Source of the DNA: Gymnogyps californianus
Lineage: Eukaryota > Chordata > Aves > Accipitriformes > Cathartidae
Length of the DNA stretch: 64,000 nt
Assembly: GCF_018139145.2 (NCBI RefSeq)
Contig: NW_026114257.1
Location: 1-64,000, forward strand
Reading direction: 5' to 3'
Part shown: piece after piece, positions 1 through 64,000 of the stretch
How positions within the stretch are numbered: the stretch's first letter is position 1
Layout: each line of letters starts with the position of its first letter
Program-made: the position numbers and the translations under genes
The notes under the pieces: model-generated
Told to the model about the DNA's origin: nothing
Databases searched by the model: none
Seen by the model: the letters and a program-made list of their open reading frames with translations, nothing else

Positions 1-2064
1 ATAAATGGCAATTTTTTCCAGTTTGCACTAATTAAAGCTAATCACAGCTGACAAGTAACTGTTCCTCTGTGGGGCTAATCAAATCTGTTTTGAAAGCTCT
101 AATTCCAGATTAAATGAAAGTACAAACAGTTCTGAAAGGCATCAGAGAGAACACGGTCACCACTGGAATATTAAAATACAACATCGGCCATCTGACACAT
201 ATCAATTGATTTCTTATCTGGCCTGTTCTTGTGATGAAAAGCCCTGTTCATCCCAATTCAATACCGTTTTTCTTCTCTGCCTGCACTCAGTAATTTGCTC
301 CTTTCTCCACAGCCAGCAACCAACTGTGGAGGTGGAACAATGAACTCTTTCATGGCAAGAAAGAGAAGAAAATAAAACCCCTTTCACTGGAAATCTTTTT
401 GCTCTTGGTGTCTCTCTTTTCCTGAGACAATGGCTGTCTACACATTTTCAAAAAGAGAAGACTAAAGAAGTGATTATTAAAGTTATAATGGTCAAAGAGG
501 ACACCCTTTTCATAGCAAATCTCTTATCTATATAATTTTGACATTCAAAGAGCTAGATCCTTATCAATTATAACTGATATCAAGTACTTGAGAATGTCTG
601 CAGGCACTCACAGTTTGACATGATCTCCTTGTACACTATTAGGCCTCAGTGCTGCAAGGGACTGTATAGGAACAGGTCCTTATGCCCACGATCAGCAGCA
701 CTGATGTTGGCTGGGTTTCATTCAGACACAAGACTCTGTTGTGCTTGATTATGAGTTTGGGTAAATGAAGTTAGTGTTATCCATGGCATATCATTCAAGA
801 GGCTGTTCCCTCTGGGTATGCAGTAACCTTTGGGCTTTGATTTATGGTTCTGAGGCACTCGTTACTTTCCATGCATATATGGAGAAAACTAAGGTAGCCC
901 TGTTGCATGACATATTTTGCTTGGTGGATTAACACAACGATCAGATTCACTACCACGGCACTGTGCAGGCATCGGGCTACCTCACATTTGCTGTGCAGGC
1001 ACCTCAGCACCTTGCATTTTCTTGGCTTGTCAGACCCACTCTAGCAATGTCATCATAATCATAAAACATCCCTAACCAATATAAGTATAATGTTGGTAAA
1101 ACTATAAAGCAGAGACCAAAGCCAAACACTGAGGTTCCCCAAAGCTGCTGGATCTCTCACTTCAGAATGTTACCCAAAAATCAGTGGAGCTCTTGATGGG
1201 TAAAGGCGTTTTTCCCACATGGAACAACTTGTGACGCTGGGGCTTTCTTCTCTCTTTCAGTCATCTGCGCCAAGAGGTCAAATAATGATTTCCATAAGGA
1301 TTCCTGGATTTTTTAATAGGATACCAACAGAAGTTTATGGTTTTAATTATAAACTGTAGAGCTGAAATCTGTATTTTTTATTTTTAAAATATGTTCCTCT
1401 GAGTCTTTTAAAATGCCTGCCTTTCTTTAATAACAGTGTCTTAGGCTGTCTCCAGGGCTTTGTTTAAATATTAATATCTTTTCTCCTCCAACAATTTTTT
1501 TTTTTCATTAGAAAAATACTTTGTCATTTACTACATGGTCTGGTTATTCTGAGAAGTACAGCAGCTCCTGAAAAGTGTGAGTATTTAGCTTCCTTATAGG
1601 AGATGCTCAAGACAGCATTCCTCGGGAGCACTGAGAGGGAACTGGGAAAAGGCTTAATCCAATTCCCATCAAAACTAAACAAACCAGATGAATAGCTGTC
1701 ATGAGAACAAAGGCCTTATTAGCTCACAGAAAGAACTGAAACTAATCCAGTATTATGAGCCTGGAAACTTGAATCTTCTTGGAGCATCTTCACGTCTATA
1801 TTCTCCCTCCCAAAGTGGAAGAGAGGAAAGGAGACAACATTATATGTCATATGGGAAATAAGGTCTATAATCCAGTCTGCTTTAAATATATTTGGGTTTA
1901 CTATTTATGACTTCAGGAAACTTAAACCACTTGGCCTTCTACTGCTATCAGTTACGCTATTTAGCTCAATTAGATGAGAACAGTGCCCTGATTCCTTATC
2001 CCTGTTTAGGACACATACAAAAGATAGTTAGGAGAGCTGAACAAGATGACTTCCATTAAGTTTT
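1..2064. other. Unassigned AT-rich DNA
   Basis: I see no convincing coding region, LTR or CR1 here. Reading frames are short and interrupted on both strands. It may be ordinary intergenic sequence downstream of ZFAND5. Confidence 0.5.
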
Positions 2065-3151
2065 TGTATTGGGTTTGCATGGCAAGATTTTGGTAGCGGG
2101 GGAGCTACAGGGCTGGCTTCTGTGAGAATCTGCTAGAAGCTTCCCCCGTGTCCGATGACAGAGCCAATGCCAGCCGGCTCCAAGACGGACCCGCTGCTGG
2201 CCAAAGCTGAGCCAAGTAGCAATGGTGGTAGCACCTCTGTGATAACATATTTAAGAAGGGGAAAAAAAACTGCTATGCAACTGCAGTCAGAAGAGAGGAG
2301 TGAGAATATATGAGAGAAACAACTCTGCAGACACCAAGGTCAGTGAAGAAGGAGGGGGAGGAGGTGCTCCAGGCACCGGAGCAGAGATTCCCCTGCAGCC
2401 CCTGGTGAAGACCATGGTGAGGCAGGTTGTCCCTCTGCAGCCCATGGAGGTTAACGGTGGAGCAGATATCCACCTGCAGCCCATGGAGGACCCCATGCCA
2501 GAGCAAGTGGATGTGCCCGAAGGAGGCTGGGACCCTGTGGAGACCCTGCACTGGATCAGGCTCCTGGCAGGACCTGTGACCCGTGGAGAGAGGAGCCCAC
2601 GCTGGAGCAGGTTTTCTGGCAGGACTTGTGACCCCGTGGGGGACCCATGCTGGAGCAGTCTGTTCCTGAAGGATTGCACCCCGTGGAAAGGATCCACGCT
2701 GGAGCAGTTCATGAAGGACTGTCTCCCGTGGGAGGGACCCCACACTGGAGCAGGGGAAGAGCGTGAGGAGGAAGGAGCGGCAGAGACAATGTGTGATGAA
2801 CTGACTGCAACCCCCATTCCTGTCCCCCTGCGCCACTTGGGGGGAGGAGGTAGAGAAAATTGGGAGTGAAGTTGAGCCCGGGAAGAAGGGAGGGGTGGGG
2901 GGAAGGTGTTTATAAGATTTGGTTTTATTTCTCATTATCCTACTCTGATTTTTATTGGTAATAAATTAAATTAATTTCCCCAAGTCGAGTCTGTTTTGCC
3001 CATTATGATAATTGGTGAGTGATCTCTCCCTGTCCTTATCTTGACCCACGAGCCTTTCATAGTATTTTTTCTCCTCCTGTCCAGCTGAGAAGGAGGAGCG
3101 ATAGAGCCACTTGGTGGACACTTGGCGTCCAGCCAGAGTCAACCCACCACA
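2065..3151 (+). mobile_element. LTR family 2, full-length solo LTR
   Basis: Begins TGTATTGGGTTTGCATGG and ends CAACCCACCACA. It has a TATA-like CATATTTAAGAA near 2246 and an AATAAA signal near 2960, the layout of a retroviral LTR. Other copies in the window are at 7236-9392, 24977-25830, 43765-44210 and 50214-51371. Its middle holds short repeats around CTGGAGCAG that produce long spurious open frames on both strands. I found no clear target-site duplication. Confidence 0.75.
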
Positions 3152-3617
3152 TCAGGAAATTACATCCCCTCATTTTTCCCTTCCTCCACAACAAAAGAAA
3201 AGTCTGATGCTAGCAAAAAGTTAATACTGCGAAGTCAAACATGGAAAGGTTCATAAACATCAGCATTAGTGTAGCCTAGGCAAAATTTTGAGTAGAAGAA
3301 AATGTATGCAACAATATAATTAAAGCCTGTAGCAGAATGCATAACCTCAAGGGGCCTGGAACAAGGCTGCCCCAGCAACCCTGAGTTTTAAGTACTAGAT
3401 TTCACAACCTTAATGTTTCTTTCTCAGAGGGTTTTGGAGTGTGATATATATACACACTATCAGCTTTGCTAGTGGGATGTATGGAAAGCAGCATTTCTTT
3501 AAAAATCTGACTTCAAAGACAAACTTGAAAACTTGGATTTTTATAATCATAGAATCATAGCATGGTTTGGGTTGGAAGGTACCTTTAAAGATCATCTAGT
3601 CCAAACCCCTGCCATGG

Positions 3618-4217
3618 TGTCCTGGTTTCAGCTGGGATAGAGTTAATTTTCTCCTTAGTAGCTGGTACAGTGCTGTGTTTTGGATTTAGTGTGAGAAAAA
3701 AGTTGATAACATGCTGATGTTTTAGCTGTTGCTAAGTAGCGCTTAAGTCAAGGATTTTTCAGTTTCCCATGCTCTGCCAGCAAGCAGGTGTACAAGAAGC
3801 TGGGAGGGAGCATAGCCGGGACAGCTGACCCAAACTAGCCAAAGGGATATTCCATACCATATGACATCATGCCCAGTATATAAACAGGGGGAGTTGGCCG
3901 GGAGGGGGGATCGCTGCTCGGGCATTGGTCAGCGGGTGGTGAGCAATTGCATTGTGCATCACTGGGGTTTTTTTTCTTTTTTTTCCCCTCTTCTTTTTTT
4001 GTTATATTCCTTTTCATTGCTATTATTATTATTATTATATTTCATTATTATTATTATTATTAGTATTATATTTTACTTCAGTTATTAAACTGTTCTTATC
4101 TCAACCCACGAGTTTTACCTTCTTTCCTGATTCTCCTCCCCATCCCACTGGGAGTGGGGGGGGAGTGAGGGAGCAGCTGCGTGGTGCTTAGTTGCTGGCT
4201 GGGGTTAAACCACGACA
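3618..4217 (+). mobile_element. LTR family 1 solo LTR inside CR1 copy a
   Basis: Starts TGTCCTGGTTTCAGCTGGG and ends GGTTAAACCACGACA. It is flanked by an exact 5-bp duplication CATGG (3613-3617 and 4218-4222), and CR1 sequence continues on both sides. A TATA-like AGTATATAAAC lies at about 3877. This is a clean solo LTR younger than the CR1. Confidence 0.93.
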
Positions 4218-4252
4218 CATGGGCAGAGACATCTTTCACTAGATCACATTGC

Positions 4253-5248
4253 TCAAAGCCCAGTCCAACCTGCCCTTGAATACTTCCAAAGATGGGCATC
4301 CACAACTTCTCTGGGCAGCCTGTTCCAGTGTCTCACCACCCTCATTGTAAAAAATTTCTTCCTTATGTCCAATCTAAATCTACCCTCTTTCAGTTTAAAG
4401 CCATTGCCCCTTGTCATGTCATTACAGGCCCTGGTAAAAAGTCTGTCCCCATCTTTCTTACAAGCCCCCTTTAAGTATTGAAAGGTCACAGTAAGATCTT
4501 CCCGGAGCCTTCTCTTCTCCAGGCTGAACAACCCCAACTCTCTCAGCCTGTCCTCATAGGACAGGTGTTCCATCCCCCTGATCATTTTTGTGGCCCTCCT
4601 TTGGACCCGCTCGAGCAGGTCCATGTCTTTCTTGTGCTGGGGGCCCCAGAGCTGGACGCAGTACTCCAGGTGGGGTCTCACCAGAGCAGAGTAGAGGGGG
4701 AGAATCACCTCCCTCGACCTGCTGGCCACCCTTCTTTTGATGCAGCCCAGGATACGGTTGGCTTTCTGGGCTGCAAGCGCACATTGCTGGCTCATATTCA
4801 GTTTTTCATCCACCAATACCCCCAAGTCCTTCTCCGCAGGGCTGCTCTCAATCCACTCATCACCCAGCCTGTATCCATGCTTGGGATTACCCTGACCCAG
4901 GTGCAGGACCTTACACTTGGCCTTGTTGAACTTCAGGAGGTTCGCATGGGCCCACCTCCCTAGCCTGTCAAGGTCCCTCTGGATGGCATCCCTTCCCTCT
5001 AGAGTATCAACCACACCACTCAGCTTGGTGTCATCTGCAAACTTGCTGAGGGTGCACTCAATCCCACTGTCTATGTAATTAATGAAGATATTAAATAGTA
5101 TTGGTCCCAGTATGGACCCTTGAGGGACACCAGTCATTACTGGTTTCCACTTGGACATTGAGCTGTTGACTATAACTCTTTGGATGCAGCCATCCAGCCA
5201 TTTTCTTATCCATCTAATGATCCATCCATCAAACCCATATCTCTCCAA
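4253..5248 (-). pseudogene. CR1 ORF2 reverse transcriptase, C-terminal part
   Basis: An open frame of 331 residues covers the reverse transcriptase palm and the C-terminal domain of a CR1 ORF2. Visible motifs are [12 protein letters not shown] (palm region before the catalytic box) and FADDTKL, the CR1 version of the catalytic YxDD box. The conserved C-terminal blocks [11 protein letters not shown] and [11 protein letters not shown] follow. The endonuclease and N-terminal RT are absent through 5' truncation, so the copy cannot move by itself. The frame is unusually clean for a fossil, suggesting a fairly young insertion. The C-terminus shifts frame near 4280, close to the LTR insertion. Confidence 0.85.
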
Positions 5249-5340
5249 TTTAGCGGCCAGAATGTTGTTGGGGACATTATTAAGGCCTTACAGAAGACCA
5301 GGTAGGTGACATCCATAGCTCTTCCCTTGTCCACTCTAAA

Positions 5341-5809
5341 TCATTTTTGCAATAAAAAAAGAAAGTAGCAACTTAAATTTACTTGCAAAGCTTTGAGTTC
5401 CATGAAGTTTGCCTGTTCCTAAAGTCAAGCAAAATACTATGCTTACAGTAACCACAAAAAGGTATGCTGATTAGTGCTTTTTTTTGAATTTCATAAAAAC
5501 AACCACAGAACCTTCATCCTAGAAAACATACATCTTCACTCTGAATTCTTACACTGAAAACCTAGTCTGGTTGCTGATCCTTGGGAGCTGGTGTTTCCAG
5601 TAATAAAACTTCTGCTGTAAGCTCTTATTTTATTTAGCAAAATTCTACTGAGCTAATGAATGAAACAGCTGTTGCTAAACCACACCAGAAGCTCCTTACA
5701 AATGTAGCAGTATCTTCTCCCCTTTCAGCAGAGGTGAGCATACACAAGGCTCAACAACTCAGCAAAGGGAGTCTGCTAAACTAAAGATGGGTGATTCTTT
5801 GTGACAAAT
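5341..5809. other. Unassigned spacer
   Basis: No coding or repeat structure recognised between CR1 copy a and the family 3 LTR. Confidence 0.5.
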
Positions 5810-6406
5810 TGTGCTGGTTTTGGCTGGGATAGAGTTAATTTTCTTCATAGTAGCTTGTATGGGGCTATGTTTTGGATTTGTGCTGAAAACAGTGTTGATA
5901 ATACAGGGATGTTTTAGTTATTGCTGAGCAGTGCTTACACAGAGTCAAGGCCTTTTCTGCTTCTCTCACCACCCCACCAGTGAGTAGGCTGGGGGTGCAC
6001 AAGAAGTTGGGAGGGGACACAGCCAGGACAGCTGACCCCAACTGACCAGAGGGGTATTCCATACCATATGACGTCATGCTCAGCATATAAAGCTGGGGGA
6101 AGAAGAAGGAAGGGGGGAAGTTTGGAGTGATGGTGTTTGTCTTCCCAAGTAACCGTTACACGTGATGGACCCCTGCTTTCCTGGGGATGGCTGAACACCT
6201 GCCTGCTGATGGGAAGTAGTGAATGAATTCCTTGTTTTGCTTTGCTTGCGTGCGCAGCTTTTGCTTTACCTATTAAACTGTCTCTATCTCAACCCACAAG
6301 TTTTCTCACTTTTACTCTTCTGATTCTCTCCCCCATCCCACTGGGTGGGGGGAGTGAGGGAGTGGCTGTGTGGTGCTTAGTTGCTGGCTGGGGTTAAACC
6401 ACTACA
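5810..6406 (+). mobile_element. LTR family 3 solo LTR
   Basis: Starts TGTGCTGGTTTTGGCTGGG and ends GGTTAAACCACTACA. An exact 5-bp duplication CAAAT flanks it (5805-5809 and 6407-6411). A TATA box (AGCATATAAAG) is near 6080. Its termini resemble family 1 but the interior differs, so the two families probably share an ancestor. Other copies are at 15339-15928 and 63206-63750. Confidence 0.93.
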
Positions 6407-6957
6407 CAAATACATCGAATAAAGATTCACAGTCACATCTACAGTTGCTTGGTTCCTACTACCTCCAAATTTAGAGAGTTCACATAATAATCCTTGTTTC
6501 CATCTGTGAGATTTTCCAGCCTGGTTATAGGTGAAACTCTTTCTACTACACAAAGATCCTACTAGTACATAATGACGTAATATTTACCGTTAAGTTATTC
6601 TTAATGAACAGAGAAAAAAAGAACCAGCTGATGGCCTCGAGACTCACAAACAGGAGACTGCAAAAATTGGTGGATCTTAAAAAAAAGATCATCCTTAAAA
6701 TATTTTGAAAGCTTCTAAAACAAGTGCAAGACCAAAGGTGAAAAGGTCAGCATGCCTGAGTGTTACTACAGTATTTTGGCATTTGTCACAAGTTTGGAAA
6801 AGCATGTTGCAAAAGCTGCTTGACTTCACGCATACAATCTGACTTCTTCAAGAAAACCTTTTAATCTCATGGTCTTGATTTCTTACAGCATAACATAGCT
6901 TAAAAAAAACCACCAAAGCAGACTTTCAACAGATCAAATTGCAACTCTCTCTAATAA
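6407..6957. other. Unassigned spacer
   Basis: No gene or repeat recognised; AT-rich sequence with short interrupted frames. Confidence 0.5.
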
Positions 6958-7050
6958 ATCACAGAATCACAAAATCATTGAGGTTGGAAGGGACCTCTGG
7001 ATGTCATCTTGTCTGACCTCCTTGTGGGAGGAGGGGTGGTGTCCAACTTG
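6958..7050 (-). mobile_element. CR1 3'-end fragment
   Basis: Contains the CR1 3' UTR signature on the plus strand, ATCACAGAATCACAAAATCA followed by GGTTGGAAGGGACCTCTGG. Only about 90 bp are kept. Confidence 0.8.
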
Positions 7051-7410
7051 TTGGGCAAAATCACTGAAAATCACTGTTCTTTGAGATTTAGCTTGGAAAG
7101 GGGAAAAGCCAGAGAAGTTAATGTTTTTCAGTTGAAACTGTTCTGAATCTGTCCTCTACCCTGTCATAGTAAGAGAGGTGGAAATTACTGTCCAGGGCTA
7201 CTAGTAGATTAAATTTTATTTTTACAATTAGACTTTGTGGTGGGTTAACCTTGGCGGGCTGGCTGCCAGGTGCCCACCAAGCTGCTTTCTCACTCCTCCT
7301 CCTCAGCAGGACAGGGGGAGAAAATAAGATGAAAAAGCTCGTGGGTCGAGATAAGGACAGGGAGATCACTCAGCAATTACTGTCATGAGCAAAACAGACT
7401 CAACTTGGGG

Positions 7411-8436
7411 AAGATCCACAACAACATCCTTGTCTCTAAATTGGAGAGACATGGATTTGATGGGTGGATCACTCGGTGGATAAGGAATTGTCAGGATGGT
7501 CGCACTCAAAGGGTTGCCATCAACAGCTCAGTGTCCAGGTGGAGACCAGTGATGAGTGGGGTCCCTCAGGAGTCCATGTTGGGTTCAGTATTATTTAACA
7601 ACTTTGTCGAGGACATGGACAGTGGGATTGAGTGCACCCTCAGCAAGTTTGCAGATGACACCAAGCTGAGTGGTGTGGTTGATACTCTAGAGGGAAGGGA
7701 TGCCATCCAGAGGGACCTTGACAGGCTAGGGAGGTGGGCCCGTGCGAACCTCCTGAAGTTCAACAAGGCCAAGTGCAAGGTCCTGCACCTGGGTCAGGGT
7801 AATCCCAAGCATGGATACAGGCTGGGTGATGAGTGGATTGAGAGCAGCCCTGCGGAGAAGGACTTGGGGGTATTGGTGGATGAAAAACTGAATATGAGCC
7901 AGCAATGTGCGCTTGCAGCCCAGAAAGCCAACCGTATCCTGGGCTGCATCAAAAGAAGGGTGGCCAGCAGGTCGAGGGAGGTGATTCTCCCCTACTACTC
8001 CGCTCTCATGAGACCCCACCTGGAGTACTGCGTCCAGCTCTGGGGCCCCCAGCACAAGAAAGACATGGACCTGCTTGAGCGGGTCCAAAGGAGGGCCACA
8101 AAGATGATGGAGCACCTCCCCTATGAGGACAGGCTGAGAGAGTTGGGGTTGTTTAGCCTGGAGAAGAGAAGCCTCTGGGGAGACCTTATAGCGGCCTTCC
8201 AGTACTTAAAGGGGGCCTACAGGAAAGATGGGGAGGGACTCTTTATCAGGGAGTGTAGTGATAGGACAAGGGGTAACGGTTTTAAACTGGGTAGATTTAG
8301 ATTAGATGTGAGGAAGAAATTCTTTACTGTGAGGGTGGTGAGACACTGGATCAGGTTGCCCAGAGAAGCTGTGGATGCCCCCTCCCTGGAAGTGTTCAAG
8401 GCCAGGTTGGATGGGGCTTTGAGCAACCTGATCTAG
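7411..8436 (+). pseudogene. CR1 ORF2 reverse transcriptase, C-terminal part
   Basis: An open frame of about 340 residues matches the CR1 copy a protein along nearly its whole length. It has [12 protein letters not shown] in place of the usual VPQGS motif, the catalytic FADDTKLSG, the [15 protein letters not shown] block and a complete C-terminus ending in a stop at 8434-8436. The G-to-E change in VPQG[S] weakens a normally invariant residue. There is no endonuclease because of 5' truncation, so it is a dead but recently inserted copy. Identity to copy a is very high between about codons 60 and 220. Confidence 0.85.
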
Positions 8437-8522
8437 TGGAAGGTATCCCTGCCCATGGCAGGGGGGTTGGAACTAGATGATCTTTAAGGTCCCTTTCAGC
8501 CCAAACCATTCTATGATTCTAT
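7411..8522 (+). mobile_element. CR1 LINE copy b, 5'-truncated, inserted in LTR family 2
   Basis: A 1.1-kb CR1 3' part ends in CCATTCTATGATTCTATGAT. On both sides lies the same minus-strand family 2 LTR, so this insertion is younger than that LTR. Confidence 0.9.
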
Positions 8523-9392
8523 GATAAGATTAATTAAATTTATTGCCAATTAAAAATAGAGAAGGATAGTGAGAAACAAAAACAAAACTAAAATCGCCTT
8601 TCCCCCCCCACCCCCTTCTTCCCAGGCTCAACTTCACTCCCAACTCTTCTACCTCCTCCCCCCACTCCAAGCGGCACCGGGGGGATGGGGAATGGGGGTT
8701 GTGGTCAGTTCATAATGCTTCATCTCTGCCGCTCCTTCCTCCTCACGCTCTTCCCCTGCTCCAGTATGGGGTTCCTCCCATGGGATACAGTCCTTCATGA
8801 ACTTCTCCATTGTGGGTCCTTCTCATGGGCTGCAGCCCTTCAGGAGCAGACTGCTCCTGCATGGGTCCCCCACAGGGACATAGGTCCTGCCAGAAAACCT
8901 GCTCCAGCGTGAGCTCCTCTCCACAGGCTGCAGCTTCCTTCAGGGCATATCCACCTGCTCTGGTGTGGAGTCCTCCATGGGCTGCAGGTGGATATCTGCT
9001 CCACCATGGACCTCCATGGGCTTCCGGGGGACAACCTGTGTCACCATGGTCTTCTCCACAGGCTGCAGGGGAATCTCTGCTCCGGTGCCTGGAGCACCTC
9101 CTCCCCCTCCTTCTTCACTGACCTTGGTGTCTGCATAGTTGCTTCTCTCACATTTTTCTCACTCTTCTCCCTCACAGCTGCTGTGCCATGATTTTTACCC
9201 TTTCTTAAATATGTTATCACAGAGGTGCTACCAACGTCGCTGATTGGCTCAGCTTTGGCCAGCGGCAGGTTCGCTTTGGATCCGGCTGAAACTGGATCTG
9301 TCCGACATGGGGGCAGCCCCTGGTCTCTTCTCATAGAGGCCACCCCTGCAGCCCCAACTGCTACTGAAACCTTGCTACGTAAACCCAATAGA

Positions 9393-9838
9393 GACTGATA
9401 CTCAGTTTTGGTTTTGGTCACAAAATCTCTGCAAAGGGAAAATAATACACATCTCAACTTCTTCTTCCAGTTTTTCCCCTCAAACTGATCATGTTATCCA
9501 AATCTAAATGTTTTGAGAGCTCTGCTCTCAAGAGTTCTGTTCTATATCATAAATCATGAAGCTCCGTTTGAATATTTTATTGTAATAGTTGAAACCATTG
9601 TGTACTACCAAGTTTGAAGCTAGCCCAAACATTTAAGATGATACGGGGGTTGTTCCAAACCCTTGTTACAGAGGGGTTGCTATTCCATAGCATGTAAGAC
9701 AGCAGCAGCCTTTTGCAGTAAGCAGAGTGCCAGTAGCATAGGTTCAACTGATATGCAAGATAAGAAGTGAATGGTGCCCTGCCCCCCTCCCAGCAGCCTC
9801 ATGTGCCATTTTCCCTGGAAGTCCCTCCCCTCTTCCAG
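9393..9838. other. Spacer leading into virus block 1
   Basis: No coding region. The first 300 bases are unassigned. From about 9720 the sequence changes to the GC-richer composition of the repeat region that follows, so the left end of the viral insertion may lie near 9700, but I cannot place it exactly. Confidence 0.35.
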
Positions 9839-10450
9839 TCATGTGGTCTGTTCTGATTGGCTGGCAGGACTGGGCACCCCCTACCAGTTTACCCAGAAGT
9901 ACATCAGACCCAGAAAACCCTTCCCCTACATACACAGGGCGCCACCATTTTATGGAAGAGAGCTGCCATTTTGTTAAACGTCATAACCCACATGTTTTCA
10001 TACTGCTCTGTGATTGGCTGACGGCCATTTCTTGACACTGTCATACCCACATGTTCTCAGGGAGCCCTGTGATTGACTGGCAGGACCAGCCACCCCTTCC
10101 TGTTTACCCCAGAATGATGTCAGAGCAGAAAAACCCCTCCCACTAATTACGCAGGGCCCGCCAAGTTGTTTCAGCCAACATTTTGTGGCTGGTAGCCACC
10201 ATTTTCGACAACGTCATGCTCCGTGTGTTTTCATACTGCCCTGTAACTGGCTGGCAGGACTAGCCTCCCCAACCAGTGTACCTGGAAGCATGTCAGAAAA
10301 GGAAGCCCCCTGTCATTACATACAGGGACACTCTCACTTTTGACAGTGTTATTTCCCATGTGTTTTCATACTGCATTGTGATTGGCTGACAGCTGTTTCT
10401 TGATACCATCATACCCATGTGTCCTCAGGCTGCCCTGTGATTGGCTGCCC
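9839..10450 (+). repeat. Degenerate tandem repeats with inverted CCAAT boxes, probable virus terminal region
   Basis: Units of about 175-215 bp recur, starting near 9839, 10052 and 10226, with a shorter related stretch from about 10360. Each has a CATGT...CTGTGATTGGCTG core, and several continue with GGCAGGAC and a GTTTACC...CAGA segment. ATTGGCTG (inverted CCAAT box) or a one-base variant occurs at about 9857, 10013, 10072, 10247, 10380 and 10440. The block lies directly upstream of the early genes of virus block 1. That is where Polinton/adintovirus elements carry terminal inverted repeats and promoter sequence; the terminal-repeat reading is inference, because no matching inverted copy was seen at the other end. 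Confidence 0.6.
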
Positions 10451-10476
10451 ACTTCCTTTGGATCAGGAAGTGCTCA

Positions 10477-10490
10477 GATATAAAAATATA
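10477..10490 (+). promoter_or_regulatory. Candidate TATA box of the viral early region
   Basis: GATATAAAAATATA follows the CCAAT-rich repeats and precedes the first plausible coding exon (ATG at 10993) by about 500 bp. The downstream 10490-10630 stretch is a TATATA-rich run, which makes the exact site uncertain. Confidence 0.4.
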
Positions 10491-10992
10491 CATATTTATA
10501 TACAATATATTCGTACATAGAACTATATATATAAAGGGGTGTACAAATATGTATAAATATATATTTTATTTATTTACAGATAGATACACTATTTTATATA
10601 TATACTTCTATATATATTTATATTAAAAAACATAGGTGTAAAATGGATAAAACATTCTTTAATAAAAGCTAATGGAATGAATAATTAAAGATGAAATGGG
10701 AATAGAAAGTAATTAAGCAAAAGTAAAAGGCAGGGTTGGGGTCCTCCACTTTACCAGGCTGCAGAAAAAGCCCTAACATTTCGGGGAGGGGGGAACTTCA
10801 AGAAGGTGAAGGGGCGCCAAAGGAGGGGGAAGGGCACAGACAAGTTGGAACATGCCCGAGGGCTACAGACCCCTCCCAGGAGGCCCACCAAGGGCCCCCC
10901 TGCTCAAATGCTGTCACAGGCAAAGAAGAGACCAATCCTGTGAGCTAGACTGAGAGGCCCCTGCATCCAGGCCCAGCCCAACATGCACAGCC

Positions 10993-11532
10993 ATGCAGGA
11001 TTACTGGGGCAGACTTTGGGCTTTGCATGGTGCTGCAAGATACAGGCAGCACTGTCTGCAAAAATGGAAAACCAGAACCAGATGTCGACTGGAAGAACAT
11101 GTGTGTGTGGAAAATAAGAAAAAGACCATAAGGGGTTCCAAAAAAAGACCATGCAAACCAGAAAAAACGGCCAATGGGCCTGTGAATCTCAAACTGGATT
11201 TCGAGGTAAGTGCGTGCCACACAGAGAGGGCGGGTGGTGATGGGGAGCTCCCTTTGCCCATGGTTGTGGTGGATCTTACAGCTGCCCATAAGACCATTAT
11301 GGGGTGCAGGCTGGTGCTATATGTGTTTCCTGATCCTTAGGGCAATGCTGAAAAGAAGAGGCAGGAGACCGAGCACACAATCAAGACAGTCCTGTTGTTA
11401 GACAATGATTACTGCAAAAGCAGCAAGATCCAGGCTTTGGGACACAGACCACAGCCCTATGCTCTTAGAGATCACAGCTACCGCAGAAAGAGCAAGCAGA
11501 TCAGTACGAGCAATGGGGTGTTGCAGAGCTGA
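10993..11532 (+). CDS. Putative two-exon viral early gene, function unknown
   Basis: Exon 1 runs from ATG 10993 to 11205 and ends at a consensus donor (GAG|GTAAGT). A pyrimidine-containing acceptor (CCTTAG|GG) ends at 11340. Exon 2, 11341-11532, is open in exactly the phase exon 1 leaves and stops at TGA 11530-11532, giving a product of about 134 residues. Exon 1 is basic (KKKT, SKKRPCKPEK); exon 2 is rich in Lys, Arg and Ser. I do not recognise the protein. Its position, between the CCAAT/TATA region and the polymerase, suggests an early regulatory or nucleic-acid-binding role, which is inference only. Both exons are intact, unlike most of the element. Confidence 0.45.
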
Positions 11533-12188
11533 AAGACCATGATCATTTTCGGGTACAAAGAAGTAGCAGGCCAGATGGTGGTGATAAAAAGGCTGGTGGG
11601 TCTGTTAGTTTTGAGGCCTTGGCTTACAGGCTAGCAAAACAGAAAAAGCTGTTAAAACAAAGACTGCTAATTAGGAAAGCTAAACAAATTTTGTGTTGCT
11701 GCAAATGTCTTGTTGGCAAGGGGTTACGGGGACCACAAGGGCCCTTAAATGCAAACTGTTTTTCTGAACATGGTGGGCCAGTGAACATGTCTCCCACTAG
11801 GGTAGAAGATGACATCCTGGAAGGGACTTCCTGGTTACTGCATCCCCCTGCAGAGCAAGAGGCTGTTGAACACAATGAGGATGTTTCCGGGGGGGGGGCA
11901 CCTGCTGCACTCCCAATGCCTGAGAGGGCATTGGAAAAAACAGCTTTACCCCCACCCTCAAATGTAGCAGAGGTGGTAGAGGAGGCAGCAGACCGCCCCG
12001 TGGCTTCCATGGAGCATGTTCGGCAGTGGGACTGGCCGATCCAGAGGTTCGGAGCTAGGTGCTATGTAGAAGAATACAGATTTGTTAATTTAGATCAGGT
12101 GCCACTACATGAAGCTTATGAAACATTTGTTTGGGGTGTAGAGCAAATATCTGACCATTTATGTCAACTGTTTGAACCTGGTGATTAG
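11469..12188 (+). CDS. Hypothetical viral ORF upstream of polymerase
   Basis: An open frame of about 239 codons runs from just after a stop at 11466-11468 to the stop at 12186-12188, in a different frame from exon 2 of the preceding gene and overlapping it. It lacks an early ATG; potential acceptors (CTCTTAG at 11468, ACCGCAG at 11486) would let an upstream exon splice in, giving alternative early products as in adenoviruses. The middle is acidic and Pro/Ala-rich. The C-terminal 60 residues (EHVRQWDWPIQRFG onward) look folded. A basic Lys/Arg segment with a CCCKC cluster lies near 11640-11720. No family is recognised. It ends about 30 bp before the polymerase start. Confidence 0.45.
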   Translation, partial: RSQLPQKEQADQYEQWGVAELKDHDHFRVQRSSRPDGGDKKAGGSVSFEALAYRLAKQKKLLKQRLLIRKAKQILCCCKCLVGKGLRGPQGPLNANCFSEHGGPVNMSPTRVEDDILEGTSWLLHPPAEQEAVEHNEDVSGGGAPAALPMPERALEKTALPPPSNVAEVVEEAADRPVASMEHVRQWDWPIQRFGARCYVEEYRFVNLDQVPLHEAYETFVWGVEQISDHLCQLFEPGD

Positions 12189-12219
12189 GCTCAGCTCCAT
12201 CTTGAAGCTGCCAGCATGC

Positions 12220-13389
12220 ATGACTCTATATTCTCCCGCCATTAATTTAAACAATATGAATGCTACGAAATGTTTAGACTGGGTCAGTACTCTTCTGCAA
12301 AGTAAGAGAGAGCTGTATTTTGATCAGACTGGCTATCATTATTGTAAAAGCCGTTGGGGGTGGGCTATGCAGAGCCCTGCAGCCTATATCCCCTGTTCCA
12401 AAACTATAGAAAAAAAGCATCGCTATTTAATTGATCTAAATAACAGCAACAATTATCTCTATTTTGCTGGGAGTCTCACAGTGCATACAGCAGTGAAGGA
12501 TCTGACAGATGCGGAACTGTTAAGCAGAGCAAAAGAGCTACATGACAAACTAGGGTGGTCTGTGCACAGGAAGGTCATGCTGAGTGACATCTTGTTTGAG
12601 GATCTGCTACATATTAATATATGCATCATCCTCCTATCTGAGGGGAAAAAGGCTTGGGGGATCTTTAAGCCAAACAACAGTCTTAGATATCCCAAGACCT
12701 GTTTCCTCCATTTACATGATGAACATTATTATGGGGTTAAGGATGTGAGGAAGGTATTTGGGGAAAGAAACTTTTGTGAGCTTTGTCATACATTGTATAA
12801 CCATGGCCATAGCTGTAAATATTATTGCCAGCTCTGCTTGCCTCATGACTGTGCTGTTAACTTGGGGACAAGTGCAGTTCTGGGGAATGTTTACAGAGGC
12901 ACAAGGCCCAGGCTATTAAAAAACCAAATTAATTGTTTGGCTGAGAAGTGTAAGGCCTATGTAGAAAAACATCACGAATGTAAAGGCTGGGAGTGCAGAA
13001 TGTGCTATAAAAAGGTCTGTAATGTAAGCCAGCACCGGTGTTTCATGCCCGCAATCAAAAATGCAGAAGCAGGGCAGGGCTCTATTATCTATGACATGGA
13101 ATGTATGCAGGAGACTGGGACACATATCCAGAACTACATTTTTGCCATGGAGTTAGCTACGGATGCCCTTGGGGTATGGATGAAGAAGAAAGGGCAGAAA
13201 GGAAATTTAAAGGAGAATGGGAGTTTAAAGGGGACACACGTCTCATGAACTTTATTCAGTTGTTTATGGACACAAAGTTTTGGGGCTACACTTTCCTAGT
13301 GCATAATGCCAAAGGCTATGATGGCTACTTTGCTGTTAGTCAGCTTCTGAAGGAAAAATGGATGTGCAATTAATCACCCAAGGTGGTAA
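12220..13389 (+). pseudogene. Protein-primed family B DNA polymerase, N-terminal and exonuclease part (Polinton/adintovirus type)
   Basis: The likely start is ATG 12220, about 30 bp after the upstream ORF. The first 200 residues are an N-terminal domain. Two Cys/His clusters follow (FCELCHTLYNHGHSCKYYC near 12774-12830, and CKGWECRMCYKK near 12981-13015). Next comes the proofreading exonuclease: the Exo I motif YDMEC at about 13090 and an Exo II-like HNAKGYDGYF at about 13302. A frameshift between 13150 and 13210 separates the two exonuclease motifs, and the frame stops at 13371-13373. The gene is then cut by CR1 copy c and resumes at about 16686. In intact elements this enzyme replicates a linear genome with a terminal protein. 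Here the catalytic palm (DTDS region) is missing. Identification rests on motif order and the integrase/capsid genes elsewhere in the window. Confidence 0.82.
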
Positions 13390-13921
13390 ACTCATAGAAT
13401 CACAGAATGGTTGAGGTTGGAAGGGACCTCTGGAGGTCATCTTGTCCAACTACCCTGCTCAAGCAGGGCCACCTAGAGCCGGTTGCCCAGGACTATGTCC
13501 AGACGACTTTTGAATATCTCCAAGGTGGGAGACTCCACAACCTCTCTGGGCAACTTGTTCCAGTGCTCAGTCACCCTCACAGTAAAAAAGTGTTTCCTTA
13601 TGTTCACATGGAACCTCCTGTGTTACCATTTGTGCCCATTGCCTCTTGTCCTGTCACTAGACACCAATGAAAAGAGCCTGGCTCCTTCTTCTTTACACCC
13701 TCCCTTCAGGTATATATACACATTAATAAGATCCCCCCGAGCCTTCTCTTCTCTAGGCTAAACAGTCCCAGCTCGCTCAGCTTTTCCTCATGTGAGAGAT
13801 GTTCCAGTCCCTTAATCATCTTAGTGGCCCTTCACTGGACTCTCTCCAGTATGTCCATGTCTCTCTTGTACTGAGGAGTCCAGAACTGGACACAGGACTC
13901 CAGGTGTGGCCTCACCAGCAC

Positions 13922-15105
13922 TCAGTAGAGGGGAAGGATCACCTCCCTCAAACTGCTTACAACAGTCTTCCTAATGCAGCCCAGGATACCATCAGCCTTC
14001 TTGGCCGCAAGGGCACATTGCTGGCTCATGTTCAACTCGGTGCCCACCAGGACCCCCAGGTCCTTTTCTGCAAAGCTGCTTTCCAGCCAGGCAGCCCCCA
14101 GCATGTACTGGTGCCTGGGGTTGTTCCTCCCCAGGTGCAGGACTTGGCACTTCCCCTTGTTGAACTTCATCAGGTTCCTGTCAGCCCATTTCTCCAGCCT
14201 GCCCAGGTCCCTCTGGATGGCAGCATGACCCTCTGGTGTATCAGCCACTCCTCCCAGTTTTGGGTCATCAGCAAACTTGCTGAGGGTACGCTCTGCCCCA
14301 GCATCCAGATCATTAATGAAGATGTTGAACAGGACTGGGCCCAGTATTGACCCCTGGGGTACATCGCTAGTTACTGGCCTCCAACTAGACTTCGTGTCAC
14401 TGATCACCACCCTGTGGGCTCAGCCATTCAGCCAGTTTTCAAACCACCTCACTGTCTGCTCATCCGGCCCATACTTCATTAGCTTCTCCATGAGGCTCTA
14501 ATGGGAGTCAGTGTCGAAAGCCTTCCTGAAGTCTATGTAGACAATAACCATTGCTCTCCCCTCGTCTACCAGGCCAGTCACTTCATCATAGAAGTTTATC
14601 AAGTTGGTCAAGCATGACTTCCCCTTGGTGAAGCCATGCTGACTACTCCCAATCACCTTCTTGTCCTTCATGTGCCTGGAAACGGTTTCCAGAATTAGCT
14701 GCTCCATCACCTTCCCAGCGATCGAGGTGAGGCTGACCGGCTCCCTGGGTCCTCCGTCTTGCCCTTCTTGAAGACAGGAGTGACATTTGCTTTCCTCCAT
14801 TCCCTGGGCACCTCTCCCAGTTGCCATGATTGTTCAAAGATTATTGAGAGTGGCCTTGCAATGACATCTGCCAGCTCCCTCAGCCCTCGTGGGCGCATCC
14901 CATCAGGGCCCATGGACTTATGTATGTCCAGTTTGCTTAAGTATTCCCTGACCTGATCCTCTTCCACCAAGGGTACGTCTTCCTTGCTCCAGGCTTTCCC
15001 CCTGGTCTCTGAGACCTGGGATTCCTGAAGGCCAGTCTTGCTAGTAAAGACTGAGGCAAAGGCGGCATTCGGTACCTCAGCCTTTTCCATGTCCCATGTC
15101 ACCAT
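13922..15105 (-). pseudogene. CR1 ORF2 reverse transcriptase, broken
   Basis: Three overlapping minus-strand frames (14707-15105, 14498-14827, 13922-14410) together cover a CR1 reverse transcriptase. From N to C they show [13 protein letters not shown], the [10 protein letters not shown] block and [13 protein letters not shown] (catalytic motif A), then [12 protein letters not shown] and FADDPKLGG. The last carries P instead of T after the catalytic FADD. Frameshifts and stops between the frames mark it as dead. It is more diverged from copies a and b than they are from each other, so this is an older CR1 subfamily. Confidence 0.85.
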
Positions 15106-15338
15106 GTCCCACTCAGCAGCAGGCCCACATTTTCTCTAGCCTTCCTTTTGTCACCTATATACTTAGAGAAGCCCTTCTTGTTGCCTTTGACATCCCTCAC
15201 CAGATTCAATTCCATTTGGGCTTTGGCTTTCCTAACCCCATCCCTGCATGCTCAGGCAGTGCCTCTGTATTCCTCCCGAGTTACCTGTCCTTGCTTCCAC
15301 CCTCTGTATGCTTCCTTTTTGTGTTTGAGTTTGGCCAG

Positions 15339-15928
15339 TGTTGCAGTTTAACCCCAGCCGGCAACTAAGCACCACACAGCCACTCGCTCACTCCCCCTCC
15401 GGTGGGATGGGGGAGAGAATTGGAAGGGTAAAAGTGAGAAAACTCATGGGTTGAGATAAGGACAGTTTAATAGGTAAAGCAAAAGCCGCGCGCATGCAAG
15501 CAAAGCAAAACAAGGAATTCATTCACTACTTCCCATAGGCAGGCAGGTGTTCAGCCATCCCCAGGAAAGCAGGGCTCCATCACGCGTAACGGTTACTTGG
15601 GAAGACAAACTCCGAAGGTCCCCCCATCCTTCTTCTTCCCCCAGCTTTTTATTGCTGAGCATGACGTCATATGGTATGGAATACCCCTCTGGTCAGTTGG
15701 GGTCAGCTGTCCCAGCTGTGTCCCCTCCCAACTTCTTGTGCACCCCCAGCCTACTCGCTGGTGGGGCAGTGTGAGAAGCAGAAAAGGCCTTGACTCTGTA
15801 TAAGCACTGCTCAGCAATAACAAAAACATCCCTGTATTATCAGCACTGTTTCCAGCACAAATCCAAAACATAGCCCCATACTAGCTACTGTGAAGAAAAT
15901 TAGCTCTATCCCAGCCAAAACCAGCACA
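15339..15928 (-). mobile_element. LTR family 3 solo LTR inside CR1 copy c
   Basis: Begins TGTTGCAGTTTAACCCC and ends AAAACCAGCACA. An exact 5-bp duplication GCCAG lies at 15334-15338 and 15929-15933. CR1 sequence continues on either side. This makes a three-level nest: LTR in CR1 in viral polymerase. Confidence 0.94.
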
Positions 15929-16640
15929 GCCAGGAGCTCCTTGTCCATCCACGCAGGCCTCCAGGCATTTTTGCCTGACTTCCTGCTTGTTGGGATCGCT
16001 CTTGAGCTTGGAGGAGGTGATGCTTGAATATTAACCAGCTTTCTTGGGCCCCTCTTCCCTCCAGGGCCTTATCCCTTGGGACTCTACCAAGCAGATCCCT
16101 GAAGAGGCCAAAGTCTTCTCTCCTGAAGTTCAGGGTTGTGAGCTTGCTTTTTGCCCTGCTCCCTCCTCTCAGGATCCTCAACTCCATCATCTCATGGGTA
16201 CTGCAGCCACGGCTGCCTTTGACCTTCACATCCCCAATGACCCGTTCCTTGTGTGGGAGTATGAGTTCCAGTAGAGCACCTCCCCTCATTGGCTCCTCTA
16301 TCACTTGGGTCAGGAAGTTGTCATTGATGCTCTCCAGGAACCTCCTGGATTGCTTATGCCCCGCTGTGTTGCCCCTCCAGCAGATATCAGGATGGTTGAA
16401 GTCCTCCATGAGGACCAGGGCCTGTGAGCGTGAGGCTGCTTCTAGCTGTCTGTAGAAGGCCTCATCCACTTGTTCTTCCTTGTCAGGCAGCCTATAGCAG
16501 ACACCCACCATAATGTCACCCATACCGGTCTGCTCTTTAATCCTTACCCATAAGCTCTCAGTTGGCTCCTCATCCATCCCCAGGCAGAGCTCCATGCATT
16601 CCAGCTGTTCTCTCACATAAAGGGAAACTCCCCCCCCTTG
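15929..16640 (-). pseudogene. CR1 ORF2 endonuclease, C-terminal half
   Basis: The minus-strand frame 15906-16616 encodes the CR1 apurinic-type endonuclease from SLWVRIKEQTGMGD through LMEDFNHPDICW (the usual GDFN motif, here EDFN), NFLTQVIEEP and CSTHEMMEL (normally a CSDHE-type catalytic motif, here with T for D). It then enters the linker toward the RT. The last codons up to 15906 are inside the inserted LTR and are not CR1. Loss of both catalytic Asp/Gly positions means it is inactive. Confidence 0.82.
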
Positions 16641-16685
16641 TCTTCCCAGCCTCTCCTGATTTTGTGATCCCTTCCTGTCACATCA

Positions 16686-16875
16686 TGTGCATAGAAGTAT
16701 CCAGCCTGAGTATACGTCATAGACCCTTTAAAGTTTTTACCCATGAAACTAGGCTCCTGCCTTCCCTAAGCTTTGGGTATTGAGGACTGCAAAGGTTATT
16801 TTAGCATTGCTGAAAATCAAAGTTATGTGGGCCCTCTTCCACCACCAGAATATTATGGGGTGGTGAACGTTTCAA
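16686..16875 (+). pseudogene. Viral DNA polymerase B, fragment after the CR1 insertion
   Basis: Short plus-strand stretches in shifting frames continue the polymerase past the CR1: a segment with FLPMKL-like residues around 16720-16755, then GIEDCKGYF near 16780 and VGPLPPPEYYG near 16830-16860. These are the conserved region after the exonuclease in Polinton-type polymerases. Homology stops at about 16865. At least one frameshift and one stop are visible. The rest of the polymerase, including the palm and thumb, is not in the window. Confidence 0.72.
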
Positions 16876-17362
16876 AAAGCTGCAGCTGACTGACTGAGGG
16901 GGAGAAGTCAGAAGTGTGCCGTGACTTGTCTGCATTCTTGTCCGGGCCTGCAGCAGCTAAAGAAAGGAGAACAGACATAGAAGTGACAGTAGCGTTCAAG
17001 GAAAAAAAAGGAAAAAGCCTGGAGAAGGCTGACTGGCAACCAACTCCCCTCATGCCTTTTTAATAAAGTTTCTCTGTACTTGAGTTAAAATTCATAAAAG
17101 TCCAGTGTTTCATTTCATAGATGTGTGAAGTAGCAGCGTGTCGGTAGACATGTCTATGCCGCTGCTTCTGTTAAAAGAGATTTACTGTCCTCCTGGGGAG
17201 GTGGGAAGCTTTGGGGTACTGACAGAGCAGCCACAAAGGCGACATGGTAAACCTACTGACAAAGGATATCTCCTTAACCGGAAAACCTCCTTGATGGGGA
17301 GCAGTTGGCAGGACAAAGAAACCCTGGATCTATTAAAATTAAAATTCCAAACCATTAGGCAG
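16876..17362. other. Junction region with an LTR family 4-like fragment
   Basis: 16876-17230 is unassigned. About 17240-17335 matches the start of LTR family 4 at 35665-35780 (shared GACAAAGGATATCTCCTTAACC, CTCCTTGATGGGGAG and TTGGCAGGACAAAGAAACC) with different small deletions. The family 1 ERV array starts immediately after it. Confidence 0.6.
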
Positions 17363-17969
17363 TGTCCTGGTTTCGGCTGGGACAGAGTTAACTTTCTTCT
17401 TAGTAGCTGGTACAGCACTGGGTTTTGGATTTAGTGTGAGAATGATGTTGATAACACTCTGATGTTTTAGTTGTTGCTAAGTAGCGCTTATCTTAAGCCA
17501 AGGACTTTTCAGTCTCCCGTGCTCTGCCAGCAAGCAGGTGTGCAAGAAGCTGGGAGGGAGCATAGCCGGGGCAGCTGACCTGAACTAGCCAAAGGGGTAT
17601 TCCATACCATGGAACGTCATGCCCAGTACATAAACAGGGGGGAGTTGGCCGGGAGGCGCGGATCGCGGCTCGGGAACTAACTGGGCATCGGTCAGCGGGT
17701 GGTGAGCAATTGCATTGTGCATCACTGGTTTTTGCCTTCCCCCCCCCTTCCTTTTTTTTTGTTGCATTCCTTTTCATTACTATTATTATTATATTTCATT
17801 ATTACTATTGTTAGTATTATATTCTACTTTAGTTATTAAACTGCTCTTATCTCAACCCACGAGTTTTACTTTTTTTTTTCCTTTCCTTTCCTCCTCCTCA
17901 CCCCACTGGGAGGGGGAGGGGGAAACGGCTGCGTGGTGCTTAGTTGCTGACTGGGGTTAAACCACAACA
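17363..17969 (+). mobile_element. LTR family 1, left LTR of the ERV array
   Basis: Starts TGTCCTGGTTTCGGCTGGG and ends GGTTAAACCACAACA, with a TATA-like element near 17625. It is joined straight to gag sequence at 17970, without the primer binding site and leader seen in the copies at 20885 and 59645. Confidence 0.9.
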
Positions 17970-19921
17970 GGTATGTATCACCTCACTTGCTCTATATAGT
18001 CCCTGTGCTGCTGCTTATCACCCATAAGGTGAGGTGGATTAAGGTTTTCGCTTTGCTTTACTATGTAACACTGGTTTATGGTACGATAAAATTATCGGTC
18101 ATGGGACTAATCCGGTATTTGTACTCAGCATTGCCATTATCTCCGTACTTCGGGTGCCATCTAGCAGAAACTATTAATAATTACACCCTTTACCTTTTCT
18201 CCTCGGAGAGCCAATCTATGGGGGAGACACCTTCCTTCACCTTCCCCTCCTCCTCCAGGCTAATTACAGTAGCGTTTGAGAATTTTGAAAATTTTGAATA
18301 TCCTTGGAATGTTGAAACTAACATGGTCCTATTGCTAGCAACTAGCTTGTTCCTGAATGTGGTTCAGGTCTTGTTCAGGGTTAAACAACTATTTAAGAGG
18401 ATCACCCAGAGATCTGCCCCAAGGCTGGAGAGTTATGAGTGGCAGGGTGTGTGGGGTAGCATGGGCAAATGCCTAGGACGGTGGGCACCTCCAGTGTTTT
18501 GGAACTTCACCCTTGAACAAGTGCCAAATCCTGAAAAACTAGGAGAACATTTGGAAAAAGTATGCTGTCACCCCGACAATTCCCGGGAGACACAAATCAC
18601 TGCAATGTGCTGGGGCCTGGCCCATGCCTGCGAGCCCTGTTCAACACTATCCAGGACCCTCAAAGGGAAGCGAAGGTCTCTGGATCCGACAACAAAAGGA
18701 CAGGCACTGCAGCCACTCCAAACCCGGTGACAGGCACTGCGGCTACTCCGACCCCGGCGACAGGCACTGCAGCCACTCCAACGCCTGCGACAGGCACTGC
18801 AGCTGAACCAGAGAACCAATCTGTGCCGGTATCAGTCGCTCCTATACAGAAGAAGAAATATATAAAAAAATCAGTTCGCTTAGTAAGGGATGAAGATGAA
18901 TGAGGGCCATCACGAGAACAGGAGGAAGAGGCAGAACCAGAGGTAATCACCCGATCCCTATCCCTGAGTGAGCTGCGAGATGTGCAAAAAGATTTCAGAC
19001 ATCATCCAGGTGAGCACATTATCACCTGGCTGCTCCGATGCTGGGATAATGGGGCAAGTAGCTTGGAATTAGAGGGTAGGGAAGCCAAGCAATTGGGATC
19101 CCTTTCTAGGGAAGGGGGCATTGACAAGGCGATTGGAAAAAAGACACAAGCCCTCAGCCTCTGGAGGCGACTCCTGTCAAGCGTGAGGGCAAGGTATCCC
19201 TTCAAGGAAGATGATGTATGTCAACCAGGCAAGTGGACCACCATGGAGAGAGGTATCCAGTACCTGAGGGAATTAGCTGTGCGGGAGATGGTTTATTATG
19301 ACCCAGACGATGGGCAGTTACCCACAGATCCAGATGAAGTCCAATGCACACGACCCATGTGGCAGAAGTTTACACGGAGTGCACCATCGTCTTAAGCCAA
19401 GTCATTGGCAGTAATGGACTGGAAAGATGAAGAGGCACCAACAGTGGATGAATTGGCTGGCCGACTCCGGCAATACGAAGAAAGTCTCTCTTCCTCCCTC
19501 ATCTCGGCTGTGGAGAAACTGCCAGACATACTAGCTGAGAAACTGTCCCGAGAGTTCCAGCAATTCCGAGGATATGTCTTACTCCCCACCTGTACAGACC
19601 AGCATCTCAGCTATTAGGAGTGAGCATTCTTCTACACAAGAGAGAGAATATAGAAAGTACACACCATGGGATACTCTGTGGTCTTACCTGCGTGACCACG
19701 GAGAGGACATGAGGAAGTGGGATGGAAAACCTACCTCGACCCTAGATGCACAGGTACGTGAATTGCGAGGAAAAACAACCACAAAAGGGGATTCTTCCAG
19801 GAAAAATACCGCTTCATTTTCCAGATGGAGTAGAAGGGCTGATCTTACTTCTGACCCTCTTGAAGGGACCTCTAAGTCATTTTTACAAGATGTGAGTAAC
19901 GAATACTCTGACCAGGATTAG
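17970..19921 (+). pseudogene. ERV family 1 gag (array interior A)
   Basis: Corresponds to the intact frame at 59767-60969 and extends further. It lacks the first roughly 17 codons because of the LTR junction. In order there are a hydrophobic N-terminal region, a Trp-rich middle (about 18430-18640) and four 30-bp repeats from 18700 coding TGTAATPTPA-like units. A basic KKKYIKKS segment and an acidic stretch follow. The capsid-like domain (WLLRCWDN near 19030, GIQYLRELAVREM near 19255) leads to a C-terminal segment up to a stop at 19919-19921. Breaks: a frameshift between about 18600 and 18700, a TGA at 18901-18903 and a stop at 19393-19395. No zinc knuckle is evident. Confidence 0.75.
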
Positions 19922-19989
19922 AGGGGGCCCTGCCTCCAGCCAGGTGGAAGAAAGGGACTACTGGGTTTATTGGACTGTGTGGATTTGAT

Positions 19990-20281
19990 GGCCTGGCACA
20001 TCAGACGCACAGGAGTATAAGGCTCTAGTAGACACTGGTGCACAGTGTACCCTAAGGTCATCGAGTTATAAAGGGGTAGAACCTATTTGTATTTCTGGGG
20101 TGAGAGGGGGATCCCAACAGCTAACTGTATTGGAGGCTGAAATAAGCCTAACTGGGAATGAGTGGCAAAAACACCCCATTGTGACTGGCCCAGAGGCTCC
20201 ATGCATCCTTGGCATAGATTATCTCAGGAGAGGGCATTTTAAGGACCCAAAGGGGTATTGCTGGGCTTTTGGAATAGCTGC
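19990..20281 (+). pseudogene. ERV family 1 aspartic protease (array interior A)
   Basis: An open stretch carries the retropepsin active site LVDTGAQCT (aspartate codon at 20031-20033) and about 60 residues later the C-terminal ILGIDYL motif at about 20210. In a retrovirus this enzyme cleaves Gag and Gag-Pol. The frame is open across these motifs and then reads into the next LTR at 20282, so the reverse transcriptase that should follow is absent from this interior. The protease frame differs from the last gag frame, consistent with a frameshifted pro. Confidence 0.8.
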
Positions 20282-20885
20282 TGTCCTGGTTTCGGCTGGG
20301 ACAGAGTTAAGTCTCTTCTTATTAGCTGGTACAGTGCTGTGTTTTGGATTTAGTGTGAGAATTATATTGATATAACACACTGATGTTTTAGTTGTTGCTA
20401 AGTAGCACTTATCTTAAGCCAAGGATTTTTCAGTCTCCCGTGCTCTGCCAGCAAGCAGGTGTACAAGAAGCTGGGAGGGAGCACAGCCAGGACAGCTGAC
20501 CCGAACTAGCCAAAGGGATATTCCATACCATGGAACGTCATGCCCAGTATATAAACTGGGGGGAGTTGGCCAGGAGGTGTGGATCGCGGCTTGGGAACTA
20601 ACTGGGCATCAGTCAGCGGGTGGTGAGCAATTGCATTGTGCATCACTGGTTTTTTCCCTTCCCCCCCCTTCCTTTTTTTGTTGTATTCCTTTTCATTACT
20701 ATTATTATTATATTTCATTATTACTATTGTTAGTATTATATTTTACTTTAGTTATTAAACTGTTCTTATCTCAACCCATGAGTTTTACTTTTTTTCCTTT
20801 CCTTTCCTCCTCCTCACCCCACTGGGAGGGGGAGGGGGAAATGGCTGCGTGGTGCTGAGTTGCTGACTGGGGTTAAACCACGACA
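20282..20885 (+). mobile_element. LTR family 1, middle LTR of the ERV array
   Basis: Starts TGTCCTGGTTTCGGCTGGG, ends GGTTAAACCACGACA. It follows the protease of interior A without a polypurine tract and precedes a normal primer binding site, so it acts as the 5' LTR of interior B. The flanks do not show a 5-bp duplication. Confidence 0.9.
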
Positions 20886-20892
20886 GCCTTTT

Positions 20893-20910
20893 TGGCGCCC
20901 AACATGGGGC
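20893..20910 (+). other. Primer binding site, tRNA-Lys(1,2) type
   Basis: TGGCGCCCAACATGGGGC lies 7 bp after the middle LTR. It differs by one base from the Lys-1,2 primer site used by several betaretroviruses and from the copy at 59654. Confidence 0.85.
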
Positions 20911-21005
20911 ACGAAGGGTTGAGATAACGACGGATCTGATCAGAGTGTGTTAAAACAAACTTGTTATAAGCATTCATTGTATTGGTTTAATAGTTACTGG
21001 TTACA

Positions 21006-22506
21006 ATGTGGGTTCGTTTGCTCTCAGAGTTGGTGGTGTGGTTCTTGAAGTTGCGTTATGTAATGCCCTACTTGCAGTATATGCTCCCTGTTGTGCTGTT
21101 TATCACCTGTGGGAACCGGGCTAGAGTTATCATGTTGTTGTTGTTTGTAACACTGGTTTATGATATGATAGAAGTGCAAGCCGTGAAACTAATCGGGTGT
21201 TTGTACTCGGCATTGTTGTCACCTCTGTACTTCGGGAGCTGCCTATGGGAGACTATTAATAATTGTACCTTTTACCTTTTCTCCTCTGGGAGCCAATCTA
21301 TGGAGGAGACATCTCCGTACTTTGGGTGCTATCTCCTAGAGAATATTAATAATTGCACTTTCTACCTTTTCTCCTCGGGGAGCCAACCTATGGGGGGAGA
21401 CATCTTCCCACATCTTCCCTTTCTCTGCCAGGTTAATTGCAATAGCATTGAAGGAGTTTGTAAATTTTGAATATCCTTGGGATGTTGAACTTAGTATGGT
21501 CCTATTGCTAGGAACCAGCCTGTTCCTGAATGTGATTCAGATCTTGTCTAGGGTTAAACAACTATTTAAAAATACCACCCAGAGATCAGCTCCCATGACT
21601 GCAGCTACTCCAACCCTGGTGACAGGCACTGCGGCTACTCAAACCCCAGCGACAGGCACTGCAGCTACTCAAACTCTGGCGACAGCTACTGCAGCTACTC
21701 TAATCCCTATGACAAGCGCTGTGGCTACTCAAACCCCAGCAACAGGCACTGTGGCTACTCAGACCTTGGCGATGGATGATGCAGCTGAACTAGAGAATCA
21801 ACGGGTGCCAATATCAATCGCCCCTATACAGAAGAGGAAATATACAAAAAAATCAGTTCGCTTAGCGAAGGATGAAGGTGAAGCAGGGTCATCACGAGAA
21901 CAGGAGGAAGAGGCAGAACCGGAGATAATCACCCGATCCCTATCCCCGAGTGAGCTGCGAGATATGTGAAAAGACTTCAGCCGTCATCCAGGCGAGCACA
22001 TTATCACCTGGCTGCTCCGATGCTGGGATAATGAGGCTGGGAGCTTGGAATTAGAGGGTAAGGAAGCCAAGCAATTGGGATCCCTTTCTAGGGAAGGGGG
22101 CATTGACAAGGCGATTGGGAAAAAGACACAAGCCCTCAGCCTCTGGAGGTGACTTCTGTCAGGCGTGAGGGAAAGGTACCCCTTCAAGGAAGATGTTGTA
22201 TGTCAACCAAGCAAGTGGACCACCATGGAGAGAGGTATCCAGTACCTGAGGGAATTAGCCGTATGGGAGATGGTTTATTATGACCCAGACGATGGGCGGT
22301 TACCCACAGATCCAGATGAAGTCCAATGCACACGACCCATGTGGCGGAAGTTTGTATGAAGTGCACCATCATCGTATGCCAATGCATTGGCAGTAATGGA
22401 CTGGACAGACGAAGAGGGACCAACAGTAGATGAATTGGCTCGCCGACTTTGGCAATACGAAGAAAGTCTCACTTCCTCCCTCGTCTCGGCTGTGGAGAAA
22501 CTGCCA
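21006..22506 (+). pseudogene. ERV family 1 gag (array interior B)
   Basis: Starts at ATG 21006, about 95 bp after the primer binding site. The N-terminal 80 residues contain two hydrophobic segments. A roughly 100-bp internal duplication near 21200-21390 repeats the YFGxxL-NNCTFYLFSSGSQ block. From 21600 six or more 30-bp units code TGTAATQTPA-like repeats, followed by KRKYTKKS, an acidic segment and the capsid-like domain (WLLRCWDN near 22010, GIQYLRELA near 22240). Breaks: a frame change at about 21460, TGA 21967-21969, TGA 22150-22152 and TGA 22357-22359. The last gag residues (SAVEKLP, about 22485-22505) run in frame into RNase H. Confidence 0.78.
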
Positions 22507-23421
22507 GAAAATGAGAGGCAATATGCCCTGTTCACTGATGGGTCCTGTCGCATTGTAGGAAAGCATCGGAGGTGGAAGGCGGCTATATGGAGTCCTATAC
22601 GACAAGTTGCAGAAACTGCAGAAGGAGAAGGTGAATCGAGTCAGTTTGCAGAGGTGAAAGCCATCCAGCTGGCTTTAGACATTGCTGAACAAGAAAAATG
22701 GCCAATACTTTATCTCTATACTGACTCATGGATGGTGGCAAATGCTCTGTGGGGGTGGTTGCAGCAATGGAAATGGAGTAACTGGCAACGCAGAGGTAAA
22801 CCCATCTGGGCTCCTGCACGGTGGCAAGATATTGCTGCCTGGCTAGAGAACCTGGTTGTGAAAGTACATCATGTAGATGCCCACGTACCTAAGAGTCGGG
22901 CCACTGAAGAACATCAAAACAACCAGCAGGTAGACAAGGCTGCTAAGATTGAAATGGCTCAGGTAGATCTGGACTGGCAACATAAGGGTGAATTATTTCT
23001 GGCTCGGTGGGCCCATGACACCTCAGGCCCTCCGGGAAGAGATGCAACATATAGATGGGCTCGTGATCGAGGGGTGGACCTGACCATGGACACTATCACA
23101 CAGGTTATCCATGAATGTGAAACATGTGCTGCAATCAAGCAAGCCAAGCGGTTAAAGCCTCTTTGGTATGGAGGACAATGGCTGAAATATAAATATGGAG
23201 AGGCCTGGCAGATTGACTATATCACACTCCCACGAACCCGCCAAGGCACCATGTGCTTACAATGGTGGAAGCAACCACCGGCTGGCTGGAAACATATCCC
23301 GTGCCCCATGCCACTGCCCGGAACACTATCCTGGGCCTTGAGAAGCAAATCTTATGGCGACACGGTACCCCAGAAAGAATTGAGTCAGACAATGGGACTC
23401 ATTTCCGGAACAATCTCATAG
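22507..23421 (+). pseudogene. ERV family 1 RNase H and integrase N-terminal part (interior B)
   Basis: The open frame 22387-23421 continues from gag into RNase H. It shows the expected acidic residues: LFTDGS (Asp codon 22537-22539), SQFAEVKAIQLAL, LYTDSWMVANAL and QVDKAAK. The integrase zinc-binding region follows, with an HD...H-type start near 23015 and HECETC near 23110, and then the first catalytic aspartate in WQIDYI (23215-23217). Soon after that, near 23250, the true integrase frame shifts, and the tail to 23421 is out of frame. Protease and reverse transcriptase are missing, removed by the deletion at about 22506. Confidence 0.85.
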
Positions 23422-23860
23422 ACACCTGGGCCAAAGAGCATGGCATTGAGTGGGTGTATCACATCCCCTATCATGCACCAGCCTCTGGGAAAATCGAGCG
23501 ATACAATGGATTGTTAAAGACTACATTGAGAGCAATGGGTGGTGGGACCTTCAAACATTGGGATACACATCTAGCAAAGGCCACCTGGTTAGTCAACACT
23601 AGAGGATCTGTCAATCGAGCTGGCCCCGCCCAATCAGAACTTTTATGCACTGTAGAAGGGGATAATGTTCCTGTGGTGCACATAAAAAATATGCTAGGAA
23701 AACCAGTTTGAGTTATTCCTGCCTCAGGCAAAGGCAAACCCATTCGTGGGATTGCTTTTGCTCAAGGGCCTGGGTGCACTTGGTGGGTGATGCGGAAGGA
23801 TGGGGAAGTCCGATGTGTGCCTCAAGGGGATTTGATTTTAGGTGAGAACAGCCAATAGAT
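23253..23860 (+). pseudogene. ERV family 1 integrase core and C-terminal part (interior B)
   Basis: In the shifted frame the catalytic core continues with SDNGTHF (second Asp, 23388-23390) and GKIERYNG (Glu, 23496-23498). These are exactly 35 residues apart, the retroviral D,D35E arrangement. The frame closes at a TGA at 23709-23711. Sequence beyond it to about 23860 still resembles an integrase C-terminus (WWVMRKDGEV-like). The enzyme would insert viral cDNA; here it is broken by the frameshift near 23250 and the premature stop. Confidence 0.85.
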
Positions 23861-24363
23861 TAAATTGTATGATGTTAATTGCTATGTAATCTTGCCACTG
23901 TATGTCATCATTATTATAATTGTTATGTGCTATATCAATGGTATTACAGGAAGAATTACTTAGATTAATGAAGAATGAACTTTGACAAAACTGAGTGAAG
24001 TGCAGTAGTGATGGAACCAGGACTGACTGCAGCATGCAACAATCTGACACCACACACCATCCTCCTGCTGTGCCCAGTGTCACCTGCCTGCCACATCACA
24101 CCGAAGCCCAATCCTGTTCTGCCGACTGAGCGGACTTTTGCATCATCCCTCCTGCCCAGACAGACTGTTATGATAGATGGAGCTCAAAGTCATGGACTGA
24201 ATGAACTCAACAGACATTGGATAGAGATTGCCCATAGACCACAGGAATGATATCTGTATGTATATATTAAACGACGGGAAAACGGATGGTGATTAATTGG
24301 AAATGCATCAGAAAGTGTGGGATCTGGGCATAACGTAAATGGTATAGAATAAGGGGTGGATAT
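23861..24363 (+). mobile_element. ERV family 1 3' internal region without env
   Basis: No envelope frame is visible between the integrase and the 3' LTR. The last bases, AATAAGGGGTGGATAT, form a plausible polypurine tract directly before the LTR. Confidence 0.7.
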
Positions 24364-24950
24364 TGTCCTGGTTTCGGCTGGGACAGAGTTAAGTCTCTTC
24401 TTAGTAGCTGGTACAGTGCTGTGTTTTGGATTTAGTGTGAGAATTATGTTGATATAACACACTGATGTTTTAGTTGTTGCTAAGTAGCACTTATCTTAAG
24501 CCAAGGACTTTTCAGTTTCCCATGCTCTGCCAGCAAGCAGGTGTGCAAGAAGCTGGGAGGGGGCATAGCCAGGACAGCTGACCTGAACTAGCCAAAGGGG
24601 TATTCCATACCATGGAATGTCATACCCAGTATATAAACTGGGGGGAGTTGGCCAGGGGGAGCAGATTGCTGCTGAGGCATTGGTCAGCAGGTGGTGAGCA
24701 ATTGCATTGTGCATCACTTGTCTTAGGTTTTATTTCTCTCTCTTTTTTGTTATATTCCTTTTCATTACAATTATTATATTTTATTATTATTTTTGTTATT
24801 ATATTTTATTTTAGTTATTAAACCATTCTTATCTCAACTCACAAGTTTTACTTTTTTTTTCCAATTCTCTTCCCCATCCCCCTGGGATGGGGGAGGAGTG
24901 AGCCAGGGGCTGTGTGGTACTTCGTTGCTGGCTGGGGTTAAACCACAACA
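24364..24950 (+). mobile_element. LTR family 1, right LTR of the ERV array
   Basis: Starts TGTCCTGGTTTCGGCTGGG and ends GGTTAAACCACAACA. It is preceded by a polypurine tract. Flanking bases (GTGAT) do not match the left flank of either the middle or the left LTR, so the array has been rearranged or the duplications have mutated. Confidence 0.9.
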
Positions 24951-24976
24951 GTGATTCACATAGGTGAAGGGTAGAA

Positions 24977-25830
24977 TGTATTGAGTTTACATGGCAAGGT
25001 TTTGGTAGTGGGGGGCTGCAGGGGTGGCTTCTGTGAGAAGACGCCAGAAGCTGCCCCATATCAGGCAGAGCCAGTTCCATCCAACTCCAAAATAGACCCA
25101 CCGCAGGGCAAAGCTGAGCCAATCAGTGATGTTGGTAGCACCTCTGTGATAACATATTTAAGAAAGGGTAAAAACCACATTGCAGCAGCTGTGAGGGAGA
25201 AGAGTGAGAAAAATGTGAGAAGCAACTATGCAGACACCAAGGTCAGTGAAGAAGGAAGGGGAGGAGGTGCTCTAGGTGCCAGAGCAGATTCCCCCGCAGC
25301 CCATGGAGATGCACAGTGGAGTAGATATCCACCCTGCAGCCCATAGAAGACCCCACACAGGAGCAGGCTCCTAGCAGGAACTGCAGCCTGTGGAAAGGAC
25401 CCACATTGGAGAAGTTCATAAAGGACTGTATGCCATGGGAAGGAACCCCATACTGGAGCAGGGAAAGAGCGTGAGGAGGAAGGAGCAGCAGAGATGACGC
25501 TTTATGAACTGACCACAAGCCCCCATTCCCCATCCCCCCTGTGCTGCTCCGAATGGGGGGAGGCAGCAGAAGAGTTGGGAGTGAAGTTGAGCCTGGGAAG
25601 AAGGGGGTGGGGGGAAGGTGTTTTGAGTTTTGTTTTTGTTTCTCACTATCCTTCTCTATTTTTAATTGGCAATAAATTTAATTAATATTCCCTCAGTCTG
25701 TCTTGCCCATGATGGTTATTGGTGAGTGATCTCCCTGTCCTTATCTCAACCCACAGGCTTTTTCATCATTTTTTCTACCCCTGTCTTGCTGAGGAGGGGG
25801 AGTGAGAGAGCAGCTTGGTGGGCACCTTTT
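24977..25830 (+). mobile_element. LTR family 2 copy, 3' end degraded
   Basis: Starts TGTATTGAGTTTACATGGC, has CATATTTAAGAAAGG near 25157 and AATAAATTTAATT near 25672. The final terminus is replaced from about 25827. It lies only 26 bp from the ERV array. Confidence 0.82.
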
Positions 25831-28800
25831 TTCTAACGGACTCAACAAAAAACCCAAACACTAGACCAACTTCATGGTGCTTTAAGGGAGAAAGCTCTAC
25901 CCTACACAGTTCTACTGTTTGCATTTCATGTAGAGGTACTATTGTAATTTGGTACCTTCTCTGAGGATGTTTATGCTGTTAGGGGAGATCCTGTTCCATA
26001 TATGAAACGCATTGGAAAAAGGCACTTCATATCTGTAACCGCATCAAAAGTAACCCTTTTATTAAGGCATCTATGGGGAGGAAGAGAGACACCTTGCTGA
26101 AATACTTATACTAAGTAATAGTTATTCATTCATGGAGCAGACTTCCACCTTCCCAATATCCTTACAGGGCCTTCTTCAGCAATGCAAGATCCCACACCTG
26201 CCATTTCTCTGGCTGTAAGAAGTAACAGCATGCCATGGAAAATTTTCCATCTACTTTGTTGGGATTTTTTTCATTATGGAAAGAAGAAAAACAAATTGTA
26301 GCTTTTAGGTCTGAATTCAAACAAGAAAAGCTAAAGATAATGCCTGAAATTTAAATCTGTTCCTTAGCATTTCCTGTACAGTAAAGCATATAAAAAAGTT
26401 ACATTATCTTAATGCAAAATGAAATAATGAAACTGAAGAGAAAACTTTACAAGCATGTTTGCCATGTATTTGCCATCACATACTTTATACTGAAACTCTA
26501 TCCTCATTCTCTTTTGCCTGATTTATGAATAAAAGTACATTAAATATACCACACACAGAAAGCCTCATGGCATTTAAGTGAGTCATTTATATAATCAAGA
26601 AGGGGTTAATCAATGACAATCAACTTGTTAACCCTGAGTCATGTTAAGAATTGTATGTGGTCAAATACACTGTTAACAAATAAAAAGTAGAAATAGTCAA
26701 TAGCAACATCTAGAAGCTAAACATCTTAATTTGATTTTTATTTTAAGAAATGCATGTAGAAGAGCATAACAATTTATATATGTTTTATCATGCAATTCTC
26801 TGTGTCATGCAGTTGCATAAACAAAAAGTAAAGTTTTAAATCAGTTACATGGTTTAACATTACATCTTCCATTCCCAGTTGGTGAGAGATACCTGAAATA
26901 CTGGAAGAAAGCTCATCTATTATTCTATAGACACAGAGTAAAATATGCTTCATATATCTGTCTGAAGTGCCAAACCTGCTTCTGAATCATTAAGAATAAA
27001 AAAAATTATAGCTGAAATAGAATGCCTGTGAAGCTGTAATATTTAGGTTTAGAATATATGATTATCAAAAACACATTTTCAAAGGGTCAAATACCAGCAA
27101 GGTCTCAGGATGTAGTCAGGGCTTCTTAACTTCATTACATCCTTATACACCACAACCAACCTAATCATCTGACAATTCATCAACCTTAGAGCAACTGGTT
27201 GAAAACACCACAGGAAGCCTGTTGTTCTTCCTCCAAATTTCAGGTTTGTTTGCACAGAATCCTATGGAACCCACTATTGTGCAGCCATAATCCTAGCTAG
27301 ACATTTAAGAGATAAGAGTAAGTAATTCTTAGTCACCTAGCTATTTTTTTTACTCATTTGTTTATATGTTCTTTCTTATGCCCTAACTAAAAAGTCCCTA
27401 TCGTTTGGTAAACTTGCCAGGGGCACAGGAAGATTCTTCCTATAACAGCATATTTATATACAAGTTAAATACATATCAGTTTAACAGCTAAATGTTAAAT
27501 AAGGACTAGTATCATGTTAAGCAATCACATTGCCTTCTTGGAAGATGGGTATACTGTTTGTAAGCATTCGTCACTTTAAATTTAAAGACCAAATGACCAA
27601 AACCCAAAGAGTTCTGCATCTATATTTATATTCTTTTTGCCAAGGGATATGTACCACACTGTTTGCACCAAAATTTAAATATCCATTTATCACACTTTGT
27701 CAGTACCCACTCTTAATAAACAGCCTTCCCCCTCTTTGAATGTTTAATGAGCCTCAACGGAATTAGTGCTCCTGAATGATTATAGACCTTATATTCTGTG
27801 TTAATAATTCATAAAGCTTAGTTTTGAATACAGGCTCATATCCCACCTGTGGACAATTTACATATGATACAGTTCATGATTTTATAGAACAGTGAGGGAT
27901 TTCTCATTCCATACTTTCCTCCTCAGATCTACTAAGATAAATTATTTAAACAAGCCTTTGTCCAGATTAAAAAAGCAAATGAATGCGAGAGACACCATCA
28001 GAATCATTAAGTACTGGTATCAGCATGGTTATCCTTCCTAAAATACTCTTGCCCTGACAGTATTGCAAATCTGGACACATTCTCCTCAAATATCCAGTTC
28101 CAAGGTGCATTCACAAAACAAAAAAACCCAAAACAAAACCCCAAACCAAACAAGCTTTTTATGATGCAGTTGAGTTGATTTTACTTTAATACAAAAAGGT
28201 GGGAAAATGATAATTTTGATGCTTTAAAACAGTTCCACGATTAAAAAAATAAAATTCATCCTGGCACATGAAGGCCCAGAACACGCCCTTGATCCCTTAT
28301 CAGAAGTATATATAGTGGCAGCAGTAATAACTTATCCCTTGAGTGTTAGTACTAGCTGACTGATGGGATGCACATTATACATTTCTGATACAAACAATTT
28401 TTATGTATTATTCAGCAGTGAAGATAGCTTCTTCCAAGTCAACATGTGCTGTGTGCTCCGTACTTTTGTTTCTCCTTGGGAAGGGTATGTCTGGCGTATG
28501 TGACATCCATATTTGGATACAAACCCTGACAACTCTGCCCAGGCCTGCTGGTGAAGATTTGAACAAAACAATGTAGTCAGTATACTGGCTGTATTAAAAC
28601 AGATCCACTGGAAATAACTTTTGTAGCCGAAAGGAAAAAAAAAAAAAAAAAACAACCCACAACAAACCACAAACATTTAAAGTTCACTGCTAATATTTCC
28701 TTCATTCCCTTTAAGCACGTTGTTTGCTGACATCTTTGTCTGGTCATCAAGTAGTTACCTGTATTCCAGCTGTTCATGCTTCTCTGACCTCAACAAGTCT

Positions 28801-28984
28801 TCTTAAACAACTCAGTATGTCAAAATAAGAAATAAGGAGGTTAGACAGACAGGTTTAAGCAAAAAAAAAAAAAAAAAAAAAAAAATCTATACAAACCTAG
28901 TATTAGCTTTGTACCCCAACCTCCACAGGGCCACTTTCAAGTTACAGCAGTAACTAAAACCAATGAACTATCACAAAAAGTATT
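25831..28984. other. Unassigned intergenic DNA downstream of ZFAND5
   Basis: No gene or recognised repeat. Two A-runs on the plus strand (28628-28650 and 28861-28885) sit close to the presumed ZFAND5 3' end. Confidence 0.5.
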
Positions 28985-30503
28985 TCCTTCTGTACATGAT
29001 TTTTATTATTTACATAATACAACAGAGCATAGATGCTGGATAGTGTGATTATGTGCAATATCCAAGTATGAACTATCTGTACGTGTTTGCATATCTGATA
29101 ACTAAATTGAAAGAACAAAGTTAAAGCAAAAGCCTGATGCTTCTAATAGTGAACTAAAAAACTAAGACTGAACACTGCAATAAAAGTCAGAAGTAGCATC
29201 TTGTGTACATACACAACTATTTACAGATGAGAAGAGGCATTACTACAACACTAGTCTACACTATATTTGATTATATAAAAAAACCCCACAAGTTTCATAC
29301 ATCACAAAAAAACCCTTCCATTATAATACAGAAGTGATATTACCAGACAAGCATCAGTGAACTATACTGCCCTTTCTAGTTATTATACAAAGCTGTAGAT
29401 AACAGAGCCCATGCAATACACCCAAGAACACTACAGTCCTACACCCAAGTACAATTAAAAATGATAAAGCAGCCCTCCAAGAGTGGTTCCAGCTCCCACT
29501 TAAGTCTACAGGAGTCATGTTGGGTATGGTTTTCCATACCCAACAATTGTTGCATGTGCAATTGTTACATTTAAAACTTTTTTTTTTAATTTAAAAAAGC
29601 TCCTAATATTCTTTTGAGCCCAGAACACACTGAATTTAAGAAGTACATGAATAATAAACTGCTCAAATACTTCTGCAACTTACACAGATGCATGTGTCAC
29701 TTGATAGAGCTGCTGTGGTACGTCTAAAAAACCCACACATATGTAGTGCTTGTTTTGTAAGTCAATCTTAGCACAATATTGTGCTACACAACATTTTTAG
29801 CTATGCAAGGAAAAGCAGACAACTGTTGCAGGCCAGTTCTTAAGTTTCTAACAGGACATTTCCTTTGGGAAAATATTTTCATGATTCTAAAGTTAATGTA
29901 ATCTGTTCCAAAATAGTTTTCTTTTCATACATATCTGATTTTTTCCATTTTTCCCACTGCAATTATTAAATAACTTATTAAATATGGCACCAACACTCAT
30001 CTTACTGGAAGGTAGAGCCCTCTACATGGCTTACATTCTGCTGGAAAACAATGGAGTGTGGAAACTAAAAGTAGAACAAGATTTTAAATGATAGAAGTAG
30101 ACCGCCAACCTTTCTGACATATCCTTCTCCCTAACAGGCACATAGTCTTTGGCTAGTGTTATACACCTTGAACATCTCAAAAGACAGATCTGCTGCAAAC
30201 ACGCAGATAGTATACATCTGTTTGGCATGTGAACTAGAGCCTGTCCTCTGTGCATGTGTATTCCTGTGCAGGTTCTGATCATCTAATCATATTCTGAGGA
30301 GAGCATATACATTTTCAAGGGCTGTATCTATTCAATTCTGCCTGTAACAAACACCCAAACATTCTGAAATATCAAGACAGACAAGGCTAAAATTAAAACT
30401 TTGGAGAACAAAGGAAAATGGCCATGCATCTGCTCTTTAATGCTTTCCTAGGATATATTAAAATAAAACAAATAAAAGTCAGTCTTTTCACAAGTAGGCT
30501 AGT
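28985..30503 (-). other. ZFAND5: ZFAND5 3' untranslated region (extent inferred)
   Basis: The sequence follows the ZFAND5 stop codon on the minus strand with no further coding. A canonical AATAAA (plus-strand TTTATT, 29002-29007) about 1.5 kb after the stop is the best poly(A) signal I see. The exact cleavage site cannot be read from sequence. Confidence 0.55.
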
Positions 30504-30652
30504 TTATATTCTCTGGATTTTTTCAGCCACCACAACTGGATTCTCTTTCCTGATTTTTGCTGCAGCTTCTGCTTTGTAATCATATGGGCAGTTATGCTTG
30601 TCAGAATAACGATGAAGTCCACAAAATAAGTTTCCACATCGGCAATCAAATC
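30504..30652 (-). CDS. ZFAND5: ZFAND5 last coding exon
   Basis: The acceptor TTGTACAG precedes GATTTG, and the TAA stop is at 30506-30504. It encodes the second half of the AN1 finger ([20 protein letters not shown]) and the C-terminal helix ending EKIQRI. Confidence 0.95.
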
Positions 30653-33600
30653 CTGTACAAAGAAAAGGAAGAGCAACATCACTAGGAAGCTTCAGACTTA
30701 AGCAAGCTATAAATTAAGGGCTTAGTCAGTACAAAGGGGGTATGTGTATCTACTTTAACGAACAGAATAAGTGAAATGAATATTTCCAAATATCAGCTCT
30801 ATTAAGGGATCTAACATTATGGATTTTGAAACAGCAAGCAAGTTTAATGGCTACAGATATTTCAACAAATTTAATCTAGTAAGAGGCAACTAATCATATA
30901 GATCTGTTCAATATTGACAAAGTGCTCTCATACCTGTAAGGCCAACCTTCTTTCTGCACATGAAACATCTGTTCTTCTTTGGTTTAGGCAGTTCAGAAGC
31001 TTTCTCTTCACTCTGTGAAGTACTAGGTTGAGAAACTGATGGGCTTGGTTGAGTAACAACTGTTAAAGCAAGCAAAAGAAATAAAGGTTAATTTTTTCCT
31101 TTTCTTGACTTCACTAGCTACTCAGTAGCATGCTTGTATTTATTAACAGTTAATTCCCCTCTACTAAGACCCTGAAGTTTATTGTCTGAAGTACTAAGTA
31201 GAATAGAGATAAGAGGGAAGTTAATAGAATACCTACAGAAAATGATCAAGTTTTCCCCACTTTTCCATCATCTAGAAAATACAGGATACCTAGCGTTATC
31301 ACCTGTATACACCCATATAGGTGTAAAAGCTTGGAAAGCACTCCAGAAGTTCCATGTACACACAACATTAAAAGTCATATGATCTAGTTTAAATTAATCC
31401 AAGACAATAACAATATTGTCACAGTTAAAGTTGTTGAACAGAGGGGATACTTGTGGAAAATAGTCAATAGGAACATATTTTAGAAACAAATGACATTTAC
31501 AGTAATGCTTTTTTGTCATTGTACCAAGTTACTCTGCCACTATACTTGCCAAGTCAGATGATCTAAAACCTCAGAGTCAACCAGAACAACAGCTAACATT
31601 CTTGAGCTTCAAACCACTGATTCTGTGATACATCAAGCATACTACTACAAACCACACAGCTCAAAAGAGCCCTTGTTTCAGACACTTTTTTCAGTAAAGA
31701 AAAAAAAGTACATATTTACATTGGATATCTGTATCCTTGTACTATATTCAACCTTAATGATCAAGCAGGTAGAGTCAAAATGACTTATTTTTCAATTGCC
31801 TTTGTCATGAACGCTTTTGGTCAAACTTGTCACATTTTACTCAAGTTCTCTGCAGGATAAAAATGGGTCCTTCTGTGAACTTCTGTGGATCTGTTAGTTT
31901 TCCTTGAAAAATTAATTTTTCATCAGTTGTTTTTAAAATCCTTTTTATACTCAAATTAGTGCAGAGGAAAGTCAAGGGAGGTATGTTTGTATACAAACTA
32001 ACACATACAACCCAAGGAGTTTGTTCCTGTTCAGTTTTCCTGGACACTCAGTTGTATGATTATATCTATTGTTTTAAAAGATAACGAGCAAACTATAAAA
32101 TACACTCCAGAATTAATGATTGAGAACATAGGCTTAAAGGACTCATTTGTAACCAACTTTATGCACACAAATAGGATTTCTTAGTTGAAGAACCTTTTGG
32201 ATCAGTAAGCACTGCATTCTATAAAAAGTGAACATGAACCCCTTATAGTTAAATTATCTTTACTATTAATACCTGCTCTTTTAAAATTTTATTTGTATTA
32301 TGTTCATATGCCTATTACTACTAACACAAAGCCTCACAGATCCAAGCCCCATTTCACAATTCACTGTAGAAGTTAACAAAGAGAGCCTCCAGTCAGTAGT
32401 TCATATTCCAGATTGTAAACAAGATTCAGAAGTGACAAACTTTCAGAGGTAACAAGGAATTTTCAGTGCTCGTACCCAAAAAGTTTTATACAGGAAAACA
32501 GTATTTTCTTATACAATATTATAACCGTAACAGTCCTAAGGAACAACTCAAACTCTTTAACTTTTTTTGACATATTCTATAGATTTTTCTAGAAAGTGTG
32601 ATGAGTTCAGCGTCAACACTATTTTGCTAAGTCTGAGGATAACAATACCATCCAATCTTGGATATATAATAATTTTTCCATATTTAAGCATGCTATTGGT
32701 AAAAAGCAAAGGTACAGCACTACAATCATTACTGCTATTAATACTTTTCAGAGTAGTTTCTGCAGCTGCTTTTTTTTTTTTTTAAAGATAACAATTCTTT
32801 TGTCTTGATAATTAATATTTTCTAGATGAATAGATATAATCCTTTAAACTTGTCTTTAAAACCCAAGGAAAGTAGTGTTCAGTATCAGATAATCTAGTTG
32901 AGAGCCTGTGACCAAAAAAATCAGGTTAAAAACACTGACACCACAGTGTAAGCCTGTTGGATACCACACACCTTAGCTGACAGGCATTAGCTATGGCATT
33001 AAGAAATTGACTAAACATCTCCCAAACCAAGAAGCATGGTCAAGCTCCTTTTAGATTTGTTATATTGCCAGTCTGTTTAAAGTTAAATGCTAGTTGTAAG
33101 CCATAGCAGATGGAAAAAGGGAACCTTCCAATTCTCTCCCCCATCCCACTCTGGGGGAGTGAGCAAGCAGCTGTGTGCTGCTTAGCTGCCTACCAGGGTT
33201 AAATCACAACAGGCCTTTTTGGCACCCAATGTGGGGCTCGAAGGGTTCAAGATAACGACATATTTGATTGGAATGTGCTAGATCAAATTTATAGCTGTTA
33301 TTGCTGTTTAGCTATTAATCAGCAGGCTCCTGTGCTTGCTATGGGGCTTGCTTGCCTTACTGTGTATTAGAGTCTAGTGCTCATCAGCGGCTGCTTTTTG
33401 CTTTTGCTGCTTGCTGTACTACTTATCATCTTACTCTGCTGTGCCTGGGAACATTTTGATAATGGCAATGGCCATGCACATGGGCTGGCAGATGGCCAGG
33501 GCATTGCTGCTGTTCCTGTGCTGCTGTACTGGACAGGCTGGAACTCCAGTGTGAACTCAAGTCAAAGGGACTGTGACCTGTGGATGAGTCCACGTGGAAG

Positions 33601-36600
33601 CAGGACACCCAAAAGCATCTGTGGCCATGGATATGTCCGTGCCAAAGCAGGTATACCTCTGAAGGGATTGTGGCCCAAGGATAAGTCCGCACTGGAGAAG
33701 GTACACCTTGAAGCATCTGTGGCTGTGGATAAGTCTGCAACACAGCAGGTACACTCCTGAAGGGACTGTGGCTATGGGTAAGGCCACGCTGGAGCAGGTG
33801 CACCTCAAAGCGACTGTGGCTGTGGATAAGTCTGTGCCGCAGCAGGTATACCCTGAAGAGACTGTGGCTCATAGATAAAGCTCCACTTGGAGCAGGTACA
33901 CCCCTAAGGGACTGTGGTCCGTGGATAAATCCAAGTCAGAGCAGGGGCAAGGGGAGGAGTTCATTGCAATGTTAAACCCTATGGCCTGGTACAAAGGGAC
34001 CAAGGGTAGAGATTGTAGTGGATATACCTTTAAACTGTTGTAACCCATGATTTGAGTTGCATGTTATAGGAATTACTATAGCAGGAACCACCTGAACCAA
34101 TGGAGGACGAATCTCACAAGAAGCGGTGCAAGTGCAGCAGTGACCTGATCTGAGCTCACTGAACCATCAAGGCAAAGAGATAGTCTAGTAGATCATTCTG
34201 TGTCACAAAACAAAGATTAAAAACAAATCCATCTAAAGGAAAACGTTACCAACTACTACAAATGTACTTCCTCCTCCATATAAACTGACAAGCATTCACT
34301 GCCACAACCAGCAACATGGGAATTATAAAGCAATAATAATATCCTAAGTGCAAAGGTCTATTTCCCAAAAGAGCTGCTGAACAGGATCCTTCCCCCACAA
34401 CTAAAATACATTCCAAAAAGGAAAAGCAGGTAATGTGCAGAAATGGGCAACTAAAAGGTCCCAAGACAAGGAAATGGTGCAGGGCCTCCTAAATCAGAAT
34501 TAAAGTGTTCAATTTATTACTCTACACAGATAACACCTGCAGAAAGGAGGTATCCTCCCACTTTTATTGCAGCAGAGTTAGATCTAATAATGAGTTTTAA
34601 TAATGAAGTCCTCAAAGTAGCTTCTGATTAACAGCTAGAACAGGGACACACATCAGAACAAAAACCCCTTTTTCATCAAACTGTAGCTCAAATGAAATAT
34701 TATAATTTTTAGTTGTTCTGGCATGACATTAGGAGCCAAATTAATCAGATATTACCCTGACAACTGCTTGTCACAAAAGGCTCCCTCTAGCATACAAGCC
34801 AAATCTAACTGGGCAACTACAATGCCATTCCTCAATATATTAAATTCATTTTATGCCAGAAATCATACTATGTTAATCATCAGGCAAAGTACTCTAAGTG
34901 ATTGCTATGGAATAAGTCACTAGACAAAAGCTGAAGCAATGGTAGGAAAATGGTTGTTACTGTTACCTGCAGACCTGCTTCCTCAGTACCAATAACCCTA
35001 TTCATATGAAGCAAAGCCTTTTACCACCAGAACATGTTTTATCACCTTAACAGAGTTCCTCTTGGCACGTAGCCCTCTCCATCATCATGGTTATTTCTCT
35101 TGCCAATCATTGGCTCAGGTTACCAGATGAGGTTTGTTTCATTTTAATTTTACGAGACCAATTCTCCTGCTACAAGGTTGAAGAACTTGGGAGCAAAAGA
35201 AGTTTTCAGAACCGGGCATGACTTTTTAATTTATTAATAAAGTAAGACAACAATAAGTTAACCACAGGCATTGTAAAATGCAGTACCATCAGGAACAACA
35301 TCACAGGCACAGGGGATGCCATTCAGAGGGACCTGGACAAGCTCAAGAAGTAGGCCCATGTGAACCTCATGAGGTTCAACAAGGCCAAGTGCAAGGTCCT
35401 GCACCTGGGTCAGGGAAACCCCCAGTATCAATATAGGCTGGGGGATGAAGGGATTGAGAGCAGCCCCGAGGAGGACAACTTGGGGATACTGGTGGATGAA
35501 AAATTGGACATGAGCTGGCAACGTGTGCTTGCAGCCCAGAGAGCCAATTGTATCCTGGGCTGCATCAAAAGAAGCGTGGCCAGCAGGTCGAGGGAGGTGA
35601 TTCTGCCCCTCTACTCCACTCTTGTTAGAATCCACCTGGAGTACTGCTGTGTTCCCAGTAAACATACTGACAAAGAAGGATATCTCCTTAACCAGAGCCC
35701 TGAGACATCCCTGATAAGCTCAGAGGAAACTTCCTTGATGGGGAGTATTTGGCAGGACAAAGAAACCTTGATGGGTGGCAGGACAAAGAAACTGTGACCT
35801 TCCAGGAAAACAGGAGTCAGCAACAACTATTCTGGGAACTGATGTCCTACACCCACTTACGTATCTACACTAAAAAGGTATAAAAAGTAACTCGCTACCT
35901 ACCTACCCAAAATGAGCTTCTCTGCAAGAGCCTCTCTGCATGAGATCTCTCAGACAGACCAGACCCTCGCTGGGGACGCCTGGCTGACTCCAGACTCTGT
36001 GACGCGGATCATCTTTGAAGTGAGACTTTTTCCGTCGTCCATTAGCCCCACTTCTGGGAGCGGTTTGGTGAGTGTCGCACTGGTAACACCTCACATAAAA
36101 TATGTATAGGCACGCACAGGTAAAGGTCCATAAGTATATACTTGCTTCACTCTTGTAATATATATACATACACACACACACTTGCTTTCCTAGTGGTAAT
36201 TTTGTAGTGACTTGCAGTATATATGCGTGTATATATATGTTTTTACTAATAGTAGTTTTGTAGCAATTTGTAATAAAGAAAGTCTCAGAAACCCAGACCT
36301 CTGTATCCTTGTGTGTTCCTTGCAGAATCCAGAGAACCCCATGGTCACAATCTTTACACACCTGCGGGTCGGGTAACCCTCATAGGTCATGACCGTGACC
36401 GCTACAGGTACAAATCCCCTTTTTGAAGCTGCTAAAAGGTGAATTGCCAATCTGAACAGAAGCCAAGTGGCAACCTGGCTTGCAAGCAAGGATGCTTACA
36501 GCTTACACAAGGCTGCAAGAAAGCATTTTAAAAGAAACAGGGTGATTGTGGCACAGGTGGATGTACAATGGCAGGCAGACTTGGTGGATATACAACAGTT

Positions 36601-39600
36601 TTCCAGAAACAATGATGGCGTTAAGTACATCTTAATGGTGACAGACATATTGTCCAAGCCTGCCTGGGCCATTGGTCTAAAAGACAAAACAGGTTCTGAA
36701 ATAGCCAGGGCTTTAAAAATAATTTTTAGCAGGGGGTGCAAGCCTCAGAAATTATAGACTGACCAGGGAAAAGAATTTTTAAACCAGCCTTTAAACAAGC
36801 TTTTAAAGCAGTGTAATGTTCACCATTTTGTTACTAATAACGAAGTAAAAGCCTCCATCATAGAGTGTTTTAACAGAACACTCAAACCCAAGATGTGGAG
36901 ATATTTTACAGCACACACCACTTTTCGCTACACTGATGTGTTATCAGAGTTTATAAAAAGCTATAACCATACCTTCCACAGAACTATCAGAGCCAGGCAT
37001 GTGGATGTGAACCCTTCAAACTCTGCAAGGGTTTGGAAAACTGTATATGCAGGTGTGCTTAAAATGAAAGAATCTGCACCTCTGCTCAAAAAAGGAGACC
37101 ACATCAGGGTGTCCAGAACAAAAGCGAGATCTGAGAAAGGTTATGAGCAGAGGTTCACAGATGGAATTTTCATAGTAGCTGAAATTGTGAGAAGGGGACA
37201 GATACCTGTGCACCGCTTAATATACTATGGTTGCAAAGCAATCAAGGGGACATTTTACCCTGAAGAACTTCAAAAAGTGAATGCTGACAAGGACAGAATC
37301 TACAAAATTGAGAAGATCATTTCTGCAGAAGGGAATAGAAGCAGCAAACAGCTGCTGGTGAAGTGCCGTGGCTGGCCCCAGAAATTTAGCAGTTGGATAG
37401 AAGTCTCCCAAGTCCAAGACATCAAGTGACTGGAAGTGGAGCAGGAGGAAAAAGAAGAACGGCAGACGGAGGTTTCCACATCACGCTGCCCAGCAATGCT
37501 AGCACCAAAATCTTCCCACAAAACAACAGCTTGAACTTCACCATACATCTGGTGAGACTCCTGGAGCTCTCTGGGAAGTGGGAGGTGGGGTGTTGGAAAT
37601 ACACACAGCTGGAATAACATCAATGAAGACACCATCTTTGAAATAGCGCTGCAGCGCAAGACATGGCGGTATACTTTGCGGAAAGGCTATTCTCCATCCC
37701 TCCCCATGTTAGTGGAACACATGAACCATCTTATTAACCCCCACAACAAAGCTTCAGCTGTCGACTCTCCAGCAGTGGGCCTGGTCTATGACCCCATCAT
37801 AAGGAAAAGAAAGCTCAAAATGGATGAGAAGCCTTATACTTTTTTCTACAACTGGGGATCTAGCACATATTTTGGGGACTTCTCTGGGGGCTGCTGCTAA
37901 GAAATTTCCCTCTGTGGTGGACATCACTGGAGGGTTTAACTCACTCTACCTCTACATGGACCTTTGTCCTGGTTTCGGCTGGGACAGAGTTAATTTTCTC
38001 CGCCTCCCAGCCAACTCCCCCCCTGTTTATATACTGGGCATGACATTCCATGGTATGGAATACCCCTTTGGCTAGTTCAGGTCAGCTGTCCTGGCTATGC
38101 TCCCTCCCAGCTTCTTGCACACCTGCTTGCTGGCAGAGCGTGGGAAACTGAAAAGTCCTTGGCTTAAGATAAGCGCTACTTAGCAGCAACTAAAACATCA
38201 GAGTGTTATCAACAGTATTCTCACACTAAATCCAAAACACAGCACTGTACCAGCTACTAAGAAGAGACTTAACTCTGTCCCAGCCAAGACCAGGACACCT
38301 TGTAGAGCACCAGCTTGTCAGGGACTTTGCACTTCCTTTATTGCGCTGTGTTCCGACTGGCAGTAATAACGATGAGATCATTATGGTGACATATAAGCCA
38401 CACTACTTGCTGGTAAACTGCCAGCACATAGACATGAACAGCACTGAAATAAAGACTGACCAGAACAAGCACGTCTCATTTTCCTTTGGGAAGGTGATTG
38501 TCAAGCTGCATCTTCAGCCCCAGAAGCCTATTTTAAGAAAGCACACCAAAATGGTAGTGGTAAAAAATTATGGGGACCCGTCCTTGTACGTGAATTATTA
38601 CAGAGCCCAGGCTGGCAACGGTCTCCGTAGTTTTCAATGTATTCTTGTGATGTATGGTGTGGGCGTTGGAGGTATAGTCTGTAGCCTGTTTAGAAAGGCC
38701 GTCCCACTTTTGAAAAGGTGTTTGGAAATTGTTACGCCACACATTAAAAGCACTGCTCAAGATATTGCAAAAAACGTGTTTGGCTACGTTTCCAAGGTTG
38801 TTGTGGACAAGTTGGAAATGCTGTCAAATGAGGAGGGCTCGGGACTTGCTTATATTCAAAGAAAAAGCCTTAAAAGAAAGAGAGCCATGTCACGCCCCCA
38901 GAGGGAAGGTCCGCCCCACCCCTGTAAAAGACAAAGGAAGTGTGGCACCAGACAACAGTCTGACCAGGACAGGAAGAAGAAAAAGAACAAGCCGGGCCAA
39001 ACCGTGCAAAAGAAACAGAAATCCCAGAGAAAGAGGTCCTGTGTTACCGCTAGAAAAAGAAATATATTTTAAAACGGATGGTTTCCATTCATGGCTGCTC
39101 AGAAGAACGTACCAAATTTGAGCTGGATTTGTTTGAAGTGTCCCTGACACAGACCAGCATTGAGAAAAGCCTGTTTACTGAGGCACCTCCACTTTTGGCT
39201 ATTGCAGAGTCTGCACCTCTGGACTTTTTCATAGCTGGGAGTGGGAAAGATTACATAGATCTGAACAACACTCTGCTGTAACTTGGCTGCAAGACCGTAA
39301 AAGCTGAAAGGTCAAACCTCAGAGCTGGTGAGGCCGTGGGTCTCATGAATTACCCACTGGCCTCTATTTTCAGCCAGCTGGACGTTATGCTGGGGGACCA
39401 ACTGATAAGCCAGAGCTGTTTATGAAGAAGGTGCGGGTGGTGCCTGGAGTGCCTTTGGGGCATGCTGAGGCATTACTTGTGGCCAACACTAAATAGCTGG
39501 TGGACCGGGTGGGCATGAAAGTGTTCAGCATACCGTCCAGCAGTCATGTCAGCAACCAGGAAAATTTGTTTCTGGGCCAGGTACCCAAGCTTGTTGCGAT

Positions 39601-42600
39601 TGAATTTGTAGATAATGACACTTTTAGTGGCAATTATGTGAAGAACCTTTACAACTTTAAACATTATGATATAAATTTTGTGGCCCTCTGTGGATGGTGA
39701 ACAAACGCAAACAAAACTGCTGCAGCCTGATTTCGAGAATGGCTGCTGTGTGAGATTATACATGCAGCTCGTTCAGACAATCGGCTGCCATATGAAAGAC
39801 CATTCCCTGCTGGTTGACAGGGAAGAGTTCACCCATGGCTATACCCTGTTCACCATTGACCTGTCTCCAGACAAAGAATGTTCTGATCACTATTCCCGAT
39901 TAAAACAGGAAACCTGAGAGGAGAAGTACTCTTTGCAGGGGCCTTGACCACCACCGTTAATATGATCGTGCATGGTATATTTGACAACGTGACAGAAATA
40001 AACCAGAGAAGACACATGCTCTTCGACTAGATGTGAAGATGGACGCTGAACAGCTTTCTTGTTTTTTTTTCAGCAGACCCCTACGCCAAGGAAACATTTC
40101 TAAGTGTTTACTCAAGTGACTGGTTCCCTAGGGCCCATGTTTCTCCAAGACCAGCAAACGTCCACAACTGAAGCATCCCCTCTCCACAGCCTGCAGATAC
40201 CACTGTGTCTTTTTCCTACATGACCGTAACAAGGGACTACCTTTTGAAAAACTTTTAAAACTGTATTCTAACGATTTAGTCCAAAATGCCCAGATGGTGA
40301 TGCATTTTGTAAAATATGAATATGGAGATTTCCCATGACCAGAGCTACTCAAAATATGTTTCAGAAGACCCAGACCTGCATCTCTTGCAATGATTTTGAT
40401 AAATATATTCTGTAGTATCTGGTTATTGTTAACTTGCCTACAGCAACTGTGGGAAACCCTAGAAAATGAACGAAAGAAAAACAAGGAATGGCAAGTGCAA
40501 CTCGAAAGTTTGGAGACCCAGTGGTGCTTGGATAGGTTGGAAGCCCAGGTACAGGGGGACATGCTGGAAATCTAAGTACACACAGTGAGGAAGGGTCACA
40601 GTGCCCACACTGGGCAATGGGGGCATAGGGATCGAGCAGTCAGTTACCCCAGTGATTACGAGGACAGCAGCAGCTGGGATTCCTCTGCTGAGGAATGGAC
40701 TGGAGGGTCCAAGGATGAAAACAAGTAGAGCAATCCCTGTGCGCCCCTTGGTTATTAATAAAGCAAAAGGACCCCCTGGGGCACCACAGCATACAATATC
40801 AGCGCGGGACTACATTCAGGCTGAGCTGCAGAATGTGGCAGACTCATAATCGGCAGAACTCCAGGGAGAAAATGGGACAGTGGTTACTGCGAGTGTGGGA
40901 CCAAGTAGGGGAGAGTGTACAACTGAGCCCCAAGAAGTGGTGCGTCTGGGAGCAGTTTCCCAACATTCAATGGTGACGCAACGATTAAAAAGGACTCGGG
41001 CAAATGGAAAACCCATTTGATTGGAATGACAGAATGGTGACACGGAAGCATATAGATGGGGGGGGGGGGGGGGGGGGGGGGGGCGGGGGCAATATTTGAG
41101 AGAATTGGCTATTCAATAAGGTATTTACAACCCTGCCTTCACTAGCCCCGACTCAAAGGTATTTACCTCAGGAATGCAATCCACACTGTTAGTCAGGGCA
41201 CCTTTTTCTCTTAAAGGGAACATCATATCGATCCTGGGAGGTGCTGTGACGGATGCACTCGACCCCCCTTAACCAACCAGCAGCAGTTTGGTACAGGCTC
41301 CAAAGGAAGTAAAGGCCTGAGCTGTAGCTGGGCCAAGAACTCCTCTAGGAAACCCACAAAGGAGCAGAGCAACACAGTGAAAGTTGTGGGTACAAGGAGT
41401 CTCGTGCATACCTCTCCCATTGTATGCAATTTGACTACGAGCCAACCACTTTATCCCATAAATATGACAGCCTAAGTGAGCCGCCTTTGAGCTCTCCCTG
41501 CTAGGCAGCGTGGCTGCATGGCGGTGATCTCCAGCAACGAGATCTTTTACCAGCGACAGATTGTTGGATGAGCCCAATTTGAGTTCTCCCTGGACGGCAA
41601 CTGGACTGCACGCCAGGCAACTCTCCCCTTGAGCAGGGACGCCTCTCAATGTTAAGAGATATTAGTCGTTTAGCTTAAATAAGTAAGTTTTAAATAGAAT
41701 GAATCACTTAGAGTTATAATGTTGTGTGATTTAGTATGCTGTTTGCTTAGCTTTACTTACCTAGCATGAGTAGCTAGATTTGCTGAAATCTTGGGTCGCA
41801 AGCTGTAAATTTTCACTTAGATTTACTGAACGTGTACTTACTTAGTCAAAACAGGGGCCTCCAGAGCCAGCGTAAATCAGAAGATAAGGAGGCTTCAAGG
41901 CTACAACCGTCAACAGCACCTGCAACTCGACAAGACAACAAACGGCCTGTCTGGAGACAGTGAAGGAATCCAATAAGGGAGTCAGAAGGTGTCAGGCCAG
42001 AATCACTATTGGACCAAAGGGTGTGTGGAAGATGCGCAGAGAGAGTGTGAAGAATGCGCGAGGGGCGGGTGAATAGTCTGTAAGGGTATAATTGCCCAGG
42101 GATTTCTTTGTTCGGGCTCTTCCGTGGTTCAATTGCCCAGGGATTTCTTTGTTCAGGCTCTTCCGTGGTTCCTTTTTCCTTCCTTCTTTCCTCTCCTTCT
42201 CCTCCCTGCCCCCTCCCCTTTGGGGGCACCCAGCTCGAGCTGACCCTGCTGCTGTATCACTCTATTAAATTATTTATTTCTATAAGACTCGATGCCTGAG
42301 AGTCTGTTTTGGGAAACCGAGGGCTCGAACTTTGGAGCGAACTAACACCGGACACCTGGACGGATCGGTAAGTGATTAATAGCATGCTAAACTTTGAAAT
42401 CCTAACTAAGTGATATAAAGGATTGATTGTGTGCATATAATTCCCTTTTAGCCATAAACCGTTGACCAAGTCTGGGACTAAGTTTGGATCCAGCCACACC
42501 TAGACTCCTCTCTGAGAAGGCGTTTAGAAAGCAAGGGGGACCGTTCTGAACCTCGTGACTCAACGGGAGGTTTTCCTTACCCTTTGAATCTCTTAGCCAT

Positions 42601-45600
42601 AAACCGTTGGCCAGGTCTGAGACTAAGTTTGGCTATAGCCGCACCTAAGCTCCATCAGGAGTTTAGAAAGCAAGGGGGTCCATTCTGTACCTCATGACTC
42701 AACGGGAGGGTCTCCCTTACCTTTTTGCATCTCCGATCTCTGTGCAAATCATTCTAAATCGATTCTAACTCGATTTTCCTTTGTATGTTTCTCCCATGTA
42801 GTAAGTAATAGAGTGAACCTTGCCATCAAACTCTATTAAGTTGCACTTTCACAGATTCTTTAAGGATCCTAAATCACTCGTCCACGACAACTGCATCTAG
42901 CTCTGGAGCCCTCAGTACAGGAAAGACATGGACCTGTTGGAGCAGGTCCAGAGGAGGGCCAAAGATGATCAGAGGGCTGGAACACCTCTCCTATGAGGAA
43001 AGGCTGAGAGAGTTGGGGTTGTTTAGCCTGGAGAAGAGAAGGCTCCAGGGAGACCTTACTGCAGCCTTTCAATACTTAAAGGGGTCTTATAAGAAAGCTG
43101 GAGAGAGACTTTTTAGTAGGGCCTGTTGTGATAGGACAAGGGGCAACAGTTTTAAACTAATAGAGGGTAGATTCAGACTAGATATAAGGAAGAAATTTTT
43201 TTATGATGAGGGTGATGAAACACTGGAACAGGTTGCCCAGAGAGGTGGTAGATGCCCCATCCCTGGAAACATTCAAGGTCAGGCTGGACAAGGCTCTGAG
43301 CAACCTGATCTAGTTGAAGATGTCCCTGCTCATTGCAGGGGGGTTGGACTAGATGACCTTTAAAGGTCCCTTCCAACCCAAACCATTCTATGATCATAAT
43401 TCTGCTAGAATAAGGACCAACATAATCCTAGTACGAGAAGTGCCTGGAAAAAAAAGCACAAATACAAGTGTTGCATTGTAAATTTGGGAAGGTTTACTTC
43501 ACTCAGTCTGAAAATAAGATGCATCTTTAAAACAGACAGAGGGGGAACAGCAAGGTCACTGATGATTGGAAGCCACAAGCCACAGCATGACAGCTGTTCA
43601 ACCTATACACAGAAAGGTCCTACAAACAGGAAGAACAATGCTACTCTGACCCCAAAGTATTAAAGCCACAGTGACTCTGTGAGACTTCTTCTGAAAAAGT
43701 CATAACCACTGTAATAACTAGACTTTCAGAACTGACAGTGGCTTTCCTTACATAAACCAATACAGCTGGAGCAGTTCATGAAAGACTGTATCCTGTGGGA
43801 GGGACCCATACTGGAGCAGGGAAAAAGTGTGAGGAGGAAGGAACAGCAGAGAGGAACTGTTATGAACTGACTGCAACCTTCCATTCCCCCTGCATCACTC
43901 AGAATAGAGGGAAGAGGTAGAAGAGTCTGGAATAAAGGAGTGAAGTTGAGCCTGGGAAGAAGGGAGCATGGGGAAGGCATTTTTAGTTTTGTCTTTGTTT
44001 CTTACCATCTCGCTCTATTTTTTTAATTGGCAATAAATTAATTTTCCCCCAGTTGAGTCTGTTTTGCCTGTGACTGTAATTGGTAAGCGATCTCCCTGTC
44101 CTTATCTCGACCCACAAGCTTTTCCATCTTATTTTCTTCCCCTGTCCTGCTGAGGAGTGAGAGAACAGCTGGGTGGACATCTGGCAGTCAGCCAAGGTCA
44201 ACCCACTACACCTCCCCATATTTAAAGCAACCAGAAAGGGCTACCAAAGTAATACCAAGAAGGTTTTTGGAAGCTTCCTCTATACCCAAACAAATTATCC
44301 AAAATAGGACCCTAGCAGTTTAACAAACTGCATTGACTTCCACAGTACTAGGAAGCAGTAAGCATGCCAGTGAAGAGTGAAATGCTCGAGAGCATAAAAA
44401 AAATTGTTTTAAGCATTCTAACTACTTTTACATGAAGGTAATCCCCAACTCCCACCATGGAAGAACTGGGAAAATTAAAACAGAAGAAGGAATAAAGGTA
44501 ATAGACAAAGAGCACCCAAAAAGTCATCAGAAAGACATACTGCACTTCTGCAGTACCAGAACTGAAAACTATACTACAGATTACGTAATCCTTACGCTGC
44601 ACATTAACACAATTGACTTGTATATAAAGTTTGAGTCACTGAAAATAAGATGGACAGTATTTATTATGCTTTATCAAGCTTGAGAATAAATATTTTATTC
44701 TTCAGAAACTGCAATTGCTATGCTGATCTAGGTGCCCATGATAAGAGGCTAAAGAATAAACTGCATTTTTAATTTGATGCCAAAGAACTGGGATAAAACT
44801 ATTCTGCAGCATGTAACTAATCTCCCACATGCCCAACTCTAACAGGCACACTGAATATTTTTACTCTTACATCAATATAACAGATACCCCTGTTTAAGTA
44901 TCACACTGAAATATGGTTTAATTTGGTTACCATCAAGACTTGATGTCTGTTGCGCATCTCTCAAAAAGATACAATAGCAGCCTATCGGCAACAAGCACAG
45001 GACCAGCAGTTGGGTCCTCAGCCTTATTTTTCAAGGTAGACAGCTTCCAGACTTAGAAGAGATTATTAGTTCCATTTCAGAATTGTTTCAATCAGGGACA
45101 TCTACTCAAGCTACAGCAGACATGGGAAATAGGAAGATAATTTTGAACACAAGACAAAGTTGATATATCTGATGATTTTATTGACAGCCACAAAGGAACT
45201 GTCTACAGATAGCACCCACAGTTAAATACTATAGCCATATTTGAAAAAAAATCAGAATCAGTTATTAAAACAAGAACCAAGCAATATAATCTATTTATCA
45301 TCTTGAACCTTCAATATCTCATAAGATAGCTGTCTATTCAGCATCTTACTCAGAATATTATCTGCAACACACACTGTATATATCATAGCTACTGGTTTTA
45401 TCCATAACATAAGTGAGGGCAACCCATAACAGGGTCTCAACCTGCATGTAGGACAGCTGTGGCATTTAACATTAAAATAACTCATCATATTGGCTTGGTA
45501 CAGAGCCAAAAGACAAGTGAGCTAACCATCATCTCATGAATTTCATTAAATGTCAACTTTCAGGAATGGAAAGGGTAACCTACAATGTGGACAGAATAAG

Positions 45601-48600
45601 ACTGTAAATTAACAATATTTGGAGAAGATTTTTTAACACTTATTTTACACAAGACCATACGCATTTCAAGTTCCAGTTCACTTTCTTTACAGGCAGCACT
45701 ATTCCACAGCTGTGGCTTCAGAGTGATAACTCACCACACTGCTCTCTAAACCAAAGCTATTACTGGGTTAAGAAAAATAAAGTTTTTGATATGCATGCTG
45801 ATACTAATTAAGTCTGGAAACACTGACAGACCTGACGGGAAGACTCATTCAGAAAGGTAGTGACCCACAAAAGCAATAAAAATGCTAGAAATATGCTATG
45901 ACTTGATACAATATGATTATTTAAACATACTTGTTTTCAGAACAGTTTGGTTTCAGTGCTCAATATGTAAGTCAGCTCTCTTGTATGGATCTTTTATTGC
46001 CACTTAAAAACCTGCTAAAACAAAACAGGTTTCTTAAAGGCCTCTACTATGCCTCACCAACTTGGTAATGGTATTGCTCTGATGTAATAATCAACACAAG
46101 GAAAGTAAAGGAATTAGATAAGGTTTTTTGCATTTAATTCCTGTAAATTAGTGTGGAAAAAACCCCACAAATATGAACAATATCTCTAGAAAGCTTCAGG
46201 TATATTCTGACTTTGCTCAAGACTGGACTAGAATTCAATCCTTAATTAAAAAGTGTAGAAGTATATCAAAAGCCTATAAAATGCATGATATAACTAATGC
46301 CCAATTATGAATTGGAGTTTTGATATAAAGGTCTTTATATTTCACTGACTTGTGAACAGTTCATCAGATAAGCAACTGGACTGAACACGTGCCACAATTC
46401 AATTACAAAACTACAACAAGCAAGAAAGTTGAACTAAGAAATTACAAGTTACAAGAAAATATAGCATGTTAGACATCTAAATTACAACCAACTAGGCCAG
46501 TTACATCTGTCGTGCCTTTCTTCCTTCAAATGCTAAGATATGATTAATTGCCTTCAGACCTGATTTGTTCTGAATGAGAATCCAGGTTACAACCTCAACC
46601 CGGGAAAAACAAGAGAAAAAACAAGCCTGTTAAGCTTCATTTTTGTCAACTTCAGAACTTTCTAGAATCAGATGCTTAAATCCCAACAGCAAGAAAGTAT
46701 ACTTTTAGTCCACAGACTTAAAGACAATTGTCCAGACCTAACTATTTAGAACTTTCTGGCTTGCAGAAGAGAATGAGCCTTCATAGTGCTGAAGACATTT
46801 AAAAAAAAGAGACCTACTTTGCTTGAAGGCTACATTGTTTGTTCCTGATCTACCATCTGATAGATAGTTATGAAATTCAACTGCCAGGGTGAGGCTACAG
46901 ATAAAACTAAATAGTCTTTTCATTAGCAACATCATGACAGGCATTATCTTAGAGAATTACATCTCATAGAAAGTATTAGCTTTGTTGTTATGAGGTGACA
47001 TGAATTATCTACTCTACTATTGTTTCAGCTCCTCCTCAAGAGACAGCACATATTGGATGCTACTGGAAAAGAGAAAGAAAAAAAACTATGGAACTAGCCC
47101 AAACACAATAGGGATTTATAAAAAGTTGAGGCCAGCTTTTCTTGACTGCAAGACACTTACAGGATCAATGTACTAGTGAATACAGCAAACACTTAGTATA
47201 TCTTAAATGTCCAATAAACCCTTTGTAATCTAAGAATAGTATATAAGGACATGTATAAGGACACTGTTCTGTGCTAAAATCTGCCCCCAACTTGATGAAC
47301 TTCTACTTTTAGAGCAGCTGAAGACTGTTTCAAGAATTTATGGATATGTACTAAGGAAGACAATTTTGTTATAGAAGTTTTTTTCCAAACATTTAAATTC
47401 CATGGTAGTTTTCCCAATGATCTCTACACGAGCTTTAACAGAGCTTTGACTGGTTTCAACTCTGAGTTTCAAGCTGCAAGATTATCATCTTGAGTTGCTT
47501 TTAGGGATTCCCCCCCCCCCCCCCCATTCTAATCAATAAAGAGTGCTGTGTGACACTACCATTTAGTTGCCTTGTTATGAGAAAATGGATATTGAGTCAA
47601 CAGAAACAGAAGATTGCCCTTTACAGTTGGCAAAATGACAAATCCCTATTGGCAGTTTTAATATCAAACAAGTACAGATATCAAACAAGTACGTTAAGAT
47701 ACCCATTTGAATAAACTGCTATATAAAACATGAATTCTATCACTCACTAATAGGTAGGGAAGCAGTCCCTCCCACCTCTCACCAAGAAATACTTTACACT
47801 TCAAAGTTTAAATGCTACAGCTACAACCTTCCTGAACAGGAGTAAAACTTTTAAATTGAACATTCTCACTAAGCAATTAATGCCATAAGTATTCTATATC
47901 CACAGAACAATGTTTTGGTTATATCTACTGATTACTCAATTAGTCCAAGAACCTTTAACAGTCTTTGTTAGTATTTTAAATCAAGTATTCCCTTCTCCCC
48001 CACTCTCATTCTTCTGTAGAATAGAATTTATTAAGAACTCTGTTCTTCAAATGCAACAAACCATCTTGATTGCCATGAGTCAGCAGGAACTGTACTGCTA
48101 GATTTCATACAGGAATCAACACTGACTTCAAAATTGAACATCTTGCACCCAGATACAATTTAAGTGTCTTTTAAAAAATGAAGGTTTGATAGCCAAAATG
48201 CTCCTCAAGTGTCAAATTATCTACTATATTCTGGCACTAGTAATTTTTCTTGATTCTGAGGGTACTAATACTCAAGAAGCATCCATAATTAACAGTTCCT
48301 CAAGACCATCACCACAAAGGGATATGCCTACTTAAGAGAAAGTAAATAAATTGTCAGCTTCTGTTAAGTCAGTTGTACCCAGTGTTACTCTGCAAACATA
48401 CCTGGCTCAATCTCTGTTTTCGGTGATACTTTTTCCTCTCTCGAAATGCTCATTTCTGTCATTTGCTGCATTACAGGCAAAGCGGCAACAGGCACGTTTC
48501 TGTTTATGTACAGTGAAATGGGTAATTACATTAGTTTTGAGTTCATAATAAGAGCTTAAACTGTCAAAATCCATCAATAGACTACCTGATCAGTTATTAT

Positions 48601-49987
48601 CGATACACATTCCTGACCTGTACTTCTATCTCTCTTCCCTAGAAGAAACTAGGCAATCTGTAGCAAATATTTCCCCAGATAAACCAGAAGTGTCCTTGTA
48701 AATGCAGTAGTCCAACACCAAACACTAATTAGTTCTCATTTATAAAGATTCATAAAGCACTGTCAGGTGCAGTGTCCCTTTTTCCTCTGCAGAAACTCAC
48801 TGTAATAGGGCCTGTAATAGGGCAAGGTTATGGCAATGTTACTTTAACTTGCTATACACTCACAGTTCATTCAAACCTCAAAATAATACCTTCATCTGGT
48901 GAAGGTGTAGAGCACAAGTCTTATGAGGAGCAGCTGAGGGAACTGGAGTTGTTTAGTCTGGAAAAAAGGATGCTTATCACTTTCTACAACTACCTGAAAG
49001 GAGGTTGTAGCGAGGTGGGTGTCAGTCTCTTCTCCCAAGTAAAAAGTGATAGGACAAGATGAAACAGCCTCAAGTTGCACCAGGGGAGGTTTAGATTGGA
49101 TATTAGGAAAAATTTCTTCACCAAAAGGGTTGTCAAGCATTGGAACAGGCTGCCCAGGGAAGTGGTTGAGTCACCATCCCTGGAAGTATTTAAAAGACTG
49201 TGTAGACATGGCACTTAGGGACACTGTTTAGTGGTGGACTTGGCAGTGTTAGGTTCACGGTTGGACTCAATGATCTTAAGGGTCTTTTCCAACCTAGATG
49301 ATTCTATAATCTTACCTTGATTTTTCAGATGTGCTACTAGCAGTACCTTCACAGTTGTTTATGTTAGTGTCTGCTCTCTGTACAGATGCAGAGTCTGAGG
49401 TAGGACTGTTTGAACCACTAGCTGTCCCTATATAACAGAAATTTGAGACGTTAATTATAAGCAAAGTATAGAACACAAGTTAAGTAGTTCTGCATAGTTA
49501 TGAACCGTTTCCAATCATTCCTCATTCTACTGCATCTTCTTAATTAAAAGACAGACTATATCGTTAATGACCAAAATACAGGGATTGCAGAAGAACACAC
49601 TTACAACAGAGGGTAAGTAGAACTGCAAATTAAGGTTCAACACCAAGTGGGCCAGAATATATTACACAAAAATGCATTTTTATTTTTACTGTGATTTAAA
49701 GTATTATTCCCTTTGATATTCATAGTTTTAGTATGCAGCTATCGGAAGATCTCCTGAAATACATTCTGCGATTCCTCTCATCACCTATACATTATGTTTT
49801 CAAGACAAAAAAAAATAAAAAGACTCAAACCTTTACCCATTGGGCTGATTCTACCACTATTCTGCTGTCGCTGAAGATGCTCTTTGTAGCAAACGGAACA
49901 CATCCCATTTGTCCTAGGATTTCCATAAAATCCACATCCTGTACTACACAGCATGGGCCCTGGGGTCTGGTTCGTCTCCTGAGCCAT
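30504..49987 (-). CDS. ZFAND5: ZFAND5 (ZNF216), A20/AN1 zinc-finger protein, five coding exons
   Basis: Coding exons in gene order are 49987-49837, 49427-49316, 48499-48402, 31059-30934 and 30652-30504. All junctions obey GT-AG and phases match. The total is 636 nt, 211 residues plus stop, against 213 in human ZFAND5. The N-terminus has the A20-type zinc finger ([13 protein letters not shown]...MCSVCYKEH). A Ser/Thr-rich linker follows, then the AN1 finger ([18 protein letters not shown]... HRYSDKHNC) and the C-terminal EKIQRI. The protein binds ubiquitin and the 26S proteasome through these fingers and is known for promoting protein breakdown in muscle and modulating NF-kB signalling. The N-terminal residues NQTPG distinguish it from paralogue ZFAND6. 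The frame is intact, so the gene is very likely functional. Intron 3 is 17.3 kb and full of mobile DNA. Confidence 0.96.
30934..31059 (-). CDS. ZFAND5: ZFAND5 fourth coding exon
   Basis: The acceptor TTAACAG precedes TTGTTACTC; the donor is TACAG|GTATG. It encodes the end of the linker and the first half of the AN1 finger ([13 protein letters not shown]). Confidence 0.95.
33220..33237 (+). other. Primer binding site, mutated tRNA-Lys(1,2) type
   Basis: TGGCACCCAATGTGGGGC lies 8 bp after the LTR end and differs by two bases from the site at 59654. Confidence 0.75.
33567..33945 (+). repeat. 48-bp tandem repeat, about eight diverged copies
   Basis: Units of about 48 bp carry the core CTGTGGC-TGGATAAGTCC followed by GCAGGTACACC. 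48 is a multiple of 3, so the unit codes a 16-residue repeat while the frame is open (to 33758). Later copies contain stops. It lies in the presumed gag/leader part of the ERV remnant. Confidence 0.75.
34201..35302. other. ZFAND5 intron 3, unassigned
   Basis: No repeat or coding feature recognised. Confidence 0.5.
35303..35644 (+). mobile_element. CR1 copy d, internal RT fragment
   Basis: About 340 bp match CR1 ORF2 from the GDAIQRDLD region to the VRxHLEYC region. Both ends are missing; the right end is cut by LTR family 4. Confidence 0.82.
35645..36406 (+). mobile_element. LTR family 4
   Basis: Starts TGCTGTGTTCCCAGTAAAC and ends GACCGCTACA, with a TATA box (AGGTATAAAAAGTAAC, about 35876) and an AATAAAG signal near 36273. 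Flanks AGTAC and GGTAC suggest a 5-bp duplication with one change. It sits between CR1 copy d and the viral integrase. A partial relative is at about 17240-17335. Confidence 0.65.
36407..37429 (+). pseudogene. Polinton/adintovirus-type integrase with C-terminal chromodomain
   Basis: A retroviral-like integrase core is visible: the first acidic residue in [10 protein letters not shown] (about 36567-36596), TDQGKEF with the second Asp at 36761-36763, and [10 protein letters not shown] with Glu at 36863-36865, 33 residues on. An SH3-like region (about 37090-37260) and a chromodomain-like C-terminus (IYKIEKII...[14 protein letters not shown]) follow, as in integrases of Maverick/Polinton elements. 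In the virus it would join the linear genome to host DNA. A TAG at 36755-36757, directly before the second aspartate, breaks the frame. The N-terminal zinc-binding part is missing, replaced by LTR family 4. The downstream half (36893-37429) is open to its stop. Confidence 0.88.
37430..38550 (+). pseudogene. Penton-like minor capsid protein, interrupted
   Basis: Directly after the integrase, short frames carry [10 protein letters not shown] and FPQNN, then LSGKWEVG (about 37465-37600), a hallmark N-terminus of a Polinton/adintovirus structural protein generally assigned as the penton-like minor capsid. More of it follows at 37676-37964 in another frame. A 333-bp LTR fold-back (37965-38297) interrupts it, and the C-terminal part continues at 38298-38550 ([30 protein letters not shown]). 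At least two frameshifts lie between 37600 and 37960. The last frame runs without a stop into the next gene. The viral frame reads straight across the insertion site, showing the LTR piece arrived after integration. Confidence 0.75.
37965..38297 (-). mobile_element. LTR family 1 fold-back derivative inside the capsid gene
   Basis: The first 36 bases (TGTCCTGGTTTCGGCTGGGA onward) are the family 1 5' terminus in plus orientation. The rest is the first half of the same LTR in minus orientation, ending AAGACCAGGACA. So both ends are the same LTR terminus in inverted orientation, and the LTR 3' half is absent. A 4-bp CCTT flanks it (37961-37964 and 38298-38301). Confidence 0.88.
38551..39072 (+). 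pseudogene. pVI/pX-like minor virion protein of a Polinton/adintovirus
   Basis: From ATG 38551 an open frame of about 173 residues begins with a Tyr-rich segment ([14 protein letters not shown]). A Gly-rich hydrophobic helix and an amphipathic region ([21 protein letters not shown]) follow. The C-terminal half is strongly basic, with repeated KR/RK clusters (KRQRK, RKKKKNK, RKRSC). This layout matches the small protein encoded just before the major capsid in Polintons and adintoviruses, compared with adenovirus pVI/pX: membrane-active N-terminus, DNA-binding or nuclear-targeting tail. The frame is intact to TAA 39070-39072 but is fused upstream to the penton-like gene by loss of its stop. It overlaps no other gene. 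Confidence 0.72.
39078..40030 (+). pseudogene. Hexon-like major capsid protein (double jelly-roll) of a Polinton/adintovirus
   Basis: An ATG at 39091 starts the gene 18 bp after the preceding stop, but a one-base shift near 39105 moves it into the frame with [31 protein letters not shown] (39110-39281). These are the conserved N-terminus of this capsid family. Later blocks appear in changing frames: [14 protein letters not shown] near 39375, [15 protein letters not shown] near 39740 and a conserved C-terminus ending RRHMLFD at 40028-40030. Stops at 39279-39281 and 39483, several frameshifts and an internal deletion near 39420 leave about 310 codons, shorter than usual for the family. It would build the icosahedral shell; this copy cannot. 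Confidence 0.87.
40039..40360 (+). pseudogene. Adenain-like cysteine protease remnant
   Basis: Nine bases after the capsid stop, an ATG opens a frame reading [11 protein letters not shown] and FLGV-like [11 protein letters not shown], the position and N-terminal pattern of the adenovirus-type maturation protease in Polintons and adintoviruses. The frame stops at 40162-40164. Near 40240-40340 another stretch ([22 protein letters not shown]) looks like the protease C-terminus. The middle, including the catalytic His and Cys regions, is not recognisable, so this is a heavily deleted copy. Viral sequence ends near 40360. Confidence 0.6.
40361..41057 (+). pseudogene. Gag fragment of another ERV family
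   Basis: After about 200 unassigned bases, 40570-41045 reads in three shifted frames with gag-like content: [23 protein letters not shown], then [15 protein letters not shown] near 40890 (compare WLLRCWDN in family 1 gag), VVRLGAV and MVTQRLKRT. It therefore looks like a capsid region distantly related to that of family 1. Stops and frameshifts are frequent. It ends at the G-run. Confidence 0.55.
41058..41083 (+). repeat. 26-base G homopolymer
   Basis: A run of 26 G, followed by C and five more G. Four-stranded (G-quadruplex) structure is likely, and the length is prone to sequencing error. Confidence 0.9.
41230..42354 (+). mobile_element. Putative old LTR region
   Basis: The features are LTR-like but the boundaries are unclear. 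A low-complexity promoter-like tract (TAAGGGTATAATTG, 42081-42094) is followed by GCTCGAGCTGACC, an ATTAAATTATTT possible poly(A) signal near 42265 and a GT-rich tail to about 42354. The left limit (41230 or about 41650, TGTTAAGAGATATTAG) is uncertain. A 41-bp unit is duplicated in tandem at 42090-42130 and 42131-42171. It lies next to the gag fragment and may belong to the same element. Confidence 0.4.
42446..42735 (+). repeat. Two-copy tandem repeat, 145-bp period
   Basis: The unit containing AGCCATAAACCGTTG, GACTAAGTTTGG, GTTTAGAAAGCAAGGGGG and TGACTCAACGGGAGG occurs at about 42446-42590 and again at 42591-42735. The second copy is about 10 bp shorter in the middle. It follows the putative LTR and may be an ERV leader. 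Confidence 0.85.
42884..43398 (+). mobile_element. CR1 copy e, 3' part
   Basis: Covers the end of ORF2 ([22 protein letters not shown], in a frame ending near 43200 with frameshifts) and the 3' UTR to CCATTCTATGATC. 5'-truncated. Confidence 0.87.
43399..43764. other. ZFAND5 intron 3, unassigned
   Basis: No feature recognised between CR1 copy e and the LTR fragment. Confidence 0.45.
43765..44210 (+). mobile_element. LTR family 2, 3' fragment
   Basis: Matches the second half of family 2 from GGAGCAGTTCATGAAAGACT to the terminus CAACCCACTACA, including the AATAAATTAATTTT signal near 44030. The 5' half is absent. Confidence 0.82.
44211..48401. other. ZFAND5 intron 3, unassigned distal part
   Basis: AT-rich intronic sequence without recognisable elements. 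A 16-base C-run is at 47510-47525. Confidence 0.6.
48402..48499 (-). CDS. ZFAND5: ZFAND5 third coding exon
   Basis: The acceptor AACAG precedes AAACGTGCC; the donor is GCCAG|GTATG. It encodes the linker with [10 protein letters not shown] and [11 protein letters not shown]. Confidence 0.94.
48889..49310 (+). mobile_element. CR1 fragment f in ZFAND5 intron 2
   Basis: A CR1 3' part with [21 protein letters not shown] coding (from about 48912) and a tail CCTAGATGATTCTATAATC. It is antisense to ZFAND5 and its tail ends about six bases inside the intron from the donor at 49316. More diverged than the other copies. Confidence 0.85.
49316..49427 (-). CDS. ZFAND5: ZFAND5 second coding exon
   Basis: The acceptor ATATAG precedes GGACAGC; the donor is TCAAG|GTAAG. 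It encodes the Ser/Thr-rich linker ([17 protein letters not shown] region). A CR1 begins only about six bases beyond the donor. Confidence 0.94.
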
Positions 49988-49994
49988 TTCAATG
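49837..49994 (-). CDS. ZFAND5: ZFAND5 first coding exon
   Basis: The acceptor TTTACAG lies just above 49994, ATG is at 49987-49985 and the donor ATGG|GTAAAG is at 49837. It encodes residues 1-50, including the whole A20 zinc finger. Seven bases of 5' UTR precede the ATG. Confidence 0.95.
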
Positions 49995-50213
49995 CTGTAA
50001 ATAAAACCAAGAATGGCATTAGGAACCGGCATTTCACCAAAATCAATTACAGGGTTATAGAATTAAAGTAGGTCTACTTACCTTGCCCACAAAAAGTGGA
50101 TCAGCATTTTTAAAGATGGCTATATGGATGTTAATATATAATTCAATACTTCAATTGCATTGATAAGTAACATTGTTACGAACTTCTAAGGGAGGTAAAA
50201 AGCATTATCATAG
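49995..50213. other. ZFAND5 intron before first coding exon
   Basis: Short unassigned stretch between the exon and an LTR. Confidence 0.6.
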
Positions 50214-50588
50214 CATAGTGGGTTGACCTTGGCTGGATGCCAGGTGCCCACCAAAGCTGCTCTATCACTCCCCCTCTTCAACTGGACAGGGGGAGAAAAT
50301 ATAATGAAAGGCTCATGGGTCAAGATAAGGACAGGGAGAGATCACTTGCCAATTACCATCATGGGCAAACCAGACTTGACTTGGGGAAATTAATTTAATT
50401 TATTACCAATCAAACCAGAGTAGGATGATGAGAAATAAAACCAAATCTTAAAACAGCTTCCCCCCACCCCTCCCTTCTTCCTGGGCTCAACTTCACTCCT
50501 GATTTCTCCACCTCCTCCCCCCGAGTGGCACAGGAAATGGGGGTTGCTGTCAGTTCATCACACATTGTCTCTGCCGCTCCTTCCTCCT

Positions 50589-50635
<47 letters not shown>

Positions 50636-51371
50636 TCCTCACACTCTTCACCTGCTCCCTCCCATGGGAGACAGTCCTCCATGAACTTCTCCAATGTGGG
50701 TCCTTCCCACAGGCTGCAGTTCTTCATGAACTGCTCCAGCATGGGTCCTTTCCATGGAGTGCAGTCCTTCAGGAACAGACTGCTCCAGCGTGGGTCCCCC
50801 ACGGGGTCACAAGTCCTGCCAGCAAACCTGCTCCAGCATGGGCCCCTCTCTCTCCACAGGGTCACAGGACCTGCCAGGAGCCTGCTCCAGCACAGGGCTT
50901 CCCACAGGGTCACAGCCTCCTTCGGGCGCATCCACCTGCTCTGGTGTGGGGTCCTCCATGGGCTGCAGGTGGATATCTGCTCCACTGTGGACCTCCATGG
51001 GCTGCAGGGGGACAACCTGCCTCACCATGGTCTTCACCAGGGGCTGCAGGGGAATCTCTGCTCCGGCACCTGGAGCACCTCCTCCCCCTCCTTCTTCCCT
51101 GACCTTGGTGTCTGCAGAGTTGTTCCTCTCACATATTCTCACTCCTCTCTCCCAGCTGTTGTTGCGCAGCATTTTTTTCCCCTTCTTAAATATGTTATCC
51201 CAGAGGTGCTACCACTGTCACTGATTGGCTCAGCTTTGGTCAGCCGTGGGTCCGTCTTGGAGCCAGCTGGCATTGTCTCTATCAGACATAGGGGAAGTTT
51301 CTAACAGATTCTCACAGAAGCCACCCCTGTGGCCCCCCGCTACCAAAACCTTGCCACGCAAACCCAATACA
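50214..51371 (-). mobile_element. LTR family 2 copy with a long G-run
   Basis: In minus orientation from about 50214 (CATAGTGGGTTGACC) to 51371 (AAACCCAATACA). CATAG occurs at 50209-50213 and 51370-51374, so a 5-bp duplication is possible, but it overlaps the terminus and is ambiguous. It contains 44 consecutive G at 50590-50633. Its apparent long frames are artefacts of the repeats. Confidence 0.85.
50590..50633 (+). repeat. 44-base G homopolymer
   Basis: An uninterrupted run of 44 G on the plus strand, inside LTR family 2 at a place where the other copies have only GGAGG-type sequence. Confidence 0.92.
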
Positions 51372-52492
51372 TAGTAATACTGAGAAGTAATATACTTGTC
51401 AGACACTGAGCTGTGTGTGCAGGTTATGACCAAATTGAATTCAACAGCCAACAAAAACTTCATTACCAACCTCTGAGCACTTACAGGGTAGGAAAAAAAA
51501 AACCAACCACACAGTTAGATGGGTAGAATAAGCAAGACCAAGTTTGGGTCTACTAAACAATTCTGGTAATTAGCATAGCTTATCTTTGCAAACTCCAAAA
51601 AGAACTCCACTTTTTCAGTAATGTTGATCTTGCATCATTCTGATGCTAATCCCATTATTAGCAGTTCGTACTTTCACGACACATTTGTTAAACAGAACAA
51701 AAGTCACTGAAGTATGGGCAGTCATTTTAAAACTGTATTTTAAATCTTTAGGAGAAGTTTCCATAACAAGACCTCTAACTCTGCTTAAATTGCATACGAA
51801 GCCCAGTACTGAATATTAACTGGCAACAACATGCGTACAACAGGCCCTCAAAACAGATTATCAAAAAGCATTTCTGGAATAAGCTTAGACCAGATCTTAC
51901 TCTTCCAAGAAAAATAAAACAATTTTAGACTGTTGAACACATTCATTTACACAGCCTACACATTTCAAAAAAGCCAGTTAAATCTTTTGTCTTAAAGATA
52001 TAGGCAGACTTCTGCACCTCCCAAAGGTAGATAATGCTAACCCTCATCTCTGCCATCAACTGCAAAAGTTAGGAATAAAAATACTTCACCTTCACTGGTA
52101 GTTAAGCTCTGCAAAACAAGGCTAGTAGAAAAACTGATATAGTAACCAAATCCTTAGATCCCAATGGCAATAAAACTGGAATATAGTAATCAAGCAATCT
52201 ACTACAAATTGAGGACATAAGAATATTGCGCTTGTCCTCCAAAAATTTAGATTTAGTGGAAGTACTGCCTATGGCACTTGGAGACATTTTAGTGAAAATT
52301 CTAGATTACTGCCTTCCTCTTTAAGGGCAGCCACAATAAGGGATATTTGTCTGCTGATGCTAACTCAAACATACCAAATGCTAATTGACTCTATATATAA
52401 AGAAATATTTTTTTATAACTTCAAGCCACACTACAAGCTGTAACCATATCTCAACAGTATGACAACTATAATTGACAGCAGCATTTGTCTAT
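51372..52492. other. ZFAND5 intron, unassigned
   Basis: No feature recognised. Confidence 0.55.
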
Positions 52493-53067
52493 TGTCCTGG
52501 TTTCAGCTTGGATAGAGTTAATTTTCTTCTTAGTAGCTGGTGTAGCGCTGTGTTTTGGATTTAGTGTGAGAATACTGTTGAGAACACTCTGATGTTTTAG
52601 TTGTTGCTAAGTAGCACTTATCTTAAGCCAAGGACTTTTCAGTTTCCCATGCTCTGCCAGCAAGCAGGTGTGCAAGAAGCTGGGAGGGAGCATAGCCAGG
52701 GCAGCTGACCCAAACTAGCCAAAGGTATATTCCATACCATGGAACATCATGCCCAGTATATAAACTGGGGGGAGTTGGCCAGGAGGGGGAACAGATCACT
52801 GCTGAGGCAGTCAGCCAGCAGGTGGGGAGCAATTGCATTGTGCATCACTTGTCTTTTCTTGGGTCTAATTTCTCTCTTTTTTTGGTTATATTCCTTTTCA
52901 TTACAATTATTATATTTTTATTAGTTACTTTAATTATTAAACTGCTCTTAACCCCCGAGTTTTACTTTTTTTTTTTTCCCCCCTGATCCTCCTCCCCATC
53001 CCACTGGGAGAGGGGAGGGGTGAGCAGTGTGCAGTGCTTAGTTGCTGGCTAGGGTTAAACCACAACA
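52493..53067 (+). mobile_element. LTR family 1 solo LTR in ZFAND5 intron 1
   Basis: Starts TGTCCTGGTTTCAGCTTGG, ends GGTTAAACCACAACA, with a TATA-like AGTATATAAACTGG near 52756. No clear target duplication (TCTAT versus TGCTG). It is antisense to the gene. Confidence 0.9.
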
Positions 53068-54679
53068 TGCTGATATTAACATATTACAAACAAGTATCTT
53101 CATGGCTCCTTTGTCATCACAGTCTTTCACTACTTGAAATACATGCCCCTAATTGACAGATCAAGTTGTTATCCAATGCTTAAGAAACTGTGCTTTTTCA
53201 CACTCTTTAAGGTCCATGTATCACCTGACTATGTTATAATACACTTTCTAGAACTTGATCTACTAACCAGGACACTAAAATATGCCATTTAATCTTTTGA
53301 ACCAACAGCGAAAGTGAAGTTTTCAGAAGAGACAGGTTACAGACTTCTCCAGTTCTTCCCTATGAGCTTTTCTAAGATCAGTAACTACCTAAGGCCTTAC
53401 ATATTCAGTTCTATTTCCCTGGAAAACTAGCAATACCATCACATATCTGCTTTCCTGAACTTTTCTCAGAAAGTTGGGTCACATGCATGAGCGCATTAGC
53501 TTCTGCCTGTCACAAGGCTGCAGAGTGACAGGCTAAGCTCAAGGCTCAGACACAAAACCTTGTCAACAGGGGCCTCTCAAATCAGTTTCTATTTATATCT
53601 CTGAAGGCTGCCAACTCCAACAACCCATGGAACTGAAGCGGCCAAGCATACACCCACTGTAAGAGGAAAATATGAAATTCAATTAACATGACTACAGCTT
53701 CTTTTCTAGAGGAAAAGGGAGCGCAGATACTTAAATTCAATCAAGAAAATGCAGCATCATGAGGTAGTAATCTCAAATAGACATTTTCATTTCTATTTCA
53801 CAGCAAGAACAGAAAACAACTGGCCATGATCAGAGACCTAAGAGATGATTACTCTCTCACAGCCTTACAAATACATTCCCCAACCTTTTGGTTAGGTGGT
53901 TACAACCAAACCTTTGCAAAAAAAAAAAAAAAAATCTCTTCTACCCCCAAAAGGAGGAAGTCTTAACCCTCAGAGATGTCCCTGTTTAACCCTGACCTCC
54001 CAATATAGAAAGGAGCTATTTTATTCAGCATGTTAACACAAACAGTAATTTACATCATTGACCTTCATAGTTACTGGCAAGTTTACCCAGCTAAACTAAA
54101 AGGGGAACATAAATACTTTATTATTATTATTAAAGTTAATGAAGTCTCATAACTAAGACATCTTTTTAGTTCCAAATTACAACTGAGCTGAGGCATAGTC
54201 AACTTTAATAACGGCAGATATTTAGATTATTTGGATGATCAATATAAATAAGCTCTGTCTTGCACAGAGTGCACTTCCAATAAACTACAACTGAATCCTA
54301 ACACTTATGCACTGCGTGAAGTGCATAATAAAATGCACTTAAGTTATCCTAATACTTAATATAATAAAGGGAATACAAATGCAAACTAATTTTAAATCAA
54401 TAATAAAACCTTGGAATTGAGTCAGCGATGGGGCTAAACTGGCTAGTTAAATAAATACTTATTTATCTGAATATCCTCAGCTAGGAAGTGGACCACAAAA
54501 AAAAAAAACCTAAAACCAAACAAATAGCAAGGATGTTTCAGGTATACACCTCTCTAACAGTGTTCTAGGTGAAGCAAAATGACTAAGTAAATACGAAGAA
54601 CACGGATCAAAACCAGGCATTTCCCAATGACAATTAAATCCAGCTCAATGAGTCAGACAAAAGGGGAGGCACCGTCAAG
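53068..54679. other. ZFAND5 intron 1, unassigned
   Basis: No repeat or exon recognised in this stretch leading into the CpG island. Confidence 0.55.
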
Positions 54680-55800
54680 CGCTCAGTGGTACGTTTCAGT
54701 CGCCGCCCCCCCCCCCCCCCCCCCCAGGACACAGAAACACAAAAGACCCGGAGGCTGCCGAGCTAAGGAGCAAAGAAAAAAAAAATAGGAGGGGGTGCCA
54801 AGCCGGAAACGTGGAGCCTGGGGCACTCCCCGCCGCGCCGGGGCCTCCCACAAACCTCTGAATCATGTTCGGCACCGGCTACCGCGCGGCTCCCCTCACC
54901 CTCCACCGCCCCTCTCCCAGCGAGGGCTGAGGAAGCCTCATTGTCTCGCTCCCTTTGTCTGCCCCACTAAGGGGGGAGTGGGGTGTGCACCAGCCCGGCC
55001 CGCGGCCTCCCTCCGCGTCAGAGAGGGAGAGGAAGGAGACCACCGGGGGAGACGAGAGGACGCCCTGCTACCCCTCGCCTCGCAGAAGGCAGCGGAAACA
55101 TCGCGGGGAGGCCCAAGCGCCCCCCGCACCGCTCCTCTGCGCACACCGCCACCGCGCTAACAGCTCTCAGAAACCAAGCCCGCATCCCCCCCAGCCGCCC
55201 CTCAGCGCTCACGTACCTGCTCCTGGAGGAGGGGGGGGGGGCGGAGCGGAGCGAGAAACCCCACGGCCGATGTCGGAGGCGCTGCAGGTGGCTCTGGACT
55301 GTTTCTGGGAGAGCGAAGGGCAAGAGGGCGTGGGGCACAAAGCTAGCGGCACCACCACCGTTTCTCTTCTGCGGCAGCAGCGCGGAACGAGACGCGAGAC
55401 GCGCAGGAGAAGAACGAAAGGAAGGTGCAAGAAAGAGAAAGAATTGAGGAAGAAGGGCAGAGGAAGAAGGGACCCGAACCCGCCGGTCCGCCCGCGTCAG
55501 CTCCACCTCCTGGCTGCTGCTGAGGCCTGCACGCCCGCGCGCTCCCACGCAGAGACGGCTAGGGAGGGGGAAGAGAGGACGAGGCACACGCGAGGTGGCT
55601 CACGGTACCGCCGCCATCGCCTGCAGAGTCACCAACCTCCCCCTCCCCGAGACTGGGGACTATACAAGGAATGGACAGAGACTCCACGCGTAGTCAGAGA
55701 ACGTTGTCTGCCCTCCAGGGGGGCGGGGAAGCGGAAGGAGCTGTGTCCAGAGCAGTGACAACTGTCTCGCGCGGCTTCACCCCGCCTACATGAATAGGAA
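54680..55800 (-). promoter_or_regulatory. ZFAND5: CpG island and probable ZFAND5 promoter/first exon
   Basis: Strongly CpG- and GC-rich compared with the AT-rich surroundings. On the minus strand there is a consensus donor GGAGCAG|GTACGTGAG, with the last exon base at 55217, a good candidate for the end of the non-coding first exon. A 20-base C-run is at 54706-54725. The frames here on both strands are a by-product of GC content and show no protein motifs. Initiation between about 55220 and 55750 is inference. Confidence 0.75.
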
Positions 55801-57989
55801 GAGGCTATGCGCAAGGAGATAGATATAACAAAGCCTTCCCTCATCCATTTGCCCTAATAAGAGACACCTCCGCCCCTAATTAACGGTTCCGTTTAAACTT
55901 GCACGTGCAGCGGTGTCACAGGTGAATTATTAAGAGAAGTCATCGTTGTGGGGTTAACTAAAAGGGTTTTATTAATGATTAAACGATGAACAAATGATAG
56001 TTAATCGGTGATTGAATGAAAAGTAAATGGTAATCAAATGGTGATTAAGCAATAATTGAATGGTAATTAAACAGTGATTTGACAATTATTTAAATGATGA
56101 TTTAGACAGTGGTCAAACACTCTACTACTTACTACACTTCTAATAATTAAGCTATAGCTGGATATATAAATGTTGCTAGCATACAATATACTTTTAGGCC
56201 TAATGTAAAATGTTGCTTACCTCGTTATAGATATCAGATGCTGGCCTCTCAACCTTAAGAGGCATCCCTGCTCAAGGAGGAGATCACCACCATACAGCCT
56301 GCTGCCATACAGGAGAGCTCAATGGGCTTGGGGGGGCTACAGATATTTATAGCATAAAATGATTGACTTGTAGTCAAACCCCCCCCCTTTGGTGTATGTG
56401 CAGGAGTGCAGCTGTAGCAGTTTTAGTTTTGTCTAGTCCCAGCTCAGGCTGGTACTGTTAGCTCCTGATAAGACATGGCCTAAACTCCTTAGTTTCTGAG
56501 AAGATATGGCTTAGCACAATTCTCGAGGTCTGCACATCAGGGATGATTTCAGTCAGGCCTACTTGTCAGTGATGCCTGAACCAAAGTACTGTTCACTCAG
56601 AGTGGGTACATCCATCACAAGCAGCCATTTGTTTTTTTAACCTTGCACTCCTTTTTTAGTTATCTTCTGGATTCATTGGCTATTGTTTACTTATACTTTT
56701 ATACCTAAACAACTATTAAGGCACTAGTTGGCTACTTTTTTTTTTTTAATAGATTATCTGACTTAATGAATTGCCTGCAGTGATAAGTCAGTTTTAAAAG
56801 AAATGGGATAATTCTGTGCTTGATGGTGGATTTTTTTCTGTGAGATTATAGTATAAAGAAATTCTATTTCTTGTGAGTTTTATTGATTTAAAATTCTTAA
56901 ATTTTGAGTGTTTATAAACTGTATTTACTAAAAGCAAAGGAATCTCTATAGTATACAAAGATATCAGACTGAAACATATGTTTTCCAGACAATTGAGACA
57001 GGAAGGGATTTGTTGTATATGGGATAAAATCTCTTTGTTCTATGGTCTACCTGAAGGTTTGCTGTCTTACAGACTTTATTGGTTGTGACCACCTATAAAC
57101 ATAGGGTGAACTTGAAATCCAAACCTTGACTTGCATTCAGATTTGCAAATTTGTGGGTCACTGAACCTCAAGATTAAATATTTATATATTTTTGCATGTC
57201 CAAACTTTAGATCAGACTTTGTGTCTATTGGATGTTGATAAAACTACATGTTCAGAGGACGTAACACTGACCTAGATAGGTAAGAGAGACAGGTTACATC
57301 ACTGTGGAGAGAGGGAGTTAGAAGGGCGTGCAAGCCTGGAGAGTATGGGAAGAGGAAAAAGAAATCAAAGGAAAGAATAAAGCTTGTTATTTCAGACTTC
57401 TTGCTCACTGTGGGAGCCGCACAGGGTAGCTTATAGTTTCAAAACACCGTTAGTAGGTATAGGAGAATGATTACTTCGTCATAGTAAATTAAAGGCAATT
57501 AAAATATTTGTAAGGTAGTATTTCTAGGAAATGGAAGATAAACATACCATGCTTACATGAATACATGTATCTTAGGAATAGAAGATCTGTAAAATTCAGA
57601 GCTGATTTAGATAAATGGTCTAGATAATTCAACTTTGCTTAAATGCAGTTTCTACCATATTCTGTTGATTTTCTGAGGCTACAGTATATTGGGGCATATA
57701 TTTATGGGCCTCTAAACCATTTAATCTGAAGAAAACATCTAGAATTGGAAGGTATGGCTTTACGGGAAGTACACCACTGAAATCATTAGAAAAAACTCTT
57801 TTTGCCTGACATGCCTTCTAGAGCTGACCTCTTTCCTTGTTTGTCAGAGGGATGTCTCCTGAGACCCAAAAGCTTCTATCAGAGATAGATAAAACTTTCA
57901 GGTAAATGGAATTATACTGTGCTGAAGGACAGCAAGCTCTGCAGAAGTATAGGGCACTAATAATGGAGCTCCAACACATAAAGGCAGCA
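55801..57989. other. Unassigned DNA upstream of ZFAND5
   Basis: No genes or repeats recognised. A simple internally repetitive stretch at about 55960-56120 repeats variants of GGTGATTRAAYRATAAT. A short C-run is at 56381-56387. Confidence 0.5.
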
Positions 57990-58157
57990 TGCAGAGGATG
58001 AAAGCAGAGACAGGCTACAGCGGAGGAATTGAGAAACATTGCCCAGGCATATAGGGATGATATCAGGAAAGTTAAAGCTCAGCTGGAGTTGAGACTTGCA
58101 AGGAATGTCAAGAGCAACAGGAAGAGCTTTGTTAGGAAAATCGCATTCCATAACGAT
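57990..58157 (+). mobile_element. CR1 ORF2 linker fragment
   Basis: Reads ATAEELRNIAQAYRDD followed by KVKAQLELRLARNVK, the conserved region between the CR1 endonuclease and the RT. It is cut at 58157 by LTR family 5. Confidence 0.7.
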
Positions 58158-58782
58158 TGTACCAATTAGTTTTTATAGTATGAAATTGTATGAACTTTCC
58201 TAATAGTATGAAATTGTATTAGCTTTTTAAGAGATGAATATTTTTACATTGTATACTGCATAAGCATGGTTAAGTCAGCATAACTAAGGGCCCCAGCTCA
58301 CTGCAAGGAGGAGAAGGACAGCCCCTACCTTGAAGATAAGGACCTTTTGTTTCTCAGAATCTTAAAGCCATCCATGAAGAAGAAAGGATATCCCTGGACT
58401 ACCGAGATAATGCCAGCATCCTAGCCCCTCCAAACACCTCTGTGAAACCCTCCCATTATCTGGCATCATAAATAAGTAACTGTAGCAAGACCAACTCCAG
58501 GGATATCTAGATCAAGAAAGAAGCAGATGGATGATGATGCCATAGAATTATAGTTGCTTTACAAAATAGTAGTGTGTGTGTGTTAAGTAGTGATTGGCCA
58601 AATCATGTTGTACCTGAATGCTTGAAAGGTATAAGAACCATGTGTAAAACCGCATTCGGGGTGCCCTAATTTGAATGGGACACCTCATGCGCATGAATAA
58701 AGAATTACTCTTGTAATTCTATACTTTGTGTCCTAGCCTCTCTCTTCGGTCAGCACTGGCCAGTTGTGAAATTTTTGTGACA
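58158..58782 (+). mobile_element. LTR family 5
   Basis: Starts TGTACCAATTAG and ends TTTTTGTGACA. It has a TATA-like AGGTATAAGAACC (58628-58640) and GAATAAAGAATTAC (about 58696) followed by a GT-rich tail, a typical U3-R-U5 layout. A 20-bp motif, ATAGTATGAAATTGTATKA, is directly repeated near 58177 and 58205. Confidence 0.7.
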
Positions 58783-58785
58783 GTT

Positions 58786-58803
58786 TGGCAACCCAGGTGG
58801 GAC
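58786..58803 (+). other. Candidate primer binding site of LTR family 5
   Basis: TGGCAACCCAGGTGGGAC begins 3 bp after the LTR end and starts with the TGG that pairs with a tRNA CCA end. I cannot assign the tRNA. The leader and a gag start (about 58804-59056) follow until the family 1 insertion. Confidence 0.5.
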
Positions 58804-59056
58804 TTAGCTGACTCGCCTGATCCAATGTCTCGCTACTGCCCAGACCCCAACGATCTGCCCTGCTGGCCTGTGGGTGAGTTCACCTCGAGATACTCGGGCA
58901 TGGGGGTAGTGGGGTGTGGATCTTGTTTGGAGGTAAGGAGGTGATTTTTTTTAATAATGAGAGGATGACAAAGTATAGTGAAGAAGTCACCAGTAGATGA
59001 ATTGTTGCAACACTGGAAATCTATTGATGGGACAGCTGGGTTGTCAAAAGCCCGAG

Positions 59057-59645
59057 TGTCCTGGTTTCAGCTGGGACAGAGTTAACTCTCTTAGTAGCTG
59101 GTACAGTGCTGTGTTTTGGATTTAGTGTGAGAATGATGTTGATAACACTCTGATGTTTTAGTTGTTGCTAAGTAGCGCTTATCTTAAGCCAAGGACTTTT
59201 CAGTTTCCCATGCTCTGCCAGCAAGCAGGTGTGCAAGAAGCTGGGAGGGGGCATAGCCAGGACAGCTGACCCGAACTAGCCAAAGGGATATTCCATACCA
59301 TGGAACGTCATGCCCAGTATATAAACAGGGGGGGTTGGCCAGGGGGAGCAGATTGCTGCTGAGGCATCGGTCAGCAGGTGGTGAGCAATTGCATTGTGCA
59401 TCACTGGGTTTTTTTTTCCTTTTTTTTCCCCTCTTCTGTTTTTTTTTGTTATATTCCTTTTCATTACTATTATTATTATTATTGTTAGTATTATATTTTA
59501 CTTTAGTTATTAAACTGTTCTTATCTCAACCCATGAGTTCTACCTTCTTTCCTGATTCTCCTCCCCATCCCACTGGGAGCACGGGGGGGGGGATGAGGGA
59601 GCGGCTGCGTGATGCTTGGATGCTGACTGGGGTTAAACCACAACA
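59057..59645 (+). mobile_element. LTR family 1, 5' LTR of a third ERV copy
   Basis: Starts TGTCCTGGTTTCAGCTGGG and ends GGTTAAACCACAACA. A complete leader with primer site and gag follows. No 3' LTR is present in the window. Confidence 0.92.
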
Positions 59646-59653
59646 GTCCTTTT

Positions 59654-59671
59654 TGGCGCCCAACGTGGGGC
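59654..59671 (+). other. Primer binding site, tRNA-Lys(1,2) type, perfect
   Basis: TGGCGCCCAACGTGGGGC lies 8 bp after the LTR. It matches the 3' end of tRNA-Lys(1,2) as used by betaretroviruses. Confidence 0.9.
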
Positions 59672-59766
59672 CCGAAGGGTTGAGATAAGAACAGATCTGA
59701 CCAGTGCGTGTTAAAACGAATTTGTTATAAGCAGTCATTGTTTTACTTTAGTAGTCGCTGGTCACA

Positions 59767-60969
59767 ATGTTGGTTTATTGGCTCTTAGAGTTGTGGCACT
59801 CGTTCTTAGAGTTGTGTTATGTATCACCTCACTTGCCGTATATAGTCCCTGTGCTGCTGCTTATCACCCATAAGGTGAGGTGGATTAAGGTTTTCGCTTT
59901 GCTTTACTATGTAACACTGGCTTATGGTACGATAAAATTATCGGTTGTGGGACTAATCCAGTATTTGTACTCAGCATTGCCATTATCTCCGTACTTCGGG
60001 TGCCATCTAGCAGAAACTATTAATAATTACACCCTTTACCTTTCCTCCTCAGAGAGCCAATCTATGGGGGAGACACCTTCCTTCACCTTCCCCTCCTCCT
60101 CCAGGCTAATTACAGTAGTGTTTGAGAATTTTGAAAATTTTGAATATCCTTGGAATGTTGAAACTAACATGGTCCTATTGCTAGGAACTAGCATGTTCCT
60201 GAATGTGGTTCAGGTCTTGTTCAGGGTTAAACAACTATTTAAGAGGATCACCCAGAGATCTGCCCCAAGGCTGGAGAGTTATGAGTGGCAGGGTGCGTGG
60301 GGTAGCATGGGCAAATGCCTAGGACGGTGGGCACCTCCAGTGTTTTGGAACTTCACCCTTGAACAAGTGCAGAATCCTGAAAAACTAGAACATTTGGAAA
60401 AAGTATGCTGTCACCCCGACAATTCCCGGGAGACACAAATCACTGCAATGTGCTGGGGCCTGGCCCATGCCTGCCGAGCCCTGTTCAACACCATTCAGGA
60501 CCCTCAAGGAGAAGAGAAGGTCTCTGGATCTGACAACAAAAGGACAGGCACTGCAGCCACTTCAACCCCGGCAGCAGACACTGCAGCCACTCCGACCCTG
60601 GCGACAGGCACTACGGTTACTCCAACGCCTGTGACAGGCACTGCAGCTGAACCAGAGAACCAACCCATGTCGGTATCAGTCGCCCCTCTACAGAAGAAGA
60701 AATACTCAAAAAAGACAGCTCACTTAGCGAAGGATGAAGGTGAACCAGGGTCATCACGAGAACAGGAGGAAGAGGCAGAACCGGAGATAATCACCCGATC
60801 CCTATCCTTGAGTGAGCTGCGAGATATGCGAAAAGATTTCAGCCATCGTCCAGGCGAGCACATTATCACCTGGCTGCTCCGATGCTGGGATAATGAGGCT
60901 GGCAGCTTGGAATTAGAGGGTAAGGAAGCCAAGCAGTTGGGATCCCTTTCTAGGGAAGGGGGCAATTGA
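59767..60969 (+). CDS. ERV family 1 gag, intact 400-residue frame, 3'-truncated
   Basis: ATG 59767 starts 95 bp after the primer site. The first 75 residues include two hydrophobic stretches (LPYIVPVLLLITH; FALLYYVTLAYG) and a third lies near residues 138-156 (NMVLLLGTSMFLNVVQVLF), so the N-terminus looks membrane-associated. A Trp/Cys-containing middle follows, then four 10-residue Thr/Ala/Pro repeats (about residues 259-295). A basic KKKYSKK patch, an acidic EQEEEAEPE patch and the beginning of the capsid-like domain (HIITWLLRCWDNEAGSLELEG) come next. A one-base insertion near 60964 ends the frame, and ERV homology stops at about 60978. It is the best preserved gag of this family here; function beyond gag-like structural protein is unknown. 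Confidence 0.78.
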   Translation: MLVYWLLELWHSFLELCYVSPHLPYIVPVLLLITHKVRWIKVFALLYYVTLAYGTIKLSVVGLIQYLYSALPLSPYFGCHLAETINNYTLYLSSSESQSMGETPSFTFPSSSRLITVVFENFENFEYPWNVETNMVLLLGTSMFLNVVQVLFRVKQLFKRITQRSAPRLESYEWQGAWGSMGKCLGRWAPPVFWNFTLEQVQNPEKLEHLEKVCCHPDNSRETQITAMCWGLAHACRALFNTIQDPQGEEKVSGSDNKRTGTAATSTPAADTAATPTLATGTTVTPTPVTGTAAEPENQPMSVSVAPLQKKKYSKKTAHLAKDEGEPGSSREQEEEAEPEIITRSLSLSELRDMRKDFSHRPGEHIITWLLRCWDNEAGSLELEGKEAKQLGSLSREGGN

Positions 60970-61039
60970 CAAGGCAATTGTCATTGACATGGCAATTCCT
61001 CATGACCAGGACCTGCTTATTTAAATTTCCCTCCCCCAG

Positions 61040-61250
61040 ACACAGACACCAGCAGGCTGTTACGGAAGTGGAGCAACTGTGCCTCCTGGGTGGAGGGAGT
61101 ACTCTGCTCAGTATGGCTGTCTCATCAAGGGCAAAAAAGTGTTTGGTCAGCACTTTGTGAAAACTGAAACCATAGCCTGTTCAGACACTAAACTGAAAAA
61201 CAGCCTTATCATAACATTCTTGCTGGAAACAGAAAGTCCAGGTGTACCAA
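61040..61250 (+). CDS. Exon-like ORF of unknown gene
   Basis: A 211-bp stretch is bounded by a polypyrimidine acceptor (TTTCCCTCCCCCAG) and a consensus donor (CCAA|GTAAGT). It is open in one frame throughout, reading TQTPAGCYGSGATVPPGWRE and further on GKKVFGQHFVKTE and LIITFLLETE. I do not recognise the protein. It lies 60 bp after the truncated ERV gag and could be a host exon, part of a non-coding transcript that happens to be open, or retroelement sequence. Codon use and clean splice signals favour a real exon, but no neighbouring exon was found in the window. Confidence 0.35.
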
Positions 61251-63205
61251 GTAAGTTAGCTATTCTTACTTGCTTTAGGCTAATTTAATTTCTTGTTTGA
61301 TTCTCATTTTCTTTCTCTCATGGGAATTCTGTGGGATGAAATAACACTAGCTGATGACTTCCAGTGCTTCTGATGTGATCCTTTTATCTGGAGGCTTGAA
61401 GCACTCCAAAACTAACTGTGTAGTGAATTGCTTTTAACATTATTTTAACATGTTGGGAACAGTCTTTTTTGATACTAACTGTGTAAGTATTTATCATGCT
61501 TATCTAAAACATTTCTGAAAAACATTTCTGCACATGTTTTATAGGTTACACAAAAAGTGGTTTATGTGACATAAGAGGAGTTTTGAAGGGGAGAGGGACA
61601 AGGAAGAGCATAATTTTAAAATTTAGATTTACATTTAGGCTTGTTTGTGGGGTGTGCTGGATTTTTTTTTTTTCTAGCAGCCTAAGTGGTCCTTGCCTTA
61701 AAAACCCATATAATTTTTTGACATACAAATACAGAACTTAGTACAATAGTTAGGGAATGAGATTTTCCTAACAGTATGCCTATGGCACATACAGGATATT
61801 GTATAGTCAGAGTGTGGTAATCTGTAAGAGCAACTTCTTGGTTGAAGTATGTTTAGATATCAGTATCCATATTAACAAGAAGAGTTTATTATATTTGATA
61901 TCTAAAAGATGCTTAAAATATCAAATACATACAATCACATGGAACAAAAATCATACTTTTCATTAAATTGTCCATTATTGTTGTTTCTGTAGTAGTAGAA
62001 ATTTAGATAGGTAGGTGTTGCTTAGGTTATGCCATTATTTGAGTATAGTTACTGTAAAATAAAACTGCTGATCCATAATCATAAGTGTTTTCAATTTGAT
62101 TCAAAAACAAACTGAGAAAAAAATCTAGCTCCATGTGAGAAGTGGCAATATCAGTATCATCCCTTTTCCCCCTTTGGAGAAAGTGAAAACTATGTTAAAT
62201 AACACAAAGGTTCTTGAATATTGCAGAGACCTCTATTTGGTTCTTGATCTGTGATCTTGTTTGACAACTACTTTTTTCGCTATTGTATTTGCTCAATTTT
62301 TTTTAAAATTGACATAAAACATACTGAATGATTATTTCTTCTATGTAAGATACTTTCTTTTCTAGACTAAGATATTTGTTACAGTCAGCCTCTTGTGTAA
62401 AATGATGCTTTAAAAAAAAAAATTTCTTTTTTAAGGAAGCTGCTGCATATGCCAGGTATGTAGGACTAGCAGAAAACTCCAATCCAGATCTTAGAGTTTC
62501 AGAATGACTTATCTTGCACATGAGTCCCTTGGCCAGCTTTTCTCACAGTGCTAGTTCTGTAACTTTGTATGTTAAATGGACACTCCCAATTTCAAATCTA
62601 GGTAAAGTTGTGTTACATTACAGATAGTGGCTCACAGAGTCCTGGGGATGGGTAGAGGAGAAACAAACCTCTCCTCAGAAAGTATAGGAACCACCTTTTT
62701 CTGGGAGTTAGTGCTATGTTCATTTGATATTTCTGCTCTTGTTGCTTTCCTGAGCTAGAAAAAAATGAACTCGTAGAGGCTTGGGACTTCCTGAAGACTC
62801 TCTACTGCAAAAGGAAAAACCTAGTATGAAGGCAGAGAGGTCTGTGGCCTTGTGAATCCCTCACAACCTCTTTAGGGCTCAAAAACTTTATGGATTTTTG
62901 AATAAATAATCTGTGTGCCTACTCTTATGCCTTGCTTAGTAGTATGCTTGAACTTACCAGAAACCTAAAATTTTTGGTCCCCAGGAAGAAATCTCTGTGA
63001 GGCATGACGAGGCCTCAAAAAGGTGGAGATTTTGTATCTTTGAATTGAACGACAATGTGCTTATTCCACCAGAGCATGCCCTTCTGCAGCAAGTTTGAGA
63101 GTTCCTGAGTTAAGAGTTGATTCTGAAATAAGAAATGCCTTAATCCATCCGTTTTTAAGTTTTAACAGTAAAATTGTTGAGGTTTTTCTAAAATGATTTG
63201 AGCAT
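61251..63205. other. Unassigned DNA
   Basis: AT-rich sequence; no repeat or coding feature recognised. Confidence 0.5.
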
Positions 63206-63750
63206 TGTTGTGGGTTAACCCTGGTAGGCAGCTAAGCATCACACAGCTGCTCGCTCACTCCCCCCTCCCGGTGGGATGGGGGGAGAGAATTGGAAGGGCA
63301 AAAGTGAGAAAATTTGTGGATTGAGATAAAGACAGTTTAATAAGTAAAAAAAAACAAAAACAAACCAACACAAAGAAAAACAAGTGATGCAAAAGCAATC
63401 ACTCACCACCAGCAGACTGATGCCCAGCCAGTCCCCAAGCAATGGCAACCCCTGGCAAACTCCTCCCAGTTTTATTGCTGAGCATGACATCATACGGTAT
63501 GGAATATCACATTGGTCAATTTGGGTCAGCTGTCCCAGCTGTGTCACCTCCCAACCTCTTGCCCACCCCCAGCCTACTCCTTGTGGGGCAGAGTGAGAAA
63601 TGGAGAAGGCCTTGATGCTGTGCAAACAGTGTTCAGCAATAGCTAAAAAATTGGTTTATTATTAACACTGTTTTGGTCACAAATCTAAAACATAGCACCA
63701 TACAGACTGCTATGAAGAAAATTAACTCCATCCCAGCCAGACCCAGTACA
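63206..63750 (-). mobile_element. LTR family 3 solo LTR
   Basis: Begins TGTTGTGGGTTAACCC, ends GACCCAGTACA. An exact 5-bp duplication AGCAT lies at 63201-63205 and 63751-63755. Confidence 0.94.
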
Positions 63751-64000
63751 AGCATGTTTTTAATTTAAGAAAAAAAGAAAAAAAGAAAAAAGTGAAGGTT
63801 ATGCAGTGTTATCCTGAGATGTTATTTTAAAAACAAAATTCTATTGAAATGCCTTGATTTGGTGTTTTTTGTTTATCCTCCTATCTTATTTTCCACTCAT
63901 TTGGTAACAAACACCATTGTGACAGTGTATGTATCAGTTCATATTGCTTTATTAATAATATCCTTTTGCTTCTGCGCACTGGGGATAAAAAAATCCAATC
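63751..64000. other. Window end, unassigned
   Basis: Begins with the AGCAT duplication and then a (GAAAAAAA)-type A-rich run at about 63769-63793; nothing else seen. Confidence 0.5.

Follow-up and report, generated by a model that had tools for sequence, protein, structure and literature searches.

Identity of the block

Does an intron of ZFAND5 in Gymnogyps californianus hold an integrated DNA virus, and if not, what are the virus-like genes found there and how did they arrive? The window, i.e. the whole stretch of 64,000 nucleotides analysed here, had been described in a first-pass annotation as containing a Polinton/adintovirus late module at 36407..40360, inside intron 3 of ZFAND5 and antisense to it, and this was read as an integrated virus with a capsid set. 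Our overall explanation, to which we assign a probability of roughly 0.9, is a non-functional tetrapod Maverick fossil in a ZFAND5 copy that most likely belongs to the W, with a history that we infer.

As judged from its sequence, the block is real Maverick (adintovirus/Polinton) material representing the integrase-to-protease module. Remnants of five genes lie from left to right on the forward strand of 36407-40414:

36407..37426, + strand: Maverick integrase lacking its 5' part, with one in-frame stop at 36755-36757 (homologues, Pfam, tree)
37301..37417, + strand: integrase chromodomain (Pfam Chromo, residues 182-220 of window:36758-37426, below cut-off)
37465..37964, + strand: N-terminal part of the penton (minor capsid), frameshifted, start approximate (gene order)
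37965..38297, unstranded: partial ERV LTR, mostly inverted, cutting the penton gene (sequence comparison)
38298..38550, + strand: C-terminal part of the penton (label from gene order)
38551..39072, + strand: pX/PW (pVI/pX-like) open reading frame, 173 amino acids plus stop (relatives)
39054..40030, + strand: remnant of the major capsid protein (MCP, hexon-like) in several frames, start approximate (label from gene order)
40037..40338, + strand: adenain-like protease remnant (comparison with L054; the Peptidase_C5 matches belong to the sister copy)
40414, + strand: right limit of Maverick similarity (one other copy only, L054 position 1161)

The order integrase, minor capsid, PW, major capsid and protease on one strand matches the published Maverick order. 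Together with the relatives of integrase and pX, it bears out the module claimed earlier, whose coordinates were accurate to about 55 bases.

Two genes out of the five have relatives outside this genome, namely integrase and pX. Residues 52-390 of the softshell turtle integrase P0001 match 36407-37426 with 62% identity (E = 2e-141 within the window), and when the open part of the integrase was used as a database query, 39 of the 84 candidates reached E ≤ 0.001, the best one 3e-86. The window sequence clusters with turtle sequences in the integrase tree, and the gene is a Maverick-type integrase with chromodomain. Its catalytic residues D, D and E seem to be present by eye. For pX, whose relatives include P0040 and P0041, identity to outside relatives is 51-54% in one comparison and 49-55% in another.

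Profile searches, which had been suggested as a check of each frame, gave a divided picture. The integrase pieces of the window yielded matches below the Pfam cut-off (rve 18.5 of 32.6 bits, Chromo 17.3 of 25.1), both domains being above the cut-off in P0001. Adenovirus endoprotease (Peptidase_C5) was the sole profile match of the protease pieces of the sister copy on contig C351 (two, below cut-off), and Pfam gave no Peptidase_C5 match with the window's own protease pieces. Penton and MCP, which in vertebrate Mavericks have a single and a double jelly-roll fold respectively, matched 0 Pfam families. As neither of them matches anything outside this genome, their labels lean on gene order. Further PDB searches gave no match, and the MCP of the sister copy gave chance matches only. 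No viral contig was confirmed in scans with the sister MCP, with one piece and two alignments of the integrase, or with an alignment of pX.

It could be argued that an ordinary retroelement was mistaken for a viral module, as LTR-like and CR1 sequence lies on all sides and integrases are common to retroelements. We rejected a retroelement as the source of the five genes: rve is found along with a chromodomain in the turtle and Anolis relatives that group with the window integrase, and pX and protease stand in Maverick order. We consider the chance of such an error to be close to negligible.

State of the genes and further copies

The block is a broken, non-functional viral fossil of about 4 kb, and nothing suggests remaining activity. 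Measured on P0002, the integrase has lost its initial 28 residues, and measured on P0001 its initial 51; approximately 330 bp of the MCP are absent at 39415/39416 relative to L013, and approximately 185 bp of the protease are absent at 40157-40165 relative to L054. No intact adintovirus genome is present, as the sole module found is interrupted by a stop, an insert and frameshifts and has suffered deletions. The reading as an integrated virus with a capsid set is therefore not supported at this site, where the integrase is truncated and stopped, the penton cut, and MCP and protease are shortened by deletions.

Some past coding constraint is visible in the penton stretch 37465-37560, since changes are in excess at third positions (32/46/80, p = 9e-6). 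The pX frame might suggest that a Maverick gene was retained for host function, being open over 173 codons and recognizably similar to its outside relatives. This was rejected: changes over six copies fall as 141/100/118 by codon position, without concentration at third positions, and the adjacent genes are broken. Host use of pX thus appears very improbable. Near-identical copies of the region are seen. L015 was left out of the codon comparison, being 99.8% identical to L014.

Integrase pieces form at least 63 clusters in this genome, 46 of them on contigs other than C1, C2, C8, C21 and C30; these contigs include C307 (763 kb), which carries the window, and C351 (575 kb). The six Maverick copies with frames listed are all broken. 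The penton, MCP and protease remnants share 78-90% DNA identity with further copies in this genome. The copy on C351 (L013 and L054) is the only other one traced from integrase to protease, and interpretation of the window to the right of 39610 therefore rests on one copy.

The host gene

The host gene and its exons lie as follows:

30507..49987, - strand: ZFAND5, most likely W copy, five coding exons found
about 49987-49838, 49431-49315, 48504-48409, 31060-30920 and 30656-30507, - strand: ZFAND5 coding exons

The block sits between coding exons 3 (48504-48409) and 4 (about 31060-30920), which confirms its position in intron 3, counted by coding exons, and its antisense orientation (element +, gene -).

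ZFAND5 on C307 has diverged from a copy on the 85-Mb contig C30. The C307 locus is collinear with approximately 21 kb of C30, introns included, and the sequence around it is repeat-rich and duplicated. The element is absent from the Z-like ZFAND5 intron on C30. Collinearity, repeats and the literature suggest that the pair most likely represents the W and Z copies, with C307 being W-linked. This is in agreement with the listing of ZFAND5W for collared flycatcher (PMC4468903). Contrary to it, ZFAND5 was reported as deleted from a Z-derived stretch of a songbird W (PMC7692361). The contig could instead be an autosomal paralogue or a germline-restricted chromosome with a ZFAND5 copy, as songbirds are described to possess such a chromosome (PMC13365828, PMC10172847). 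The collinearity including introns, the flycatcher gene and the repeat-rich, duplicated surroundings speak against this origin, which we regard as improbable.

Boundaries and route into the intron

The following features bear on how the block reached the intron:

12006..13245, + strand: second Maverick remnant, N-terminal PolB-like frames (motif and linkage to integrase elsewhere)
17081..17219, + strand: Maverick sequence upstream of integrase and integrase N-terminus, ending GGTAC (17215-17219), left limit approximate (integrase comparison)
35313..35647, + strand: left half of a CR1, final five bases ACTGC (repeat match)
35648..36406, + strand: LTR-like sequence with TG start and CA end, followed by GGTAC (36407-36411) and the broken integrase (sequence edges)
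40415..42889, unstranded: unclassified sequence that follows the Maverick piece, CA end (sequence edges)
42890..43394, + strand: right half of the same CR1, beginning ACTGC (repeat match)

The missing integrase start lies 19.2 kb away from the block, beyond ZFAND5 exons 4-5, and is directly followed by an LTR-like start (TG) at 17220. GGTAC is a 5-bp duplication at an LTR-like insertion within the integrase gene, and ACTGC a 5-bp duplication of the CR1 halves bounding the block, with TG and CA edges. Both matches are short, and both stand at LTR-like edges. The target site duplication of vertebrate Mavericks measures 6 bp.

The frames at 12006..13245 we take to be the N-terminal part of a PolB-like gene. 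As Pfam gave no match for the PolB-like frame and the query P0042, we base the label on a motif and on linkage. P0042 matches the window only at 10051-12804, on the same strand and 23 kb left of the module. In vertebrate Mavericks, protein-primed PolB, ATPase, PM and PZ make up a second module, which is encoded on the opposite strand and points to the centre. A single Maverick over 12-40 kb was rejected, since ZFAND5 exons 4-5 intervene and the module shares its strand with the PolB-like frame.

We slightly favor an ERV-linked rearrangement as the route into the intron. A Maverick lineage would first have spread through this genome, and an ERV would have entered the integrase gene of one copy (GGTAC duplication). 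A rearrangement linked to the ERV may then have moved the right-hand part of that copy into ERV sequence splitting the CR1 (ACTGC) in the ZFAND5W intron. Its genes would have been broken by indels, the stop and the LTR piece, and the region might later have been duplicated within the contig, in one case together with the integrase, in the other with just the part from 38003 onwards. Capture of the module by an ERV and insertion as one provirus was rejected, as comparison of the two edges found no common LTR, their one match being of 14 bp at E = 0.87.

Alternatively, the ZFAND5W intron could itself have been the integration site of a Maverick, both ends of which were later lost through deletion and ERV insertions. 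The module is contiguous save for one LTR piece, and it is described as common for vertebrate Maverick fossils to show no discernible end repeats (PMC8097293). This course is nevertheless unlikely in view of the left edge (CA end plus GGTAC), of the matching integrase start with GGTAC and TG past exons 4-5, and of the enclosing CR1 with its duplication and TG and CA edges. Nor were long terminal inverted repeats found in 35230-43410, where the longest (35 nt) of 11 inverted pairs is an LTR fragment. This result is an argument against an intact element here and leaves the Maverick ancestry unaffected; with the LTR-like and CR1 boundaries and a host gene that is most likely a W copy, it further speaks against reading the block as the integration of a virus with its capsid set at this site.

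If an ERV-linked route holds, viral modules could reach genes without an integrase of their own. We tentatively propose, as a doubtful generalization, that the avian W is a store of Maverick fossils as well as ERVs, and that ERVs inside Mavericks recombine gene blocks into introns. If many of the 46 clusters were W-linked, surveys of male or W-poor assemblies would have undercounted bird Mavericks.

Comparison with known systems

Adintoviruses, reportedly the subject of Starrett et al. 2021, have the same gene set of integrase, penton, pX, hexon and adenain; in contrast to their intact or exogenous genomes, the window holds a decayed genomic fragment.

The mammalian Maverick fossils on human chromosomes 7 and 8 (PMC9683012) are likewise old, degraded and incomplete, with genes lost, whereas the present case concerns a bird with its many integrase clusters and a probably sex-linked contig. 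The avian W is similarly described as repeat-laden, with recent ERVs (PMC8310711), in a paper whose main text contains Maverick or Polinton 0 times. A Polinton on a W chromosome is also represented by the Polinton-derived W marker of platyfish, a fish (cited in PMC8097293).

The vertebrate Mavericks reported by Barreat and Katzourakis 2021 (PMC8097293) show the same one-strand module order and are degraded, and the turtle-crocodile-bird grouping given there is in line with a window integrase nearest to turtle sequences. The present locus differs by the module standing alone with LTR-like bounds, end repeats not found, in a probable W gametolog. Degraded Mavericks in birds are already published there, so the kind of element is known from birds and the locus is new. 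It adds a bird Maverick with a relative date, in that the W-like copy contains it but the Z-like intron does not.

The remnant and its host gene

Five gene remnants of a Maverick (adintovirus/Polinton), all in the same direction, were found on the plus strand between coding exons 3 and 4 of ZFAND5, which lies on the minus strand. The first-pass annotation therefore holds in placing the element antisense in intron 3. The features are:

36407-40414, plus: Maverick remnant (block)
about 49987-49838, 49431-49315, 48504-48409, 31060-30920 and 30656-30507, minus: ZFAND5 coding exons
12006-13245, same strand as the integrase: PolB-like frames, 67-75% identical to the PolB-like protein P0042 (69% in a separate search)
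10051-10305: further PolB-side remnant
C307:114289-122645 (L026 289-8645): extra element in a second copy, with two identical 695-bp LTRs

In a search within the window, the integrase (36407-37423) matched residues 52-390 of P0001 from Pelodiscus sinensis (62% identity, E 2e-141), its frame being crossed by a single stop (36755-36757). With the open part as database query, 39 of 84 candidates reached E<=0.001; the best named relatives were from Pelodiscus (61%), Eretmochelys (60%) and Anolis (57%, named transposon-derived protein F54H12.3). In a midpoint-rooted tree of 36 rows the window's integrase groups with P0011 and a copy from the own genome (100/100), and this group joins Pelodiscus, Eretmochelys and Natator at 95/92. 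For pX an open frame (38551-39072) is present, and two of 234 candidates were relatives (P0040, 51%; P0041, 54% identity).

Penton, major capsid protein (MCP) and protease are all broken, and were traced by comparison with 11 loci of other copies in the same genome (L011-L020 and L054; L014 and L015 are 99.8% identical). All 11 align to parts of the block, with 78-90% identity outside an LTR piece except for one L011 stretch (86 columns, 72%). The LTR piece (37965-38297), largely inverted, interrupts the penton. In the C351 copy, L013 has the order integrase, penton N-terminus, pX C-terminus and a 246-residue MCP frame, and L054 carries on with MCP and then protease. Right of 39610 the comparison covers this copy only; relative to it two stretches are missing from the window, approximately 330 bp within MCP (39415/39416) and approximately 185 bp within the protease (40157-40165). 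The sole Pfam family for the L054 protease pieces was Peptidase_C5 (E 0.0047, profile 1-55; E 0.069, profile 90-112), both below the curated cut-off. Penton and MCP had no match outside the own genome in the searches made; these names are labels taken from the module order in the vertebrate Maverick survey (PMC8097293) and from the motifs of the first-pass annotation.

Changes at codon positions 1/2/3 were counted between the window and up to nine other copies (six for pX), the p-values being only a guide because the window's own changes enter every comparison. Counts were 353/329/373 for the integrase (p 0.25) and 141/100/118 for pX (p 0.029), without third-position excess in the latter. One penton stretch gave 32/46/80 (p 9e-6); for the other eight stretches compared, p ranged from 0.13 to 0.7, and several of them had few changes. 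The Maverick copies look like neutrally decaying fossils.

Edges of the block

Similarity to other Maverick copies begins at about 36407, where GACCGCTACA is followed by GGTAC (36407-36411) and the integrase. The absent integrase start was found at about 17081-17219; it ends in GGTAC (17215-17219), with TGACAG from 17220, and 17150-17326 weakly matches a turtle integrase N-terminus (E 1e-4). This pattern is what would be left if an LTR element had inserted into the integrase gene, yet the halves of the gene now lie 19.2 kb from each other and ZFAND5 exons 4-5 separate them. Further out, ACTGC is present on both halves of a CR1 that is interrupted at 35647 and 42890, and the sequence enclosed starts with TG and ends with CA. 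As these two edges are unlike each other, the enclosed sequence as a single simple provirus was rejected.

On the plus strand of the whole window GGTAC is present 38 times and ACTGC 82 times, and each match is therefore weak by itself; its weight comes from the position at the breakpoints. We infer that an ERV-linked rearrangement probably brought the block into the intron. The main rival is direct Maverick integration with the ends lost afterwards; Maverick-like end repeats were not found in 35230-43410.

Copies, duplication and the PolB-like remnant

The integrase query gave at least 97 genome matches in at least 63 clusters (10 kb) on at least 27 contigs. At least 17 clusters, mostly of the same piece of about 67 residues, lie on contig C28 and look like an amplified array.

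On C307, the contig carrying the window, 17363-48897 is repeated inverted at 102850-142721 with 99.65-99.93% identity (one 289-bp block 100%). The beginning of the repeated stretch (17363-24950) is ERV sequence in which LTRs are nested and which matches RNase H, an integrase core and, weakly, an aspartyl protease. The inverted copy has an extra 8.36-kb element at window position 37442, between integrase and penton, which is a very recent insertion that the window's copy is without. A third, partial copy (window 48897-38003 at C307:151483-162380) then runs into other sequence and contains neither the integrase nor exons 4-5.

The PolB-side remnants lie downstream of ZFAND5 and are separate from the block at 36.4-40.4 kb. 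Pfam assigned no family to the PolB-like frame, and 12142-13245 had 91 matches in the own genome. Visual comparison showed that at three places (C30:54.27 Mb, C1:51.16 Mb, C30:16.54 Mb) a PolB-like match lies less than 5 kb from an integrase match and is oriented towards it, as in published Mavericks; at other places (C30:11.9 Mb, C36) the two share a strand.

Probable W and Z copies of ZFAND5

The last ZFAND5 exon was found at six places in the genome. C307 (763,215 bases) has two of them and C30 (85,355,094 bases) one, all identical across the exon; the other three, on C24, C11 and C6, are more distant. Collinearity of the C30 locus with the window extends from 27051 to 57958, the blocks sharing about 68-82% of their DNA sequence. 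Window 1394-9731 matches this Z-like locus (L040-L041) in inverted order, which suggests a breakpoint of a rearrangement close to 9.7 kb and 58 kb.

We take C30 to be most likely Z and C307 most likely W, as collared flycatcher has a reported ZFAND5W (PMC4468903). In a paper on songbird W chromosomes, ZFAND5 belongs to a Z-linked stretch that was copied to W, where ZFAND5 was deleted afterwards (PMC7692361). Given this songbird case, a later Z-to-W transfer would also be possible. Between the two ZFAND5 copies dN is 0.023 and dS 0.136 over 185 codons (exon 3 excluded for an indel, and some codons beyond exon 4 counted in), and the W-like copy therefore looks constrained.

Comparison with published Mavericks

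Among titles and abstract beginnings searched, no description of Mavericks on a bird W chromosome was found, and neither Maverick nor Polinton occurs in the main text of a paper on the W as ERV refugium (PMC8310711). For the W of platyfish, a Polinton-derived marker is cited in PMC8097293. The window fits the published picture of bird Mavericks.
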